Below, in pieces: positions 1-64,000 of a stretch of 64,000 nucleotides of DNA. Under the pieces are notes generated by a model, which saw only the letters and a list, made by a program, of their open reading frames with translations, did no database searches and was not told the DNA's origin. Location of the stretch: NCBI RefSeq assembly GCF_013376455.1, contig NZ_CP045504.1:1281501-1345500 (forward strand), read 5' to 3'. Made by a program: the position numbers and the translations under genes. The stretch is from Desulfolutivibrio sulfodismutans DSM 3696 (GTDB lineage Bacteria > Desulfobacterota > Desulfovibrionia > Desulfovibrionales > Desulfovibrionaceae). The first letter of the stretch is position 1. Every line of letters begins with the position of its first letter.

Positions 1-1342
1 GAATCAGATCGCACATGGCCGCTGTTTCGTCCATGAACGAGGCGAAGCTCACCTTGAAGGGGATTTTTTCCAGGGCAGCGGCCATGGCCCCGGACTGCGG
101 GAGGCCGTAGGCCGGGTTGGCGGCATAGACGAAAAGCACCTCGGGAGCGGCCGCCTTGCCCTCGCCGACGCCTTTCAGGTAGCCGGGAAGATCGCGGGCC
201 AAAATCTCCGAAGGCGTTTCCGCGCCGGGGAACACCGCAGGAAGTTCGGGCAGGGCCATGACCCCGCCGGGCTTGTTCATACGGCCAAGCAGCATGTTCA
301 GGCTCATGCCCGCGATGAAGGCCCCAGGCCCCATGCCCTGTCCCATTTCGGAACCGGGGATGACCAGGGGGGCCTTGGCGGCGGCCAGGTTCTTGGCGAT
401 ACCGGCCAACACCTCGGGCCCGACGCCGATCAGTTTGGAAACCTTGTCCGGGGAATAGTTGGCCTCGACAAGTTTCTTGAAGTCGGCCATGTCGGCCGCA
501 TCGGTGGTCGCTCCCGCCTTGAGCAGATGCCAGGCGATGCCCAGGGCCAGCGTGCCCAGATGGGCGGAGGCCACGGGAATCCAGGCATCGCTGACCGACC
601 CGGTGTGGTTGCGCACCGGCCCGGCGTAGGCGTACTTGGCGGTCTGGTCCTTGCCCAGCGGATGCGAGGCGCAAAAGGCCTTGCGGTTGCGCACCGAAAC
701 GCCCGAGCCCTCGAAGATGTCCGAGCCCAGGATCAGAACGCAGTCGGCGTTGTCGATGTCAAAGCCCACCCGGCCCTGGCCGCCCATGAGTTTGAATCCG
801 GCGGCGGCGGGCCCGGCCTCGCCGGGCATGGCGTACATGGCGGCGGAACCGACCTTGGCCAGGAAGGCGGAAAGCGCCTCGCCGACCGTGCCGCCCACGT
901 CGCCGCTGATGCAGGCCACCTTGTTTCCGGCGGCCTTGCACTTGGCCATAAGCTCCGTCTGGGCCTGCTCCCAGGTGATGGGCTCGAATTTCCCGCCGGA
1001 TTTGCGCATGGGTGTGCGCACCCGGGCGGGGCTGTAGAGCATGTACACCTCGGAGGCCCCGATGGGCGACACGCTGCCCTGGCTGAGCGGATGCTCGGGA
1101 TTGCCGGAAGCCGTGATGGGTTTGCCCCCGGCCAGGGTCACCTTGAGGCCGGTCCCCGAGGGACACAGCTTGCTGGCGGTCGTGGCGAAGGTTACCTCGC
1201 CCCGCGGCACCCGGGGAATCCAGGGCCAGTTCTGGGTCCAAATGGCGGCGTCATCCGCCAGTTTCCAGGGAATGGGGGTGAACAGCGTACCGACGGCGCC
1301 ACCCGCCACGAGTCCGATGAAAGCTCTGCGATCAAGTCCCAC
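1..1342 (-). CDS. qrcB: Menaquinone reductase, molybdopterin-like subunit QrcB (partial)
   Basis: Large periplasmic subunit of the Qrc menaquinone reductase, which passes electrons from periplasmic cytochrome c3 to the quinone pool. The window edge cuts off the C-terminus; about 447 codons remain. The start is a GTG at 1342, 13 nt after the qrcA stop and preceded by AGGGGGGAG. The N-terminus reads VGLDRRAFIGLVAGG, a twin-arginine export signal, and then the sequence continues as a molybdopterin oxidoreductase fold (for example FKVSFASFMDETAAMC near the edge). Family knowledge: QrcB resembles molybdoenzymes but is reported not to carry the cofactor. The order qrcA-qrcB matches the known operon; qrcC and qrcD would lie off the left edge. 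The start and family are clear; the identification as Qrc rests on the adjacent cytochrome. Confidence 0.88.
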   Translation of the reverse strand, partial: MGLDRRAFIGLVAGGAVGTLFTPIPWKLADDAAIWTQNWPWIPRVPRGEVTFATTASKLCPSGTGLKVTLAGGKPITASGNPEHPLSQGSVSPIGASEVYMLYSPARVRTPMRKSGGKFEPITWEQAQTELMAKCKAAGNKVACISGDVGGTVGEALSAFLAKVGSAAMYAMPGEAGPAAAGFKLMGGQGRVGFDIDNADCVLILGSDIFEGSGVSVRNRKAFCASHPLGKDQTAKYAYAGPVRNHTGSVSDAWIPVASAHLGTLALGIAWHLLKAGATTDAADMADFKKLVEANYSPDKVSKLIGVGPEVLAGIAKNLAAAKAPLVIPGSEMGQGMGPGAFIAGMSLNMLLGRMNKPGGVMALPELPAVFPGAETPSEILARDLPGYLKGVGEGKAAAPEVLFVYAANPAYGLPQSGAMAAALEKIPFKVSFASFMDETAAMCDLI

Positions 1343-1354
1343 TTTTCTCCCCCC

Positions 1355-1924
1355 TTATTTGTGGCAGACGTAGCAGGCGTTGCTGGTGCCCATTGAGGCA
1401 TGGCACCGTTCGCACTCCCACATCTTCATGGTCTGCTTGCTGTAGCCGCTAAGCCTGTTTTCATGATACGGCGGAGGGGAATCCATGTTGGCCACGTCAG
1501 GATGGCACGTGGTGCATTCGAACCCCCTGTGAGCGGCATGGGAGAAGAAGACGTTGTCCGGCTGGTACTGGTAGACGAGCCAAGGAACCTCGATGCCGGG
1601 CTTGGCGTACTGCGTGACGAACTTGTCGATTTCTTTTTCGGCATCCGTCGCGCCGCCGGTTTCATCGGGATGACACTCGGCACAGGAGGCCGTGCTCGGC
1701 AGCCCGATGAACTGACCCGTCTTGGAGAACGTGTGACAGCTTTCACAGTCCAGCCCCTGTTCGGCGTGCACCTTGTGGCTGAACCCGATGGGCTGGGTTT
1801 TCTGGCTGAAAAGAAGCTGTGGGAAAACCCACCAGCCGACGACGAGCGCCCCCACGAAACCGACCAGAAAGAGCAACACGACGCCGCCGACGCCGCCCGC
1901 CTTGTTCGATTGTCTTTCCTCCAT
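1355..1924 (-). CDS. qrcA: Menaquinone reductase multiheme cytochrome c subunit QrcA
   Basis: Membrane-anchored multiheme cytochrome that accepts electrons from periplasmic c3 for the Qrc complex. 189 residues. After a short cytoplasmic stretch there is one membrane helix at about residues 13-35 (VVLLFLVGFVGALVVGWWVF), then a periplasmic domain. Five CXXCH heme motifs are visible: CESCH, CAECH, CTTCH, CERCH and, at the very end, CYVCH. Additional His residues (for example FSHKVH, FFSHAAH) could be axial ligands. The start at 1924 is chosen over the upstream ATG at 1996 because the helix then sits at the N-terminus and GGGG precedes the ATG. It lies 13 nt upstream of qrcB and is probably co-transcribed with it. 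Confidence 0.9.
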   Translation of the reverse strand: MEERQSNKAGGVGGVVLLFLVGFVGALVVGWWVFPQLLFSQKTQPIGFSHKVHAEQGLDCESCHTFSKTGQFIGLPSTASCAECHPDETGGATDAEKEIDKFVTQYAKPGIEVPWLVYQYQPDNVFFSHAAHRGFECTTCHPDVANMDSPPPYHENRLSGYSKQTMKMWECERCHASMGTSNACYVCHK

Positions 1925-2109
1925 AATCCCCTGCCCCGTTCGTTGTGGTTCACATAGCATTTCGATAGTACCTACGGCACCGCGCTTTTTAAGCAAGAGC
2001 CACGCGCCGTGTCAAGGACAAATGAAAAAATTCACGAATACTTAGGCAGGAAATCGGCCGGTGGCGCATCCCTAGCCCGGCGTCCGGCGGCCAAAAGCCC
2101 CGTCCGGCC

Positions 2110-3618
2110 TCACTCCCCTTCCGGCCGCTTTTGCGCCCTATCGATTTCCGGGCTGTCCGCCCCGCCCACCCGGCGGCCATACACATCGTCGTAGCGCACG
2201 ATGTCGTCCTCTTCCAGATACGGCCCGCTTTGGATCTCGATGATCTCCACGAGCACCTTGCCGGGGTTGGACAAGCGGTGCTCCGTGGTCTTGGGAATGT
2301 CCACGGACTGGTTCTCGGCGAGCAAAAAAATCCGCTCCCCGAGCTGTACCTCGGCCGTTCCGGCGATGACCACCCAGTGCTCGCTGCGGTGGTGGTGCAT
2401 CTGCAGGCTCAGCCGCGCCCCGGGCAACACCTCAATGCGCTTGATCTTGTATCCCGGCCCTTCCTCCAAAACCGTGTAGCTGCCCCAGGGACGCCGCACG
2501 GTGACATGGGCCTCGACCAATGGACTTCCTTCGGCCGCCAGCGCCGCCACCACGTCCTTGACGCCCTGCTGCCGCGACATGGGACAGGCCAGGGTGGCGT
2601 CCCGGGTCTGAACCACGATCATGTCGCTGATGCCGGTCACGGCCAGCTTGCCGCCCCGGGAAACCAGCAGGCTGTCATGGCAGTCCAGGGCCAGGACGTC
2701 CCCCTGGACCACGCAGCCGTTTTGATCCTTGGCCCCCAGGCGGTACACGGCCGCCCAGTTGCCCAGGTCGTCCCAGTCGAAACCGGCCTCGATCACGGCC
2801 AGGCGTTTCATCCGCTCAAGCAGTCCATAGTCCACGGACAGTTCGGGAATGCCGCCATAGCCCAGGATCAAGGGCTTTTCACGGCGCGCCCGCCACCAGG
2901 CGAAATGCATCGGGGCATGCTTTTCCACGGCCGCAAGAAAAACGTCCGCCCGAAAAAGGAACATGCCCGTATTCCACAGATGCGCGCCGTCCGCGACCAT
3001 GGACCGGGCCATCTCCAGGTCGGGCTTTTCCGTAAAGCCGTCCACGACATAGGCCCCGTCGCCCAGGGCGGCCCCCCGGCGGATGTAGCCGTAGCCGGTC
3101 TCGGGCGTGTCGGCCCGGGCTCCGAAGGTGACCAGATAGCCGTCCCGGGCCAGGGACTCGCCACGCTCGACGCAGCTCTTCCAGGCGGCCACGTCGCCCA
3201 CCATGTGATCGGACGGGAACACGCCCACCACGACGCCGCTTTGGGCCTCGGGGGAATTCTCGCCAAGGATGCGGTCAAGGGCGAGAAGGACGGCCGGGAG
3301 GGTGTTTTTGCCCATGGGTTCGGCCAGGATGTTGGCTTCGAGTCCCGGGTCCACGCGGCGCAACTGGCCGCGCACCTCGAAAACATGCTCCTCGTTGGTC
3401 ACCACCCAGGTGCCCCGGGCCGGGAAGACGCTCAGGGTCCGGGCCAGGGTGTTCTGGAGCAGGGTTTTCTCGCCGTTTATGGCCAAAAGCTGCTTGGGCA
3501 GAAGGGTCCGCGACAGGGGCCACAGCCGCGTTCCCGACCCCCCGGCCAGGATGATGGCCTGAACGCCTGGCGCGGGCGACGCGCCCGCCGTTTGTGCGAT
3601 GTCCCCGGTCTGGCCCAT
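2110..3618 (-). CDS. manC: Mannose-1-phosphate guanylyltransferase / mannose-6-phosphate isomerase
   Basis: Bifunctional enzyme that interconverts fructose-6-P and mannose-6-P and makes GDP-mannose for surface polysaccharides. 502 residues, a typical length for the fused type II enzyme. The N-terminal nucleotidyltransferase shows the signature AIILAGGSGTRLWPLSR at about residues 20-37, followed by PKQLL; FPSDHMV and FTEKPD are further family motifs. The C-terminal cupin (from about residue 345) begins VRRPWGSYTVLEEG and contains the metal-binding stretch LQMHHHRSEHW. The start at 3618 follows an AAGGAG Shine-Dalgarno; the upstream in-frame ATG at 3795 has none. It precedes no sugar-transferase genes here, but rfbC lies just upstream on the same strand, so both feed nucleotide-sugar synthesis. 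Confidence 0.95.
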   Translation of the reverse strand: MGQTGDIAQTAGASPAPGVQAIILAGGSGTRLWPLSRTLLPKQLLAINGEKTLLQNTLARTLSVFPARGTWVVTNEEHVFEVRGQLRRVDPGLEANILAEPMGKNTLPAVLLALDRILGENSPEAQSGVVVGVFPSDHMVGDVAAWKSCVERGESLARDGYLVTFGARADTPETGYGYIRRGAALGDGAYVVDGFTEKPDLEMARSMVADGAHLWNTGMFLFRADVFLAAVEKHAPMHFAWWRARREKPLILGYGGIPELSVDYGLLERMKRLAVIEAGFDWDDLGNWAAVYRLGAKDQNGCVVQGDVLALDCHDSLLVSRGGKLAVTGISDMIVVQTRDATLACPMSRQQGVKDVVAALAAEGSPLVEAHVTVRRPWGSYTVLEEGPGYKIKRIEVLPGARLSLQMHHHRSEHWVVIAGTAEVQLGERIFLLAENQSVDIPKTTEHRLSNPGKVLVEIIEIQSGPYLEEDDIVRYDDVYGRRVGGADSPEIDRAQKRPEGE

Positions 3619-3739
3619 GGCAGGCTCCTTCACTGTTGTGGGTTGGCCACGGCTTGCGCCGCAGCCCGCGCCGACCGCACGCCGCTCTCGGTGGTCGGCC
3701 CGCCCAAGCCCCAACGTCCCGGCGACAGACCGAAGGGGC

Positions 3740-4300
3740 CTATCCGGCAAAAACGAACGGCGACTCGATGTCGCACAGCCTGGGCAGGGCCGCATCCTTG
3801 TCGGACAAAACCGGCGCGGTCACCGGCCAGGGCACGCCGATGTCCGGATCGTTCCAGGCCACGCCCCCGTCATGGGCCGGGGAATAGTAGGCGTCCACCT
3901 TGTACTGGAACTCGGCCACGTCGGTTAAGGTCACATAGCCGTGGGCGAACCCGGCCGGGACCATGAGCCGCTTGAAATTGTCCTCGGACAGGGTCAGGCC
4001 GTACCATTTTCCGAAGGTGGGGGAACCCTTGCGGATGTCCACCACGGCGTCGAAGACCGCCCCCCGGGTGACCCACACCAGCTTGGCCTGGGCCGTCGGC
4101 GGCGACTGGAAGTGCAGCCCGCGCAAGACGCCCTTGGTATTGGAGCGGGCATGGTTGTCCTGGATGAAATCGTAGTTCAGGCCGAGTTCGGCGAAGAGGC
4201 GGCGATTGTATGTTTCGGTGAAAAATCCGCGATGGTCGCCGAAGACCTTGGGTTCGAGCACGCAAAGACCTGGGAAATCCGTTGGAGTGACCTGCACCAT
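3740..4300 (-). CDS. rfbC: dTDP-4-dehydrorhamnose 3,5-epimerase
   Basis: Cytosolic epimerase of the dTDP-L-rhamnose pathway, acting on dTDP-4-keto-6-deoxyglucose. 186 residues, the usual family size, with a cupin fold. Typical motifs are visible: GDHRGFFTETYN near residue 21, QDNHARSNTKGVLRGLHFQ (catalytic His and the strand following it), FDAVVDIRKGSPTFG and VPAGFAHGY. The start at 4300 gives the usual N-terminus (MVQVTPTDFPGL) and follows an AAGGAG-like site. RfbA, B and D are not in the window. Together with manC, 120 nt downstream, this suggests a small envelope-polysaccharide precursor cluster. Confidence 0.95.
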   Translation of the reverse strand: MVQVTPTDFPGLCVLEPKVFGDHRGFFTETYNRRLFAELGLNYDFIQDNHARSNTKGVLRGLHFQSPPTAQAKLVWVTRGAVFDAVVDIRKGSPTFGKWYGLTLSEDNFKRLMVPAGFAHGYVTLTDVAEFQYKVDAYYSPAHDGGVAWNDPDIGVPWPVTAPVLSDKDAALPRLCDIESPFVFAG

Positions 4301-4373
4301 CCGCTCCTTGGCATGACGTCGCGGCCCGCCCCTTCTTGCCGGGCAAGCCGCGCGGGCCAATAGGTAACCGATT

Positions 4374-5303
4374 TCACGCCCCGTCACAACCGCCCGCAGC
4401 CGCAGTGCTGCCTGCTTCCTGGGCCGCCGCCCGTTCGTCGGCGTGATAGGAGCTGCGCACCAGGGGGCCGCAAAACATCCCGGCCACCCCGATATCCCGG
4501 CCGAAGGCGGCCAGTTCCGCGAATTCGTCGGGATGGACGTAGCGCACGGGCTCGGGATGCCGCCTGGAGGGACGCAGGTATTGGCCCACGGTGATCATGG
4601 CGCACCCGGCCCGGGCCAGATCCTCGATCACCCGGCGGGCCTGGTCCGGACGCTCCCCGAACCCGAGCATGAAGCCGCTTTTGACCCGCATGCCCGGCCG
4701 GGACGCGGCCCGGCGCAGCACGGCAAGGCTCCTGCCGTAATCGGCCTGGGGCCGCACCAGGGGATAAAGCTCCGGCACGGTCTCCACGTTGTGATTGAAG
4801 ATATCGGGACCGGCGTCCAGAACCACGTCCAGGGATGCGGCGCACCCCCCGAAATCCGGGGTCAGAAGCTCCACCCCGGCCCCGGGCAGGGTCTCGCGCA
4901 GCCGCGCGGTCACGGCTGCGAAATGTCCGGCCCCGCCGTCGGGCAGGTCGTCGCGGGTGACCGAGGTGACCACCACATGCCGGACCCCGAGCTCCAAGGC
5001 GGCCCGGGCCACCCGTTGCGGTTCGTCCGGGTCCGGCGGGGACGGGGGGCCCGAGGCGATGTTGCAGAAGGTGCAGCCCCGGGTGCAGCGTTCGCCCAGG
5101 ATCAGGAAGGTGGCCGTGCCCCGGGAATAGCACTCGAAGATGTTGGGGCAGCGGGCGTTTTTGCACACGGTGCACAGGCCGTGGGCGGCCACCAGGGAGG
5201 CCGTGCGGGCGAAATCCGCACTGCGCGGCAGCCCCACCTTGAGCCAGGGCGGCAGGCGTTTGCCCCGGGCGGGCGAGGCCGATGGATTTGGATCAGCGGT
5301 CAT
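4374..5303 (-). CDS. lipA: Lipoyl synthase
   Basis: Radical-SAM enzyme that inserts two sulfur atoms into protein-bound octanoyl groups to make lipoyl cofactor. 309 residues. Both iron-sulfur motifs are present: the auxiliary cluster CTVCKNARCPNIFEC (CX3-4CX4-5C type, about residue 44) and the radical-SAM CTRGCTFC (about residue 73). The C-terminal serine ligand region RSSYHADE is present. The start at 5303 overlaps the end of the Rsm22-like gene by 11 nt, so the two are translationally coupled. Much longer in-frame upstream sequence exists but is the antisense-like low-complexity tail of the neighbour and is not included. No lipB is seen beside it. Confidence 0.95.
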   Translation of the reverse strand: MTADPNPSASPARGKRLPPWLKVGLPRSADFARTASLVAAHGLCTVCKNARCPNIFECYSRGTATFLILGERCTRGCTFCNIASGPPSPPDPDEPQRVARAALELGVRHVVVTSVTRDDLPDGGAGHFAAVTARLRETLPGAGVELLTPDFGGCAASLDVVLDAGPDIFNHNVETVPELYPLVRPQADYGRSLAVLRRAASRPGMRVKSGFMLGFGERPDQARRVIEDLARAGCAMITVGQYLRPSRRHPEPVRYVHPDEFAELAAFGRDIGVAGMFCGPLVRSSYHADERAAAQEAGSTAAAGGCDGA

Positions 5304-7272
5304 GGTCGCGGCCCGTGTCCTTGGCGCGGGAGGACGCCCTCCCGGTGGATGGAGAGGATTTTCTCCCGCCCGGCCGACCGGCCGAAGGCGTTTTGGCGGG
5401 GGAATCGCCGCGCGGCGTTTTTTTGGGTCTGGCTGCGCCACGGGAGGATTTCGACCGTTCGGGAGCCCCCGCCGGGGCCTTGCCCCGGGCCGTCCCGGGC
5501 CGTGGCTTGTTCCCGGATTCCCGCCCGGGATGTTCCTGCGGGCGGCCGCGCCCTTGGTCCGAATCGGCCGGGTTGTCCCTTCTGCCGGACGCCTTTCCCC
5601 CGCGCCCCGATCCGGCGGCCTCCCTGTCGCGATCCGCTCCTGCGCCCCCCTTGGCGGCGCGGGAACCGGGCCGTTTCTCCCGGCCCTGACGCACGGCCCG
5701 GGCATCGCCGTCCGACCGGGCCTCCTTGTCGGCCGGACGCTCGGCGGCGGGTTTGGCCGTCGGCCCCCGGCCCTCCTCCCACTGCGGGGCCTGCAGGATA
5801 TAGATGGCCGCCCCGGATTTTTTGTCCCGGGCCGGGGATTGCAGCCTGGGCGTGCGGGCCAGATCGCCGGGCACAAGCCCCCCCCGGGAGGGCGTCATGT
5901 ACAGCCGCAGGCCACCGGCGGCGCAGGCGTACCTGGCCCATTCCCCCTCCCGCCCCGGGGCCGGGAAGGGGTTGGACACCACCCGGCCAAGGGCGGGATC
6001 GGCGTTTGCCGCCCGGTCCCCGGCGAAAAGAAACGACAGGCTCACATCCCGCTTGGGCAGCCCGGACCGTTTGGACAGGGCTTCGAGCCACGGCGGCACG
6101 CCCACGGCGTCCACGGTGAAATGGCACCATGTTCCGGTCCCCCGGGCCGCCAGGGGACAGGCCCCGGCATGGGTGCAGGGGGCCAGAAGCGACATCTCCT
6201 CGTCCTCAATAAGATTCTCGCGCAGCCTGGAGAGCAGCTTGCCCGAGGCCCGGATCCCGGGTTCGACCAGAAGCAGCCGCCCGCCGGGACGCAGCGCGCC
6301 GCACAGGGTTGCGGCCATAAGCCCGGTCTTTTCGGAAAGGGACTGGGAACGCCTGGAGGCCAGTTCGTTGAGCACGTTGGCCGCCGTGACCAGATCCGCC
6401 ACGCCCCGGGGGAGCCTGGGCAGTTCCTCGCGCACCGTCTCCACCCGCCAGGGCGTCTCCTCCCCGGCCAGTCCCAAAAACATCTCCCGGCCAAGGGCCA
6501 GGGCGGCCCGGGAGCGGTCCAGGCACACGAAGTTGATCCGCCGCGTGCGCAGGCGCGGCGCGGCGATCCACAGGGCCTGGACCATGGTCAACGGCCCCGA
6601 TCCGGCGTCCACCACCGTGGCCCCGTCGGGCAGATCCAGATCCAGGCCGCGCAACAGGCGCGTTAAGCGGTACAGGTTCCAGGGCAGAAAATACCAGGCG
6701 TAGGCCGCAAGCATCCGGGGATCGGAAAGATAGCCCGGCTTGGGACCGGCGGCCCGTTCGCAGGTCAGGGAGGCGGACAGGCTTTGGATGGCCGAGGGTA
6801 GTTCCCGGGCATGGGAGATGCGCAGCGGCATGACCGTCTTGAGCAGGGCCTCGTACGCCACCAGGGCGGCGGCGGCATCGGGTCCGGGGGCGGGAAAGAG
6901 TCGGCCCTCCCGGGTCCAGGGCAGGATCGTCCCGGCCTGTGAGACGATCTGGGGGGCCTTCGCCGCTGGTGCCTTGTCCGGCTTTTTTCTGTCGCCCGGG
7001 ACGCGTGCGGCCGGGCTTTTCCCGGGTTTGCCGCCACGGCCCCCCTCTGGGGCGCGCCCCCGGCTTTCGCTACGGCCGGTGCGAGCTGTTTTCTCGCTTC
7101 CGCCCTCGCGGGTCGTCTTCTCACTGCGCCCCTTGCGAGTTGTTTTCTCGCCGCGACCCTCGCGGCCTTCCTGTCCTTCCCGTCCCTGCGCACCGACCCG
7201 GCCGTCGCCGCGTGGCCGGGTCGTGGCGGCAGGGCCGCCCGGCCCTTGTTTCCCGGTCTGTCTAGGCGACAT
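5293..7272 (-). CDS. Rsm22-like ribosomal small-subunit methyltransferase family protein, with basic low-complexity tails
   Basis: 659 residues in three parts. Residues 1 to about 110 are a repetitive charged tail with near-repeats (GRSEKTTREGGSEKTARTGR). The core at about 115-470 is an Rsm22-family S-adenosylmethionine fold: DGATVVDAGSGPLTMVQAL (SAM-binding motif I), LVTAANVLNELASRR, LRPGGRLLLVEPG, and a cysteine-bearing stretch LAPCTHAGACPL typical of the family. The rest is an Arg/Lys/Gly/Pro-rich tail. Rsm22 proteins act in small ribosomal subunit assembly in mitochondria; the bacterial role is less defined. The flanking tails look like RNA-binding disordered regions (inference). It overlaps lipA and the ASKHA gene by 11 nt each. 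Confidence 0.8.
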   Translation of the reverse strand: MSPRQTGKQGPGGPAATTRPRGDGRVGAQGREGQEGREGRGEKTTRKGRSEKTTREGGSEKTARTGRSESRGRAPEGGRGGKPGKSPAARVPGDRKKPDKAPAAKAPQIVSQAGTILPWTREGRLFPAPGPDAAAALVAYEALLKTVMPLRISHARELPSAIQSLSASLTCERAAGPKPGYLSDPRMLAAYAWYFLPWNLYRLTRLLRGLDLDLPDGATVVDAGSGPLTMVQALWIAAPRLRTRRINFVCLDRSRAALALGREMFLGLAGEETPWRVETVREELPRLPRGVADLVTAANVLNELASRRSQSLSEKTGLMAATLCGALRPGGRLLLVEPGIRASGKLLSRLRENLIEDEEMSLLAPCTHAGACPLAARGTGTWCHFTVDAVGVPPWLEALSKRSGLPKRDVSLSFLFAGDRAANADPALGRVVSNPFPAPGREGEWARYACAAGGLRLYMTPSRGGLVPGDLARTPRLQSPARDKKSGAAIYILQAPQWEEGRGPTAKPAAERPADKEARSDGDARAVRQGREKRPGSRAAKGGAGADRDREAAGSGRGGKASGRRDNPADSDQGRGRPQEHPGRESGNKPRPGTARGKAPAGAPERSKSSRGAARPKKTPRGDSPAKTPSAGRPGGRKSSPSTGRASSRAKDTGRDHDR

Positions 7273-8845
7273 AACGAAACACCATCCTTTTCACAAAAGC
7301 CTGTCCGAAATCATCCGACCCGATGGCCGACGCCAGATCCACAACCTCCACCCGGGAGGCCGTTTCCAAAATGTCCCGACGCGCCGCCGCGTCGGCCGTC
7401 AAAAGGCACACCCCGTCCAGGGAGGTGTTGCCCGCCGCCCGGCATCTGGCCGCCCCGCCCGAGGGCAGAAACCCCAGGGCCTCCAGGTCGTCCGGCGAGA
7501 CATGGCTGCCGAAGGCCCCGGCCAGATGGATGGCCGAAAGCGCCCCGACTCCCAGCCCGGCCGCCCGAAACAGCCCGGAAAAGGCCAGGTTGCAGGCGGC
7601 CTTGACCTTCTGGATCTCTTCCACGTCCGAGGCCCACAGGGACAGCCTCCCCACATCCAGCCGGGGTTCGCCCCCGTCATGGGCCAGCCCGGCCAGAATC
7701 CTGCGCCCCAGGGGCGGCAGGGACGATCCGGCCTCCGCAAACCGGCCGTCCGGGCGCAAAACGCCCACGGACACAAGCCTGGCCAGAAGCGACAGGTAGC
7801 CCGTGCCGCCGATGGCCGTAACCTCCGCTGCGGGCGATCCGTCCCGGTATGGAACCGGGGCAAGGCCCGCCGGGGTGAGATCGAAGCCCACGGCCACCCC
7901 CGAACCGGCCACCCGGCCCAGGCGCGGCCCCACGCCCTCCAGGGCCGGGCCCATGGGCACGCTGGCGGCCAGGAAACGCCCATCCGGCAGGGCCAGCACA
8001 AATTCCCCGTTGGTGCCGAAATCCGCCAGAAGAAACGGCGGCTTGGCCCCGGCGCGCATAATCGCAAAAAGCCCGGCCGAGGCGTCCGCGCCAACAAACG
8101 GCCCCAAAAGCGGCGGAACATATGCCGGGGGCAAATCCGGCGCAAGGACCGTTTCATAGCCCCCCCGGAAGGACAACCGGTAGGGGGCGGCGGCCAGCCC
8201 TGAAAAATCCAGGCCCACAAGCAGATGGATCATGGCCGGATTCCCGGCCACGCCCAGATCGGCAAGGGGGCCAGGCAGGGAGGCGGCGACCCGGCGCATA
8301 AAATCAAGGACCAGCTCCCGCAGGATGTCCGCCCCGCCGTCCCTGGCCGCAAAGGCCAGCCTGGACATGATCTCGCTGCCCGCCCCCAGTTGGGGATTGG
8401 GCATCTGCCCCTCCACGGCCGGGCCGCCCCCTGAGGCCGTGGCGGCTCTCCAGGCCAGCCCCGTGGTTCCCAGGTCCAGGCCCAGGACATACCCGCCCGG
8501 CGCGCCATGGGCCGCTTTCCGGGCCGCATTGAGGACGGGCCCCGGCCCGACGTCCGAGGGGGCCAGGATCTCCCGCCCGGCGGCGGCCTGGGCCGGATGG
8601 GCGCAGGAAAGCCGCCATCCCGCCGCCAGCTCCCCGGGGCCAAGCCGCCTGGCGTCCTGGGGGACCGGAGTCGGCGCTCCGGAGGCGAAACGCACCCGGC
8701 AGGCCCCGCACCGGCCGATGCCGGAACACAGGGGGCGGCCCACGAAATATCCGGCCCGAAACAGGGCCTGGGCCAGGGTGTCGCCCTGGGGCAGGGGCAC
8801 GGTGCGGCGGCTGTGGCCGCTTACAACGAGGAGGTCGCCGTTCAT
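7262..8845 (-). CDS. Ferredoxin-ASKHA (DUF4445) protein, corrinoid-activation type
   Basis: 527 residues. The N-terminal [2Fe-2S] ferredoxin domain carries RPLCSGIGRCGACRV (CX5CX2C) and a fourth cysteine in RLSCAHPAQ. The large C-terminal part is an actin/Hsp70-fold ATPase: VLGLDLGTTGLAW (phosphate-binding loop), LADFGTNGEF, and GAFGSHVSPDDLEALGFLP near the end. Proteins of this architecture (RACo/RamA-like) reductively reactivate corrinoid proteins in methyl transfer. No corrinoid protein or methyltransferase is nearby, so the partner is unknown. The start at 8845 fits the ferredoxin N-terminus. The last 11 nt overlap the Rsm22-like gene, which is probably in the same transcript. Confidence 0.85.
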   Translation of the reverse strand: MNGDLLVVSGHSRRTVPLPQGDTLAQALFRAGYFVGRPLCSGIGRCGACRVRFASGAPTPVPQDARRLGPGELAAGWRLSCAHPAQAAAGREILAPSDVGPGPVLNAARKAAHGAPGGYVLGLDLGTTGLAWRAATASGGGPAVEGQMPNPQLGAGSEIMSRLAFAARDGGADILRELVLDFMRRVAASLPGPLADLGVAGNPAMIHLLVGLDFSGLAAAPYRLSFRGGYETVLAPDLPPAYVPPLLGPFVGADASAGLFAIMRAGAKPPFLLADFGTNGEFVLALPDGRFLAASVPMGPALEGVGPRLGRVAGSGVAVGFDLTPAGLAPVPYRDGSPAAEVTAIGGTGYLSLLARLVSVGVLRPDGRFAEAGSSLPPLGRRILAGLAHDGGEPRLDVGRLSLWASDVEEIQKVKAACNLAFSGLFRAAGLGVGALSAIHLAGAFGSHVSPDDLEALGFLPSGGAARCRAAGNTSLDGVCLLTADAAARRDILETASRVEVVDLASAIGSDDFGQAFVKRMVFRYVA

Positions 8846-8989
8846 GGAACAGGAACCTATCGTTTTCCCGGACCAAGGCAAAGCGGCCCAATTCTCTGCG
8901 GTCATGCGCCATCATCCGGCCGTACCCCGCCATCTCCTGGAAATAGCATGCGATCCGGCGGATTGCCGGGCTTTCCATGGCAATACGCC

Positions 8990-9296
8990 ATGAATAAATT
9001 TGTAAAAAAATGCAAAAATGAAGAAAAAAATTTCAATCCCCAACCAGTCGGAATTCCTAAAAAAACATATTAACCATGCCTTTTTCCTCGTTTTTCGGGG
9101 TTGACAGAAATACCGTGGTTTTTTAGGACGCTTGAAACCTTTTGAAGGTTTACCAGTGGTCGCGGGAAATGGTCCCGCCCGCTGCATACAAAGAAACTAC
9201 GGCGCGAGAGCGCGGGGCATTCCCGGTAGGGCGCGACCACCGGATCGTCAAACGAGATAGGCCGAGAAAGCGGCAACTCCCATAAGGAGAAGCAAA
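8990..9296 (+). promoter_or_regulatory. AT-rich intergenic region with candidate sigma70 promoter
   Basis: This gene-free stretch of about 450 bases separates two divergent genes. From 8990 to 9075 it is strikingly A/T-rich for this genome, like an UP element. A TTGACA at 9101-9106, 17 bp, then TAGGAC at 9124-9129 is a candidate promoter toward the NlpC/P60 gene, giving a leader of about 165 nt. AAGGAG at 9283-9288 is its ribosome-binding site. No leader RNA family is recognised. Confidence 0.4.
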
Positions 9297-9980
9297 TTGA
9301 CCGACGCTCGTCATCACCTAGGCTATCCACAGAAACGGCTGAAACAGGTGGTATTTTTGGCTATATTGGCTTTTGTCATGGCCGGATGCCAGCCCAAAAA
9401 GACCTCTTATAATTTCCCCATCGAGCAGTACCAGGGCTTCAACGCCAAAAACGATTTCCTCAACGCAACGCCGCTGTCCCGTCTGGCCTCCCTTGACGAC
9501 ATGGGCATCCAGGTGGCGTCTTCCTCCCAAGACGATGTCTTGAGCAAGAATCTTTTCGACATGGCCCCGACCTCCTGTCCCCCGACCCGTCTGGCCACGG
9601 GCAAGGCCGGTGGTTCATCCGACCAGCTCCTGCGCGGGGCCTTCGCCCTGCTGGGCACCCGGTACCGTTCCGGCGGCGACACCCCCTCCACGGGATTCGA
9701 CTGCTCCGGTTTCACCACCTGGGTGTTCAACAGATACGGCATCAACCTCCCCCGCTCCTCCCGCGAACAGTTCCAGATCGGCCAGCAGGTGGCCAAAACC
9801 AGCCTCAAAAAAGGCGATCTGGTCTTCTTCGGCTCCAAACGCGGCATCTCCCACGTCGGCATCTACCTCGAGAACGGCAAATTCATCCACAGCGCCAGCA
9901 ACGGAAAGAACGTGCAGGTCAGCAACCTCGAGGAAGACTATTGGAAACAGCGGTACGCCGGAGGCCGCAGGGTCTTCTAA
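9297..9980 (+). CDS. NlpC/P60 family lipoprotein peptidase
   Basis: Predicted peptidoglycan endopeptidase anchored as a lipoprotein. 227 residues from a TTG start, chosen because AAGGAG lies 8 nt upstream and no ATG gives a signal sequence. Residues 15-31 form a signal peptide ending in a lipobox with Cys31 (FVMAGC). The NlpC/P60 domain occupies about 108-227: catalytic Cys136 in GFDCSGFTTWVF, then His186 in GISHVGIY, and a third polar residue near KFIHSAS. The D-E-type cleavage of stem peptides is inferred from the family. A strong terminator follows at 10003, so the gene is probably monocistronic. Confidence 0.9.
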   Translation: MTDARHHLGYPQKRLKQVVFLAILAFVMAGCQPKKTSYNFPIEQYQGFNAKNDFLNATPLSRLASLDDMGIQVASSSQDDVLSKNLFDMAPTSCPPTRLATGKAGGSSDQLLRGAFALLGTRYRSGGDTPSTGFDCSGFTTWVFNRYGINLPRSSREQFQIGQQVAKTSLKKGDLVFFGSKRGISHVGIYLENGKFIHSASNGKNVQVSNLEEDYWKQRYAGGRRVF

Positions 9981-10002
9981 GCCCGCCGGAATCCGATTTT
10001 TC

Positions 10003-10042
10003 AGGCGACGCTTCCGTCTTGCGCGGACAGCGTCGCCTTTGT
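10003..10042 (+). terminator. Rho-independent terminator after the NlpC/P60 gene
   Basis: Ten-base arms AGGCGACGCT and AGCGTCGCCT pair perfectly, with an inner TCCG/CGGA pairing, followed by TTTGTG. It lies 22 nt past the stop codon. Confidence 0.75.
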
Positions 10043-10220
10043 GTTTCAGGAGACGAGAGCCTCTGCCCCACCCACCTGCCACCTTCCCGTGAACCCCATG
10101 CCCGACAACATTCCCGGCACGCCGTTTCCGCCTCGACCCCTTTGTCCGTCAGACCGACCCGGGCCGACCGGCCATAGCACATCGTTTTACGCCCGGCCCG
10201 CAGGAACCGCCCTGGGGCGC

Positions 10221-11159
10221 ATGGCCCGCTGTCTCCTTCCGGTCATGGCGGCGGCCTGCTGGACCGTCTGGTCCTCTACCGGTTTGGCCGCAGGCGCCGA
10301 GGCCGTCCCGGGTGCGCCGGGAGGCGATACGGCCGCATCCGTCTCAGCCGCGCCGTCCGCCGCCGTTTCGGACATGGAGACCGTGCGCCGGGAATTCGCC
10401 CAGACCGTGACCGGCAAGACCATGGAACGCCTGGAACGCATGAAAAAGCGCAAGGCCCTGTCGGAAAAAGCCTTCTCCCTCAGAACCTCCAGGCTGGCGG
10501 CCGCGGCCGATGCGGCCTATCTGGCCCAGGCGGCAAAGGACGCCCAAACCCGGCTCGTCCCGGCCCTGGGCGACAACCCGCCCGACCAGTATTTTGTCTA
10601 CGTGGACCGCAATCCGACCCGCCAACTGATCTTCCTGGGTTTTTACGACGCAGGCAAGGCCACGGTGGCGCTTGTGGGCGGGGATCTGGTGTCCACCGGG
10701 CTTTTACGGCGCGGGCAGGACTCGTTCCTCACCCCCACCGGGGTGTTCGAGCATTTGCCGGACAACTTCGGCTACCGGGCCCAGGGCACGAAAAACCAGA
10801 ACGGCTGGCGGGGACTCGGCGGCAAGGGCAGCCGGGTGTGGGATTTCGGATACCAGCAAAGCCCCCGGGAGTTCCGCCAGGGGATCTATGAAAGCCAGAT
10901 GCGGCTGCTCATGCACGCCACGGACCCCGACCAGGGCGAACCCCGCCTGGGTCGAATGGACTCCAAGGGCTGCGTGCGCGTGTCCTCGGACATGAACCGC
11001 TTCCTGGACCGCCGCAGCATCCTGGACCGGCACTACGAGAGGCTGGCCGCAGAAAAACCCGGCACATGGCTGTTGGCCCCGGATCGCACCCCGGTGAGCA
11101 CCCCGGGCAGCTTCCTGGTGGTGGGCGACACCTCGGCCGCCGAAAGCGCCGCACGCTGA
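10221..11159 (+). CDS. L,D-transpeptidase (YkuD) family protein
   Basis: 312 residues if started at 10221, where an apparent signal peptide begins ([17 protein letters not shown], ending near GLAAGAEA). An upstream ATG at 10098 would add 41 residues and has no better ribosome site, so the start is uncertain. The middle is a helical, Lys/Arg-rich stretch. The C-terminal YkuD-like domain contains the catalytic pattern [10 protein letters not shown] then [10 protein letters not shown], with the nucleophilic cysteine in SKGCVR. Such enzymes make 3-3 crosslinks or attach lipoproteins to peptidoglycan in the periplasm. Its 3' end overlaps the convergent chemoreceptor gene by 127 bp. Confidence 0.82.
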
Positions 11160-13663
11160 ATCTGGGCCGAGCTGCCGTTGCCGCCTTTTGGGGCGGCCCG
11201 CTCCGGCGATGGCGTCTCCCCGCCCGCCCCTTCCCGGCGCATCTCGCGGATCAGCTCCTCCAGTTCCCCGGCCTCCCCGGCCAGGGAGGCCACGGCCCCG
11301 GCCGCACCGCTCATGCCCCCGGCGGTCTGCCGGGCCACATCCTCCACCTCGGCCACGGCCCGCAGGATGTCCTCGTGGATCACGGCCTGATCCGCCAGGG
11401 ACGCGGCAACACCCGTAATCCGCGTGGCCGTCTCCCGCGACGAATCGACGATCACCGAAAACACCTCACCCGACCGGCTCACCAGCTCCCGGGCCTCGTC
11501 CACGGAATCCGCCGCCTGCCGGGCCCCGGCGACATTGCGCTCTGCAGAATCCTGGATGGCTCGGACGCTCGACCCCACCTCACGGGTGGCGGCCATGGTC
11601 TTTTCGGCCAGCTTGCGGACCTCGTCGGCCACCACGGCGAAGCCGCGCCCGGCGTCTCCGGCCCGGGCGGCCTCGATGGCGGCATTCAGGGCCAGGAGAT
11701 TGGTCTGGTCGGCGATGTCGGAAATGACCTCCACCACATGCCCGATGGCCCCGGCCGCAACCCCGAGTTCGCCCATGTCCTCGCGCAGCGCTGCGGTCAG
11801 AGCGGCGATGCGGGCCATGGCCTCCATGGAACGGGTCATGTCCGTGGCCCCGTTTCGGGCCGTGTCCATGGCCCCTTCGGCGCGCCGGGCGGCCTCGGTG
11901 GCCTGGGTGGCGGCCGTGTCCAGGGTGGCCTGGGCCGATTCCCCAAGCCCCGAGACATCCGTGAGCCGACGGGTCTGGGTGGCGGCGCCGCCTGCGGCCG
12001 TTTCCACCAAGCCCGCCAGATCACGGGCTTCGGCGGACACGCCCTTGGCGATGCGGTCGGCCCGGGCGGCCATGGCCGACACCAGGGCGTGCTGCGCCCG
12101 CACCCGTTCGGCCTGGGCCGTGATGTCCGTTAAGTCGGTAAAGAGCACGAACAGCCCGATACGATTGTCGTCTAAGTCAAAAAGCGGCGCGGCATCGAGT
12201 CGGACGTGGAATGGTCGGCCCGTGCGTCCCCGGCCGGCCGTTTCCAGGCCGCACACCGCCGCGTTGCCCTCCCGGCAGGACAGGCAGCCCAGGGCCATGG
12301 CCCCGCCGTCGCCAAGCCCCGTCAGGAATTCCTCCACATCGCGGCCGTGCTGGCCGACAGGGTCGCCGGATTCCTGGAAAAGGTCGAGCAGGGGGGCGTT
12401 GACGAAGGTCAGCCGGTTTTTGGAATTGGCCACCAGGCAGGGTACGGTCATGGCTTTGAGCACGCTTTCGGCGAACCCCAGCTTGACCTTGAGCTCCCCG
12501 GTCATCTCCAGGAGGCCGCCCTTGATCTCGGCCATCTCGGCCTTGAAACGGCCGGGCAGCTCGGCGGACAGATCCCCTTCGGCGCTTTGGCGCAGATAGG
12601 CCCGGATGGCCGCAAAGGGGGATAACAGCTCCCGGCGCAAAAAATACATCGTGGCCGCAAGCACGGCCACGATGGTGGCCGCGCCAAGCCCCATGGCCGC
12701 CAGTCCCAGTTCGTCGGCGGCGGCCAGGGCCTCTTCCTCGTCGGTCTCGGCCAAAAGCGCCCAGGTCACGTCCCCAAGGGTAACCGGCGCGAAACCGGAC
12801 AAAACCGGCACGCCCCGGAAATCCTCGGTCAAGGCCGTGCCGTTTTCGCCGGAAAGGGCCTTTTTCGCGGCAGGGGTCTCCACCCTTCCCGTCTGGGGCG
12901 CCGCAAAAGAAGCGCGCAAGGAATGGGTGTCCGGGGCCCGGAAGGAATCCGAACGCATGAGGCCCTCCCCGCCCACCAGATAGCTTTCCCCGGTCTCTCC
13001 CATGCCCGTGCGCAGGGCCATGATCCCGGCCAGTTGCGCCCGGGGAACGCGCAGCACGCCCACGGCCTCCACCTTGCCTACATGGTCGCGGATAGGCGCG
13101 GCCACAAATGCCGCCGGTTCCCCGCCTAGGGGGGCATACGGCGCGAAATCGGCAAACACGGCCTCCCCGGCCAGGGCCTTGTCAAAGGCCCGCCCCAGCC
13201 CGGAATCCTTGAGCGATCCGTTTTTGATGTCCTCGCCCACCTCGGAGCCATTGGCCACGGAAAACAACACCCGACCGTAGTCGTCCACCACCAGGGCGTC
13301 CTCGTAGCCCAGGATATCCACAAAAGGCTTGAAGGAGGCGATGACGAAGTTGCGGGTGTCCAGATAGGCCGGGTCGGTCACGTCGGCCCGCACCCCGGGC
13401 TTGACCCCCATGAAGGCGTCACGGCCCATGGCCACGGCGTGGTAGATTTCCTTGACCCCGGCGTAGATGCGCACGTCGGCCAGCCATTTCCCGGCCATGG
13501 CCTCCACGGCCGCCTTTTTGGCGTCGCGCACGGCCTCCACCCGGCCGAAGGCCAACGCCGACAGGCTTTGTGCCGCCCGGTTCACGGCGAAAAGCCCCAT
13601 GACCGTCACCGGAACGATACCGACTAAGAGACAAAAGGCGATCATCTTTGTTTTCAGAGACAT
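11033..13663 (-). CDS. Methyl-accepting chemotaxis protein with Cache and PAS domains
   Basis: 876-residue transducer. A membrane helix at about 5-25 ([19 protein letters not shown]) is followed by a periplasmic dCache-like sensor to about 315, a second helix ([15 protein letters not shown]), a HAMP-like linker, and a PAS domain at about 400-520 containing [12 protein letters not shown], whose cysteines could bind metal or sense redox. The signalling hairpin contains the conserved tip [19 protein letters not shown] followed by [18 protein letters not shown]. The start follows AGGGAG. The last roughly 40 residues are encoded antisense to the L,D-transpeptidase gene and look like an acquired extension. 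A perfect AGCCCCCC/GGGGGGCT palindrome lies in its leader near 13731. Confidence 0.92.
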
Positions 13664-13812
13664 GCGATACTCCCTTGAGGCGAAAAGGCATGACGCGGGA
13701 AAAGGGCGTCCAGGAGGAAGCACGTTCCTACCAGCCCCCCGGGGGGCTCTTGTGAAGAAGTGATGACGATTGTGCGACAGGGGGAAGAATGGCCCACACG
13801 GGCGCGCAGGAT

Positions 13813-13860
13813 GAAAAAAAGTCCGTCGCGACGCCCGGGGAGCCGTCTCCGGGCGTCGCG
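13813..13860 (-). terminator. Rho-independent terminator after the PfkB kinase gene
   Basis: Twelve-base arms CGCGACGCCCGG and CCGGGCGTCGCG pair perfectly around a 10-nt loop. On the minus strand a run of seven T follows shortly after. It separates the kinase transcript from the chemoreceptor gene. Confidence 0.8.
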
Positions 13861-13869
13861 GCAAAACGC

Positions 13870-14802
13870 TTACAGGGGTCCGAAGTTCTCTTCGTAGCGG
13901 GCCAAAAATTCCTGCCTGGTGTAGGCGTGTTCCTGGGTGCCGTGGTGCTCCACGGCGTAGACCGCGCTCACCGAGCCAAGCCGCCCCGCCTTTTCCAGGG
14001 GCAGCCCGGCGGCAAGGCCCATGAGCAGCCCGGCCCGGAAGGCGTCGCCCGCGCCGGTGGGATCCTTGACCGCCGTGGCCCTGGCCGGGGGAATGGCCAG
14101 TTCCGTGCCGCCCTGGCGGATGGCCGAGCCCTTTTCGCCCAGAGTGGTGATCAGCGTGCCCACCCGGGACAGGATGTCGGCCAGGGTCAGGCCGGTGGCG
14201 TTAACGATCAGCTCCAGCTCATAGTCGTTGGAAATGAGAAAGGTGGCCCCGGTGAGCATTTCCGTGAGCGCCTCACCGGAAAAAGCCGTGATGTTCTGCC
14301 CGGGATCGAGCACGAACCGGATGCCGCGGGCCTTGTAGCGCCGGGGATAGTCCTGCATGTCGTCCAGGTTGCCCGGGGCCACGATGGCCAGCGCGTCCGC
14401 CGCGCCCAGGCCGTCCACATCGTAGCCGCAGGGGAACTTCATCGCTCCGGGGTTGAATCCCGTGATCTGGTTGTCGGACTGATCCGTGGTGATGTAGGCC
14501 CCGGCCGTGAATTCCTCGTCGACCTGGCGGACGCCCTCGAAGGTCATCCCGCATTTTTCCAGCCACTGGCGGTATCCGGCGAAGTCCTTCCCGGCCGTGG
14601 CCAGGATGACCGGCTCCTGCCCCAGAAGCTTCAGGGAATAGGCGATGTTCCCGGCCGTGCCGCCGAATTTTTCGGTCAGCCCGTTGACCAGGAAGCAGAC
14701 GTTTATGATGTGGATCTTGTCGGGCAGGATGTGGTCGGAAAACTTGCCGGGGAAGGTCATGATCCGGTCGTAGGCCAGGGAACCGGAAACGAGAATGCGC
14801 AT
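13870..14802 (-). CDS. PfkB-family carbohydrate/nucleoside kinase
   Basis: 310-residue ribokinase-fold enzyme. The N-terminus [21 protein letters not shown] and the substrate-binding [22 protein letters not shown] are typical of adenosine-kinase-like members. The signature [20 protein letters not shown] near residue 245 holds the catalytic Asp and anion hole. The start has AAAGGAG upstream. The substrate cannot be told from sequence; adenosine or a sugar is plausible. CutA lies 29 nt upstream on the same strand and may share a transcript. Confidence 0.88.
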
Positions 14803-14831
14803 GCAGCGGGCTCCTTTCACGTAAGAAGGAT

Positions 14832-15155
14832 TCAGGATGGCGGTTGGGTCTCGGATTCGATCCACCGCAAAAAATCGGGATTGCCGCGCAAAATGGGCAA
14901 CACCACCACACAGGGCACGTCATAGGAATGCAGGGCCGCCACGCGGCTGGTCAGGGCGTCGGCCAGGCTCATGCGGGTCTTGGCCACAAGCACCACCTCG
15001 GCGGCCTCTTCGATCTTCCCCTGCCACCAATACATGGAAACCATGCCCGGCAGGATGTTCACGCAGGCGGCCAGACGTTCGGCCACCACTGTCCGGCCGA
15101 TCATCCGGGCCTGCTCCAGGCTTTCGCAGGTGATGTAGGCCAGGGCGGCGGACAT
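14832..15155 (-). CDS. cutA: Divalent-cation tolerance protein CutA
   Basis: 107 residues, the standard size of the small trimeric CutA1 family. Recognisable segments are ITCESLEQARMIGRTVVAERLAACVN, then MVSMYWWQGKIEEAAEVVLVAKTR, and SYDVPCVVVLPILRGNPDFLRWIE. The start is fixed by AAGGAGG. The family is tied to copper tolerance but its mechanism is unclear. It is probably cotranscribed with the downstream PfkB kinase. Confidence 0.93.
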   Translation of the reverse strand: MSAALAYITCESLEQARMIGRTVVAERLAACVNILPGMVSMYWWQGKIEEAAEVVLVAKTRMSLADALTSRVAALHSYDVPCVVVLPILRGNPDFLRWIESETQPPS

Positions 15156-15424
15156 GGCGGCCTCCTTGTTTTTTTCAGGCGGCATCCTATCCTGGCGCGC
15201 CGAACAAGGCAACACGGGCTGCAGCCGGAGGCATTGCAACGCAACCTAGCCGGTACGCCTGGGAGCGGTTCCGACGCCCTCTTTCCCTTGACAGACGCCG
15301 CCATTGCCCCCAAAGCTTCCCCGAACGTCCGGACCGCCTCCCTTCCGGGATGCGGCCATTGCGGCGCACCCGGCGGCCACGGCCGACCCAACCCTGCAAC
15401 CCTCTCACAGTGCGACCATCCGCC

Positions 15425-16075
15425 ATGAACCGTCAAAGCCTGCTCATGAACATGTTCCAGGCCATGCTGGACACCCTGGGCCCCAGCCGCTGGTGGCCCG
15501 GAGAGACCCCCTTCGAGGTGGCCATCGGGGCCATCCTCACCCAAAACGCCTCCTGGACCAACGTGGAACAGGCCATCGCCAACCTCAAGTCCGCCGGACT
15601 CTTTGCCCCCAAGGCCATGTACGATCTGCCCGAGGCCCGTCTGGCCGAACTCATCCGGCCCTCGGGCTATTTCCGGCTCAAGGCCGGGCGTTTGAAAAAC
15701 CTCCTGGGATTTCTCAAGGCCGAGTGCGGGTTCGACATCACGGCCCTGGCCGGTCGCGACCTTCCGGCCATGCGGGAAAAATTCCTGGCCGTGCGCGGCA
15801 TCGGCCCTGAAACCGCCGACAGCATCCTGCTCTACGCCCTGGACTATCCGACCTTCGTGGTGGACGCCTACACCCGCCGCCTGCTCACCCGGCACGGCCT
15901 GCTCCCCGAGGAGGCGACGTACGACGAGATGCGCGAATTCTTCATGGATGTCCTGGACCCCGACCCGAGGCTCTTCAACGAATACCACGCCCTGATCGTG
16001 CGCACCGGCAAATCCTGGTGCAAAAAGGCCACGGGCCGGTGTGAACCGTGCCCTTTGGCGCGCTTTGTCCCATGA
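15425..16075 (+). CDS. Endonuclease III-like DNA glycosylase, lyase lysine replaced
   Basis: 216-residue HhH-GPD protein with a C-terminal [4Fe-4S] loop (WCKKATGRCEPCPLARF). The helix-hairpin-helix reads LAVRGIGPETADSIL. In endonuclease III the same place is GVGRKTA, with the catalytic lysine, so here a glutamate takes its position. The catalytic aspartate is kept (VVDAYTRRL). This pattern fits a monofunctional alkyl-base glycosylase such as the MagIII-type 3-methyladenine enzymes rather than a bifunctional lyase (inference). The start is at the ATG giving MNRQSLLMNMFQAML, usual for this family. Confidence 0.85.
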   Translation: MNRQSLLMNMFQAMLDTLGPSRWWPGETPFEVAIGAILTQNASWTNVEQAIANLKSAGLFAPKAMYDLPEARLAELIRPSGYFRLKAGRLKNLLGFLKAECGFDITALAGRDLPAMREKFLAVRGIGPETADSILLYALDYPTFVVDAYTRRLLTRHGLLPEEATYDEMREFFMDVLDPDPRLFNEYHALIVRTGKSWCKKATGRCEPCPLARFVP

Positions 16076-16211
16076 CCCGCACCCAGGCGGCATCCCCCCG
16101 CATCCAGGCTGCATCCGTATGACGCATCCGGACAGTGCATCGACCCCGGGCCGTTGTTCCGAAGAACGCCCGGACACCGTTCCCAGGCTGCCCCCCGCGA
16201 GACGACCGCTC

Positions 16212-17399
16212 ATGGCCAAGCCCCATCCCGACACCCCGGCCGCGCCATGCCCCGGCCGCCGGACAGGCCTGCGCCGGGCGGCCCTGGCGTTTTTTTTGGC
16301 GGCCTGCGTCTTTTTGTGCGGGCATCCGGCAGGAGCCCAGCCCGGCGCCGCCGACGCCAGCCCCGAGGCCGAGTTGGAAACGGAGATCGCCAGGCACAAG
16401 GAGACGGCCAGCGCGCGCCGCAAGGCCATGGAGCAGCTCACGGCCGAGGAACGTCGGCTGGGGGCCGGGCTGGCCGGGCTCGAGGCCAAGGTGGGGGCGC
16501 TCTCGGGCCAGCTTGCGGAGAAGGAGCGGCTGGTACGCGAGGTCATGGTCGAAGAGGCCCGGCTGTCGGCGGAACACGCCGCCCTCACCCGGCAGCTTGC
16601 CGCCGCCCGGTCGCACATGTCCGAGCTTCTGGCCGCGCTGTGGCCGGTGCATCTGCACAACATCGAATCCAAGGCCGCCGGGCTGTCCTCCTGGGAGGAG
16701 GCCGACCGCCGCTTCACCTGGCTGGCCGAACTCTACGGCGCGGCCGGGCAGTCCTACGCCGCCTATCGCGAGCAGTCCGCCCGGCTGGCCGCCAACATGG
16801 CCGCCCAGGAAACCGCCCGAACCCGGCTGGCGGCGGCCAGGGCCGAGGCCGAAAAGAGCAAGGACGCCCTTTTGGCCGAGCAGCTCGAATTTTCCAAACA
16901 GTTGCGCAACGTCCGCCGACGCATCGTCAGCGAGGAAGAGCAGCTCAAGGAAATCCTGCGCACCATCGTCGACCTCGACGCCCGCATGTCCGCCGCCAAG
17001 GCCGCCCCCGTGCCCGTAGTCCGGGGAACCATGGCCTGGCCCGTTCCCGGCACGCCCATCTCCACCTTCGACCCCGGGGCCGATCCGCCCCGGCGGGGCA
17101 TGGGCTTTTCCTGCGCCAAGGACGCCCCGGTGCGCGCCGTGTCCGCCGGCAAGGTGGTCTTTACCGATCTGTTGCGCGGCATGGGCAAGGTGGTTATTGT
17201 CTCCCACGGCGACGGACATTTCACGGTGTACGCCTATCTGGCCGACATCACCGTCTCCATGGGACAGGACGTGACCGGCGCCGATCACGTCGGCCATGCC
17301 GGGTTCTATCCGCCGGCGGGCGGCCCGGGACTTTATTTTGAATTGCGTTTTCACGAGAAAGCCATTAACCCCGTGGAGTGGCTGGCCGTCCGTGATTGA
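16212..17399 (+). CDS. EnvC-like murein hydrolase activator with degenerate LytM domain
   Basis: 395 residues. A signal peptide spans about residues 20-45 (ALAFFLAACVFLCGHPAGAQ), followed by a long coiled coil (about 55-265) rich in Glu/Lys/Arg, then a C-terminal LytM domain (about 275-395). The zinc ligands of active LytM enzymes are missing: the usual HxGxD is RRGMGFSC, YAHL is YAYL, and HLHFE is GLYFE. This matches EnvC-type activators, which switch on amidases rather than cut peptidoglycan. Upstream starts at 16041 and 16119 are possible. It heads a three-gene envelope operon with the S41 protease and the YibQ-like deacetylase, an order widespread in Proteobacteria. Confidence 0.87.
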   Translation: MAKPHPDTPAAPCPGRRTGLRRAALAFFLAACVFLCGHPAGAQPGAADASPEAELETEIARHKETASARRKAMEQLTAEERRLGAGLAGLEAKVGALSGQLAEKERLVREVMVEEARLSAEHAALTRQLAAARSHMSELLAALWPVHLHNIESKAAGLSSWEEADRRFTWLAELYGAAGQSYAAYREQSARLAANMAAQETARTRLAAARAEAEKSKDALLAEQLEFSKQLRNVRRRIVSEEEQLKEILRTIVDLDARMSAAKAAPVPVVRGTMAWPVPGTPISTFDPGADPPRRGMGFSCAKDAPVRAVSAGKVVFTDLLRGMGKVVIVSHGDGHFTVYAYLADITVSMGQDVTGADHVGHAGFYPPAGGPGLYFELRFHEKAINPVEWLAVRD

Positions 17400-17466
17400 C
17401 GCGCGTGAATCCGAACATATCGTCCCTTGCTACGGGACAGGTTTCGCCAGGCCCCTGGAGGCTTCT

Positions 17467-18753
17467 ATGCGTTTCCGGCATTCCCTGTGCGCTTTTGCGA
17501 CCATCCTGGTCATCTGCCAGGCCGCTTCCGTCCTGGCTGCGGCAACCGAGGAAGATCGTTTTGCGCCGCTGAAAAGGTTCAGCCAGGTCATGGATCTGGT
17601 GGAAAACCATTACGTCAAAAGCGTCACCCGAAGCGAACTCATCGACGGGGCCATCGTGGGCATGCTGCAGCAGCTCGACCCCCATTCGAGTTTCCTCTCC
17701 AAAGAGGAATTCAAAGAGATGCAGGTCAGCACCTCGGGCGAGTTCGGGGGCATCGGCATCGAGATCAGCCTGGAAAACGGCCGCCTCACGGTCATCTCCC
17801 CCATCGACGACACCCCTGCCGACAAAGCCGGGATCAAGGCCGGGGACATCATCCTGGAGATCGACGACCAGCCCACCCAGGACATGACCCTGGTGGACGC
17901 CGTGCAGAAGATACGCGGCCCCAAGGGCAAGGCCGTCAGCCTGACCATCCTGCACAAGGACGCCCAAAAGCCCCTCAAGGTGCGCGTCGTCCGCGACACC
18001 ATCCCCATCATCAGCGTCAAAAAGACCGAGCTTGAGCCCGGCTACCTTTTGCTGCGCGTCAGCCGCTTCAACGAAAACACCACCAGCGAGCTCAAAGACG
18101 CCCTGAAGGACTACGGCAAGGGCGGCACGCCGCTCAAAGGGGTCATCCTCGACCTGCGCAACAACCCCGGCGGCCTTTTGGAACAGGCCGTGAGCGTCTC
18201 GGACATGTTTTTGCCCTCGGGAAAAATCGTGTCCATCAAGGGCAAAAACAACGACCAGCGCAAGGACTTCGAGGCCCGGGGCGAATCCGGCGAGGTCGCC
18301 GCGCCCACGGTGGTGCTCATCAACGCCGGCTCGGCGTCGGCCTCGGAGATCGTGGCCGGGGCGTTGCAGGATCACAAACGGGCCCTGCTCATCGGCGAGA
18401 AGACCTTCGGCAAGGGGTCCGTGCAGACGGTCATCCCCCTGTCCGACGGCTCGGGCATCAAACTGACTACGGCCCTCTATTATACGCCCAACGGCCGCTC
18501 CATCCAGGCCGAGGGCATCGAGCCGGACTTCAAGGTGCCCCTGCAGGACGTCGCGTCCGAGAAGGACTTGACCAACGGCATGCACCAGTTCCGGGAGAAA
18601 GACCTCACCCGGCACCTGGAAAACCGCAAGGACGCCAAGTCCGACAGCGACGATCCCAAGCAAAAAGTCAAAGAGCAACTGGAACGGGACAACCAGCTCA
18701 AGCTGGCCCTGGAACTGGTCAAGACCGTGCCCATCCAGGCCCTCGTCAAGTAA
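17467..18753 (+). CDS. S41 family C-terminal processing peptidase
   Basis: Exported protease of the CtpA/Prc family, 428 residues. Signal peptide at residues 1-24 (ending SVLAAA). An N-terminal helical part (FAPLKRFSQVMDLVENHYV), a PDZ domain at about 95-170 (GEFGGIGIEISLENGRLTV), and the catalytic core follow. The serine lies in GSASASEIVAGALQ and the lysine in GEKTFGKGSVQT, the Ser-Lys dyad of the family. The ribosome site GGAGG precedes the start. Between the EnvC-like and YibQ-like genes, it probably processes envelope proteins involved in cell separation. Confidence 0.94.
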   Translation: MRFRHSLCAFATILVICQAASVLAAATEEDRFAPLKRFSQVMDLVENHYVKSVTRSELIDGAIVGMLQQLDPHSSFLSKEEFKEMQVSTSGEFGGIGIEISLENGRLTVISPIDDTPADKAGIKAGDIILEIDDQPTQDMTLVDAVQKIRGPKGKAVSLTILHKDAQKPLKVRVVRDTIPIISVKKTELEPGYLLLRVSRFNENTTSELKDALKDYGKGGTPLKGVILDLRNNPGGLLEQAVSVSDMFLPSGKIVSIKGKNNDQRKDFEARGESGEVAAPTVVLINAGSASASEIVAGALQDHKRALLIGEKTFGKGSVQTVIPLSDGSGIKLTTALYYTPNGRSIQAEGIEPDFKVPLQDVASEKDLTNGMHQFREKDLTRHLENRKDAKSDSDDPKQKVKEQLERDNQLKLALELVKTVPIQALVK

Positions 18754-18925
18754 CGCGCGTCCCCGGGCCGCCGTCCGCTCCCCGCCAGGGGAACGGGCGG
18801 CGGCGACTCGGCCACGGCCCGGCCATTTTGGGCCACGCCCATGGCCCCCTGACCACGGACCCCACCCCGGCCTTCGGGCCCAAACCCCCGGCGGCCGGGC
18901 CTGCCTGCGACCGCTCCCGCACGAT

Positions 18926-20140
18926 ATGGCCGCACCCAAAAAGAAAAAAACGTCCCGCACCAAGAAAAAGGCCGCCTGGTGGCCGACGCTGCAAAAAAAG
19001 CTCTCCCAACCCGGTGTCCTTCTCTTTGCGGCCGGGATCACCCTGGGCGTCACCCTGGTCGTGGTGGGCCTCCTGCTGTTCGGTTCGCAAAGCCGCACCC
19101 CGGACGGACGATTGATCCTGGAGCGGTCCCACGCCGACCGACCGGCGGCCAAGGCCGCCCCGGAGCGCAAAGAAAAACCCGGGAAAGACGCCCCCGCCGT
19201 CCGGCCGCTTCCGGCCGAACCTGCGGACGCCCCCTCTCCGGCCCCGGCCGACGGATCGGCTTCCGGCCCGGCCCTCTCCAAAGAACCGGCCATGGCCTAC
19301 GAGGAGCATTTCACCGGGAAGCGGGAACTGACGCCCGAGATGGAGGTGGTCCGGGAATATCGCGGCGCGGTGGTGGTCCCGGCCGATCCGCGCCAGACGC
19401 CCGCCCCGGCCGCTCCCTCCCCCGAGACGCCCGCCCCGTCGCCGGACGCGCCGCGAATGGCCGTGGTCATCGACGACCTGGGCGACAGCGTGACGTTCGC
19501 CAAGGAACTTCTCAAGCTCGATTTCCCCGTGACCATGGCCATCCTGCCCTTCCGGCCCCATTCCTCCGACGTGGACGCCCTGGCCGCCCGGCACGGGGCC
19601 CAGGTTCTCCTGCACCAGCCCATGCAGCCGCAAGGCTATCCCGGGGTCAATCCCGGCCGGGGGGCGCTCACCGTGGGCATGTCCCCGGAACGCATCCAGG
19701 CCGCCCTGGACGAAAACCTGGCCCAGACCCCCAACGCCTCGGGGGTCAACAACCACATGGGCTCGCGCTTCACCGAGGACACGGCGGGCATGGCCGTGGT
19801 CCTGGAGCACCTGGCCGAAAAAAATCTCTTTTTCCTGGACAGCCTGACCACCCACAAAAGCGGCGTCCCGGCCGCAGCGGCCAAAACCGGCAGCGAATAC
19901 CGCCGCCGCTACGTCTTTCTGGACAACACCCGGGACGTCCGGACCATCCTGCGCCAGCTCAAAACCACCGAGGCCCTGGCCCTCAAGACCGGGCAGGCCC
20001 TGGCCATCGGCCATCCCTATCCCGAGACCCTGGAGGCCCTGCGGGCCTTCGCCGCCAGCCGTGACAAGCGCCTGACCATGGTCCGGGCCGGGGACATGTC
20101 TCCGGAACGCCTGCGCACCGCCGCCTCCGGTTCGGATTGA
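18926..20140 (+). CDS. Divergent polysaccharide deacetylase (YibQ family)
   Basis: 404 residues. A very basic cytoplasmic start (KKKKTSRTKKK) precedes one membrane helix at about 31-52, then a Pro/Ala-rich linker and the deacetylase-like domain from about 180. Family motifs are RMAVVIDDLGDS, PVTMAILPF, LLHQPMQP, VNNHMGSRF, LFFLDSLTT and a late AIGHPYPETLEAL. The double Asp, His and final His resemble metal ligands of NodB-type deacetylases. In many bacteria this gene follows envC and a ctp protease, as here. The substrate is unknown. Confidence 0.88.
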   Translation: MAAPKKKKTSRTKKKAAWWPTLQKKLSQPGVLLFAAGITLGVTLVVVGLLLFGSQSRTPDGRLILERSHADRPAAKAAPERKEKPGKDAPAVRPLPAEPADAPSPAPADGSASGPALSKEPAMAYEEHFTGKRELTPEMEVVREYRGAVVVPADPRQTPAPAAPSPETPAPSPDAPRMAVVIDDLGDSVTFAKELLKLDFPVTMAILPFRPHSSDVDALAARHGAQVLLHQPMQPQGYPGVNPGRGALTVGMSPERIQAALDENLAQTPNASGVNNHMGSRFTEDTAGMAVVLEHLAEKNLFFLDSLTTHKSGVPAAAAKTGSEYRRRYVFLDNTRDVRTILRQLKTTEALALKTGQALAIGHPYPETLEALRAFAASRDKRLTMVRAGDMSPERLRTAASGSD

Positions 20141-20226
20141 TCCGGCCCAGCGGATGATTTATCCTTGCCTGCCATGATGAAAAACATGCCCACTTCCCGT
20201 TACCCTCACCCAGGAGGAATACCGTC

Positions 20227-21180
20227 ATGAAACGCCCGGGAATCGCCTGTCTGTGGGCCTTTATCCTGACCCTGGCCGCCGTCCCGGCCCTGGCCGCGCC
20301 GTATGTGGTGTCCATCAGCCAGATCGTGGAGCATCCGGCCCTGGACGCCGTGCGCAACGGTTTTGTCGAAGGACTTAAGAAAAATGGCGTGGAGGCCACG
20401 GTGAACGTGCATATCGCCCAGGGAAACCCGGCGGTCAACGTGCAGATCGCCAGCCAGATGCTCGGGGAGAAACCCGATCTGGTCATGGCCATCGCCACCC
20501 CCTCGGCCCAGGCCGCAGCCCAGAAGATCAAGGACATTCCCGTGCTGTTCTCTGCCGTCTCCGACCCTGTGGGCGCAGGCCTTGTGGCCTCCCTTGACGC
20601 CCCGGGCGGCAACGTCACCGGCATGACGGACATGAGCCCCGTGGACCGGCAGCTCGAACTGATGCGCGAGATCAAGCCGGACTTACATACCCTGGGCGTC
20701 ATCTACAACGCCGGGGAGGCCAACTCCGTCAGCCAGCTTGAACTGCTCAAGGCCGAGGCCAAAAAACGCGGCATCGACACCGTAGAGGCCACCGTGACCA
20801 ATTCCAGCGGTGTCTTCCAGGCGGCCAAAAGCCTGGTGGGCAAGTGCGACGCGATCTACATCCCCCTGGACAACACCGTGGTCTCGGCCCTGGAGTCGGC
20901 CATCAAGATCTGCACGGAGAGCAAACTGCCGCTTTTCAGTTCGGACAATGATTCCGTGCCGCGCGGCACCATCGCCGCCGTGGCCATCGACTATGGCCGC
21001 ATGGGCGAACAGACGGCGGTCATGGCCAAACGCATCCTGGTGGGCGGAAAAAAGCCCGCCGCCATGCCCGTTGAGCAGTTGCAGGATCTGGAGGTGGTGG
21101 TGAACAAGAAAGCCGCCGCCGACATGGGCGTGACCCTGCCCGAATCCGTCCTGAAAAAGGCCGACAAGATCATCGAATAG
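20227..21180 (+). CDS. ABC transporter substrate-binding protein (TrpX/ABC_sub_bind type), orphan
   Basis: 317-residue periplasmic binding protein with a cleavable signal peptide (residues 1-24, ending ALAAPY). The family body is clear: VSISQIVEHPALDAVRNGF, PVLFSAVSDPVGAGLV, GGNVTGMTDMSPVDRQLEL, YIPLDNTVVSALE and VAIDYGRMGEQTAVMAKRIL. Members bind amino acids such as tryptophan or aromatic compounds. A perfect AGGAGG site precedes the ATG. Usually permease and ATPase genes follow directly, but here the next gene is convergent and unrelated, so the permease must be elsewhere or lost. Confidence 0.9.
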   Translation: MKRPGIACLWAFILTLAAVPALAAPYVVSISQIVEHPALDAVRNGFVEGLKKNGVEATVNVHIAQGNPAVNVQIASQMLGEKPDLVMAIATPSAQAAAQKIKDIPVLFSAVSDPVGAGLVASLDAPGGNVTGMTDMSPVDRQLELMREIKPDLHTLGVIYNAGEANSVSQLELLKAEAKKRGIDTVEATVTNSSGVFQAAKSLVGKCDAIYIPLDNTVVSALESAIKICTESKLPLFSSDNDSVPRGTIAAVAIDYGRMGEQTAVMAKRILVGGKKPAAMPVEQLQDLEVVVNKKAAADMGVTLPESVLKKADKIIE

Positions 21181-21265
21181 CTTTTTGAAAAAGGGGACGA
21201 CCTCGCGCGGCCCCAGGCGCTTCAGGCGGCGATATCCGGAACGGCATCCGGGTCCGCCGCCTTTT

Positions 21266-22432
21266 TCATACCGCCTTTTGGGCCGCCTTTTGGGCCGCCT
21301 TTTGGGCCGCGCCCCGGGAGAATAAGGCGGACGCCGCCCGGTCCATGAGCTGCGCCCCGGCCAGGGCCAGCCCCCCCACCACCACGGCCGACACCCCAAA
21401 GGCCGCCAGGGGCGACATGCGCCCATGGAGCATTTCGGCCGCATACCCCAAAAGGGGCTGATGGATCAGGTAGAAACTGTAGGAGGCCGCCGCCAGGCGG
21501 GCCACCATCCGGTTCTCCCCCAGGCGGGCGGTGATGGGCAGGGTAAAAAGCATCCCGCTTACGGTCAGCGTGCATAGGCACACCAGGAAGTGGGCAGCGG
21601 GGGCAGGCAGTCCGTCCTTGACCGCCACGGTCAGGGCCACGGACATGACCGCCGTCCCGGCCAGGGCTAGGGATGCCGGACGAGGGAAACCCGAGGCCTC
21701 CGGCTCGTCCAGATCGGCCTGGGCCTGCTCTGCGGCCTGCTCTGCGGCCTGGCGCGCCGTCCAGCGGAAGGCCAGGAACATGCCCATGGCGAATTCCGGC
21801 AGCCGGGCCGGAAGGTTGAAATAGATCATGTAGGACAAAAGCCCGAACGGGCCGTCCGGGAACCATCCGGAAAGGGCCTCCAAAAGCCCCCACACCCCGA
21901 AGCAGCCGACCACGACGCCGCCAAGCGCCCACCCGGGCCCAAGCCTGACGAACAGCCGCAGCAGCAGCGGATACAGCAGGTAGAACTGGGCCACCAGCCC
22001 CATCCACCACAGGGCCGGGACAATGCCGTAGAAGCAGGCCGGGTCCAGGGTGTGGACGAATGCGGCATGTTCGAAAATGCAGCGCCCAAGCGACGGCCCG
22101 GCCGCCGTGGCGGTAAACAGGGCCACGGCGCTCCACAGGGCCAGGGCCATGTAATACTGCGGGCAGATGCGTCCGAAGCGGCGGCGGAAAAACGCCGCGT
22201 AGGACAGGTCGAGCACCCCGCCCCGGGCCGCCAGGGGCAGCGTCAGGACGAAGCCGGTGATGGTGTTGAAGATGACCACCCCGAGGTAGCCCTGGGCCAG
22301 GATGTCCCCGAAAAGCGGCCCCAGGGGATTGTCTGTCCCGGCCTCGGGGATCACGGACCAGATGTGAAAGAAAAAGACCCCCACCATGGCCACAACGCGC
22401 AGGAACTCGATCTGTGGGATGCGCTTGCTCAT
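21266..22432 (-). CDS. Membrane acyltransferase (Acyltransferase 3 family)
   Basis: 388-residue integral membrane protein with about ten hydrophobic helices. It starts RIPQIEFLRVVAMVGVFFFH, the usual N-terminal motif with the catalytic-region His in the first helix, and later contains AAFFRRRFGRICPQY. Such enzymes O-acylate surface glycans. The start at 22432 is chosen because the extra nine residues of the upstream ATG do not belong to the motif. The C-terminus ends in repeated KAAQ units encoded by a 12-bp tandem repeat, so its tail length probably varies between strains. Confidence 0.9.
   Translation of the reverse strand: MSKRIPQIEFLRVVAMVGVFFFHIWSVIPEAGTDNPLGPLFGDILAQGYLGVVIFNTITGFVLTLPLAARGGVLDLSYAAFFRRRFGRICPQYYMALALWSAVALFTATAAGPSLGRCIFEHAAFVHTLDPACFYGIVPALWWMGLVAQFYLLYPLLLRLFVRLGPGWALGGVVVGCFGVWGLLEALSGWFPDGPFGLLSYMIYFNLPARLPEFAMGMFLAFRWTARQAAEQAAEQAQADLDEPEASGFPRPASLALAGTAVMSVALTVAVKDGLPAPAAHFLVCLCTLTVSGMLFTLPITARLGENRMVARLAAASYSFYLIHQPLLGYAAEMLHGRMSPLAAFGVSAVVVGGLALAGAQLMDRAASALFSRGAAQKAAQKAAQKAV
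21273..21308. repeat. 12-bp tandem repeat, three exact copies
   Basis: The unit gccttttgggcc occurs three times in a row at 21273, 21285 and 21297. It lies inside the 3' end of the acyltransferase gene and encodes KAAQ repeats. Being a multiple of three, slippage changes tail length without breaking the frame. Confidence 0.95.
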
Positions 22433-22626
22433 AAAGTGAAAATTCCCGGGGCTATACATTATTGGAGCCTCGCCCTAACAGCATTTCATACAAAAGTCAT
22501 GCAGATTGTGTTTCGGACGCGTTTCCCCGGCATGACCCCGCGCGCCGGGGCCGGTTGCGGCGCGCCTTGCTCCGCACTTGCCCGGCATGGGCCTTGGGGG
22601 TTACCGTGTCCCCAAAGGAGACGGCC

Positions 22627-23742
22627 ATGCGCACCGGAACCGAGGAAAAAACGCCCATCGTCATCCGGGCGGACAGGGTTGAGGACTATCTGCGCCGGGC
22701 CTTCGGCGACGACGCGCACCTTATCGGCCTGTGCGACATCGCCGCGCCGGGCGAACAGGGCATGAAGGAGTTCGGCTACGGCAAACCCGTATGCATCGAA
22801 TTCACCGTGGGGGGCGTCCGCAAAAGCGCGGTCTTGTCCATCATGCGTGGGGACAAATACGGGCACCAGTTCTACTGGGACCGGGCGGCCATCCTCATGT
22901 TCCAGCACGAGGCCTCGGGCCGCATGGAAAAACATGTCCGTTCCCTGGGACTGGGCTATTTCGATGAGGATGACGCCATGGCCCCGGTCACCCGGCCCAA
23001 GGAATTTTTCATCGTCAGCGAGAAGGCCCCGGGCTACGACTATTATCTGGACCTGGAGCGCATCCGCAAAGGAGGCTTCCGGCCGGACGACCTGGAGATG
23101 GCCCGGCGCTTCGCCCGGTTCCTGGCCGGGGTGCATGCCCGTAAAAAAGACGATCCGGACCTCTATCTACGCCGCATCCGCAACCTTATCGGGGCCTCGG
23201 AATGCATCTTCGGTCTGGTGGACGCCTACCCGCACCCCTATGAGCACTTCCCGCCCGAACGCTTCGTGGCCCTGGAAAAGCGCATCATCGACTGGCGCTG
23301 GAAGCTTCGGGGGTACACCCACCGGCTGACCGAGGTGCATGGCGACTTCCACCCCTGGAACATCCTGGTCAGCGGCGAGGGGGAAAACCGCGACTTCGCC
23401 GTGCTGGACCGCAGCCGGGGGGAATGGGGCGACGCAGCCGACGACGTGGCCACCCTGGCCATCAACTACCTGCTGTTCGGGCTCTATGAGAAGCCGCGCC
23501 TGGCCGGGGATTTCGAGAGGATGTACATGGCCTTTTTCGAGACCTATCTGCGCGCCAGCGGCGACGACGAAATGCTTTCGGTCATCGCCCCCTTTTTCGT
23601 GTTCCGGGGGCTGGTGATCGCCTCGCCCCAGTGGTATCCCAACCACCCCCTGCCCGTGCGCCAGGGGCTTCTGCGGTTTTTGGAAAACGTGCTCGAGGAT
23701 GACCGTTTCGACTGCCAAAACATCAACAAATACATGGCATAA
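22627..23742 (+). CDS. Aminoglycoside-phosphotransferase-fold kinase of unknown substrate
   Basis: 371 residues with a kinase-like fold. The catalytic loop is VHGDFHPWNILV near residue 240 and the metal-binding segment is FAVLDRSRGEWGDAADDVATL. The N-terminal lobe includes KSAVLSIMRGDKYGHQFYWDR. A good AAAGGAG precedes the ATG at 22627; the longer in-frame start at 22462 is rejected for that reason. The real substrate is unlikely to be an antibiotic; a sugar, amine or nucleotide precursor is more plausible. An APS-kinase-like gene follows 168 nt downstream on the same strand, suggesting a shared phosphorylation pathway (inference). Confidence 0.78.
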   Translation: MRTGTEEKTPIVIRADRVEDYLRRAFGDDAHLIGLCDIAAPGEQGMKEFGYGKPVCIEFTVGGVRKSAVLSIMRGDKYGHQFYWDRAAILMFQHEASGRMEKHVRSLGLGYFDEDDAMAPVTRPKEFFIVSEKAPGYDYYLDLERIRKGGFRPDDLEMARRFARFLAGVHARKKDDPDLYLRRIRNLIGASECIFGLVDAYPHPYEHFPPERFVALEKRIIDWRWKLRGYTHRLTEVHGDFHPWNILVSGEGENRDFAVLDRSRGEWGDAADDVATLAINYLLFGLYEKPRLAGDFERMYMAFFETYLRASGDDEMLSVIAPFFVFRGLVIASPQWYPNHPLPVRQGLLRFLENVLEDDRFDCQNINKYMA

Positions 23743-23910
23743 TCCCCCCGGGGAGCGGGCTCGCCGACTCACCCGGAGGGCGCCTCCCGGAAAAACGACG
23801 CCGCCGGGCGCCTGTAAAGGGATTCTTAGGGGCTCCGCCCCTTGGCCGTCTGAGGCTTCATTGCAACCCTTTGCGGCACGTGGCTGCGCGTGCGAGGACT
23901 CGACACGACT

Positions 23911-24477
23911 ATGAACACCGGTGCGGCGATATGGTTCACGGGACTTCCGGGGTCGGGCAAAAGCAGCGTGGCCAGGGCCGTGGCCAAGGCCCTGGAAACG
24001 GCCGGGAGGCCGGTGACGCTTTTGTCCATGGATGTCCGGCGCAAGGTCTATTTTCCCGTCCCGGCCTATACCGAAGACGAGCGTGAGTCGGCCTACCTGA
24101 TGTTTGCCGGGGACGCGGCCGGGCTGGTGCGCGAGGGCCGGGTGGTGATCATGGACGCCACGGGCAACCGCAAGCGGTGGCGCGACAGGGCCCGGGCGTT
24201 GATCCCCCGGTTTGCCGAGGTGTTCGTGTCCTGTCCGGTTTCGGTGGCCATGGCCCGGGAGGCGTCCCGGCCCGAAGGGCTGGTCATGGCCGGTCTGTAC
24301 GCCAAGGCCCTGGCCCGCAAGGCCACGGGGGAAGAGGTTCCGGGGCTGGGGGAGGTCGTCGGGGTGGACGTGCCCTTCGAGGACGACCCGGCCGCCGAAT
24401 GCGTGGTGGACGCGGCCACTTTGAGCGTCGATCAGGCCCGGGACGCGGTGTTGCGGTTTCTGGACGGGTGGCTATAA
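23911..24477 (+). CDS. Adenylylsulfate-kinase-like P-loop kinase
   Basis: 188 residues. The P-loop WFTGLPGSGKSSVARAV opens the protein, followed by LLSMDVRRKVYF, VVIMDATGNRKRWRDRAR and a CPVSVAMAREASRP segment, the layout of CysC-type APS kinases. Classical APS kinase has a DGDNVR motif where this reads SMDVRRKV, so the substrate may differ. The start at 23911 puts the P-loop at about residue 9. True PAPS synthesis is not required for dissimilatory sulfate reduction, which supports a specialised role, for example in capsular or nucleotide-linked modification with the upstream kinase. Confidence 0.75.
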   Translation: MNTGAAIWFTGLPGSGKSSVARAVAKALETAGRPVTLLSMDVRRKVYFPVPAYTEDERESAYLMFAGDAAGLVREGRVVIMDATGNRKRWRDRARALIPRFAEVFVSCPVSVAMAREASRPEGLVMAGLYAKALARKATGEEVPGLGEVVGVDVPFEDDPAAECVVDAATLSVDQARDAVLRFLDGWL

Positions 24478-24498
24478 GGTCGAGGCACGGGGGCAGCC

Positions 24499-24705
24499 AT
24501 GCAATTGACCATGGAATACGAACAAGAGACGGATGGCCGGTGGCTGGCGGAGATCACGGAGCTTCCCGGCGTCATGGCCTATGGGCCGACGCAGACCGAG
24601 GCCATTGCCAGGGTCAAGGCCCTGGCTTTGCGGGTCATAGCCGAACAGCTGGAACATGGTGAACATGTTCCCAATACCGACACCATTTCCTTCGCCGCCG
24701 CATGA
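24499..24705 (+). CDS. hicB: HicB-like antitoxin
   Basis: 68-residue small HicB-type protein: MQLTMEYEQETDGRWLAEI then ELPGVMAYGPTQTEAI, the conserved partially degraded RNase-H-like core. No DNA-binding domain follows, so it is the short type. It overlaps the hicA-like gene by the ATGA junction at 24702, which couples the two. The antitoxin-first order is the reverse of the classical hicAB order but is known. Confidence 0.8.
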   Translation: MQLTMEYEQETDGRWLAEITELPGVMAYGPTQTEAIARVKALALRVIAEQLEHGEHVPNTDTISFAAA

Positions 24706-24917
24706 GCCAGTGGCCGTCCATCAAATCCGCCAGACTGCTCGCCGCGCTGCTGCGGCTTGGCTGGAGCGAAAAGCGCCGCAGCGGTTCGCACCGGACGCTG
24801 CAACGCGACGGCTGGCCGGATGTCGTCTTTGCCTTCCATGACACCGAAGAAATCGGCCCCCGCATGGTGGCCCGGATAGCCAAAAAGACCGGCCTTTCTC
24901 CAAACGACCTTCAATAG
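24702..24917 (+). CDS. hicA: HicA-like mRNA interferase toxin
   Basis: 71-residue double-stranded-RNA-binding fold toxin. SARLLAALLRLGWSEKRRSGSHRTLQ carries the key histidine in GSHR. The C-terminal part is IGPRMVARIAKKTGL, typical of the family. HicA cleaves mRNA when released from HicB. Its last seven bases overlap the end of the convergent tRNA-binding protein gene. Confidence 0.8.
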   Translation: MSQWPSIKSARLLAALLRLGWSEKRRSGSHRTLQRDGWPDVVFAFHDTEEIGPRMVARIAKKTGLSPNDLQ

Positions 24918-25270
24918 ACCCGCGACCCCAGCGGCACGTCGCCATCAGGCGCAAGGAGCGCCACCCGGCCCTCGGCATCATCCACGCCCATGACCAGCAC
25001 CTCGGACACAAACCCCGCGATGCGCCTGGGCGGAAAGTTCACCACCGCCACCACCCGCCTCCCCGGCAGTTCCTCGGCCGAATACAGGGCGGTGATCCGG
25101 GCGCTGCTCGATTTCACACCCAACGGCCCCAGATCGACCGTCAGTTTGTAGGCCGGAATCCTGGCCTTTGGCAGCGGCTCGGCGGTCAGGATGCGCCCCA
25201 CCCGCATGTCCACCCGTAAAAATTCGTCGTAGGAAAGCGGCCCGGCCGCCTCCTTTGCCTCCTCCTGCAT
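24911..25270 (-). CDS. tRNA-binding domain protein (CsaA / MetG C-terminal type)
   Basis: 119 residues forming one OB-fold tRNA-binding domain. SYDEFLRVDMRVGRILTAEPL, PAYKLTVDLGPLGVKSSSARI and VAVVNFPPRRIAGFVSEVLV are family hallmarks. Free-standing members (CsaA) bind tRNA or act as chaperone-like proteins. The start at 25270 follows GGGAG. It lies 13 nt downstream of dsdA on the same strand. Confidence 0.88.
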   Translation of the reverse strand: MQEEAKEAAGPLSYDEFLRVDMRVGRILTAEPLPKARIPAYKLTVDLGPLGVKSSSARITALYSAEELPGRRVVAVVNFPPRRIAGFVSEVLVMGVDDAEGRVALLAPDGDVPLGSRVY

Positions 25271-25283
25271 CCCGGCTCTCCCT

Positions 25284-26597
25284 TTATCCGGCCAGCCCGG
25301 CCGCCTTCGTCCGAAACGCGGCATGCTCCGCCTCCGGAACCAGCCGCCCGCCCGTGGCCCAGGCCACCAGCACGCCCGAGGCCGCCTTACGGTCGCGCAC
25401 AAACCGCCAGCCGTCCGGGTCGCCGCACACGACCTCCATCCCGGCCAGTCCCGCCGCCGCCGAAGGTTCCACCTCGATGCCGTGCGCCGCGTACAACGCC
25501 GCCAGATGGCGCAATAGACCGGCGTCGGCCACCGTCACACAGGCGTCCAGCAAGGGTTCCATGAGCCGCCCCACGAAGCGCGACGGTCTCCCCACGGCCA
25601 ACCCGTCGGCCTCGGTGGCAAGCGTCAGGCCAAGCTCGGCCACACTGGCCGCCTCGTGGCGGCCGCTGGCCAGACCATAGAGAAAACATGGAGCCTGAAC
25701 GGGCTCGACAAAAGAGATCACGGCCGCGTCGCCCCACAAAAGCCTCGCCCCAAGCGCAATTCCGCCGGGCGCGCCGCCCACCCCGCAGGGCAGATACAGG
25801 CTCACCGGGCGCTCGGGAGACGGCGACAGTCCCGCCGCCGTAAGCTGCGCCGCCAGTTCCCCGGCGGCCACGGCATAGCCGTAGAAAAGATCCAAAGAGT
25901 TCTCGTCGTCGATGAAATGCAGGTCGTCGCGGCCCTGCGCCTCGGCCCGGGCCACGGCACAGGCCGCCGAATAGTCGCTGGCGTGCTCCACCACCCGCGC
26001 CCCCACGTCCCGCAGCCGCTTCTTTTTCCATTCCCGGGCCTCCCGGGACATATGCACGTCCACGCCAAGCCCCAGAGCCCGGCCCATGACGCCGATGGAC
26101 AGGCCCAGGTTGCCCGTGCTGCCCACGCTCAACCGATGCCCGGCGAAAAACGTCCTGGCCTTCGCCTCGGCCAGCCGCCGGTAGTCGTCCTGCGGCGACG
26201 AAACAAGCCCCTGGGCCAGGGCCAGCCGCTCGGCCACGCACAGGACCGCATGCACGCCGCCCCGGGCCTTGACCGATCCGGCCACGGGCAGGTCATGGTC
26301 GCCCTTGAGAAAAAGGCGCTCCGGCGAAAAGGCCGCATTCCCCTCCGGGTCGCGCCACACGTCCGCCAGGCCGGGGATGGGGAGGAGCTGGGAGGCGATG
26401 ACACCGCCAACGGCGCGAAGTTCAGGAAAAAGATCGGCCAGAAGGGGCGCAAAGCGCGTAAACCGCTCCCGGGCCGCCGCCACGCCCGGGGCATGGACCG
26501 CAAGGACTTCCCCGCAGGCGGCCACAGGCCGCCGGGCGGGATTCTCCCAGAAAAAGGGGCGGGCCTGGCGCAGCCGTTTCTCCATGTCGCGTTCCAT
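25284..26597 (-). CDS. dsdA: D-serine dehydratase (D-serine ammonia-lyase)
   Basis: 437-residue PLP enzyme that converts D-serine to pyruvate and ammonia. The PLP lysine lies in PVAGSVKARGGVHAVL and the phosphate loop is SVGSTGNLGLSIGVMG. LPCGVGGAPGGIALG is a further conserved glycine loop. The N-terminus RLRQARPFFWENPARRP is typical for DsdA. Two starts compete (26597 and 26585); the first has GGGAGAAAAGG upstream. No dsdC regulator or permease is beside it. Confidence 0.93.
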   Translation of the reverse strand: MERDMEKRLRQARPFFWENPARRPVAACGEVLAVHAPGVAAARERFTRFAPLLADLFPELRAVGGVIASQLLPIPGLADVWRDPEGNAAFSPERLFLKGDHDLPVAGSVKARGGVHAVLCVAERLALAQGLVSSPQDDYRRLAEAKARTFFAGHRLSVGSTGNLGLSIGVMGRALGLGVDVHMSREAREWKKKRLRDVGARVVEHASDYSAACAVARAEAQGRDDLHFIDDENSLDLFYGYAVAAGELAAQLTAAGLSPSPERPVSLYLPCGVGGAPGGIALGARLLWGDAAVISFVEPVQAPCFLYGLASGRHEAASVAELGLTLATEADGLAVGRPSRFVGRLMEPLLDACVTVADAGLLRHLAALYAAHGIEVEPSAAAGLAGMEVVCGDPDGWRFVRDRKAASGVLVAWATGGRLVPEAEHAAFRTKAAGLAG

Positions 26598-26729
26598 ATC
26601 CTTTTCTCCCAACCGACCGGCATTGCGGTGAATCCGGACCAAGCTCCCCCTCTACCCCCTCCCCCCGCGCCCGGTCAAACCCTGCCCGCGCCTTTACCCC
26701 CGGCCAAACAGGCAGTATACTCACCTACC

Positions 26730-28058
26730 ATGAAATTCCACGTCATCACCTTCGGCTGCCAGATGAACGTCGGCGACTCCGACTGGCTCAGCCGCTCCCT
26801 CGTGGCCCAGGGCCTTACCCCTGCCCCGGAAAACGAGGCCGACATCTTTGTCGTCAATACCTGCAGCGTCCGGGAAAAACCCGAACTCAAAGTCTACAGC
26901 ATCCTCGGCCGACTGGCCGAATACGCCCTCGAAAAGCCCGATCTGTTCATCGCCGTGGGCGGCTGCGTGGCCCAGCAGATCGGCACAAAGCTCTGGCAAC
27001 GCTTCCCCCTGGTGCGTCTGGTCTTCGGCGCCGACGGCCTGGCCGCCGCGCCCCAGGCCATCCTGCGCCTGATCACGGAACCGGGCCTGCGCATCTCGCT
27101 TCTCGACTTCACCGACACCTACCCCGAACGCCAGGCGGCCTGGCCCGAAGAAACCGTCCCGGCCCAGGCCTTCGTCACCATCATGCAGGGCTGCGACAAC
27201 TTCTGCGCCTACTGTATCGTGCCCTTCGTCCGGGGGCGGCAGAAATCCCGCCAAAGCGCCGACGTTGTGGCCGAATGCCGCGAACTGGCCGCCCGGGGGG
27301 CGCGCGAGATCACCCTGCTCGGGCAAAACGTCAACAGCTACGGCCTGGACGCCTCGGGCGACGGCGTCTCCTTCGCCACACTCCTGCACCGGGTGGCCGC
27401 CGTGGAGGGCATCGCCCGCCTGCGTTTCACCACCTCCCACCCCAAGGATCTGTCCCCCGAGGTCATCGCAGCCTTCGCCGAACTGCCCGCCCTGTGTCCC
27501 AGCCTGCATCTGCCGCTGCAGTCCGGCTCCGATGCGGTGCTTCGGCGCATGGGCCGTAAATACGACGCCGCCCGATACCTCCGGCTGGTCGAAGACCTGA
27601 AAAAAGCCCGCCCGGACATCAGCCTGTCCACGGATATCATCGTGGGATTCCCGGGCGAAACCGAGGAAGATTTTCAGCAGACCATGGACATGGTCCGCAC
27701 GGTGGGGTTTGAAAGCGGCTTTTCCTTCATGTACAATGATCGTCCGGGGGTGGCGGCAACCCGCTTTGCACCCAAAATCCCCGTGGAGATCAAGGCCGAG
27801 CGCCTGGCCCGGCTCCAGGTTCTCCTGGACGACCTCCACACGGCGGCCCTGGCCGCCCGCGTGGGCACGCGCACCGAGGTGTTGGTGGAAGGCGCAAGCC
27901 GCAAGCCCAAACCCGGCCGCCCCTCCTGGCGCGGACGTGAACCGGGCAACCGCGTGGTCGATTTCGAATATGCAGGCCCGGGCGATCCTACCGGCACATT
28001 CGTCACGGTGGACATCCTTGAAGCCAAAAAGCACTCCCTCCGGGGAAAGGCGGTATGA
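26730..28058 (+). CDS. miaB: tRNA-2-methylthio-N6-dimethylallyladenosine synthase MiaB
   Basis: Methylthiotransferase that modifies A37 of tRNAs reading UNN codons. 442 residues. The N-terminal UPF0004 domain starts FHVITFGCQMNVGDSDWL with cysteines in GCQMN, VNTCSVREK and GGCVAQQ. The radical-SAM motif is CDNFCAYCIVPFVRGRQ at about residue 155. A TRAM domain closes the protein. The start at 26730 gives the standard N-terminus; the in-frame extension of over 350 codons upstream is antisense to dsdA and is not coding. It heads a run of three genes. Confidence 0.96.
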   Translation: MKFHVITFGCQMNVGDSDWLSRSLVAQGLTPAPENEADIFVVNTCSVREKPELKVYSILGRLAEYALEKPDLFIAVGGCVAQQIGTKLWQRFPLVRLVFGADGLAAAPQAILRLITEPGLRISLLDFTDTYPERQAAWPEETVPAQAFVTIMQGCDNFCAYCIVPFVRGRQKSRQSADVVAECRELAARGAREITLLGQNVNSYGLDASGDGVSFATLLHRVAAVEGIARLRFTTSHPKDLSPEVIAAFAELPALCPSLHLPLQSGSDAVLRRMGRKYDAARYLRLVEDLKKARPDISLSTDIIVGFPGETEEDFQQTMDMVRTVGFESGFSFMYNDRPGVAATRFAPKIPVEIKAERLARLQVLLDDLHTAALAARVGTRTEVLVEGASRKPKPGRPSWRGREPGNRVVDFEYAGPGDPTGTFVTVDILEAKKHSLRGKAV

Positions 28059-28062
28059 GGCC

Positions 28063-28560
28063 ATGATTACAATGAAAGTTTTCGGCCTGGCCCTGGACGA
28101 AGACTCCCAGGTTCCCGTGCTCATCCTCAAGGACCGCGAGGAAAAAACCGTTCTGCCCATCTGGATCGGAGCCATGGAGGCCATGGCCATCTCCCTGGCC
28201 TTAAACGAGGTCAAACTGCCTAGGCCCATGACCCATGACCTGCTCCTCAACACCATCCATGACCTGGGCGGCAGCGTGGCCTCGGTCTCGATCACCTCGC
28301 TGAGCGAAGGCACCTACTACGCCGAAATCGAAGTGGACGTCCGCGACGAACGCAAACGCATCGACAGCCGCCCCTCCGACGCCATCGCCCTGGCCCTGCG
28401 CGCCGACGTGCCCATCATGGTGGCCCCCGGCGTCTTCGAACAGATGGCCGCCGAAGGGAAAAGCACCGGCTCGGTGGTGGCCTTCGGGGCCGAAGATGCG
28501 GACAAATGGACGGAGATCCTCGAAAAATTCACCAACGACGAAACCAAATACAAAATGTAG
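28063..28560 (+). CDS. Bifunctional nuclease (BFN/DUF151) domain protein
   Basis: 165 residues, five nt after miaB. The DUF151 core is VPVLILKDREEKTVLPIWIG, PRPMTHDLLLNTIHDLGG, YYAEIEVDV and IDSRPSDAIALALRADVPI. Family members in plants and bacteria show DNase/RNase activity, but the bacterial role is largely unknown. A short C-terminal tail after the domain is lysine/glutamate rich. The gene pair miaB-BFN followed by the PHP protein is probably one operon. Confidence 0.9.
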   Translation: MITMKVFGLALDEDSQVPVLILKDREEKTVLPIWIGAMEAMAISLALNEVKLPRPMTHDLLLNTIHDLGGSVASVSITSLSEGTYYAEIEVDVRDERKRIDSRPSDAIALALRADVPIMVAPGVFEQMAAEGKSTGSVVAFGAEDADKWTEILEKFTNDETKYKM

Positions 28561-28569
28561 CCGGACACC

Positions 28570-29223
28570 ATGATCGACCTGCATACCCACACCACGTTCA
28601 GCGACGGCTGCCTCATCCCCGCCGAACTGGCCCGACGCGCCGCCAAGGCCGGATACCGCGCCGTGGCCATCACCGACCACGCCGATCACTCCAACATCCG
28701 GCTCATCCTGGACAACCTGCTGCGCTTCGTGCGCGAGGCCGGACCCTACCTGGGCATCGACGTTCTGGCCGGCGTGGAGATCACCCATGTGCCACCGCCG
28801 CTTATCCCGGGCCTCATCCACACCGCCCGGCAACTCGGCGCGCAAATCGTCGTGGTCCACGGCGAAACCATCGTCGAACCCGTCCTCAAAGGAACCAACC
28901 TGGCGGCCATCGAAGGCCGCGCCGACATCCTGGCCCACCCCGGCATCCTCACCCCCCAGGAAGCCGCCCTGGCCACCCAAAACAACGTGGCCCTGGAGAT
29001 CACCACCCGCAAAGGCCACAGCCTCACCAACGGCCTCGTCGCCGCCCTGGCCAAGGCCCACAACGCCAAACTGGTCATCAACAACGACGCCCACGAACCC
29101 GGCGACTTCGTGTCCCTGGAGCTGCGCAAAAAAATCGCCATGGGGGCCGGGCTTACCCCCGACGACTATTCCCAAACCGACAACAACGCCCAACGGATAC
29201 TCGCCAACGCCCCCCGGGCGTAG
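28570..29223 (+). CDS. PHP-domain phosphoesterase
   Basis: 217 residues of the polymerase-and-histidinol-phosphatase fold. Metal-binding motifs are visible: MIDLHTHTTFSDG at the start, AITDHADHSNI, an HGE in VVVHGETI, AHPG in DILAHPGIL and a closing NNDAHEPGDF. The set suggests a trinuclear metal site. Substrate unknown; many are annotated as histidinol-phosphatase-like. It starts nine nt after the BFN gene stop. Confidence 0.9.
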   Translation: MIDLHTHTTFSDGCLIPAELARRAAKAGYRAVAITDHADHSNIRLILDNLLRFVREAGPYLGIDVLAGVEITHVPPPLIPGLIHTARQLGAQIVVVHGETIVEPVLKGTNLAAIEGRADILAHPGILTPQEAALATQNNVALEITTRKGHSLTNGLVAALAKAHNAKLVINNDAHEPGDFVSLELRKKIAMGAGLTPDDYSQTDNNAQRILANAPRA

Positions 29224-29239
29224 CACGCAGGCGGGGAGG

Positions 29240-29264
29240 AGGCGTCGCCTCCTCCCCGAACCCC
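29240..29264. repeat. Perfect GGGGAGGAGGC hairpin, candidate terminator
   Basis: Eleven-base arms ggggaggaggc / gcctcctcccc separated by three bases, right after the PHP gene. No T run follows, so termination is possible but not shown. A second short hairpin (cagggggc/gccccctg) follows at about 29274. Confidence 0.5.
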
Positions 29265-29337
29265 TCCACCACCAGGGGGCAGCGCCCCCTGGACCCGGCA
29301 TCAGCTTCGCGTCTCGCGCCGGGAAACCGATGTTTCC

Positions 29338-29383
29338 GCCTGTGATTTGCCCCGGGCCGTACGGCCCGGGGCAAATCACAGGC
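29338..29383. repeat. 46-bp perfect palindrome
   Basis: A completely symmetric palindrome centred on GTAC between 29360 and 29361. Each arm begins gcctgtgatttgcccc and reads into gggcc. No mismatch is found in 23 bp per arm. It lies in the gene-free stretch 29224-29735. Perfect symmetry without a loop is unusual and suggests a mobile or REP-like element, or a protein-binding site. Confidence 0.95.
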
Positions 29384-29404
29384 ATGAAAATGTTTTCCGG
29401 GCAC

Positions 29405-29660
29405 ACATGGCGAAAGCCATGCCGCCTTTCTCACAACAGAAAAAATTGATACTTTTGGGATGAAACAAAAAAACCGGCTATGTATTCTTTCTATAACAGA
29501 CATAAACCGTTGATTTTTTGGCGACTGACAGAAAGAAGGCTCAGCCTTCATTCTACAACCAACAAAAACCGTTGAAAGTTTTTTGGGTATCACAAGGAAA
29601 GAAGGCTGTGCCTTCTTCCTCACATCGAACACTATTGAAAGTTTTTGGGGAGGGGAGGGT
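29405..29660. repeat. About 63-bp degenerate tandem repeats with internal hairpins
   Basis: Roughly four copies of a unit of about 62-64 bp. Each contains a short hairpin (catggcgaaagccatg, then gaaggctcagccttc, then gaaggctgtgccttc) and a conserved ccgttgaaagttttttggg-like stretch at about 29445, 29506, 29568 and 29631. The stretch is A/T-rich compared with its surroundings. No gene or known family explains it; an open minus-strand frame through it only mirrors the repeat. Confidence 0.8.
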
Positions 29661-29704
29661 TCGGGAGGGGAACCCCTTTTTTCAAAAAGGGGTTCCCCTC
29701 CCGA
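29661..29704. terminator. 44-nt near-perfect hairpin upstream of lemA
   Basis: Twenty-one-base arms with a two-base loop; the arms read tcgggaggggaacccc and its complement with a T run/A run in the middle. It could terminate transcription coming from either side, or be a REP-like palindrome linked to the repeats just before it. It lies 31 nt before the lemA start. Confidence 0.6.
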
Positions 29705-29735
29705 CTCCCCATCTCTCCCCCCAAAAGGAGCGCGT

Positions 29736-30311
29736 ATGAAACTCTGGGTAGGTCTTTTAGCGATCTTGTTGTTATCGGGCTGCGGCTACAACGAGATGCA
29801 GAAAAACGACGAGTCCGTAGGCGCGGCCTGGGGCAACGTGCAGTCGGCGTTGCAGCGCCGCATGGATCTGATTCCGAATCTGGTGGAGACGGTAAAGGGC
29901 TACGCCACCCATGAGAAGGACACCTTGCAGGCCGTGGTGGACGCCCGGGCCAAGGCCACGCAGATGAAACTGTCCGTGGACGCGTTGTCCGACGCCCATG
30001 CGGTGGACAGTTTCGTCAAGGCCCAGTCGGAGATGTCGTCGGCGCTGGCGCGGCTTTTGGCCGTGGTGGAAAACTATCCGGACCTGAAAGCGAACCAGAA
30101 CTTTCTGGACTTGCAGCATCAGCTGGAGGGCACGGAGAACCGCATCAACGTGGCCCGGGAACGGTTCAACGAGGCCGTGCAGGCGTATAACACGTCGATT
30201 CGGACCTTTCCCAATTCGTTGACGAATTCCCTGCTGCTGCATCTGGCGCCGAAGGAATACTTCAAGGCTGAGGAAGCGGCGGCCACGCCCCCCAAGGTGA
30301 AGTTCAACTAA
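29736..30311 (+). CDS. lemA: LemA family lipoprotein
   Basis: 191 residues. A signal peptide ends in the lipobox LLLSGC (Cys 16), so the protein is lipid-anchored. The LemA helical domain is clear: WGNVQSALQRRMDLIPNLVETVKGY, AEMSSALARLL-like ARLLAVVENYPDLKANQNFL, and INVARERFNEAVQAYN. AAGGAG lies 7 nt before the ATG. LemA proteins are usually paired with a TPM-domain membrane protein, which follows here after 15 nt. The function is unknown. Confidence 0.92.
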   Translation: MKLWVGLLAILLLSGCGYNEMQKNDESVGAAWGNVQSALQRRMDLIPNLVETVKGYATHEKDTLQAVVDARAKATQMKLSVDALSDAHAVDSFVKAQSEMSSALARLLAVVENYPDLKANQNFLDLQHQLEGTENRINVARERFNEAVQAYNTSIRTFPNSLTNSLLLHLAPKEYFKAEEAAATPPKVKFN

Positions 30312-30326
30312 GCGCCGGAGGCTGAC

Positions 30327-31181
30327 ATGAAAGGCACGCTACGTATGCCGCGTCTCGCCGCCCTGCTTGTGGTGATGGGCATGGTGCTGGCGGCCGGTTC
30401 GGCCTGGTCGCTGGATGTGCCGCCGCTTCGGGGCCGGGTCAACGACATGGCCGGGATATTGTCCCCGGACACGGTTACGCGTCTGGAGAGCGCCCTGGCG
30501 GCTTTCGAGGCCTCGGACTCGACCCAGGTGGTGGTCCTGACCGTGCCGTCCCTTGAGGGGGACACCATTGAGGGCTTCTCCATAAAGACGGCCCAGAAAT
30601 GGGGCATCGGCCAGAAGGGCAAGGACAACGGGGCGCTTTTGGTGGTCTCCAAGGGCGACCGCGAGGTGCGCATTGAGGTCGGGCGGGGGTTGGAAGGGAG
30701 CCTGACGGACGCCCTGAGCGGCCGGATCATCGACCATGTGATCGTTCCGGAGTTCAAGAAGGGCGATTTCAATGCGGGTGTGGAACAAGGCGTGGAAAAG
30801 ATCATGGCGGCGGTGCGCGGGGAATACACGGGCGACGGTTCCGCTGGCGGCTCTTCCGAGCTTGATGATGAAACGTCGTCTTTGATATTCGGGGCCGTGA
30901 TCTGCCTGGTGCTCATGTCCATCCTGCGGTTTCTGCCTGCCCTGATCCGGGCCGGACTGGGCGGCGTGGGGATGGGGATTTTAGCGTTTGTGGTCGCCTC
31001 CGGAATCACCATGACCATCGTGATGGCCTTGGTGGGCGTGGTTTTGGGCATTCTCGCGCCGTATATCTTCCGTGGCGGCGGCACGGGCGGCGGCGGAGGA
31101 TTTTCCGGCGGCGGCGGTGGCGGAGGATTTTCCGGCGGCGGCGGCTCGTTCAGCGGCGGCGGCTCGTCGGGCAAATGGTGA
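30327..31181 (+). CDS. TPM-domain membrane protein (YgcG family)
   Basis: 284 residues. A signal peptide (about 1-28, ending GSAWSLDVP) is followed by the TPM domain at about 30-160: RVNDMAGILSPDTVTRLE, STQVVVLTVPSLEGDTIE, GQKGKDNGALLVVSKGDREVRIEVGRG. Two membrane helices at about 190-240 and a glycine-rich tail of FSGGGG repeats ending GSSGKW complete it. The layout matches proteins paired with LemA, thought to act in envelope stress or photosystem-like repair. The start follows GGAG. Confidence 0.92.
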   Translation: MKGTLRMPRLAALLVVMGMVLAAGSAWSLDVPPLRGRVNDMAGILSPDTVTRLESALAAFEASDSTQVVVLTVPSLEGDTIEGFSIKTAQKWGIGQKGKDNGALLVVSKGDREVRIEVGRGLEGSLTDALSGRIIDHVIVPEFKKGDFNAGVEQGVEKIMAAVRGEYTGDGSAGGSSELDDETSSLIFGAVICLVLMSILRFLPALIRAGLGGVGMGILAFVVASGITMTIVMALVGVVLGILAPYIFRGGGTGGGGGFSGGGGGGGFSGGGGSFSGGGSSGKW

Positions 31182-31205
31182 TCTGCGCGCCTGCCACGCG
31201 CCCTG

Positions 31206-31237
31206 GCCCCCGGACGTTGACGCGCCTGGGGGCTTTT
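31206..31237 (+). terminator. Rho-independent terminator after the lemA-TPM pair
   Basis: Arms gccccc and gggggc with extra inner pairs are followed by tttt, 24 nt after the TPM gene stop. The remaining bases up to the tRNA promoter hold no gene that can be supported. Confidence 0.65.
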
Positions 31238-31476
31238 GCGTGCTGCGGGTCAAGACGGCTTTCGCGGCCCCGGCGCGCCGACACGTTCTGGTCTTGTCTC
31301 TGGGGGGAATCCGCACCACGCCGTCCAGGGACGGATCGGCACAAGCATGGCCACAGGCCTGGCAAGGCCGCCTGTCGGCCGCAACATCGGGACACAGCCG
31401 TGGGCGGCATGGCAGGATTTTATCATGACTTATTGGCATGTTATGGCAACACCATGGCAAAGAAAGGATCAGACGC

Positions 31477-31505
31477 TTGACATGGCCCGCCCTGGGGTCT
31501 AATAA
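31477..31505 (+). promoter_or_regulatory. Candidate promoter of tRNA-Pro
   Basis: A perfect TTGACA at 31477-31482 is followed by TCTAAT (15-bp spacing) or TAATAA (17-bp spacing). Transcription would begin within about 10 nt of the tRNA 5' end. Confidence 0.6.
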
Positions 31506-31516
31506 CGCCCCTTCGT

Positions 31517-31593
31517 CGGGATGTAGCGCAGTCTGGGAGCGCACCTGAATGGGGTTCAGGGGGTCGGAGGTTCAAATCCTCTCATCCCGACCA
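31517..31593 (+). tRNA. tRNA-Pro (GGG anticodon)
   Basis: 77 nt with an encoded CCA end. The acceptor stem pairs CGGGATG with CATCCCG. The anticodon stem CCTGA/TCAGG encloses the loop ATGGGGT, giving anticodon GGG for CCC codons. The T arm is GGAGGTTCAAATCCTC. A terminator hairpin follows nine nt downstream. The prophage end lies about 120 bp further on and does not use the tRNA as an attachment site. Confidence 0.96.
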
Positions 31594-31601
31594 GAGATTT
31601 C

Positions 31602-31634
31602 AAGGGGTTAAGCTGAAGAAGCTTAACCCCTTTT
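31602..31634 (+). terminator. Rho-independent terminator of tRNA-Pro
   Basis: Thirteen-base arms AAGGGGTTAAGCT / AGCTTAACCCCTT pair perfectly around a five-base loop, followed by TT. Confidence 0.85.
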
Positions 31635-31716
31635 CTCGTTGAATAACCGGCTGGATAATTTTTTATCCTGAAATTTTAATTGGATAGCCATATGAAGCGA
31701 TCCTATTTCCCATAAA

Positions 31717-31760
31717 TGTACCGCGCCACCTAGTTTTGTGTACAACGACGTTTAGTTTTG
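31717..31760. repeat. Prophage right end with transposase-site-like repeats
   Basis: The element appears to start TGTACCGCG at 31717, the expected TG terminal dinucleotide. Two direct copies of tagttttg lie at 31731 and 31753, 22 bp apart, the spacing of MuA R-sites. The second copy contains the mom stop codon. The 5-bp host duplication cannot be checked because the other end is outside the window. Confidence 0.6.
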
Positions 31761-32525
31761 ACCATCCTCCGGCTTCGGGTAGGGGAGCACGGGCAGCCGC
31801 AGTCGCTTGCGCCAACCAGGCTTGAGGAAGAACACATACCGGAACTGGCGGAAGGTGAGCCGGAGCGCCCGGTCGAGGCCCTCGCGGATAACCTTGCTCC
31901 TCCCTCCGCTCGTCCGGTGGGCCGTCACCAGCAAGTCATGGTAATAGTCACAATCCAGAAAGAGAAATTGCGACTTGTGGCTGCCGACGTAGAGGAAATT
32001 GGCCGCCTGGTAGACGACGCCCCAGCGGCCGCACCGTTCATCCGCAAAGCTCTGCACCCACCCGATCCACGGCATGACCTGCCGGATGTACCGGAACGAA
32101 TAGGCGATGGCCATGCTCTCGGAGTTGCGGGGGCAGACGTCCGCCAGCCACATGCGGTTCAACTCCAGATATTCCGTGGTCCCCGTTCCCTCCACCACCT
32201 TCCCGGCCCGGGCAGGCTGTAGCGCATAGCCGAACGACAGCACCCCGGCCAGATTCCGGCGGAAGTAAACGCCGAGGTGGACATAGGAATTATTGACTAC
32301 CCGGTGAGAGTAGTGGTGGCGCGTGACCAGCTCACGCGCCATAGCCGCTGGAATCGCCGCTACATAGAAATCGCGGCCGCCAAAACCAGCCACCGCCCAT
32401 GCCCCCTTGATAAACCCCTTGTCCGTAGACGTGGGCGGATCGTAAACCCCCGGGTCTGGGGGATGGTGCGGCGGCCGCTTGGCGCGCCTTAACGCTCTGT
32501 CTCGGTTGTCAATGATCTCGGCCAT
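31752..32525 (-). CDS. mom: Mom-like DNA modification protein
   Basis: 257 residues. In phage Mu, Mom turns adenine into N6-carbamoylmethyl-adenine, which protects phage DNA from host restriction; it has an acetyltransferase-like fold. The characteristic stretches are VTRHHYSHRVVNNSYVHLGV, VLSFGYALQPA, ELNRMWLADVCPRNSESMAI and GVVYQAANFLYVG. The last gene before the phage end, it sits exactly where mom lies in Mu. The ATG at 32525 overlaps the end of com by 37 nt in another frame. Its SD and start lie in a hairpin (see separate entry), so translation should depend on Com. Confidence 0.9.
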   Translation of the reverse strand: MAEIIDNRDRALRRAKRPPHHPPDPGVYDPPTSTDKGFIKGAWAVAGFGGRDFYVAAIPAAMARELVTRHHYSHRVVNNSYVHLGVYFRRNLAGVLSFGYALQPARAGKVVEGTGTTEYLELNRMWLADVCPRNSESMAIAYSFRYIRQVMPWIGWVQSFADERCGRWGVVYQAANFLYVGSHKSQFLFLDCDYYHDLLVTAHRTSGGRSKVIREGLDRALRLTFRQFRYVFFLKPGWRKRLRLPVLPYPKPEDGQN

Positions 32526-32686
32526 GGATGTTCCTCTTTCGAGGCTCCATGGCCTTCTGTGCCGGGGCTCGCGGCCCTCACGTGATTCACGGTCCCGCAC
32601 CGGGGACACTTGATTGAGAGGCGGATCGCCTCCCCCTTACCCAGCAACCTCCCGCATTCTCCGCATCTGATCTCCTGCACGTCCAA
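32489..32686 (-). CDS. com: Com-like zinc-finger translational activator of mom
   Basis: 65 residues. Two CXXC pairs, CGEC and CPRC, lie 14 residues apart and form a zinc finger, as in Mu Com, which binds the mom leader RNA and frees its start. The gene overlaps the beginning of mom, as in Mu. The start is a TTG at 32686 with a weak site; a GTG two codons later (VQEIRC) is also possible. The Glu/Lys/Arg-rich tail after the finger is not conserved in any way I can judge. Confidence 0.85.
   Translation of the reverse strand: MDVQEIRCGECGRLLGKGEAIRLSIKCPRCGTVNHVRAASPGTEGHGASKEEHPWPRSLTTETER
32520..32554 (-). promoter_or_regulatory. Nested hairpin masking the mom Shine-Dalgarno and start codon
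   Basis: On the mom mRNA, GGCCATGGA (32554-32546) pairs with TCCATGGCC (32528-32520), which contains the ATG. Inside, CCTC-GAAA-GAGG forms a GNRA-capped hairpin whose right arm is the Shine-Dalgarno. Both initiation elements are thus double-stranded unless opened. In Mu, Com performs this opening. Confidence 0.8.
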
Positions 32687-32826
32687 CGCCTTTACAGGTT
32701 GCGCCTGCGCCTGCTACGCCCTGGTCACCCTTGGTCCCCCAGGGGAGGGAGCAGCCAGCGCAAGCTGGTGGTCCGGTGTTCCTGCACCGGGCCAGTGGGA
32801 CGGCTCCACCCGTCCCGCCTGCTCCA

Positions 32827-33501
32827 CTATAAATGCTCGGCCAACTCTGGCCAGACGACGCCAGCCAGCACCACGGCCACATCCAGGGGCGTGGCCGCCT
32901 CATCGATAGCCAGCTTGGCTCCGCGACGGGCGGCCTTGACGGCCGCGCCGTAGGCCAGCCACGTGGCCCGCTGGTAGACCACCAGATCCACGACCTGGCG
33001 CAGTGTCAGGGCCACGTCCACCCGGGCCAGGGCCGTCTGCTCGGCCACCAAAAACGGATAGGCTGCCGGGGTCAGCGGGTCCGGCGCGGTATCGGCCCGG
33101 GCCGCGTCATGCGCCGTATGTTGATATTCCAGGGTCTGCCCGTCGCCCGGCGTCAACACCATGAGCCGCCGCCGCTCGGCCTCGGCGTCGATGGCTGCGC
33201 AGGCCACCGCCTTGGCCGTCTCCAGATTTTCGGATGCGCCACCGGCCGGGACGGGGGCATTTTCCGGCCGCGAGACGATTGCGGTCCCGGCTGGAAACAC
33301 CGCTGCCTGAACGGCCAGGGCCAGGGCGTCATCCAGGCAGCACAGGGCCACGGTCACCCCCCCGTCATCTGTCTCGATCAGATCCATCAGGTTGTGCCGA
33401 TGGCTGGAGTATGCCAGATCTCCATCCACGGTCAGCCCCAGGGGGGCGAGGTCTGTCGCCAGGGCTTGGCGCGTGGGGGCGTGCAGAAACATATCGATCA
33501 T
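32827..33501 (-). CDS. Phage tail-region protein of unknown function
   Basis: 224 residues, not recognised with confidence. The N-terminal part (HAPTRQALATDLAPLGLTVDG) resembles small phage proteins placed after fibre genes. The C-terminal third, FLVAEQTALARVDVALTLRQV followed by ATWLAYGAAVKAARRGAKLAI, has the look of the DUF4376-type domain found in fibre-associated proteins. AAGGAGG precedes the start, nine nt after the spike gene stop. It could be a tail-fibre assembly or accessory protein. A TATAGT-like -10 element on its 3' end (32826-32831) might serve the com-mom promoter. Confidence 0.6.
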   Translation of the reverse strand: MIDMFLHAPTRQALATDLAPLGLTVDGDLAYSSHRHNLMDLIETDDGGVTVALCCLDDALALAVQAAVFPAGTAIVSRPENAPVPAGGASENLETAKAVACAAIDAEAERRRLMVLTPGDGQTLEYQHTAHDAARADTAPDPLTPAAYPFLVAEQTALARVDVALTLRQVVDLVVYQRATWLAYGAAVKAARRGAKLAIDEAATPLDVAVVLAGVVWPELAEHL

Positions 33502-33510
33502 AGGGCCTCC

Positions 33511-34983
33511 TTACAACGTGATGGCGCGGAGTTGCGCGGCGGTCAGGGCTCTGGGAAAATATGTAAAATGGCGTAGAGCTCCACACATCGGCTGCACCCC
33601 GCCGAGTGTATGCCCCACGCGTAATGTCGAGAGCGGCGACGGCATTGCTCCGGATGTATCCGAAACGGCTTGGCCGCCATTTACAACGAGTTGATAGTTA
33701 TTATTTCGGAAGGAGAATGCCGCCCTATACACAGTGTTTACAGCAACAGTTAATGATGCCTCTGTATAGACCACGGCTGTCCCGCCGGAGTTGACCGCCA
33801 TTGTAATTTTATTGCTTGCCGAAACAAACAACGACAAAACGTTTGTATTGCCATTGTTATCCAGATAAAAAATCCGTTGCGGAACAGACACCCCAGCAAC
33901 ACGAAACTCACAATAAATCGTCCCCTCTGCCGCGTTGAAATCGATGTCGGACAGCGCCACGGTCGCCACGTCCGCCGCCCGGGCCACGGCCGATCCCTCG
34001 CCCAGGATCGGCGAGGTGGCGAATGGCCCGGCCTCCACCTGGAGGTGTTGCACCGTCCCGGAGGGGGCCAGCGTCAACGTCCCGGCCGTGGGCGTGAATG
34101 TCAGACTGCGCCGAACATTGTAGCCTATTCCTTCAATGGGAGGTATTGCGCCAGAATAAGCACCTGACAAAGTTAACGATCCACCGCCATAATACGATAC
34201 GGTGTACGCCACGGCCGAGACCGAGACGTTTTCCGGGGCCGTGGGCGCGGCGGCGATGGTGTTTAAGCGCGTGGCCGCGCCTTCGATGCGCAGGCCGAGC
34301 AGATTGCCCGATGCGTCGTAATCGAAGCGCGGCACGCCCACGGCCGCTTCGCGCAGGCTTCCGGCCGCACCCAGACGCCAGGCCGACGAGGCCCGGGAGA
34401 ACGCCACCGTGCCCGGAAGGGCCAGATCCGGCGCGAAAATCTGGAAAGCGGGAGGGACGACGCCCACAAACTGGCCCACGTCATCGCGCAGACGGCGGGC
34501 CACCCCCCCTACGGAAACCGGCGCGGCCGTGAAATGCCCGCCCGACAGGTCGACCTGGGCCGCCACAAGGGGCACAACAAATACGGCCCAAACGGCGTAC
34601 GTCCCAGCCCCGACCGTGTCGGCCACATCGACCGTCAGGCTGCCGGTTACCGTATTGTACGCCGTGACCCGGCCGAGCATCCCCGCCTGTCCCGCCTCGG
34701 TCCACAGCACCACGTATTGCCCCGCAACGAGCCCCTTGCCTGTGCTAATCGTCAATGTCCTGGCCCCCGTCCCCACCATAAGCGAGGTGGCGGACGCGGC
34801 CGTGATACCGGAGCCCCCGGCGGCCAGGGCACCTTGCACGTGGGCCGAGACGGCCCCGGTCAGGGCGTTGACGTCGCGCACGACACCGGGAAGATCGCCC
34901 CAATACGCGACGGCGCGCGTGCGAAAACGTGTCATGTCCTCCGGGGAGGGCGGAATCTGTGGCGACCTGACAGCAGGGAACAT
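33511..34983 (-). CDS. Phage tail spike/fibre protein 2
   Basis: 490 residues. The middle contains FSRASSAWRLGAAGSLREA, FDYDASGNLLGLRIEGAATRLN and ATSPILGEGSAVARAADV, typical of phage spike-type fibre modules. The C-terminal 150 residues look like a concanavalin-like lectin domain, ending MCGALRHFTYFPRALTAAQL. It is a shorter paralogue of the preceding gene and probably forms part of the receptor-binding tip. It starts three nt after the upstream stop, with GGAGG inside that gene's end. The region 33550-33900 is A/T-richer than its neighbours, suggesting a recently swapped tip domain. Confidence 0.8.
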   Translation of the reverse strand: MFPAVRSPQIPPSPEDMTRFRTRAVAYWGDLPGVVRDVNALTGAVSAHVQGALAAGGSGITAASATSLMVGTGARTLTISTGKGLVAGQYVVLWTEAGQAGMLGRVTAYNTVTGSLTVDVADTVGAGTYAVWAVFVVPLVAAQVDLSGGHFTAAPVSVGGVARRLRDDVGQFVGVVPPAFQIFAPDLALPGTVAFSRASSAWRLGAAGSLREAAVGVPRFDYDASGNLLGLRIEGAATRLNTIAAAPTAPENVSVSAVAYTVSYYGGGSLTLSGAYSGAIPPIEGIGYNVRRSLTFTPTAGTLTLAPSGTVQHLQVEAGPFATSPILGEGSAVARAADVATVALSDIDFNAAEGTIYCEFRVAGVSVPQRIFYLDNNGNTNVLSLFVSASNKITMAVNSGGTAVVYTEASLTVAVNTVYRAAFSFRNNNYQLVVNGGQAVSDTSGAMPSPLSTLRVGHTLGGVQPMCGALRHFTYFPRALTAAQLRAITL

Positions 34984-34986
34984 ATG

Positions 34987-36714
34987 TTACGCCTCCACGG
35001 TGACGGCCCACATGTCCGCCTCGTCCAGGGGGACGGCGAACAGGGCCAGATGGTTGATAGTTCCGCACAATTCGTGTCCGGATAGATCACGGCCAACGCG
35101 CAGGGTGGTCAGGCTGGCGGGAGCGGCCCCCGACGTGTCCACGGCCGCTGTCGCGGCATTGAGCACGGCCCGGAAATCGTTCGCCCGCCACGAAAACGCC
35201 ACCCGGAAATCGGCCCCGTCCGACACCACGCCCAGGGACAGGTCGGCCTGGACCACCCCGGCCGCGACCACCGTGCAGGTCAAGCGGCGATCCGGCTGCC
35301 GGGCCACCACAATGCGATTGTTCACGGTGCCGTCATCCAGGCAGACGGCCGTTTGCGCTGCATCGCCCACGCCCGGCGCGGCGCGCCCGGACACGAACAG
35401 CGCCCCCTGCGCAGGGACAAAATCGAGCCCGGCCAGACCGGCCGTGGCCACGTCCGCCATGCGCAGTCCCGACACCCACTGCATTGCGGTCAACCGGATC
35501 AGGGAGAGAGATCCGGCCACAGTAAACGTGATGGTCTGCTGGTCTGCCAGGGTAAACGAGACGGGATTATCTTCTGTCGCCACCATGCCAAAGGCCACCT
35601 CCCCCACTCTCACGGCGAACGACAGCCCGCCAGCCCCGGAAACAGACACGGCATAGGTGCCAGCCGGAAGCGTCAGGGCTTGCGTGGCAGGCGAATCCGG
35701 ATTCGTAAAAAGATTGGCGGCAGTCGGCAGCACCGGCGAGGTGGCGACCCGCCCGGCCTCGCACTGGATCGCATCCGGTGTCCGGACAGGCACCAGTCGA
35801 TAGAGAGCCGTCTGGGTCACCGTCAGGATCACAGGGGCTCCGGGCGTGGCCCGGCCGTGATGCACCGCAGGGAGCATATCATCATACACGTCAACACCGC
35901 AGGCTTCAGGGCCGGACACGGAGACGGCAAACGGACCCGGCTCCAGTTGTACCTCCTTGACCGTCGGGGCCTGGGGATCGGTCACGAGATTTTGTGCGCT
36001 CCCCTCGATCAACAGTCCCAGCAGATCCCCCGTCGCATCGTAATGCCAACGAGGGATGGTGTTGGCCACTGTCGCCAGATACCCGGCCGCCGTGCGCCGC
36101 GTGCCGGTCGAGGCCCTGGTAAACGTGACCCCGCCCGGCAGGGTGCGACCCGGCGACCACAGGGACCACACGGGCCGGACGCCGGAGAACCGGCCGGTGG
36201 CCTCCCGGACGATGGCGTCGGCGCGGGCGGCCGTAATGGGGAGCAGCATCGCCAGCGGCCCGGACACGGCTTCTATATGCGGCACGGGGAAAACCACCCA
36301 CGACCCGTCGCCGGACTGGCCGCGCACGGCGGTCACCGCGACGGTCATCTCGGCCACGACCCCTTTGCGGGACACGGCCGCATATCCGGTGACCTCGCCC
36401 CACAGGGCGGCCTGGGTGGCCTCGCACCACAAGCAAACGTGCTGCCCCGGGGCAAACACCCCGTAGGCCCGCATCAGCTTGATCGTCCGCGTGCCCAGGG
36501 CCAGGGACAGCCCTCCGGACACGACGCCCATGGTTTCCAGCCCGGCCCCGTAGGCCGCCGTGGCTTGGCCGACGACATCCTCGCCCCAGGTTTGCAACTC
36601 GTCGCGCAGGGTGGGCATGGCCCCCAGCCAAGCCAGCACCTCATCAAAATAGGTGTCCGAGCCAATGACCGGAACGGGCGGAAGGGCGGAAACAGATTGG
36701 ATCGCATCCATCAT
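34987..36714 (-). CDS. Phage tail spike/fibre protein 1
   Basis: 575 residues. It shares the same plan as the next gene: a variable N-terminus, a module with FTRASTGTRRTAAGYLATVAN, WHYDATGDLLGLLIEGSAQNLV and VATSPVLPTAANL, and a lectin-like end (LCGTINHLALFAVPLDEADM). An extra insert around residues 330-430 (beta-rich, TYAVSVSGAGG) distinguishes it. Start at 36714 with the ATGA overlap to the tip gene. Probably trimeric receptor-binding proteins; two in tandem may widen the host range. Confidence 0.8.
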   Translation of the reverse strand: MMDAIQSVSALPPVPVIGSDTYFDEVLAWLGAMPTLRDELQTWGEDVVGQATAAYGAGLETMGVVSGGLSLALGTRTIKLMRAYGVFAPGQHVCLWCEATQAALWGEVTGYAAVSRKGVVAEMTVAVTAVRGQSGDGSWVVFPVPHIEAVSGPLAMLLPITAARADAIVREATGRFSGVRPVWSLWSPGRTLPGGVTFTRASTGTRRTAAGYLATVANTIPRWHYDATGDLLGLLIEGSAQNLVTDPQAPTVKEVQLEPGPFAVSVSGPEACGVDVYDDMLPAVHHGRATPGAPVILTVTQTALYRLVPVRTPDAIQCEAGRVATSPVLPTAANLFTNPDSPATQALTLPAGTYAVSVSGAGGLSFAVRVGEVAFGMVATEDNPVSFTLADQQTITFTVAGSLSLIRLTAMQWVSGLRMADVATAGLAGLDFVPAQGALFVSGRAAPGVGDAAQTAVCLDDGTVNNRIVVARQPDRRLTCTVVAAGVVQADLSLGVVSDGADFRVAFSWRANDFRAVLNAATAAVDTSGAAPASLTTLRVGRDLSGHELCGTINHLALFAVPLDEADMWAVTVEA

Positions 36715-37637
36715 ACCACCCCCTCGATTGACAGCTTATATTCGGCATCCCAGGCCACGGAGATTGTCAGACTGGAGTAGTATCCCAGGACAAAATAGGT
36801 CAGCAGTGATCCCTCCAGAGTGTCCTGGTCATCGGTCAGGTTGTCGACCATCCAGACGCACGCCCGGCCTCGCAGGGTGGTCAATATCCGCCGCACCTTG
36901 TCCACCGCGCCGGTCGGGAGAACCAAACTGAAATCCAACAGATCGGCATACAGCCCCTGGGCAATTCGTGTGCGCCCCTTCTCGTCCGTGGTCTTTTCGG
37001 AAAAGTCCAAAATCCCAGGGTTGACGGGCAGCAGCGTCTGGCCCAACACACGTTCCATGCCATAGCGCACATCGCCCAGGCGCGCGCCCCCCCCGGGCAG
37101 GTTGATCCGGATTCGCAGCGTCCCGGCCGCTGTAAACGGATATTGCCAGTAAACGCGGTCGCCAAGTTCCGGCTCGGTGAAACACACGTCGTACCAGTCC
37201 AGGCAGTCATCCACCATTAGGTCGATGGATCGTTCGGCCACCACCGCCCCGGCGGCGTCCAGCAATGTAAAATCCACACTCGTGCCGCGCACCCCGAACA
37301 GGGCCACGGAGGTGGTCAGCGCGCTCTCCAGATCCTTCTCAATATACCCCAGCCCCTCCAGATCCTCGGAAAACGTGTTGACGTATTCGTCATTCCAGCG
37401 GCCTCGGTTTGTTGCGCCCACAGCCACCCAATGCCCCGGGCTGTCGGGCGGGTAGTGACCCACATTGCCCGCCGTCAGGGATTGATAGATGCGGTCAGTC
37501 GCGGCCACCATGCATTGCTGATCCGCAATATACGTCCGGGCCGGGTCATATTCCTCGGGCTCGCTGGCGTGCCTGGCCGGAAGCGACGTGGCCTTGATGC
37601 GGGCCGGGGTGATTTCGCGGGGCACGATCACCTTCAT
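36711..37637 (-). CDS. Phage tail tip/hub protein
   Basis: 308 residues just after the tape measure, coupled by an ATGA overlap at 37634. Motifs include DPARTYIADQQCMVAATDRIYQSL and a beta-rich middle. Its position corresponds to the distal tail/hub proteins of siphophages, and similar proteins follow the tape measure in transposable siphophages. The exact family is not certain. No DUF2163-type or NlpC/P60 tip peptidase genes follow, so the tip is compact. Confidence 0.65.
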   Translation of the reverse strand: MKVIVPREITPARIKATSLPARHASEPEEYDPARTYIADQQCMVAATDRIYQSLTAGNVGHYPPDSPGHWVAVGATNRGRWNDEYVNTFSEDLEGLGYIEKDLESALTTSVALFGVRGTSVDFTLLDAAGAVVAERSIDLMVDDCLDWYDVCFTEPELGDRVYWQYPFTAAGTLRIRINLPGGGARLGDVRYGMERVLGQTLLPVNPGILDFSEKTTDEKGRTRIAQGLYADLLDFSLVLPTGAVDKVRRILTTLRGRACVWMVDNLTDDQDTLEGSLLTYFVLGYYSSLTISVAWDAEYKLSIEGVV

Positions 37638-40600
37638 GCCGGGCTGACCGTCCTTTCCGCATATCTGGCGCGGCGGGCCTCATCGGCCGAGGTGGCGGTG
37701 TTGCGCGCCACCTCGCGGGTAAGTCCCGTCATGTTCGTGAGGTGGCGCTCAAAAGAGGCGTTGAGCCGCTCCAGGACCGCCCAGAACTGATCCAGCGGCA
37801 CCACGGCCTCCTGCTGCCGCCCCCCCTTGCCCTCGCCGATCAGGGCGTAGGTGGGCCGGGTGGTAATGCCGCCCTCGGCCAGTCCCGGCACCTGCGGTTC
37901 GTAGCCGATCCAGTATTCGAGTTCGGACACCAGGGCCGCGATCTTGGCGTTGATGCGGTCCACTTCCTGGAGGTGCATCATGGCCGCCATGGGCACCCCC
38001 ATTGCTATGGCCTGTATGGCCATCTGCTGATACGTGCTGGCCTGGGACCGCAGATCCGCGATGGTGGCGGAAAGTGTCTCGATCTGGGTCTGTTTGAGCA
38101 GATAGTCGGAAATGCCAGCGAAATAGGCCTCCATCTGCTCCTGGGCCTCCAATTGCTGTTCCTGGAGCGCGTACAGCCTGTCCGCCTCGGCCCGGCGCTC
38201 TTCGATGTTGCGCTCCAGCCATTCCAGGTATTCGGCCTGTCCGGCTTCGATGGCCTCGACCACGGACGCCCACTGATCCTGCCCCAGGGTCTCCGAGGCC
38301 AGGGCGTCCAGGGCGCGCAAGGTCAGGGCGGAAGCGTCGTACTGCTGGCCCGTGGCCTCGCCCAGCACCTGCATGGCGTCGTAGGCCGACAGGAGCAGTT
38401 TGGCTTGGTCGGCGGTCAGGCTCTGCACGTCCAGGGTGCCGCCCAGCAGTTCCGCCAGCCCCGTGGTGCGCATCAGATCGTCAACGGTCGACGCGGCCAG
38501 GGCGCGCACGTCGCCCGACGTGGCCCGGCCCTCGGCGGCCAGACCGGACAGGTCGGTAAACGCCTGCATCCGGGACAGCATCTCCGTGGCGGCGGCCAGA
38601 AAATCCGCGTCCGGAACGTCTCCCGACGTCTCGTCGTAGAGCCGGTCGAGCAATCCGGATTGCGCCGAGGCCATGCCGCCCTCCAACCCCTGGTAGGTAT
38701 CCTGGCGTTCGCTGTACGCGGCCGCGCTGCCCAAACGGGCGATGATGGACGCCCGAAGCGAATCGTAATCGTAGGTCGACCGGCCGGACTCCCACAGATC
38801 CGAGGCAGCCCCGGCCAGTTGCCCGGCGGCCTCGGTGTCGCCGCGCATGGTGCGCCGGTACAGATCGGCAAATTCCCGGGACGCCCGGGCCGCCGTCACG
38901 GCCGGGTCCGCATCCAGCCCCAGCATATCGTCCAGGGTGTCGCGCAGACTCTTCGAGGCGGCCCCGAAGGCCGATGATGCGGCCAGGGCCGACGCGGCCA
39001 GGGATTGGGCGGCGCTGGTTTGATAGGCCACGGCGTCCTTGAGGTCTTCGATGTATTCGCCCAGGCTGTCGGCCTCGTCCTCAATCCCCAGCAACCGGTC
39101 CCGTTCCCGCTCCAGCTCGTACGCCTGGGTTTCGGCCAGGGCGGCCTGTTGGGCGTACGTCGCGCCGTTTTTGCGGGCGTCCGCCAGCTCCTGTTCCTGG
39201 GCGATGGCGCGTCGGGTCATCTCGGCCGCAGAATCCTGACCGTCCGCCGTCTGGCGGCGGGCCAGCAGATCCTGGTCCCAGGCCCGCTCGGCCAGATCGA
39301 TGTCCGCCAGGGCGTCCTGGAAATCCTGTAGATTGGACACGATGCCCGAGAGGTCCGCCCACCACTCGAACGCGCTCGGCGGCATGGGCTGTTCCATCGC
39401 GGCCCGGTACGCCGACCAGAACGCGCCCGGGTTGTCCATGACACTATCCACGTCGAAATCCGGAAAATGTTCCGAGGCCCCGGACAGCTTGTCCCGGAAC
39501 TCGCTGCGGTAGTAGTTTACGGACGCCTCGGTGCGGTCCCGGTCCTCGTAGGCCCGTTCGGCGAAGGTGGAAATGACCTGGTTGAAATTGTCCTCGCCGC
39601 CCACGACGTCAACAAGCTGCTCGGAATACGACGCCAGAGCCAAATTTTGCAATTGTTGGCGGTATTGCTCCAAATACCGCACCACCTCGGCCCCGGCCTC
39701 GCCCGCCGCCAGAAACCGTTCCGTCAGTTCCTCAGTGGATTCGGCCTGGTCCTCCTGGGCCTGGCGCAGGATGGCCGACCCGGCGTTGTAGCCCGTGGCC
39801 AGGCTGGCCAGGGACAGCAACGTGGCGTCCGTGACCCCGCCCATGCGCGCGAAATCGATCCCCAGCGGCTTGACCTGGTTGGCCACGGTCCCGAAGGCCT
39901 CGCCCAGACGGATCAACGTATCGTGCAGGCCCTCCAGGCCCTCGGCAAAAAGCTGGGCCGCCGGTGACAACTCGCCCAGCACCTGCCCGGCGGCCGTGCT
40001 GTACATCAGGCGTTCGACCAACCCGGCCAATTCCTCGGCCACCGGCGGAAAGAAGAAACTGAAATCCCGGTCCCAGTTGCGGTCGAAATCAATTTCCAAT
40101 GTCTTGGCGGCCGCGTTGATGTCCTTGACGGTCTCAGCAAACTGCTGCCGCTCGGCTTCCATCTCCATGGGGTCCAGCGCGGTCATTTTGTAGGAGCCGT
40201 CGGACATCTGGGTATAGCCGATGCCGCCCATGGCCCCGCCGGAATACATCACGGCCTGGCCGGACCAGACCTCTTGCGGCGGTTGTTCCTTCTTCTCTTC
40301 GCCAAAAAGCGACCCCAGAAGCCCCAGCCCAGCGCCGATGATGGTGCCCACGATAGGCAGCACCAGGGAGCCCATACCGGCCCCGGCCGCCGCTCCCGCG
40401 CCCGCTCCGGCCCACGGCGCGCCAGCCACGCCCGCGCCCATCATCCCCTCCAGGAGCGACGACCCCAGACCAAAACCGCCGGTCGTGACGCCGGTCGTGA
40501 CCGCAGACGCGCCGCCCTGGAACAGGGTGGAGACGCCGCCCTTGAGCAGGTCGCCCACCAGACCCGTAGCCAGGGAGGCGATGCCGCCGCCCCCGCCCGA

Positions 40601-43573
40601 GACGCCGCCGGGGGAGAGCCCGGACAGGCCCTGGGACAGGGCGCTGGCGTCGTCAAAAATCAGGCCCATGATATTGCGCTTGAGCCATTCGGCCATGATG
40701 TCTTCGAAAAGCGAAATGAACATGTCCCCCAGGCGGCCCACCACGGCGCCGACCGGCCCCAACATCTCCACCAGCTTGTTGACCCCTTGCCGGGCCATGT
40801 CGCCGAACCCCTGGGCGACGCCGCTGGACAGGTCGTCCGTCAGCCGCAGCATGCGCTGGGTGGTGTCGCGCCAGTCGTCCTGCGCCCGGCCGAAAGATGT
40901 CTTGTACGAGCCGGATTCCAGGGCGAACGCGGAGGACATGGCCTCGCCGAGGGACGTGGGGTTGTCGCGGGCGGCCTCCAGGCGACGCCGGTTGAAATCG
41001 TCCACTTCCTTGGCCGCATACATTTTATAGGCGACCTCATCGTCCGTCTTGGACTTGACCATTTTCAGGCGCTGTTCGAGCAGGGCCTTTTCAGCCTCCC
41101 AATACGCCGATGATCCGTCGCCCATTTTGGCGTAGGCGTCGCGCTGCGCCTCAAGGCGCTTCGCCTGATAGCCCCGTTCCAGTCCCTCCAGCAGGGAAAG
41201 ACGTCTGTTTTCGTCTTCAACGTTCTGGTTGATGAGCTGTTTGTTTCGCTCATACCAGGCCTCGGCCTCGGAGAGGCCCGCTTGATACGCGAGGTCTGGA
41301 TCACCCGTGGCGTCGGCAATTTCAGACATGAGGCCGGAAAGTTTTTGTAGTGATTCCACCATGGCCTGGGCCTGGACGGCTTGTTTTTCCAGTCCCCGGC
41401 CCCGGCCGATACGTTCCATGGCTTCAGCGGCCTGTTCCGCCGAAAGCTTTCCAGCAACAAGGCCAGACTCAACCCGTCTGGCGAAGTCGTTCCACTTTTT
41501 GTCAACCTGGGACAATTTGGTTTGCAGCGTATCGCCCGACAAGGCGGCCTCGGCTGATGCGATCTGGTCATCAAGTGAGGCAAGGAAATTCGTCGCCTCC
41601 TGGGCTGCCCGGGCGGCGGCCCCTCCGGAACGGGAAGCGGCCTTGGCGATATCGTCAAAAGCCTTGGCAACCCCGGCGTCGGCCAGATCCTTCATGGCCT
41701 GCGCCCGGCTCAACAACTCCGCATCCCCTTCCTTCTGGGCGAAGGCCATGGCCTTTTCAGCCTGAATCCGTTCCTCCTGCCACTTTTGGGTGGCGGCCTG
41801 ACGCTTCTGTTCGGCGGATAAGGCGGCGGCATTGCCGGATTCGATGCCTTTGAGGTTGGCAAGGTGCTTGGCGAGTTCCTGGTTCCGGCCCTTTTCGATC
41901 ACGACATCAAGGGCGGCCACCCGGTCGCGATCCGCACGGAACAGATCGACAGCGGATGTATTCGTTTGCGCCGGGGCGGGGTTATAGGCCGCCGTCAAAG
42001 CCGGGAAGGGGGTTGGCTTATACCGAGCGGTGAGGCCAACGATCTTTTTTTCGAATCCTTCGACCACGGCCCTGTTCTGTGCCGCCGACGCTTCCAGTCC
42101 GGCCACGGTGTCGGCGTCAATGAGTTTGCTTCCGATGCTCGTCTTGCCGATGGCGGCGATGGCGTCTTGCACGTCGGCCAGGGGGCCGAGCAGCCCGGCG
42201 ACGATGGCCGTCGAAACGCCCCAGAAGGCCACTTCGACGTAGCCGACAAGCTCATTGATGACCGTGACAGCGGCCTTCACCAAATCCAGGGCCAGCCCGG
42301 CCCGCCCCGTGGCCATCTCCATCTGCGCGAAAGACTGGACGGCGCTCCCCAGGGAACCCAGGATATCCAGGAACTGCGACCCGATGGATTTAAGGGTTTC
42401 ATACATCCCGGCCAGACGCTCTCTGTTCTCGCCGATCCACCTGTCCAACTCACGGATTTTTTCGACCAGGGCCTGTGCGCCGGACACCACCAGGCCGCCG
42501 ATGTCGTCGCCGACACCCCGGATGGCCGCCGCGATGTTCTGGATGTCCTGCCCGAGCCCGAGATTCTTGGTGTCGATGAGCAACCCGAGGATCTCCGACG
42601 TGGCCTTTTTCGCGTCCTCGAACAACCCTTCGGTGGCATGTCCGGCGAGCACGTCAAACGCCTCGGCCAAGTTCGAGGTCAGGCCTTCCCAGGTCTGTGC
42701 CGTGGCGTCGCCAGCGGTGCGAAATGCCTCCAGCTTTTCATTCAACTTTTCAACGTAGACCCCCTGGCGCTGCCATTCCAACACCAGTTCCTTGGTGATT
42801 CCCAAAAAACCGGCCAGCCGGTCCTGCCCCAGCTTGATATCCCCATCGAAAAGGGACCGCGCCTCCGCGCTCAATTGTTCCAACGGGATGCCCAGCGCCC
42901 CGAAGGCCTGGACAATGCCCACCAGCGTCTGCTTGGTCTGGTCGAGATTAAGACCCGCCTGACCGGCAGGCCCCAGAACCATCTGAAACCCTTCCACCAG
43001 ATCCTTGGTGGTCGCCGTCGTCTGCAACCCCATAATCTGGATGTCTTTCATCAGATCGCGGCTCACAGACTGCGCCGCATTCAGCTTGTCGACGCCCTGC
43101 AATCGCCGTCCCTCTGCGGTGATCAATTCATTGGTGGCGGACAGGATCGACGCGATGCCCAGCTTTGATGTTTCCATGGTCCGGTTGAAATCAAACCCCC
43201 TGGACACGACCGTCGACATCGCGTCCATAGCGGCCCGCAAAGAGAGGAAGGCCCCGACTGCCCCCATCACAGCCGGGCCGAGCCGGGTGACCGCGCCCCC
43301 AAGCGCAGAGATGTTGGTCATGGCGACCTTGGCCCCGCCAGCCCCGGATTGCGCTGCCGGGCCAAGGTCTTGCAGCTTCTTTCCCGTTTCGTTGACGGCG
43401 GCCGTGGTCTTTTTGGCCTCGGACGTTGTGGACCCCAGGGCCGTCTTGGCACCTGACGCGCCGGTCTGGGCCTTGGGGCCGAGGCCGTTGAGGCCTCGGC
43501 CCAGGGCTTCGACAGCGGTCTGGGCCTGCCGCCCATCCGCCTCGATAACGATCCTGACCCTGTTTTCCGCCAC
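37634..43573 (-). CDS. Tape measure protein
   Basis: 1979 residues, the longest gene in the window. It opens RIVIEADGRQAQTAVEALGRG, has long helical and coiled-coil stretches, a central glycine-rich hydrophobic region at about 1060-1150 (GAGAGAAAGAGMGSLVLPIVGTIIGAG) that may insert into membranes during DNA ejection, and a C-terminal GGITTRPTYALIGEGKGG typical of tape measures. The start is a GTG at 43573. By the usual rule of about 1.5 angstrom per residue, the tail would be near 300 nm (inference). It follows the G/GT chaperones, the standard siphophage order. Confidence 0.93.
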   Translation of the reverse strand: MAENRVRIVIEADGRQAQTAVEALGRGLNGLGPKAQTGASGAKTALGSTTSEAKKTTAAVNETGKKLQDLGPAAQSGAGGAKVAMTNISALGGAVTRLGPAVMGAVGAFLSLRAAMDAMSTVVSRGFDFNRTMETSKLGIASILSATNELITAEGRRLQGVDKLNAAQSVSRDLMKDIQIMGLQTTATTKDLVEGFQMVLGPAGQAGLNLDQTKQTLVGIVQAFGALGIPLEQLSAEARSLFDGDIKLGQDRLAGFLGITKELVLEWQRQGVYVEKLNEKLEAFRTAGDATAQTWEGLTSNLAEAFDVLAGHATEGLFEDAKKATSEILGLLIDTKNLGLGQDIQNIAAAIRGVGDDIGGLVVSGAQALVEKIRELDRWIGENRERLAGMYETLKSIGSQFLDILGSLGSAVQSFAQMEMATGRAGLALDLVKAAVTVINELVGYVEVAFWGVSTAIVAGLLGPLADVQDAIAAIGKTSIGSKLIDADTVAGLEASAAQNRAVVEGFEKKIVGLTARYKPTPFPALTAAYNPAPAQTNTSAVDLFRADRDRVAALDVVIEKGRNQELAKHLANLKGIESGNAAALSAEQKRQAATQKWQEERIQAEKAMAFAQKEGDAELLSRAQAMKDLADAGVAKAFDDIAKAASRSGGAAARAAQEATNFLASLDDQIASAEAALSGDTLQTKLSQVDKKWNDFARRVESGLVAGKLSAEQAAEAMERIGRGRGLEKQAVQAQAMVESLQKLSGLMSEIADATGDPDLAYQAGLSEAEAWYERNKQLINQNVEDENRRLSLLEGLERGYQAKRLEAQRDAYAKMGDGSSAYWEAEKALLEQRLKMVKSKTDDEVAYKMYAAKEVDDFNRRRLEAARDNPTSLGEAMSSAFALESGSYKTSFGRAQDDWRDTTQRMLRLTDDLSSGVAQGFGDMARQGVNKLVEMLGPVGAVVGRLGDMFISLFEDIMAEWLKRNIMGLIFDDASALSQGLSGLSPGGVSGGGGGIASLATGLVGDLLKGGVSTLFQGGASAVTTGVTTGGFGLGSSLLEGMMGAGVAGAPWAGAGAGAAAGAGMGSLVLPIVGTIIGAGLGLLGSLFGEEKKEQPPQEVWSGQAVMYSGGAMGGIGYTQMSDGSYKMTALDPMEMEAERQQFAETVKDINAAAKTLEIDFDRNWDRDFSFFFPPVAEELAGLVERLMYSTAAGQVLGELSPAAQLFAEGLEGLHDTLIRLGEAFGTVANQVKPLGIDFARMGGVTDATLLSLASLATGYNAGSAILRQAQEDQAESTEELTERFLAAGEAGAEVVRYLEQYRQQLQNLALASYSEQLVDVVGGEDNFNQVISTFAERAYEDRDRTEASVNYYRSEFRDKLSGASEHFPDFDVDSVMDNPGAFWSAYRAAMEQPMPPSAFEWWADLSGIVSNLQDFQDALADIDLAERAWDQDLLARRQTADGQDSAAEMTRRAIAQEQELADARKNGATYAQQAALAETQAYELERERDRLLGIEDEADSLGEYIEDLKDAVAYQTSAAQSLAASALAASSAFGAASKSLRDTLDDMLGLDADPAVTAARASREFADLYRRTMRGDTEAAGQLAGAASDLWESGRSTYDYDSLRASIIARLGSAAAYSERQDTYQGLEGGMASAQSGLLDRLYDETSGDVPDADFLAAATEMLSRMQAFTDLSGLAAEGRATSGDVRALAASTVDDLMRTTGLAELLGGTLDVQSLTADQAKLLLSAYDAMQVLGEATGQQYDASALTLRALDALASETLGQDQWASVVEAIEAGQAEYLEWLERNIEERRAEADRLYALQEQQLEAQEQMEAYFAGISDYLLKQTQIETLSATIADLRSQASTYQQMAIQAIAMGVPMAAMMHLQEVDRINAKIAALVSELEYWIGYEPQVPGLAEGGITTRPTYALIGEGKGGRQQEAVVPLDQFWAVLERLNASFERHLTNMTGLTREVARNTATSADEARRARYAERTVSPA

Positions 43574-43598
43574 GTCCGTGCCTTATCCTTTTATATGA

Positions 43599-44284
43599 TC
43601 AAAACAGCCTGGGCCGTTTGGCGTCGAAGTAGAGTTCCAGTTCGCCCAAATCGGCCCAGGTTTCCAATTCCAGGTCATCCGCCGCAAATGGGTAGCCCCC
43701 CATCCGCAGCGTCCGCAGGTGCAGCAACCGGCTCACCCACGGCGACGGCTTCGCCCCCCGCCGGGGGCAGCGTTTGCACGCTGCCGCCAGCCACGGCCCG
43801 TTGGCCGCTAGACACTCGGGGCGTTTTCCGTCGCATCCGGAGAGGTGCCGGTCGACGGCGTCGGCAAAGGGCCGTCCAGCTCCTCCACAAACTCCAGGCC
43901 GCCGTCATCCAGGTCACGGGCCACGGTGGCCGCGCTCATCACGCGCTGGCAGACAAGCGCCAGGGCGTCCGGGCAGGCCTCCTCCATCAGCTCCCGCCAT
44001 TCCGGGTAGTAGCCTTCGGCCTCCGGATCGGAGCTGACGGGCTTTCCCTCCACCGTGAACGCCCCGTCCGGAAACCCGGTCACGAACGCCTTCCCGTACC
44101 GGACCTGGAGGGGATAGGGGTTTTGCACCATGAGCACCTTTTTGCCTTCCCGGCGCATGGTGGCGTTGGAATAGGCCAGCCGCTCCTTGGGCTTGGCCGG
44201 GCGGTAGTAGAGGTCGATATCCTCGCCCGTGGCCGCGAAATGCACGGTCAGGACGTGGCGGGTGGGTTTCAGTTCAAAAGCCAT
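43599..44284 (-). CDS. Tail assembly chaperone GT (by -1 frameshift)
   Basis: Extension of the G protein into the -1 frame at CCCTTTG (43871-43865). Frame arithmetic works exactly: 228 residues if one base is read twice. After the slip the new frame runs through PWLAAACKRCPRRGAKPSPW and WVSRLLHLRTLRMGGYPFAA to ELETWADLGELELYFDAKRP and stops at 43599, 26 nt before the tape measure. In lambda-like phages GT binds the tape measure while G coats it. Family knowledge plus visible slippery site; expression ratio unknown. Confidence 0.78.
43808..44284 (-). CDS. Tail assembly chaperone G
   Basis: 158 residues between the tube gene and the tape measure. MAFELKPTRHVLTVHFAATG starts a small beta-rich domain, and the C-terminal tail is Pro/Thr-rich and flexible. 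AAAGGAG precedes the ATG, 13 nt after the tube gene stop. Position and size match G chaperones of siphophages. Most ribosomes would stop here; a fraction should shift frame at 43871 to make GT. Confidence 0.8.
   Translation of the reverse strand: MAFELKPTRHVLTVHFAATGEDIDLYYRPAKPKERLAYSNATMRREGKKVLMVQNPYPLQVRYGKAFVTGFPDGAFTVEGKPVSSDPEAEGYYPEWRELMEEACPDALALVCQRVMSAATVARDLDDGGLEFVEELDGPLPTPSTGTSPDATENAPSV
43865..43871 (-). promoter_or_regulatory. Slippery heptamer CCCTTTG for -1 ribosomal frameshifting
   Basis: In the G frame the codons read GGC CCT TTG, so the site is C CCT TTG, a canonical X XXY YYZ heptamer. Slipping back by one gives CCC TTT pairing. The shift lands in the open frame that encodes the GT tail. 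Confidence 0.8.
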
Positions 44285-44297
44285 GTGTCATGCTCCT

Positions 44298-45446
44298 TTA
44301 GAAGAAGGTGATGCGCCATTCATCGTCGCCGTCGCGGTCGATGCTGGCCACGAACGGCTGCTGGTAGGTGGCCAGGCCGTTGCGTTCGCCATATTTGAGA
44401 TCCTCGTTGGCCGCCTGGGGCACCTCCAGCCGGATGCGGTTGCCGGGCACATTGCCGATGGTGGCCGCGATGCGGGCCGGGGTGGCGTCTTTCCAGGCCA
44501 CCCAGGGATTGTATGCGGCCAGAGCGTCCACCTCGGGATCCAGGCTGCCCGTGGACCGGCGACCCGAGATGTACTGCGCCAGCAGGCCGTCCGCGCCGTT
44601 GGCGCTGACGCGCTCGGCGATGGTGTTGCCGATGTCCAGGGACAGAGCGGAGATGATGGGCTCATACGCGCCGATCACCACCCCGGCATTGACGAACACC
44701 GGCCCGGACAGATCGGTCAGGTCCGGGTTGGGCAGCACGGCTGCCGCCGGATCGGCCCACAGGCCGGTCAGGGTCCATTTGATGGTGGGAATCTTGCCCA
44801 CCTGGCAGTCGATGACCGCCGTGCCCCGCGCGCCGACGATCTGATGCAGGATGCTGTCCTTGTGGTACTTGACGCAGGCGCTTTTCTGAACCTCCACGCG
44901 GGCGGTGACGGGCCGGTACTCCAGGCCCGGCGCGACGCCGCCAGCCGCCACGGTGGCCGTGGCCCCCTGCAAGCCGCCGGTGACGATCTCCGCCTCCGCA
45001 AACGTCCCTTCCACCCCGGACAGCACCAGCGTCCGGGCGTCGATGTGGTGCAGAGTGCCCGTGGCCGTGCCGCTGGTAATGGCCTCGCCGATTGCAAACT
45101 TGCCCCCGTCGTCGTCGGTCAGCGTGAGCCGGACCACGGCCGTGGCTTGCATCCCGCAGGCCAGCAGGAACGGGGCATAGTCCGGCGGCAGCACCTCGCC
45201 GCCCACGCCCAGGCCGCCGCCGCGCAGTTCGGTGGTGACCGTGAGCTGTTGCCGCTTCGCGCCCATTTTCGACGCGGCCGGGGAAAATGTACTCCGCACG
45301 GTATCCCGTTCGATTTTGTCGCCGGTCGGGGAGATCTCCGATCCGGAGTTGCACAGGATGCCCTTGAATTGGTCGGCGGCCGGGGCCACGCCGTAAGTGG
45401 CCTCGGTTGCGGCCAACAGGGCCATAACACGGGTTAGCAGGGCCAT
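44298..45446 (-). CDS. Phage tail tube protein
   Basis: 382 residues. MALLTRVMALLAATEATYGVA and ILCNSGSEISPTGDKIERD start a tube domain; the beta-rich middle (LTLTDDDGGKFAIGEAITSG, ARTLVLSGVEGTFAEAE) resembles an inserted immunoglobulin-like repeat, and IKWTLTGLWADPA, ALSLDIGNTIAERV are tube-like strands. CTAGGAGG precedes the ATG. Position between gp37-like and the G chaperone fits a siphophage major tail protein. No sheath gene is found, so the tail is non-contractile. Confidence 0.85.
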   Translation of the reverse strand: MALLTRVMALLAATEATYGVAPAADQFKGILCNSGSEISPTGDKIERDTVRSTFSPAASKMGAKRQQLTVTTELRGGGLGVGGEVLPPDYAPFLLACGMQATAVVRLTLTDDDGGKFAIGEAITSGTATGTLHHIDARTLVLSGVEGTFAEAEIVTGGLQGATATVAAGGVAPGLEYRPVTARVEVQKSACVKYHKDSILHQIVGARGTAVIDCQVGKIPTIKWTLTGLWADPAAAVLPNPDLTDLSGPVFVNAGVVIGAYEPIISALSLDIGNTIAERVSANGADGLLAQYISGRRSTGSLDPEVDALAAYNPWVAWKDATPARIAATIGNVPGNRIRLEVPQAANEDLKYGERNGLATYQQPFVASIDRDGDDEWRITFF

Positions 45447-45455
45447 CGTAACCTC

Positions 45456-45917
45456 CTAGCCAGCCACCAGATAGGGCTGGTCGATTTCGATTTGCAGAGA
45501 ATAGACGCTCATGCCGCCGCCCTGGAGTTCGCTGGCCACGCCCGTCACCGCGACCGGGAACATCCCCGGCAGCAACGTCTTGCCCTCCAGGAGCGCCGAC
45601 GCGGCCCGAAGCAGCGGATAGCTGCCCGGGCTGCCGGTGCCGCCGCGCCGGGCCTTGGCCTGGTCCCCGGCGTGCTTGGCGCACACCAGCACCACGAATC
45701 CCATGGTTTCGATGCGCCGCTGGCCCAGGTCGGCGCGCGGGCCGCCGACATAAAACGTGAGTAGGGCGGGCCACTGCTGCACGGCCGCCGCCAGGCGTTC
45801 CGGGTCCAGGTCGCCGTTGTACGGCTCCACCTGGCGCACGCCGTGGCTGGCCCGCAGGGGGGCCAGTGCGGCCAGGATAGTGTCCTCCACGGCCGTGATC
45901 TCGTAGGGCGTGCTCAC
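45456..45917 (-). CDS. Mu gp37-like (DUF1834) tail-related protein
   Basis: 153 residues from a GTG that overlaps the upstream stop as GTGA at 45914. STPYEITAVEDTILAALAPL and PYNGDLDPERLAAAVQQWPALLTFYVGG are typical of the gp37/DUF1834 group, placed between the virion morphogenesis gene and the tube or sheath gene in Mu-like phages. Probably a tail terminator or connector. The end MSVYSLQIEIDQPYLVAG is well conserved in appearance. Confidence 0.82.
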   Translation of the reverse strand: MSTPYEITAVEDTILAALAPLRASHGVRQVEPYNGDLDPERLAAAVQQWPALLTFYVGGPRADLGQRRIETMGFVVLVCAKHAGDQAKARRGGTGSPGSYPLLRAASALLEGKTLLPGMFPVAVTGVASELQGGGMSVYSLQIEIDQPYLVAG

Positions 45918-46492
45918 GGGGCGACCTCCAGATACGTGCGCAGGATGCCCAGCACCGCCGCGATCCACGGATCGGGCAGCGTGCCCGAGGCCGTGAACAG
46001 GTACGGCCGGGCCGGGATGGTGACCGCCCCGGCCCGGAAGGTCACATCCTGCTCGAAGTTAGCTTTGGACTGTTTGGCGAACCGGGATTTCCCCGTCTCC
46101 ATGTTCACCTTGAAACGCAACACGCCCCGGCGCTCGGGCCGCGACACCTGGCCGCCGAATTGGTGGATAGCCGCGTAAGGCTTGTTGCTGCCGATCTCCA
46201 GGCGGCCGTCGCCCGCCTGATAGGTGATGGACCTAAACAACTCGCCGCTCACCCGCAGCATGGGACCGGGCCAGTGCCCGGCCCGCCTACGGCTGCGGAT
46301 AGTGGCCGGGGCCAGCTTTTTCCAGGCCCGGCCGTCCGGGCTCTGTTCCCGCTGGTATCCCTCTTGAATCTGGGACAGCAGGGCCGTGCCCATGGCGTCC
46401 ATGATGTCCCGGGTACCACCAGCCTGCCGCCCCAGCTTGTGCAGCAGTTCCTGGACCTGGGCGTCCTCGACGCGGACAGTAAACCCGTCCAT
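45914..46492 (-). CDS. Phage virion morphogenesis protein (Mu gpG-like)
   Basis: 192 residues. IQEGYQREQSPDGRAWKKLAPATIRSRRR, MLRVSGELFRSI and AAIHQFGGQVSR are signature stretches of the virion morphogenesis (tail completion) family, including the aromatic/Phe-Gly-Gly motif. The C-terminal IPARPYLFTAS is also usual. It lies two nt downstream of the gp36 gene stop and is coupled to gp37 by GTGA. Confidence 0.9.
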   Translation of the reverse strand: MDGFTVRVEDAQVQELLHKLGRQAGGTRDIMDAMGTALLSQIQEGYQREQSPDGRAWKKLAPATIRSRRRAGHWPGPMLRVSGELFRSITYQAGDGRLEIGSNKPYAAIHQFGGQVSRPERRGVLRFKVNMETGKSRFAKQSKANFEQDVTFRAGAVTIPARPYLFTASGTLPDPWIAAVLGILRTYLEVAP

Positions 46493-46494
46493 GC

Positions 46495-46923
46495 CTAAAA
46501 CCCCCTCATGGAGTCGCCGGTAAACGTGCGTCCGGCCCCGTCCAGGAGCACGGTGCCGCCGCCGTCGGCCACGGGGGCGGCCACGCCCGCCGCCTGGAGC
46601 ACCACCACGCCCCGGGCCAAGTCCTTGAGCTGGGCGACGGCGGCCTTGTAGTCCTCGGCCACCTTCTCGGGCGCGGCGTCGCGGTAGAGCAGATACAGGG
46701 CGATGTCGCCCTGCCAGCGGACCACCATGTCCGGGGCGGCCGCAAACGGCACCTGATAGCCCCCGGCCCGGGCGTAGCCGTGGATGACGTTGGCCGCGTC
46801 GGCCAGGGCCAGGTCCAGCACGGCGTCCACGACCCCCCCCGTGGGAGGGTCATGGATGTCCGTGAGCTGAATGAGCCGGTCCTGGCCGTAGCGGTCGACC
46901 ATCCCCTGCCGCGTGGCGTACAT
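46495..46923 (-). CDS. Mu gp36-like (DUF1320) head-tail connector protein
   Basis: 142 residues. MYATRQGMVDRYGQDRLIQL with DPPTGGVVDAVLDLALADAANVIHGYARAGGYQVPF is the standard DUF1320 pattern. The end contains two strands around DGGGTVLLDGAGRTFT. It starts directly after the gp35-like stop. Confidence 0.92.
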   Translation of the reverse strand: MYATRQGMVDRYGQDRLIQLTDIHDPPTGGVVDAVLDLALADAANVIHGYARAGGYQVPFAAAPDMVVRWQGDIALYLLYRDAAPEKVAEDYKAAVAQLKDLARGVVVLQAAGVAAPVADGGGTVLLDGAGRTFTGDSMRGF

Positions 46924-47157
46924 TTACTGGCCTTCCCCGGCCGGGGTTTCGGCCTTGCCGGGCTTGGCCTTTTTCCCGGATTCGGGCTCGGGGTCCGGCA
47001 CGTCCAGTTCCTGGACCACGAGCATGGGCTCGGATTTCAGGGCCTCCACCTCTTCCGGGGTGAAGGCGTCAACGGGATGATCCACGGCGTGGTCCGGGTG
47101 GGCAAGCCCGGCCCGGCGGAAGCCGGACTTCTTGGCGATGATGCGCAGGATCTTCAT
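46924..47157 (-). CDS. Mu gp35-like small head-region protein
   Basis: 77 residues. MKILRIIAKKSGFRRAGLAH is typical of the small FluMu gp35-type protein between the major head gene and gp36, which includes the FTPEEVEALKSEPMLVVQEL segment. The C-terminus is Pro/Glu/Lys-rich. It may be a capsid accessory. Confidence 0.8.
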   Translation of the reverse strand: MKILRIIAKKSGFRRAGLAHPDHAVDHPVDAFTPEEVEALKSEPMLVVQELDVPDPEPESGKKAKPGKAETPAGEGQ

Positions 47158-47170
47158 GGGGTCGCCTCCT

Positions 47171-48061
47171 TTAGGCCAGCCACGGCGTGACCAGCAGTTG
47201 CGCCGTGTCGCGATAGACGTTGGTCGCGCCGTTGGCGTCGCGCTCGGCCTTGAGCACCTCCAGGGCCGCCTTCTCCAGGCTGGGCGGGGTCACCAACAGC
47301 GTGGGCCGGATGCCCAGGGGCTTGCCGTTGTCGCCCTTGAAGCTGCTCATGGCCGTCCTGGCCGCCGCGTAGCTGTCCGCGTCCAGGGTCTGCTTGCTGC
47401 CGTAGGCCAGTTGCCACAACCCCAGGCCCACGTTGACCCGGGCGTCCACGCCGTAGCGGAAGAGCTTGCGGGTGAACACGGACTCGTCGTCGGGCCTGTC
47501 CATGGCCACGAAGGAATAATCCCGCCGCTTCTGGAAGATGAGCGGCTTGACGGCCCGGGTCATGTCCATGAGGAACCAGGGGGTGCCGGAGCCGCCGCCA
47601 TGGTTGCTGACGCTGACCTCGGCGCCGCCAGAAAGCACGGGATGGTCGGTGTCGAAGAAGTTCTGGCCGTCGTAGCACAGGGTGGTGAACCCGGCCGCCA
47701 GCAGGGCGAACACAAGCTGGTCCGGATGCTGTTTGGCGTCGATGCCGAGCTGGGAAATCATGGGAGCGTAGACGCCCAACGAATCGTCTTCCATGTCGTC
47801 CCGGTCCACGCCGACGGTGTTCTCGAAGCTCTTGTTGCGGATGCTGAAGTCGTGAGCCATGAGGTTCTGGATCACGCGGTCGCCGACCCATTCCCGGAAT
47901 CCGGTGGTCTTCCCCAGCCAGGGATAGACCTCGACGGCCTTGGTGGAGGGCACCACCATGGCGATCTTCTCGAAGTCGCTCGGCGCGCCCGCGAACGCAT
48001 TCTGAAAAAGGGTCTTGAACCCGGTGTACGCGGCGGCCAGGCTGGCCTGATTGATGATCAT
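47171..48061 (-). CDS. Major head protein (Mu gpT-like)
   Basis: 296 residues, HK97-fold capsid protein of the Mu T family. MIINQASLAAAYTGFKTLFQNAF, GRTTGFREW-like KTTGFREWVGDRVIQNL, and SNHGGGSGTPWFLMDMTR are characteristic. Length matches Mu gpT. A GGAGG site precedes the start. Downstream of decoration and scaffold, as expected. Confidence 0.94.
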   Translation of the reverse strand: MIINQASLAAAYTGFKTLFQNAFAGAPSDFEKIAMVVPSTKAVEVYPWLGKTTGFREWVGDRVIQNLMAHDFSIRNKSFENTVGVDRDDMEDDSLGVYAPMISQLGIDAKQHPDQLVFALLAAGFTTLCYDGQNFFDTDHPVLSGGAEVSVSNHGGGSGTPWFLMDMTRAVKPLIFQKRRDYSFVAMDRPDDESVFTRKLFRYGVDARVNVGLGLWQLAYGSKQTLDADSYAAARTAMSSFKGDNGKPLGIRPTLLVTPPSLEKAALEVLKAERDANGATNVYRDTAQLLVTPWLA

Positions 48062-48073
48062 GAAACGCCTCCT

Positions 48074-48472
48074 TTAGAACTCGACCCAGACGCCGTGGGC
48101 GTCCAGGTCGCGAATGGTTCCCACGGCGCTGCGGGTGCCCGTGCCGTCCGTGGCGGCCACGGTCTGGTCATCCACGGCGTAGGCCGTCCCGCCGATGTGC
48201 TGCCGGGTGATGTCGCCGGAATTGGCGAAGGCGAAGCAGCCGCGCGCCACGGTGACCACCTCCTCGCCGTCCGCGCCCTCGGCGTTGTCCGCATGATGTT
48301 CGGCCCGGCCCAGGCCCTTGAGGCCCGTGGCCGTGACGGCCGGGGTGGCGTAGCCCGTGGCCGACAGGGCCACCAGCGACCCGGCGTAAATGACCTTTCC
48401 CGCCGCCACGGGATGCCCGACGAGCTTGCCGTCCTGTTCGGGGGTGTTGCGGTCCTTGGTCAGAGCGGCCAT
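48074..48472 (-). CDS. Head decoration-like protein
   Basis: 132 residues, located between protease/scaffold and the major head protein, where a DUF2190-like decoration protein usually sits. LVGHPVAAGKVIYAGSLVAL and a repeating beta pattern (VVTVARGCFAFANSGDITRQ) support this. It starts one base before the protease stop region, so it is coupled to it. Confidence 0.75.
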   Translation of the reverse strand: MAALTKDRNTPEQDGKLVGHPVAAGKVIYAGSLVALSATGYATPAVTATGLKGLGRAEHHADNAEGADGEEVVTVARGCFAFANSGDITRQHIGGTAYAVDDQTVAATDGTGTRSAVGTIRDLDAHGVWVEF

Positions 48473-49168
48473 CTATTTGCCCTCCTGCTGCATGTGCTTC
48501 TTGTAGGCGTCCTCGCCCAGGCCGAGCTGGGCGCACACCGCCCGATCCACGTCGGTCAGGCCGCCGGATGTGGGCGGCAGCCCGCCCACCGGCCCCGTGG
48601 CCCCCGGGGCCACCACGACAGGCGCGGCGTTCACCCAGGCCTCAAATCCCGACAGATCCTTGGAGGCGTAGGCCGTGGCCCATTCCTCCATGGCCGGGGC
48701 CAGCTTGCCCGTCTGCTTGGCATGGGCCACCACGGCCTCAACCCGCTCCCGGGTCCGATCCGTCTCCAGGACGGACAGGCGACCGGCCACGGCCTGGAAC
48801 TGCTCCATGGGCACGTACCGGGTGGGGTCCAAGACGCCTCCGGCCCCCTGGGCCGTAAGCGTCTTGGCATGGGCGGCAACGGCCTCGGGTTTGGCGTCCG
48901 CCGCCAGCCCGAAGTCCTTGACCAGCCCGGTGAACAGCCCCGACAGGGCCGTGCCCTGGGCCGTAAGCGTCTTGGCATGGGCGACAACGGCCTCGGGTTT
49001 GGCGTCCGCCGCCAGCCCCAGATCCTTGGCCAGACCGGCGAAAAGCCCCGCCATGGCCGCCTGTCTCTCCGCCAGAGCCTTGGCGTGGGCGGCCACGCCG
49101 TCGGCCGTGGGCATGCCGGACAGGCCGAACAGGCCCGCCAGCATTGCCAGAAATTGGTTCAAATCCAT
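48473..49168 (-). CDS. Internal scaffold protein start within the protease gene
   Basis: In-frame ATG preceded by GGAGGCGAGG begins MDLNQFLAMLAGLFGLSG and runs to the shared stop, giving 231 residues that are mostly helical. In Mu the scaffold Z is made this way from within gene I. The start was chosen for its ribosome site; expression is not shown. Confidence 0.6.
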   Translation of the reverse strand: MDLNQFLAMLAGLFGLSGMPTADGVAAHAKALAERQAAMAGLFAGLAKDLGLAADAKPEAVVAHAKTLTAQGTALSGLFTGLVKDFGLAADAKPEAVAAHAKTLTAQGAGGVLDPTRYVPMEQFQAVAGRLSVLETDRTRERVEAVVAHAKQTGKLAPAMEEWATAYASKDLSGFEAWVNAAPVVVAPGATGPVGGLPPTSGGLTDVDRAVCAQLGLGEDAYKKHMQQEGK

Positions 49169-49660
49169 GTCCTCGCCTCCGTCGTTGTCGAGCTGCGACG
49201 CCAGCGCCGTCAGCTCCAGGTTGGGGATGTTGGTCAGAGCCGCGCATTCGATGCGCGTCACCGTGCCGTCGTGCTTGAGATAGCGGTAGACCGGGGAGAG
49301 ATAGCGGTATTCCCGGGCCGCCAGCCGCGCGGCCGCCGCCTCGGTCCATTCCACGCGGCCCCAGATGCCGTCCTCGCGGACGTCCAGGTCCGTGATCCAC
49401 CCGGCGGCCGGGGCGGGCCTGCCGTTTTTTTCCGAATAGAGAAGCTGGTGGTCGTAATCGATGGGCAGGGGAACGCCCCGCTGATGGGCCGTGGTGGCCG
49501 CGATTACGCCCTGCGGATCGTCCAGGCGGTACGGCCCCCGGCCGTCCCGGCAGGCGATGTCCCCCAGGGGCAGCAGATGCACCCATTCCGGAACGGGACG
49601 GGACGTTCCCAGGTCCAGGGCGTGAGCGGCACGGGCGGTTCGGGCGGTTCGCGTTTTCAT
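48473..49660 (-). CDS. Phage protease with C-terminal scaffold (Mu gpI/Z-like)
   Basis: 395 residues. The N-terminal part, WVHLLPLGDIACRDGRGPYRL, LPIDYDHQLLYSEKNGRPA, PAAGWITDLDVREDGIWGRVEW, EYRYLSPVYRY and RIECAALTNIPNLEL, is the Mu I protease. A second start at 49168 (MDLNQFLAMLAG, with GGAGG before it) would give a 231-residue scaffold in the same frame, as in Mu Z. The scaffold region holds a 36-residue tandem repeat (108 bp at 48851 and 48959). The start at 49660 is preferred over 49684; a hairpin lies just upstream. Confidence 0.9.
   Translation of the reverse strand: MKTRTARTARAAHALDLGTSRPVPEWVHLLPLGDIACRDGRGPYRLDDPQGVIAATTAHQRGVPLPIDYDHQLLYSEKNGRPAPAAGWITDLDVREDGIWGRVEWTEAAAARLAAREYRYLSPVYRYLKHDGTVTRIECAALTNIPNLELTALASQLDNDGGEDMDLNQFLAMLAGLFGLSGMPTADGVAAHAKALAERQAAMAGLFAGLAKDLGLAADAKPEAVVAHAKTLTAQGTALSGLFTGLVKDFGLAADAKPEAVAAHAKTLTAQGAGGVLDPTRYVPMEQFQAVAGRLSVLETDRTRERVEAVVAHAKQTGKLAPAMEEWATAYASKDLSGFEAWVNAAPVVVAPGATGPVGGLPPTSGGLTDVDRAVCAQLGLGEDAYKKHMQQEGK
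48851..49066. repeat. 108-bp tandem repeat in the scaffold region
   Basis: ggccgtaagcgtcttggcat recurs at 48851 and 48959, exactly 108 bp apart, and a weaker third unit follows toward 49090. It encodes 36-residue helical units with the pattern AVVAHAKTLTAQG and GLAADAKPE. Repeat number could tune scaffold length. Confidence 0.88.
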
Positions 49661-49684
49661 GACGCCCGTCCTAGCGCACGACAA

Positions 49685-49725
49685 AAGCCCCCGTGCCCCG
49701 GACAGGTGTCCGGGGCAGGGGGCTT
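49685..49725 (-). terminator. Hairpin upstream of the protease gene, terminator-like
   Basis: Arms aagccccc-tgccccggac and gtccggggca-ggggctt pair with one bulge. On the minus strand TTTTG follows. It lies 25 nt before the protease start and closely resembles the hairpin at 58044. Confidence 0.65.
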
Positions 49726-50041
49726 GCCTGCGAATGCGTTTTGCTGGTGGTGGCCATGAGGTACTCCAATTCCGGCGTTCCGGGCAAGGGGTGGGTGGGT
49801 GGTCCGTGCCCGCGCCCGGGACATGCCCCGTATGCGCACGGAGGGGCGTTTACTTGCGCGTTTACTGGGTTTTGGCGACATCGCCCCGCCCCGGGGCTTG
49901 CCAAACGCCCCAGGGCGGCTTATTTACTCTTCACCCTTGGCCGCTCGGAGAGTCCGGGAATGTCGCTACCGGACGGGGCTGCCCTGCCCTGGCAGCAGCG
50001 GAGTCCCCCCGTGGAGGTTGCGCACCACCCGGGCGGCCATC
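49726..50041. other. Gap between the MuF and protease genes
   Basis: About 315 bases without a supported gene. Two small Arg/Pro-rich frames exist but lack ribosome sites and family motifs. A direct repeat agtaaacgc occurs twice (minus strand, near 49850). I see no promoter that I can support. Confidence 0.4.
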
Positions 50042-51355
50042 TTAAAAGATTCGCTCAAACATCCCCGTGTTTTCCATGTCCTTGGGATCAATCACCCGCC
50101 CCGACCACAGATCGTTCGTGACGACCGTCTGTTTCGTCAGTTCCTCGCCCGGGGCCGCCACCCGCATCCGCACGGCGTGGTTGACCCGCACCACCAGCTT
50201 GCCCGCGCCGTCACCGGCATCGATCAGGTACAGCAGGGCCGGGTTGGCCTTGTCCCAATAGACCGCCTCCGGCTCCCACAGGGCGTCCACCACCCGGGCG
50301 ATGGTCTCCCGGGACAGCCCCACGCCGCTGGCCTGCTTGCCCTCGCGGTACAGGTGGGCGATGCCCTTATCCGACAAGGTGATGGCCCCGCACTCCGGCG
50401 GCGCCTTTTTTTCGCGCATGAAGTCGATGACCTTCTGATCCAGCGCCCCCACCACCCGCCGTTCTCCGGCCGAGATCGGCGCGCCGGTCTCCATGGCCGT
50501 CAGCTTACCCTGCACCCATTCGGACAGGTCATGCTTGAGCGCAGGCACCACGAACCGGGCCGAGGCCGCCTGGGCCGCCGCCAGATCGGCCGAGGCCTGC
50601 GGCAGCTTGTCCAGCATGGCCCGGGCCGCGTGGTTTTCCAGGGCGGCCTGCCCGGGGTTGTAGGCAAAGCCGGGGTCGATGCCCTTGGGCACATAGATTT
50701 CCTGACCCGTGCGGGGGTTGACGTACTTTTCCATCTCGATGACCAGATCGGGGCTGATTTCGTATCCAAGCTCTCTGAGCTGCGCTTCGGAAAGCTGGAT
50801 GACGACACACCGGCAATGCCAGCCGTTTGGGGGGAAGTGCATTTTCCACCAGGGATGGTCCCCTCGTAATACGATGCCGTGCCATGCGCGGTGCTCGGGC
50901 CGCGTCTTGCCGTCCAGGATGGCCACGTACCGCAGATAGGGAGCTATATGTTTGGTGCGCTCGTAGCGCGCCCAGGTTCCGGCCGCGTGGGCCGTGCGCA
51001 TGTTGGTGTCGTAGATGATCTGCAAACGCCGGGGAGAACCGAGCTGCGCCCGCACCACCTGCCCGGTGTCCGGGTGCGTCATGTCTTTTTTGCCCCACCA
51101 GCCCTTGGCCTGGAGGATCGGCGTCAGCTCGGCGGCGAACTGTTTGAGGGTGCGGCCTTCGGACTTGGCCCGCAGCACGGCCTGTTCGATGTCCTTGAGC
51201 ACATCGAACCCGGCGCTTTTCGCCACGGTAAACGCCCGGGTGTGTTCGCCCTGCCACATCTCGCGCCAGTCGAACGTCGGGGTGAGCACGTGGCCCCGGG
51301 CCTCCAGGTAGGCCACGGATTCGGCGGGCGCGACGGCCTTGAATTCAATCGCCAA
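50042..51355 (-). CDS. Mu gp30-like head morphogenesis protein (MuF domain)
   Basis: 437 residues from a TTG at 51355 that overlaps the restored portal stop by 11 nt. The MuF domain is QIIYDTNMRTAHAAGTWARYE and YLRYVAILDGKTRPEHRAWHG with NGWHCRCVVIQLSEAQL, including the conserved Cys/His. A long C-terminal part from about 290 (LSEWVQGKLTAMETGAPISA, ALWEPEAVYWDKANPALLYLIDAG) resembles a barnase/EndoU-type or PBECR extension seen in some MuF proteins (inference). The protein guides DNA packaging and head assembly and may be injected. Confidence 0.88.
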   Translation of the reverse strand: MAIEFKAVAPAESVAYLEARGHVLTPTFDWREMWQGEHTRAFTVAKSAGFDVLKDIEQAVLRAKSEGRTLKQFAAELTPILQAKGWWGKKDMTHPDTGQVVRAQLGSPRRLQIIYDTNMRTAHAAGTWARYERTKHIAPYLRYVAILDGKTRPEHRAWHGIVLRGDHPWWKMHFPPNGWHCRCVVIQLSEAQLRELGYEISPDLVIEMEKYVNPRTGQEIYVPKGIDPGFAYNPGQAALENHAARAMLDKLPQASADLAAAQAASARFVVPALKHDLSEWVQGKLTAMETGAPISAGERRVVGALDQKVIDFMREKKAPPECGAITLSDKGIAHLYREGKQASGVGLSRETIARVVDALWEPEAVYWDKANPALLYLIDAGDGAGKLVVRVNHAVRMRVAAPGEELTKQTVVTNDLWSGRVIDPKDMENTGMFERIF

Positions 51356-52936
51356 GGCCCGCCCCCGTCTCGCCCGCCAGGCGGGCCGCAAAGGTTAGCT
51401 TTGCCAGGTGTTCGGTCAACGCGGCCACGTCCTGCCCGGCCACGGCCTCGGGCAGCCGCCGCAAAAACTCGTCCAGGTCCGCACATTCGGCCAACAGCCG
51501 CCGCACAGGCTCAATCAGCGGGTCCACCAGCGGTTGCCATTCGGCCAACTCCTCGGCCACGGCCACGTCCACCGCGTCCCGGGGCTGCGGCTCGGCCGCC
51601 CCGGCCAAGCCCCGGCCAACTCCCGGGTGTGCGCCGCCCTGGGCGATCCGGTGGCCACTGGCGCGCCCATCGCGCCAGTCGCGGCCGTTTCGGCCGTTTC
51701 CCCGGGGGCGCGCAGGCACACCGCGTCCGGAGGCGGATCGGGCAACCCCAGCTTGTCCCGGATGATCGACGCCTCGACCTGGAGCCCAAGCGGCACCAGC
51801 TTCACCAGCCGGTCGGCCAGCTTGTCCATGTCCTCTTCGTCCGGCCGGAATACCTTAATGCGCGGATAGAGGCGGCGCGGCCCCAGGTTGAGGTCGACCA
51901 CCGGCCGGGCGACGTCTCGGGTAAGCGCGATGGACAATTGCCGGGCGTCGGCGGCCTCGATGTCGCCGCGCACCCGCTCATGGGCGTCCGCCGTGCCCAC
52001 GTGCTGGCCCACGTCCGTGGTGCCGGTCTGGCCCAGAACGGCCTTGCTGGTCTGACGGTCCAAGAATTCGGAGAGTTCCCGAAAAAGGGTTACGTTGCCC
52101 GAGAGCTTGGCCTCGATGAACTCGATGCCCATGGACTCCGGGATGATAGCCGCCGCGTCCGTGGAAATGTTCCTGACGGCGCGCAAAAGCGTGGCCTTTT
52201 CGCTCTCCGTCGCGCCCGGGCCGTAGCGGCCGACGCGTAGCGGAACCCCGAAGATCTCCGCGAACTGCACCCACGACTTGATGTCGAAGTTTTTGAACAG
52301 GTAGCCCCAGGCCACGGGCCGGGCCAGGCCGCCGCGAATGGGCAGGCCCGATTTGCTCTTATGGATATGGGCCACGTACTTGTAGGGGGAAAGCGGCACG
52401 AGCTGCCCGCCCTCGCTGCGCAAAAGCGGCGTGCGGCCGTCCTCGCGGGCAAAGGCGAACCAGCGCGGATCGCGCCATTCCAGGCGCTGCGGCGTCCACT
52501 GCCTGCCTTCCACGTCCCAGATGATTTCCGTGAGCGAAAACCCCTTGCCCACGGCGTCCAGCACGTCGAAAAGCTCGTCCCGCAATTCGTCCCGGGTCAG
52601 CACGTCGCGCACCAGGTCGGCGGCCCGCTGGTCTTCGGCCGCGTCCGTGGCCGCCTCCACCGTGATCTCCAGGCCCGACACCTGCAATTTGCGCGTGCCC
52701 AATACGCTCCGGTAGTGGCAGTCCTTTTCCTCCATCTCTTCGGCCAGCTCCAGATAGGCCGTGGGGTCGCCGTCTTCGGCGTCGCGCAAAAGCCGCGCCA
52801 GCCGAACCGGCGTCAGGCCCTGAGCCGGATGGCCGGACATGACCTGGCGCACGCCGGTCAGCGTCGGCCCGGCCTCCTCCTCGCGCAGGCGGCCCAGGTC
52901 CACCGGCCGCCCCAGATGGTCAAATAGCGTCGGCAT
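51345..52936 (-). pseudogene. DUF935 portal protein (Mu gp29-like), frameshifted by an 11-bp duplication
   Basis: The portal forms the head vertex for DNA entry. The main frame covers MPTLFDHLGRPVDLGRLREE to ATGSPRAAHTRELAG, with typical segments RKLQVSGLEITVEA, YKYVAHIHKSKSGLPIRGGLARP and VGRYGPGATESEKATLLRAV. After 51619 the frame is wrong and ends at 51515 with nonsense (473 residues). The correct C-terminus, VAEELAEWQPLVDPLIEPVRRL, continues in another frame to 51345. An exact 11-bp duplication (51598-51608, 51609-51619) explains this; removing one copy gives 526 residues. Start by the TAATG overlap with TerL. Confidence 0.9.
51598..51619. repeat. 11-bp tandem duplication in the portal gene
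   Basis: gccccggccaa occurs twice in direct succession at 51598 and 51609. It shifts the portal reading frame. With a single copy the frame continues as ELAGAAEPQPRDAVDV into the conserved C-terminus. Confidence 0.97.
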
Positions 52937-54531
52937 TACCACGCCCCCTGTTGCGGCCAGCGGCCGCTGTCGTCGTCGATGTCGGAGTGGCCATTCCGGC
53001 TAGGGACAGAGCCGGACGGCTCGGCCGGGGTGTAGCCATATTCGGTGCGCTTCTGACAGGTGGCGAAATATGCCAGCACGCCAGCAACGGCCGAATCCCC
53101 GTGCCGGTATTGGCCGTCAGATCCCTTGACCCGGGCACCGGATATCCCCGGCCGCCCCTGGACCATCACCACCATACGGTGGTCTGCAATCACGTCCTCG
53201 TTGGCATCCAGACGCAACAGATCCCCTTCCATGGCCTGCTTGTACTTCGGGAACCACTCGGCATACCAAGGGGCCGAAAACATGACGCACTCCACCCGGC
53301 CCTGTCCGTATTTCTGCAATGCTGCCTCGGCATGGCTCTGACCGTTCCCGCGCGCGTCAAAGGCCGCCTTTTGAAAAAGCGGGATGTTGTCCAGGATGTA
53401 AAACGTGATGAGCTGCTGCACGTCGAAAGGGATATTGCGCAACTCCACGCCGAACGACTGTCGCCAACGTCCAGGCCGTTCCTCGTGCCAGACCCAGTTT
53501 ACCGACAAGTCTCCAGAACGCCCGAAATCCTGACTGTAAACCGTGCGCCTACCCGTAGGCATGGCGTCGATGAGCGGCTTCAGGTGGTCCTGTATCCATG
53601 TGGAAGCGATTTCCAAGCGGTCAGGTTCAATCACAAATTCGGCGGGTTGCTGCCAACGCAAACGAGGAATTCCCTCGCCATGGCAGTGCTCCAAAAGGAG
53701 TCGGGTAAAAAACGCCCCCGACCCGCGTTTCGCGATGCAATCCAGTTCCTCGTTCGCGTCCTCTGGCGTGGGATAATCCGCGTAGATCTCTTCCCGGTAT
53801 TTCTCTTCCGCCGTAAGGCTGTATTCCTTGTCCGTGACGAGGCACACCCGCTGATAAAAGCCCTGGGCCAAGGCGTCGTCGAAAGTGACCTTATGGAGCG
53901 AGTAGGGGAGCTTTCCCGCCTCCACGTCCTTGCAAAGCACCGTGAAGGGGTTGTCCTCTCCGTTCAAGGTGGAAACGATGTCTATACGCCCGCCCCACAT
54001 GCGGAAGGCCAAGGCCCCCTTGATGACCTCCTGAAGGTTTTCGTGGAATGCTGCCTCGTCGATGCGGGCATGTCCCTGGCGGGACCGCCAGTTATAGGGG
54101 CAGGATGACAACGCCTCGATCTTGAATCCGCTGGCAAGCTGGATCTTGTATGTGACGATGTCGCGCTTCTCGTCTTTCAGCAGGGTGACGCCGATCTGAC
54201 TGGCCGCCAGTTGGTAGGCTCGGGCGAAGAAGGCGCAGTCACCGATAAACTCGGCGGCCATGGCCATGTTGTAGCCCATATAAAACTGGTCCATCCCCTT
54301 GGCCAAGGCGGCCTCCAGGGCCGCTTCGGCAGCCAGCGAACCCCACGAAAAACCGATACGCCGGGACTTTTTGCAGAGCCGCACCGGCGATTCATCGCGA
54401 TGCCACGCGGCTTGATACGGCAGCAGGATCTTCGGGACTTCGGTCGGGGTCAGCCGCCGTGTCGCTCGCATGCGTTGGATGTCCTCAACGAGTTGGAGGG
54501 CTTCCTCGCGTTCGGACGTGGTCATGCTCAT
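52936..54531 (-). CDS. Terminase large subunit (Mu gp28-like)
   Basis: 531 residues. The ATPase part shows LLPYQAAWHRDESPVRLCKKSRRIGFSWG (Walker A-like region), HARIDEAAFHENLQ (Walker B) and IVSTLNGEDNPF. The nuclease part starts around VYSQDFGRSGDLSVNWVW with the metal-binding Asp and has AFDARGNGQSHAEAALQKYG. It cuts and packages DNA; Mu-type phages package by headful from within host DNA. Coupled to gp27 by ATGA and to the portal by TAATG. Confidence 0.94.
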   Translation of the reverse strand: MSMTTSEREEALQLVEDIQRMRATRRLTPTEVPKILLPYQAAWHRDESPVRLCKKSRRIGFSWGSLAAEAALEAALAKGMDQFYMGYNMAMAAEFIGDCAFFARAYQLAASQIGVTLLKDEKRDIVTYKIQLASGFKIEALSSCPYNWRSRQGHARIDEAAFHENLQEVIKGALAFRMWGGRIDIVSTLNGEDNPFTVLCKDVEAGKLPYSLHKVTFDDALAQGFYQRVCLVTDKEYSLTAEEKYREEIYADYPTPEDANEELDCIAKRGSGAFFTRLLLEHCHGEGIPRLRWQQPAEFVIEPDRLEIASTWIQDHLKPLIDAMPTGRRTVYSQDFGRSGDLSVNWVWHEERPGRWRQSFGVELRNIPFDVQQLITFYILDNIPLFQKAAFDARGNGQSHAEAALQKYGQGRVECVMFSAPWYAEWFPKYKQAMEGDLLRLDANEDVIADHRMVVMVQGRPGISGARVKGSDGQYRHGDSAVAGVLAYFATCQKRTEYGYTPAEPSGSVPSRNGHSDIDDDSGRWPQQGAW

Positions 54532-55082
54532 GCGGGCTCAACCTCAACGCCAAGGATTTGCGCCCGGATAAGCCCCCACTGCTCGGGGGTGAGCCCGGCC
54601 TGATCCGCCGCGCCCTGGGCCGCCTCGGCGGCCTTGGCCAGGGCCTCCTTGCGGGCCTGCTCACGGATTTTGATCTCGGTGTCCACGCCGATCTTGGACC
54701 CGGCAGCCAAGTCCTTGATCGCCTTGGCCAAGCGCGCGGCGTCAACGGCATCAATGGCGTCCCCATCGCGCAACTTCGCCAAGCTGGCCTTAAACACCAG
54801 CCGATGCACGATTTCGATGAGCACTCGCCCCATGTCGCCATCCGGCACCTCGCCCAACTCGCGGGCAAACGAGGACGCGATTTCGCGGCTTTCCCGGATG
54901 TGCGCGGCAACTTCCTCGAAATCCTGTGAATATCTGCCCACCGCAGATCGTGAGACAGGCGCGCCCAACTGCCGCAGATGCGCAACGATTTGATCCAGCG
55001 TGTGCGCGCCCTCGGTCAACAGGCGGTCAAGCTCCTTTCGGATCGGCGCAGGGAGCGCCTTGACGGTAGACTTTCGCGGCAT
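54528..55082 (-). CDS. Mu gp27-like (DUF3486) small terminase protein
   Basis: 184 residues. MPRKSTVKALPAPIRKELDRLL, GAPVSRSAVGRYSQDFEEVA and a long helical C-terminal half match DUF3486, the small terminase of Mu-like phages. A helix-turn-helix pattern lies at about 35-60. Located directly before TerL. Confidence 0.92.
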   Translation of the reverse strand: MPRKSTVKALPAPIRKELDRLLTEGAHTLDQIVAHLRQLGAPVSRSAVGRYSQDFEEVAAHIRESREIASSFARELGEVPDGDMGRVLIEIVHRLVFKASLAKLRDGDAIDAVDAARLAKAIKDLAAGSKIGVDTEIKIREQARKEALAKAAEAAQGAADQAGLTPEQWGLIRAQILGVEVEPA

Positions 55083-55084
55083 GG

Positions 55085-55381
55085 CTACCTCGGGCTCGGG
55101 CGTTTGACGCCGGGCACAACAGCCCGCCCCGTGGCCACGTCCGCGCCCCGGGCGGTCAGCCGCACCACGCGCACGTTGCCCACGGTCTCGATCTCGACCA
55201 GCCCCGTTTCCGCCAGCCAGGCCGCGTCCGTCTCCACCTGGTCCCGGGACGCGCTGTGCCCCACGGCGTCCAGGGCCGTCTGCAACACGGACGTGTTCAG
55301 CTTGTAATCCGGGTCTTCATGCAGGAAACGCAGGATCACCAGGCGGCGGTCCTCGGTCACCAGACGCGCGAAGCTGTTCAT
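55085..55381 (-). CDS. Mu gp26-like winged-helix protein
   Basis: 98 residues. MNSFARLVTEDRRLVILRFL with LNTSVLQTALDAVGHSASRDQVETDAAWLAETGLVEIE is the small winged-helix protein found before gp27 in Mu-like phages. Probably DNA-binding and involved in packaging or regulation. The ATGA overlap couples it to the gene upstream. Confidence 0.88.
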   Translation of the reverse strand: MNSFARLVTEDRRLVILRFLHEDPDYKLNTSVLQTALDAVGHSASRDQVETDAAWLAETGLVEIETVGNVRVVRLTARGADVATGRAVVPGVKRPSPR

Positions 55382-55806
55382 TTCCGCCCCCTGATGTGAT
55401 GCTCCATGAGCAGATCGTTTTGCTTTTCCATGCGGGAAAGCCCGTCGCGGACGCCGGAGATCATGGCCTTGACCTCCTTGACGTCGCCCCGGACGGCCTC
55501 CAGATCCGTGCCCAAGGCCGCCACGTCGGCGGACAGCCCGTCCAGGCTTCCGGTAAGACGTTCGACCTCCGAGGGAGATGGGGCATCGGCCAGGGCCGCG
55601 TGCGCGGCGCATACCCGGCCGTCCACCCCGGCAACCCGGTCCGCGACGGCCTTGTCGCTCCTGGCCCGGTCTGCGTCACGACTGGCCCGTGTTGCTTCGC
55701 AGTGTTCCCGGGTCACGAATTTCCGGGCCAGGGACCACATGATCCATCCGAAAAACGCCTGAAACAGGAACATGGCCACCGGCCACCACTTGAGAATATC
55801 CTCCAC
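55378..55806 (-). CDS. DUF2730-like membrane protein (Mu gp25-like)
   Basis: 142 residues from a GTG at 55806, preceded by GGGAGG. One N-terminal membrane helix (WWPVAMFLFQAFFGWIMWSL) is followed by a coiled coil (VERLTGSLDGLSADVAALGTDLEAVRGDVKEVKAM). This layout is typical of DUF2730 proteins in Mu-like lysis/packaging regions. Spanin-like or holin-partner function is possible. Confidence 0.78.
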   Translation of the reverse strand: MEDILKWWPVAMFLFQAFFGWIMWSLARKFVTREHCEATRASRDADRARSDKAVADRVAGVDGRVCAAHAALADAPSPSEVERLTGSLDGLSADVAALGTDLEAVRGDVKEVKAMISGVRDGLSRMEKQNDLLMEHHIRGRK

Positions 55807-55820
55807 GTCAGCCTCCCGGG

Positions 55821-56516
55821 TCAGATCATCGCGCCCACGACGGCTACCGCGCGAAGGGCCACCCCCGCCCAGGCGGCGTAGTTGGCCACCTGCGACTTCG
55901 TCCCGGCGTCGGCCTGCGAGGCCTCCACAACGGCGGCGATGCGCCGGATCAATTCGTGCAACTTGTCCACGGTCAGGGGATCGGAGGTGTCCACGGTCCC
56001 GATGGCCGAAGCCGTGGCCTTGGCCAGCGTGGCGTATTCGGCGATCCGCTCCTTTGTCTGGGCGTCCACCGGAGCGGTCAGGGCCACGTCGGCCAGGGCC
56101 TCGACCACACCCGGGAGCTGGGCCGCCACGGCCTGATACCGGCTTGCGTCCACCGTGCCCGGGTCGGTCTGGGCCCGCGTTCCCACGCACCCGGCCAGAA
56201 GCAGCGCCGGAACGGCCACGGCCAGGGCCAGCAACCCCTTGATGGTGGACGGGCCGCCGGTCCCGGGCGTGGCAATCTTGGTTTCGGCTTTGATGCGGCC
56301 CCACACGGCCAAGCCGCCGCCCGCCACCCCGGCGATGCCCAGGATCAATTCCACGATGTCGCCCTGCACGCCCTCGGACAGGCTGTAGCCCAGCGCGGCC
56401 GCGATACCGGCCAGCATGGCCACCACGCCGCCCCAGACGCCCCGGGACAGCCACCATTTCTTTTCGATCACGCCGATTTCAGCCGTGACCTGTCTGCCTT
56501 CGTTTTTTTCGTCCAC
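55821..56516 (-). CDS. Holin-like membrane protein with an internal lipobox
   Basis: 231 residues from a GTG at 56516 with AGGGAG. Two N-terminal helices (RGVWGGVVAMLAGIAAALGY, IVELILGIAGVAGGGLAVW) look like a three-helix-type holin. A third hydrophobic stretch, LLALAVAVPALLLAGC, ends in a lipobox, after which a helical periplasmic-like part (about 120-215) and a last hydrophobic end follow. It follows the lytic enzyme, so a lysis role is likely. The lipobox suggests a holin fused to, or overlapping with, an outer-membrane spanin-like part (inference). Confidence 0.65.
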   Translation of the reverse strand: MDEKNEGRQVTAEIGVIEKKWWLSRGVWGGVVAMLAGIAAALGYSLSEGVQGDIVELILGIAGVAGGGLAVWGRIKAETKIATPGTGGPSTIKGLLALAVAVPALLLAGCVGTRAQTDPGTVDASRYQAVAAQLPGVVEALADVALTAPVDAQTKERIAEYATLAKATASAIGTVDTSDPLTVDKLHELIRRIAAVVEASQADAGTKSQVANYAAWAGVALRAVAVVGAMI

Positions 56517-56518
56517 GA

Positions 56519-57001
56519 TCAGACTCCCTTTTGCGGCCAGCGGCCGCCCAGATGTTTCAGGATTTTCGACGGATAGTCGTTTTCGAGGTTGTGCCGGTTG
56601 CCCGGGCCGCCGTTGTAGGCCCGGCACACCACGTCCCAGCCCTCGTGGCCGTAGCGGTCCGCCAGCCGCCGCAGATACCGGCAGCCCCAGGCCAGCCCAA
56701 TCGCCGGGACACACAGCTCCGGAAACCAGCCCTGGAAACCGAGGGTCCGGGCCGTCTCGCCCATGATCTGCATCAGGCCCCAAGACATGGCCCGGCCGAC
56801 CTCTTCCGTGGCCTGGCTGCATCCCGGCGGGATAAAACCGCCGGGCGCGCGGTGGTAGCGGAAGTCGAACCCCGGCTCGTAGCGGATCGCATACGTACCC
56901 CCCCCGACCGACTCGTGTTCGACCACCGCCCGCACCAGCTCGAAAGGCAGCTTGAACTCGTCCGCCGCCGCCAGGATCGCCTTCAGGATTTCTTCAGTCA
57001 T
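56519..57001 (-). CDS. Lytic transglycosylase-type phage endolysin
   Basis: 160 residues. AVVEHESVGGGTYAIRYEPGF holds the catalytic glutamate of the SLT fold; AMSWGLMQIMGETARTLG and CRAYNGGPGN are further family motifs. No signal peptide, so it needs a holin to reach the wall; the holin-like gene follows after two nt. An AGGAA site precedes the ATG. Confidence 0.92.
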   Translation of the reverse strand: MTEEILKAILAAADEFKLPFELVRAVVEHESVGGGTYAIRYEPGFDFRYHRAPGGFIPPGCSQATEEVGRAMSWGLMQIMGETARTLGFQGWFPELCVPAIGLAWGCRYLRRLADRYGHEGWDVVCRAYNGGPGNRHNLENDYPSKILKHLGGRWPQKGV

Positions 57002-57076
57002 TTCCTGTTCCCTTTATTTGCCATTTTCTATCTGGTACGGTTTGGCATCTTTTCCCCGGACCAAAAGGAGATGTTT

Positions 57077-57337
57077 ATGGAGAAATGGCAATGCGCCCTG
57101 ATTAATGAACAAGGTGTTTCGTTTGCCGTTATGCTGGTGAAGCCTCGTATCCTCTCCTCCCAGGGCGAAAGAGACCGGGTTGCCGAAGCCCTGTCTATTC
57201 GCCTGGGTGTGCCTGTGGTTTTGGCTGCGGAAAACAACCGGCATGGCCTTGACTATTGGGGCAGGAAAGACCTTGTGGGCTTCCTGGCAAACGTCCCTCC
57301 CCAACGCCTTCCGTGGCGCGAGGTGACGTTTTCTTGA
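57077..57337 (+). CDS. Small plus-strand phage gene of unknown function
   Basis: 86 residues. AAGGAG lies seven nt before the ATG at 57077, which is why it is preferred over 57071. MEKWQCALINEQGVSFAVML and RDRVAEALSIRLGVPVVLAA resemble no family I can name. It runs against the late operon and overlaps the 3' end of a minus-strand gene by 143 bp. Opposite-strand genes in prophages are often accessory and may be expressed in the lysogen. Confidence 0.6.
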   Translation: MEKWQCALINEQGVSFAVMLVKPRILSSQGERDRVAEALSIRLGVPVVLAAENNRHGLDYWGRKDLVGFLANVPPQRLPWREVTFS

Positions 57338-57485
57338 GCCATTCCGCTGCGCCCTCCAGGTGTTCCAGCGCCTGGGGGGCGTGTGCATGCCCCTGGCTGA
57401 AAAAAACATTCCCGTCCGAGTCGTAGGCATAAATGAGCTTCCCTCCGATGCGGACTTCCACCACGATTTCGTTCGGATCGCTCAC
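57195..57485 (-). CDS. Small phage protein of unknown function, antisense-overlapping
   Basis: 96 residues from a GTG at 57485 that follows AAAGGAGG. SDPNEIVVEVRIGGKLIYAYD and SQGHAHAPQALEHLEGAAEW form a compact, believable fold; the last about 45 residues lie opposite another gene and look random. It starts 18 nt after the end of the nuclease gene. The coding part may originally have ended earlier. Confidence 0.5.
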   Translation of the reverse strand: MSDPNEIVVEVRIGGKLIYAYDSDGNVFFSQGHAHAPQALEHLEGAAEWLKKTSPRATEGVGEGRLPGSPQGLSCPNSQGHAGCFPQPKPQAHPGE

Positions 57486-57502
57486 AGCCACCTCCTTTGG
57501 CA

Positions 57503-58015
57503 TCACCACGGCGCGTCCCCGCGCCCGTTCCACGGTCGGGCCAGCCCGCGCCGCACCAGCTCGTCGCCCAGATCCACGCCGTCTTCGGTCACCACCCGGG
57601 CCGACAGCCGGGACAGGCTGCCGAGATACGCGTCGCGCAGGATGACCACGCTTCCCACCCGGCACCGGGACCGGGTCCATTCCCGGGCCAATTCGGCCAG
57701 GGCCTGGATATGGGGCCGCGTGTCGCGCAGCTCCGGCGTGTCGATTCCGGCGATGCGCACGCCGATGGTGGCCACGGCCGGATGCCAGTCCGGGATGGTG
57801 ACGGTGAGGGTGTCGCCGTCGCGCACCTTGGCCACCACGGCCCGGATGTCCGTAAGGCCCGGACGCGGCGTCACCAAAGGCGCGGCCGTCGCGTCGGCCT
57901 CGTTCTGTTGCGGGGTTGCCACAGGGACGGCCCGGGTCGCAGCGGCCACCGGGGGGATGGCCGTCGCAACCAGCAGGCACAGGACCAGGAAAAGCGATAT
58001 CGGATGGCGTTTCAT
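57503..58015 (-). CDS. Secreted staphylococcal-nuclease-like protein
   Basis: 170 residues with a signal peptide (MKRHPISLFLVLCLLVATA, ending VAAATR). The SNase domain shows VAKVRDGDTLTV, VRIAGIDTPELRD and SARVVTEDGVDLGDELVRRGLA, including the calcium-binding Asp pair and an active-site Arg/Asp set. Phage-encoded nucleases of this kind may degrade host or competitor DNA outside the cytoplasm. The start at 58015 gives the signal peptide; a terminator-like hairpin lies 29 nt upstream. Confidence 0.85.
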   Translation of the reverse strand: MKRHPISLFLVLCLLVATAIPPVAAATRAVPVATPQQNEADATAAPLVTPRPGLTDIRAVVAKVRDGDTLTVTIPDWHPAVATIGVRIAGIDTPELRDTRPHIQALAELAREWTRSRCRVGSVVILRDAYLGSLSRLSARVVTEDGVDLGDELVRRGLARPWNGRGDAPW

Positions 58016-58043
58016 GACGCCCGGTCTACGCCGGGCGAAAAGC

Positions 58044-58077
58044 AAGAGGCCCCCGGACAGTTGTCCGGGGGCCTCTT
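58044..58077 (-). terminator. Perfect 16-bp hairpin upstream of the nuclease gene
   Basis: Arms aagaggcccccggaca and its complement with a two-base loop, followed on the minus strand by GCTTTTCG. Core and context (catgacgcccg near the next start) match the hairpin at 49685, so the two seem to be copies of one phage element. Confidence 0.7.
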
Positions 58078-58100
58078 CATGGGGATGTTGCGGGTTTGTG

Positions 58101-58322
58101 TCACGACCCCGGGGGAGGCGTCAAGTCCGTCATCTCCCGGGCCAGTTCGTGCGCCGCCCCGGCCAAAAGCTGGAGCAGCACGGCCAGCCCCTCCACGGCC
58201 TCGCGGGACGGTTCCGTCTCCAGGCTCCAGGCCGGGATCGATTCGCTCAGATAGTCCGCCACGCAGCCCATGCGGCGGATGGCGTCGGCCGGGTGCTCTC
58301 CGGGCCGCACCAGCCCGGTCAT
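58101..58322 (-). CDS. Small phage protein of unknown function
   Basis: 73 residues, ATGA-coupled to the rha gene. GEHPADAIRRMGCVADYLSE and EAVEGLAVLLQLLAGAAHEL are helical; no family is recognised. Similar small helical proteins lie in this position in several Mu-like phages (general impression). Confidence 0.6.
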   Translation of the reverse strand: MTGLVRPGEHPADAIRRMGCVADYLSESIPAWSLETEPSREAVEGLAVLLQLLAGAAHELAREMTDLTPPPGS

Positions 58323-58942
58323 TGCGCCAGCCCCCGCGCCGCGCGGGACGCGGCCGCCGGGCCAGACGTCGGGCCGGACGCCGGAAGCAGGCCCAGGGTG
58401 CGGGCCTGGCGCACCAGCCTCCAGACCACATCCCTGGACACGTCCAGGAGCTTACCGATCTCGATGCAATTGAGGCCCTTTTGGTGGTAGCGCACGGCCT
58501 GGTTGATGCGGTGCAGCCGCTCCGGCGGCACGGCCAGGGCCGCCCGCGCCCCGTCGGCCAGGGCCTCGCTGCGGGCGTTTTCCAGGGCCGCGCGTTCGAG
58601 GGTGTTGAAGGCCTCGATGTAGCGGAGCTTCCATTCCATGGCCCGGGTGGAGTTCCAGCCCATCACCAGGAGGGTGAAGGCGTCGCGGGTGAGGAGGTAG
58701 GCGCGATCCTTCCTCATCCCGCCGGACGCGGGAACAACGACCTCGGCCTCTGTGGGCTCAAAGTTGAGCCGACAAAATGATTCCGGTAGCTTACGGGTCA
58801 AATCGTCGATGTCCCGCAGCACGTTCTTGTGCTTGAGCCCGAAATGCTGGGCCAGCTCCACGGATCGGACGGCCGGGCGTTCGCCGGGCAGGAATTCGAC
58901 GGTCACCGGAACGGAAGGGGTTTGGGAAAGGGAAAGGGACAT
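58319..58942 (-). CDS. Rha family phage regulatory protein
   Basis: 207 residues. The Rha domain (about 20-120) is plain: SVELAQHFGLKHKNVLRDID, AYLLTRDAFTLLVMGWNSTRAMEWKLRYIEAFNTLE. A C-terminal helix-turn-helix (INQAVRYHQKGLNCIEIGKLL, then VVWRLVRQARTLG) follows. Rha proteins interfere with phage growth in IHF-lacking hosts in some lambdoid phages. Its place in the late region rather than the early control region is unusual. GCGAGG precedes the ATG; the terminator of the moron lies about 30 nt upstream. Confidence 0.87.
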   Translation of the reverse strand: MSLSLSQTPSVPVTVEFLPGERPAVRSVELAQHFGLKHKNVLRDIDDLTRKLPESFCRLNFEPTEAEVVVPASGGMRKDRAYLLTRDAFTLLVMGWNSTRAMEWKLRYIEAFNTLERAALENARSEALADGARAALAVPPERLHRINQAVRYHQKGLNCIEIGKLLDVSRDVVWRLVRQARTLGLLPASGPTSGPAAASRAARGLAQ

Positions 58943-58973
58943 GATGCGCCTCGCTTAGTTGGGGGTTGGAAAC

Positions 58974-59043
58974 AAAAAAAGGCGACTGACGCTCCCCCGC
59001 TAAGCGCGGCCGGGGCCTCGCGGACACCCGGACGTCAGCCGCC
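58974..59043 (-). terminator. Rho-independent terminator after the secreted moron gene
   Basis: Eleven-base arms ggcgactgacg and cgtcagccgcc (one wobble pair) enclose about 41 nt, with a run of seven T on the minus strand. It isolates the gene at 59200-59790 from rha. Confidence 0.75.
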
Positions 59044-59199
59044 AATACGAGCCTCTCCTAAAAACAGAGATGCTAGGCGACAAAAACACGTCGTCCACTC
59101 TTCAACCATGCCTACGGCTTGGTCGTGGCGGTGGACAGCCACGCTTAGTTAGGGACTTCCCGGTTAGGATTTCCGGCCGGGGTTGTCAAGCAGCGCAGC

Positions 59200-59790
59200 C
59201 TAGAGCTTGCCCTTTTCTTCGTCTTTCTTTTGCTTTATCGCCAAATCTCGGAGTTCGCTCGATTCATAGTCAATACGCACATTTACATTGAAATTTTCAC
59301 CATCTATAAAACAAAATACTGTAGTTTTTGCCGTATCCCATGCCGAAAACAAAGCAAGATGCCCCATTGATACCGCCAACCCATGGTTTTGCTTGTCTTC
59401 GGCATAAGTATTGTTTTTCCATAGAACTTTTGATTGTTTTGGTTTCCCATATTTAGATATTAATGCTTCCACAAATTCTTCATAATCGGAAATGTAATCA
59501 TTCTTATTTGTGTGTATATCAACAAGAAAATACCTCACCTTCCATAGCTTGTTGTCAACAAAAGCATACGCCACTTGGATGTTTTTATCGAAAATTTTGT
59601 CGTTGAAGACAATCAAGTTGTCACTCTCCATGACTGGCGCGCTTCGTTCCGCCTTCTTGACCTCTTCCCTGCTCATCCCCCATTTCACACTGCGGAGATC
59701 GTACGCGTCCTCAGCGGCCGACAGGGAAGGGGCCGCGAAACATAACGCCAGCAAACACACCCCGGCCAACATCCAAGCCCTTGTCCGCAT
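59200..59790 (-). CDS. Low-GC secreted protein, probable moron
   Basis: 196 residues with a signal peptide (ACLLALC-like AGVCLLALCFAAPSLSAAED). The mature part starts DLRSVKWGMSREEVKKAE, a pattern seen in small exported proteins with a repeated SxxxxxxGxxxxxV motif, and continues with DKIFDKNIQVAYAFVDNKLW and AEDKQNHGLAVSMG. Base composition is far more A/T-rich than every neighbour. Own promoter (candidate), perfect AAGGAGG and a terminator indicate an independent unit inside the late region, as for lysogenic-conversion genes. Function unknown. Confidence 0.8.
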   Translation of the reverse strand: MRTRAWMLAGVCLLALCFAAPSLSAAEDAYDLRSVKWGMSREEVKKAERSAPVMESDNLIVFNDKIFDKNIQVAYAFVDNKLWKVRYFLVDIHTNKNDYISDYEEFVEALISKYGKPKQSKVLWKNNTYAEDKQNHGLAVSMGHLALFSAWDTAKTTVFCFIDGENFNVNVRIDYESSELRDLAIKQKKDEEKGKL

Positions 59791-59812
59791 CACACGCCTC
59801 CTTGTTTCCGAA

Positions 59813-59841
59813 TGGATATCAACCCTCCCGCATCCAGTAAA
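59813..59841 (-). promoter_or_regulatory. Candidate promoter of the secreted moron gene
   Basis: On the minus strand TTTACT, 17 bp, TATCCA lies 23 nt before the start codon. The match is moderate. With the terminator it forms a self-contained unit. Confidence 0.35.
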
Positions 59842-59874
59842 CGCCTATTGCCGCGTTTCGGCCCCATGCCGGTC

Positions 59875-59903
59875 TTGTCAACCCCCTGGCGGGTTGCTAT
59901 GCC
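59875..59903 (+). promoter_or_regulatory. Candidate promoter of the plus-strand membrane gene
   Basis: TTGTCA, 17 bp, TATGCC, with the -10 next to the left arm of the hairpin at 59882-59936. Moderate match. Confidence 0.4.
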
Positions 59904-59936
59904 TCCCCGCATATCAGCCAACGCAACCCCAGGGGG
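59882..59936 (+). promoter_or_regulatory. Hairpin covering the ribosome-binding site of the membrane gene
   Basis: Left arm CCCCCTGGCGGGTTGC (59882-59897) pairs with GCAACCCCAGGGGG (59923-59936) with a two-base bulge. The right arm contains the Shine-Dalgarno AGGGGG, five nt before the ATG. The start would be closed unless the hairpin opens. Confidence 0.65.
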
Positions 59937-59941
59937 CCGCC

Positions 59942-60487
59942 ATGACCGAAACCGCCTTTGACGCGCCCGGCTACGTCTCCCGGATGGGCCTGCTCATCGA
60001 CAAGGCCTATCTGGAATACCGGCATCTCGCCACGGACACCCACAAGCTGCAAGCCCTCTACCTCCGCACCTACCTGTGGATCGCCAGCCTTCTGGCCACC
60101 TTCGAGATCGGGGCCGTCATCCGGTTCAAGGCCGGGGAGCTGGCCGTGGCCTCCGGCCTGGCCGCGCCCTTTCTCGTTCTCGTGGGCCTGTCCCTGCTCC
60201 TCGCCCTGGCCACGTTCGCCTTCTGCATCGACGCCCTGCGCGGCCGCAGGAATCTGGAAATGCCCCTGGGCGACTTCAAGTTCCTCTCGGACAAAGCCTT
60301 CCGGGAGGCGCAGGGGGATGCGGACGCCCTGTTCTACCAGACGGTTCTGGTGTCCCTCGGGGCCGGGATCAGTCATCAAGCAGCAGCAGTCCACCAAAGA
60401 GGAAGAAAATTACGAGCCATGTCATGGATGCTCCTTTGCGCCTCGGCTTTGGCCGTCCTCGCGGCGGGCGTCACCCTCGCCGCGTAA
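59942..60487 (+). CDS. Plus-strand multi-pass membrane protein, possible SLATT-like/exclusion protein
   Basis: 181 residues. An N-terminal helix (LIDKAYLEYRHLATDTHKLQALYLRTYL) leads into two closely spaced membrane helices (WIASLLATFEIGAVIRF; APFLVLVGLSLLLALATFAF), a soluble segment, and a third hydrophobic end (SWMLLCASALAVLAAGVTLA). This helix-2TM-helix plan recalls SLATT-type 2TM effectors of antiphage systems, but no motif proves it. It lies opposite to the phage operon between Mor and the late genes, with its own candidate promoter. Superinfection exclusion or defence is an inference. Confidence 0.6.
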   Translation: MTETAFDAPGYVSRMGLLIDKAYLEYRHLATDTHKLQALYLRTYLWIASLLATFEIGAVIRFKAGELAVASGLAAPFLVLVGLSLLLALATFAFCIDALRGRRNLEMPLGDFKFLSDKAFREAQGDADALFYQTVLVSLGAGISHQAAAVHQRGRKLRAMSWMLLCASALAVLAAGVTLAA

Positions 60488-60513
60488 ACCCGGCGGCACG
60501 GGAGGTGGTCGCC

Positions 60514-60666
60514 GTGTCGGATTCGGACAAGGAAAAGAAACCGCCGCAGGAACCGCCGGAAGCGAGGCCCGCCCCGTCCATCTCCATCGCCGTCCACTCG
60601 CAGGGCAGCGGCAAGGAAAAGGAAGGACGGGCCACCGGCAACCGCATCATCAGGGACAAGGAGTAG
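60514..60666 (+). CDS. Small charged plus-strand protein
   Basis: 50 residues from a GTG with GGGAGG eight nt upstream. It is Pro/Lys/Glu-rich (SDKEKKPPQEPPEARPAPSI) and disordered-looking, with a middle SISIAVHSQGSGK stretch. It directly follows the membrane protein gene and is probably coexpressed. Function unknown. Confidence 0.5.
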   Translation: MSDSDKEKKPPQEPPEARPAPSISIAVHSQGSGKEKEGRATGNRIIRDKE

Positions 60667-60730
60667 CCCTTCCGGGCGGCGGGGCGACCTCCCGCCGTCC
60701 GGACCCGTCCCCCTCGATCCGCAGCCACCA

Positions 60731-61036
60731 TCACTGCCATGTCTCCGTTCCCGGCGCGGGAATGTCGCCAGCCCCGGGCGCGGGCGCGGGCGCGGCCGCC
60801 TTCGCGATCCGCTCCAGGGTTCCCAGGATGCCCTCCAGGGTCTGGTTGGCCATCATGGTCTCGCCGATGCCCAGGAGCACCCCCGCATCGGTCAAGGTCG
60901 AGACGCCGGGGAGCCTGACAGCGACAAGCATCGCCACAGCCGCCAATCGGGCGGACAGGTGCGTCAAAAGCTCCACCTGCCGCCGTTTTTGACGTTTCAA
61001 CTCGTCCCGTACGCCAACCGACATGCCCTTTTTCAC
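60731..61036 (-). CDS. Small phage protein of unknown function
   Basis: 101 residues from a GTG with AGGAGG, overlapping the upstream stop as GTGA. A basic start (RDELKRQKRRQVELLTHLS) is followed by a hydrophobic stretch (ARLAAVAMLVAVRLPGV) and a Pro/Ala-rich end. It could be a small membrane protein. No family is recognised. Confidence 0.6.
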   Translation of the reverse strand: MKKGMSVGVRDELKRQKRRQVELLTHLSARLAAVAMLVAVRLPGVSTLTDAGVLLGIGETMMANQTLEGILGTLERIAKAAAPAPAPGAGDIPAPGTETWQ

Positions 61037-61479
61037 GCTTCCTCCTCGATTCGTTCACAATCCGACAACAGCACCGGCTCCCGGCGGCCCACCACAAACA
61101 CCCGCCAGCGGCCGTCAATCCCCAGAAACGCCGGAGTCTTGGCGATCACCCGGTCAAAAACCGGGCGGCCTTCCTCGAAAAATTGCCCGTTCGGCACGGA
61201 CAGCCGCGTCCCAGCCGCGATGCCATGCCCGGCGACAGGCCGGGGAAGCCCCGCCCCGTCGTGGACCGCCCCGGCCAGCACGACGGCCAGGCCCTCCAGG
61301 GTCACGAACGCATATTTCCCGCCGCCAGCCGCCAGCCAGCGGCCGTTCACGCGCAGCCGCACCGTGCCCGGTTCCGGCCGTTCCCCGGGCCACTGCGCCG
61401 CGTCGAACAGCTCTATCAGCGTCGTCTTGCCGGAAATCTTGAGCAAAACAGACCCCATTTTCGTGCGTGTTTCCGCCAT
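61033..61479 (-). CDS. Phage protein of unknown function after Mor
   Basis: 148 residues. KMGSVLLKISGKTTLIELFD and RLRVNGRWLAAGGGKYAFVTLEGL suggest a beta-rich fold. No family is recognised. It starts 15 nt after the Mor stop, so it would be made with the middle transcript. Confidence 0.65.
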   Translation of the reverse strand: MAETRTKMGSVLLKISGKTTLIELFDAAQWPGERPEPGTVRLRVNGRWLAAGGGKYAFVTLEGLAVVLAGAVHDGAGLPRPVAGHGIAAGTRLSVPNGQFFEEGRPVFDRVIAKTPAFLGIDGRWRVFVVGRREPVLLSDCERIEEEA

Positions 61480-61494
61480 GATTCTCCGGCATCC

Positions 61495-61890
61495 TTACAG
61501 CAAACTGTGTTGATCCGGCCGCCCGTCGCCACCGGCCCGGTGCCGCCGTACGGTGCGCCCTGCCACCCCGGCCAGCCGGGCGATCTCGTTTTCGCTTTTC
61601 CCGGCCTTGATGCCTTCACGGATGGCCCGCCACACCCTGGACCGGTTCCCGGCCAGCGGCCCCAGCGGGATCGTCATGTTCTCGCCCTGGGCCATCCAGG
61701 CGATTCTTTCCGCCGCCGCCCGGCCCACGGCCGTCACCAGCCAATGGTCCTGCGTGAGCGTCTCGGGGCGCGGGATGTAGACCGTCGTGCCGCCCCTGGC
61801 TTCGGCCAGGCGGTACGCCGCCACAGGCCCCACCAGGTCGGCGATGGCCGCCAACGTCGGCGGCAGCTCCATATCAAACGCCCCGAACAT
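61495..61890 (-). CDS. mor: Mor-type transcription activator
   Basis: 131 residues. The dimerisation part (LPPTLAAIADLVGPVAAYRL, GGTTVYIPRPE) and the C-terminal helix-turn-helix (GKSENEIARLAGVAGRTVRRH) match the Mor/C family that opens middle and late phage promoters without a good -35 box. Mu has two such proteins (Mor and C); only this one is in the window. GGGGAG precedes the ATG, two nt after gemA. Confidence 0.9.
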   Translation of the reverse strand: MFGAFDMELPPTLAAIADLVGPVAAYRLAEARGGTTVYIPRPETLTQDHWLVTAVGRAAAERIAWMAQGENMTIPLGPLAGNRSRVWRAIREGIKAGKSENEIARLAGVAGRTVRRHRAGGDGRPDQHSLL

Positions 61891-61892
61891 GT

Positions 61893-62390
61893 TTACTCCC
61901 CGTCCCCGGTAAACGCGGCGTCCTGCGCCCCGTGGCTTTCCCGCAGGGCCGCCTGATCCTTGCGCCGCAAGTTCTTGCCCAGGGCCGCGATCACGGCCTG
62001 GAGCTGCTTGGTGGTGGCCCATTCCAGCTTTTCCGGGCCGCCCTGGCGCGTGAGGATGGCCAGGGCGTAGTCCCAGGGCACGAACCGGCCCTGGGCGTTG
62101 GCTGTTTCGGCAAGTAAGGCCTCGATTTTGCCCATGAGATCCGAGCGGTCATAGTCGCGCTGCGCGGGCGCGGCCCGGTCGCCGCGACGCCGGGCCGGGG
62201 CGGTGAAGCCTCGCCGCGACAGGAACCGCAGCAGATCGTCAAGCTGTTTCAGATCGAGCTTGCCCGCCGAATCCGCGCCGTAACGGCCGTCGAGCATGGC
62301 CCGGTAGTCTGGGTCATCCATGCCGAGTTGCTTCTTGGCGATGTGAATTTTGGCCAGCATGCCCTGGCGGCGGGAGGTCGAGCGGTTCAT
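61893..62390 (-). CDS. gemA: GemA-like regulatory protein (Mu gp16)
   Basis: 165 residues. RQGMLAKIHIAKKQLGMDDPDYRAMLDGRYG with SAGKLDLKQLDDLLRFLSRRG is the DUF1018/GemA signature, and the C-terminal half ATTKQLQAVIAALGKNL is also typical. In Mu, GemA alters host gene expression and DNA supercoiling. GGAGG precedes the start; ATGA overlap with the gene before it. Confidence 0.92.
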   Translation of the reverse strand: MNRSTSRRQGMLAKIHIAKKQLGMDDPDYRAMLDGRYGADSAGKLDLKQLDDLLRFLSRRGFTAPARRRGDRAAPAQRDYDRSDLMGKIEALLAETANAQGRFVPWDYALAILTRQGGPEKLEWATTKQLQAVIAALGKNLRRKDQAALRESHGAQDAAFTGDGE

Positions 62391-62596
62391 GGGAGCCTCC
62401 GTAGCGCCACGTCCTCGCACCCCGGCAAGAGCGGCCGTTCCGCAACGATGTCGCCCGGGAAAAGGCACACCTCGCGGTCTGCCAATGCGCCGTCAGCACA
62501 TATCTTGCGGCCAACGCCGCCGCCTCGCGAATACGTGACCATCATCACGATGCGGCCTTTGTGGCGCTTGGACATGACGTAGGGTTGGCAGGGCAT
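62387..62596 (-). CDS. Small early phage protein of unknown function
   Basis: 69 residues. MPCQPYVMSKRHKGRIVMMV then GVGRKICADGALADREVCLF. Two cysteine-containing stretches could bind metal. Not recognised. Confidence 0.55.
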   Translation of the reverse strand: MPCQPYVMSKRHKGRIVMMVTYSRGGGVGRKICADGALADREVCLFPGDIVAERPLLPGCEDVALRRLP

Positions 62597-62597
62597 G

Positions 62598-62792
62598 TCA
62601 TTCTCCCTGTTTTGCGGCCCGGGCCGCGATCTCGTTGAGGCGTTCGGCGCAAATGGCCGCGATGCGCTCGGCCGCGTCCGGCTTGTCCGGATCGGCCAGG
62701 AAAAATCCCACCAGCCGCCCGCGCGCCGTGTCGCGGATGGCGGCCCGGCCGGGGATGGCGCTGGTATCGACGGCGAAGCGGGGCGTGGTCAT
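62598..62792 (-). CDS. Small early phage protein of unknown function
   Basis: 64 residues, ATGA-coupled to the preceding gene. MTTPRFAVDTSAIPGRAAIR and AAERIAAICAERLNEIAARA are mostly helical. Not recognised. Confidence 0.6.
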   Translation of the reverse strand: MTTPRFAVDTSAIPGRAAIRDTARGRLVGFFLADPDKPDAAERIAAICAERLNEIAARAAKQGE

Positions 62793-63199
62793 ATCGCCAC
62801 CCTGTAGACCAGCAGTTCCGCCTCCAGCTCCGCCACCAACGCCCGCAGCTCCCGGTTTTCGCTTTCCAGGGCCGCGCATCTGTCGTCATCCGACACGGCA
62901 GGGACGGGGATCGAGACCGGGCCGCTTCTCAGCTCAAGGCTCCACGGCTGGGTTCCGGTCTCGCCCCCTGCCGCTGCCGGAGGTTGGGCCTCCATGGGCA
63001 TGGCGGCCGCTTCGCCCTCGCGTGGTCCGAAAGCCTTCTCAACCAGCTCAAACGGATAAAAGAATCTCCGTTGTCGCCCGCCCCACAGCCCATAGCGGCG
63101 GCCGCTTTTTCCGAGCGGATACTTGCTATCCGCCTTGCGGACGGTGCCGGACTCGCTGATTTCGTAAGCCGGGTATCCCGGGATGGTGCGCCATTCCAT
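62789..63199 (-). CDS. NUMOD4-like DNA-binding-motif protein
   Basis: 136 residues. The first 25, WRTIPGYPAYEISESGTVRK, are the NUMOD4 motif normally found in HNH homing endonucleases, but no HNH motif follows. The rest contains a linker and a C-terminal coiled coil (CAALESENRELRALVAELEAEL). It may be a DNA-binding remnant recruited as a phage regulator. It starts directly at the previous stop. Confidence 0.7.
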   Translation of the reverse strand: MEWRTIPGYPAYEISESGTVRKADSKYPLGKSGRRYGLWGGRQRRFFYPFELVEKAFGPREGEAAAMPMEAQPPAAAGGETGTQPWSLELRSGPVSIPVPAVSDDDRCAALESENRELRALVAELEAELLVYRVAI

Positions 63200-63451
63200 C
63201 TACTGCTCCCGGCGCAGGCTTTGTTCGACGAGCCGCGAGAATTCCAGCACAGCGTCCAGCTTCTCATCCTCATTCTCCGCAAAACCAAAGCCGGGAATGA
63301 GCAGCGTTTTGTTGTCCCACGCCAAGGTGGCCATACCTTCCAGGCACTCGTGGAGCTTGTGCGAATCTCCGGAAGCAATGGGCAAGGCCCCCTGCGGGCA
63401 TTCCTGGTCAACATGGATCACACCGTTGGTGAAGCAATATGCGACGGCCAT
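63200..63451 (-). CDS. Small early phage protein of unknown function
   Basis: 83 residues. MAVAYCFTNGVIHVDQECPQ and KLHECLEGMATLAWDNKTLLIPG. GCAGGAG precedes the ATG. It resembles small Mu-like early proteins in size and place only. Confidence 0.62.
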   Translation of the reverse strand: MAVAYCFTNGVIHVDQECPQGALPIASGDSHKLHECLEGMATLAWDNKTLLIPGFGFAENEDEKLDAVLEFSRLVEQSLRREQ

Positions 63452-63525
63452 GCGTCTCTCCTGCGGCTGCTCATCAGGCCGGAACCGCCACGCCCCGGCG
63501 ACCGCCCCGCAGGGCGGTTTCGCAT

Positions 63526-63723
63526 CTATTCCATCCCGGCCATGATCTTCCGGCAGCTCTGCATGAGCGCGGCCACGGGCACGTCGGCAGCCGCCGCGTC
63601 CTTGATGGCCAGAGACAGCGCCTCGGCCCGCTTCTTCCAGGCCAGGGCCTGAGCTTCGGCCGACATCAGCACCCGCAGAGGCACCTGCCGTTCCGTCACC
63701 TCGACCGTGCATGCGTCGCTCAT
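63526..63723 (-). CDS. Small early phage protein of unknown function
   Basis: 65 residues, ATGA-coupled to gam. VEVTERQVPLRVLMSAEAQA then a helix ending in VPVAALMQSCRKIMAG. Not recognised. Confidence 0.62.
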   Translation of the reverse strand: MSDACTVEVTERQVPLRVLMSAEAQALAWKKRAEALSLAIKDAAAADVPVAALMQSCRKIMAGME

Positions 63724-64000
63724 GCCGCAGCCTCCTTGATCTCTTCGGCCTTCAGCTCGTAGTAGAAGAGGTCTTTTTTCGCGCGCCTTGCCCCCACGAG
63801 TTCCAGGCGCTCGTCGGGCCACTTCACCATTTCGTCCCGGTTCAGCTCTTCTTTGACGCGGACGGCACCGGCAAACGGATCGTCGGGCTCTCCGGTAATC
63901 AACGTCTTGACCCGCTCCAGGATGCCCGCGAGAGTCCCCTTGCCCTTGGCCTTTATCTCCGTGGAGCGCCGGAAGCCGATGGTCCCGAAATTGAGCTGTC
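63720..64000 (-). CDS. gam: Host-nuclease inhibitor protein Gam (C-terminal part)
   Basis: The window holds the last 93 residues. LNFGTIGFRRSTEIKAKGKG then VRVKEELNRDEMVKWPDERL fits the end of Mu Gam, which binds DNA ends and blocks exonucleases. The N-terminal part lies past the window edge. As in Mu, it sits in the early operon ahead of gemA and mor. Confidence 0.82.
   Translation of the reverse strand, partial: QLNFGTIGFRRSTEIKAKGKGTLAGILERVKTLITGEPDDPFAGAVRVKEELNRDEMVKWPDERLELVGARRAKKDLFYYELKAEEIKEAAA

Follow-up and report, generated by a model that had tools for sequence, protein, structure and literature searches.

A frame break in a Mu-type portal gene of Desulfolutivibrio sulfodismutans is probably a one-base consensus error within a repeated prophage

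The portal locus

The window, i.e. the whole stretch of DNA analysed here (64,000 nucleotides of Desulfolutivibrio sulfodismutans DSM 3696, NZ_CP045504.1, positions 1,281,501 to 1,345,500), carries a Mu-like prophage whose portal region lies on the minus strand. The gene of a Mu-type portal (Portal_Mu/phrog_113; 51345–52936) has the gene of the terminase large subunit (phrog_2; 52936–54531) upstream and a MuF-like minor head gene (PF04233, phrog_220; 50042–51391) downstream. The portal frame starts at 52936 and ends at 51515, and the C-terminal piece of the protein is encoded in a different frame (51345–51719) that overlaps the upstream one. The N-terminal piece matches PF06074 Portal_Mu with 348.6 bits (curated cut-off 23.9), a match that stops short of the frame shift, its last residue being 395 in the queried piece. 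For the C-terminal piece, a Pfam profile search gives no match, but two PHROG profiles do match: the portal profile phrog_113, over part of its length (E 1.7e-10), and phrog_10231. The preliminary description of this DNA, made from the sequence without database searches, had called this piece a typical DUF935 C-terminus; its portal character is borne out by the phrog profiles, the Pfam part of the statement is not.

The sequence GCCCCGGCCAA occurs twice head to tail within the portal gene (51598–51608 and 51609–51619, minus strand), the two copies being 100% identical. Both this exact 11-bp tandem and the end of the broken frame at 51515 had been correctly recognized in the preliminary description, which regarded the tandem as a duplication that broke the gene. 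It had also noted that dropping one copy gives 527 codons, which holds as arithmetic (1592 bp for the portal span minus 11, stop included). However, exact adjacent repeats of 9–12 bp are not rare in the window (one each of 10 and 11 bp, and several each of 9 and 12 bp), so that the tandem alone is weak evidence for a duplication. A longer tandem repeat of 108 bp (48846–49059; 2.0 copies, 90% matches), whose length is a multiple of three, lies within the head maturation protease gene (48473–49684).

An intact twin of the portal gene

When the whole genome (4,440,187 bases in two contigs) is searched with the DNA of the portal gene, a second copy is found on contig C1, at 3421640–3423232. This twin is 1593 bp long, one base more than the window copy, and is open over 530 residues and a stop (531 codons with the stop included). 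Its protein matches phrog_113 with 480.6 bits over residues 2–523 and PDB chain 8rka_A over residues 3–523. By these profile and structure matches and by the order terminase, portal, MuF, the twin resembles Mu-type portals (PF06074 Portal_Mu, PHROG 113, solved portals 8rka and 9khx) and shows nothing unusual, whereas the frame of the window copy leaves that of the twin at residue 443 of 530.

Over the 4.6 kb that were aligned around the two portal genes, the sequences differ at a single place: the twin has an additional C, located in the latter half of the apparent tandem. The plus strand reads C4 in the window (51610–51613; G4 on the coding strand) and C5 in the twin, which carries an imperfect near-repeat of 11 + 12 bp at the place of the exact tandem (51598–51619). 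The closest relative found, represented by two loci (L014 and L015) that are identical across 7596 bp, encodes a portal of 532 residues with 93% amino acid identity. A base-level alignment, made for these loci only, shows that the relative has the length of the twin at the junction and no exact 11-bp repeat, its two additional residues resulting from 6 bp elsewhere in the linker. As the twin has C5 where the window has C4 and the relative has the length of the twin, it is the window copy that is one base short, and the run of four C is the difference that actually breaks the frame. The exactness of the 11-bp tandem is a consequence of this loss: with the C run shortened in its longer half, the near-repeat becomes a perfect one.

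Two pairs of nearly identical prophages

The two Mu-like prophages align across positions 31717 to 59852 of the window at 98.6%, with unevenly spread differences. The part of the prophage from 31717 to 58441 is repeated on C1 from about 3402014 and is identical save three indels in C runs and one divergent block (41977–42971); divergence resumes at 58442. Outside the block and the diverged end, about 25.7 kb hold no substitution and three indels, all of which are one-base contractions of a C run, and each contraction breaks a different gene, of which the other prophage copy has an intact version. Two of them, at 37087 and 46833, are short in the twin, which reads C7 where the window has C8. 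The first lies within the gene of a 308-aa phage protein (phrog_6278; 36711–37637, minus strand) and the second within a Mu gp36-like head-tail adaptor gene (PF07030, phrog_195; 46495–46923, minus strand); both genes are intact in the window and shifted in the twin. The third, from C5 to C4, is short in the window and is that of the portal gene.

The block 41977–42971 is the one difference in the shared region that looks real. It consists of clustered substitutions and of small indels that sum to zero, and lies inside an ORF of 1979 aa that has an equal open length in both copies and that, from its size and place, we take to be tape-measure-like. A gene of the Mom family (31752–32609; PF25680, 268 bits) lies at the margin of the shared stretch; Mom modifies DNA.

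Another long pair of prophage repeats, which includes a Mu-type portal, is found in the same genome in inverse orientation (C1:840583–882110 and 4225363–4183739). From 846 kb on, its two copies differ over about 36 kb by no substitution and 162 indels, among which 160 concern one base and 2 concern two bases. The one-base indels are located in runs of 2 or more in 141 cases out of 160, and outside of such runs in the 19 others. The 162 indels as a whole are unequally shared between the copies (127 are short in one copy, 35 in the other) and strongly clustered, since 147 of the 162 fall at 855–866 kb. The called genes in C1:846000–882110 and in the inverse copy from 4183739 are likely to be fragmented. 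The coverage by ORFs was tried as a proxy for errors and proved of no help, being nearly equal at 846–855 kb, where there are almost no indels (0.58), and in the indel-rich stretch at 855–866 kb (0.55).

Both pairs show the same overall layout, with a long stretch in which the copies agree except for one-base indels and one block, and with one diverged end: 58442–64000 of the window next to the shared 31717–58441, and 840.6–845.5 kb next to 846–882 kb in the second pair. Such a layout could stem from an exchange or homogenization of modules between related prophages, or from an assembly in which one consensus was copied.

Single-copy DNA as a control

Five single-copy stretches (four of the eight G001 stretches and locus L053; the two G002 stretches were left unused) were compared with a genome of the same genus. 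Coding-like ORFs were chosen by G+C per codon position, and a match was obtained for 52 of 58 of them, with 57.6 kb aligned. None of these 52 ORFs carries a frameshift, in what is a small sample of a 4.4-Mb genome and one from which frameshifts close to gene ends would escape. The two candidate frame splits encountered in this set correspond to gene junctions, as established by inspection at the base level. Looser sets that retain all ORFs of at least 100 aa contain 355 and 56 ORFs, with 9 and 6 candidate splits, respectively. They amount to 11 distinct candidates, one of which is one of the two gene junctions; the 10 others, judged without base-by-base inspection, are not coding-like and are each overlapped, to a differing extent, by a coding-like ORF. 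As a further test on repeats, 16S copies were sought with RF00177, which gave no match in this genome and matched in 9 of 14 control genomes.

Origin of the missing base

These data suggest, with a probability that we put at roughly 0.88, that the base missing from the portal gene of the window is an error in the length of a homopolymer in the consensus, and that the gene of the organism is most likely intact. In the first pair, once the divergent block and the diverged end are set aside, all three differences between the copies are one-base run indels unaccompanied by substitutions, and the small single-copy sample is free of frameshifts. In the second pair, 162 indels without one substitution are unexpected from mutation and expected from a consensus of low quality, which favours an artefact. 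With only 3 indels in the window pair against 162 in the second, the two cases need not share one cause. An assembly error had been among the options raised in the preliminary description, and this is the one that gains support.

The proposed course of events can be viewed as follows. As the chromosome carries two prophages that are all but identical over about 26 kb, reads from this region would lack a unique assignment; one-base contractions of C runs would then be left uncorrected, in different genes depending on the copy. According to the Polypolish paper (Wick and Holt, PMC8812927), homopolymer indels make up most of the errors that remain in long-read bacterial assemblies, and an error in one copy of a repeat persists because short reads map to the error-free copy. 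The mechanism described there predicts private one-base errors in each repeat copy together with clean single-copy DNA, as observed here. The likeness to the cases of that paper comprises the one-base homopolymer indels, the frameshifts in coding sequences, the long repeats and the copy-specific nature of the errors; the present case differs in that the error is deduced from the assembly alone. The same source states that before short-read polishing, the quality of a long-read assembly is generally not much different between repeats and the rest. The proposed account thus requires that the single-copy DNA was polished and the repeats were not, a way of producing this genome that we infer.

The second best explanation is that slippage within the C run has truly removed one base and cut the portal of the window short, with the twin prophage still encoding an intact one. 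The shorter run is, after all, what the assembled sequence contains, and it lies in a homopolymer, where slippage occurs; C7 and C8 tracts slip in living cells too, and the genes of prophages decay. Yet the absence of any substitution beside three contractions in about 25.7 kb, and beside 162 indels in the second pair, fits a consensus error far better, and we therefore consider a real deletion unlikely. The window lysogen may be defective, although an intact portal gene is present elsewhere in the genome: if the loss of the base is true, the twin could still supply the portal and the prophages might complement each other. It is still less probable that all three run-length differences are real and that the co-resident prophages do complement each other, the portal coming from one of them and both the gp36-like adaptor and the 308-aa protein from its partner, with particles formed only when a cell carries both.

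With a consensus error as the preferred reading, a doubtful call of a defective prophage is removed. Frame breaks located within the long repeats of this assembly are not to be taken as biology, and counts of pseudogenes or predictions of activity for its prophages need an examination of the reads first.

Duplication, frameshifting and the homologous loci

The preliminary description had proposed that a real 11-bp tandem duplication broke the portal gene and that it could be reverted by slippage. The two 11-mers are indeed exact and adjacent, and the removal of 11 bp also yields an open length. However, neither the twin nor the relative with 93% identity is shorter by 11 bp: the former is longer by 1 bp and the latter has the length of the twin at this site. 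Both keep the full stretch, so that the ancestral form is not one that lacks 11 bp, and both the duplication and its reversion by slippage were discarded. The searches point in the same direction, as the exact two-copy 22-mer is found in 0 contigs of IMG/VR (a collection that may lack the records closest to this genome) and is restricted, among 74 loci, to the 4 covering the place of the window itself. A real duplication thus appears extremely improbable. With 24,984 bp of the prophage as query, 50,697 phage records yielded no near match, and a protein search gave 309 records, all with less than 60% identity; hence, these searches offer no isolated close phage as an arbiter.

Homologous loci were found in 27 cases (5 + 22), and 20 of them were examined for open frames, the seven omitted (L013, L026 and L031–L035) being partial or more distant matches. 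The 20 loci include at least one duplicate pair and probably two, as L014 and L015 are identical over the length given above and L009 and L025, whose contigs are equally long, probably represent one contig; the row of L009 in the protein alignment came from a wrong overlapping frame and was not used. A programmed frameshift that would yield two forms of the portal, as the overlap of the upstream and downstream frames might suggest, receives no support from the relatives and has hardly any likelihood, since a single stop-free frame spans the match in the twin and in 20 of the 20 loci examined.
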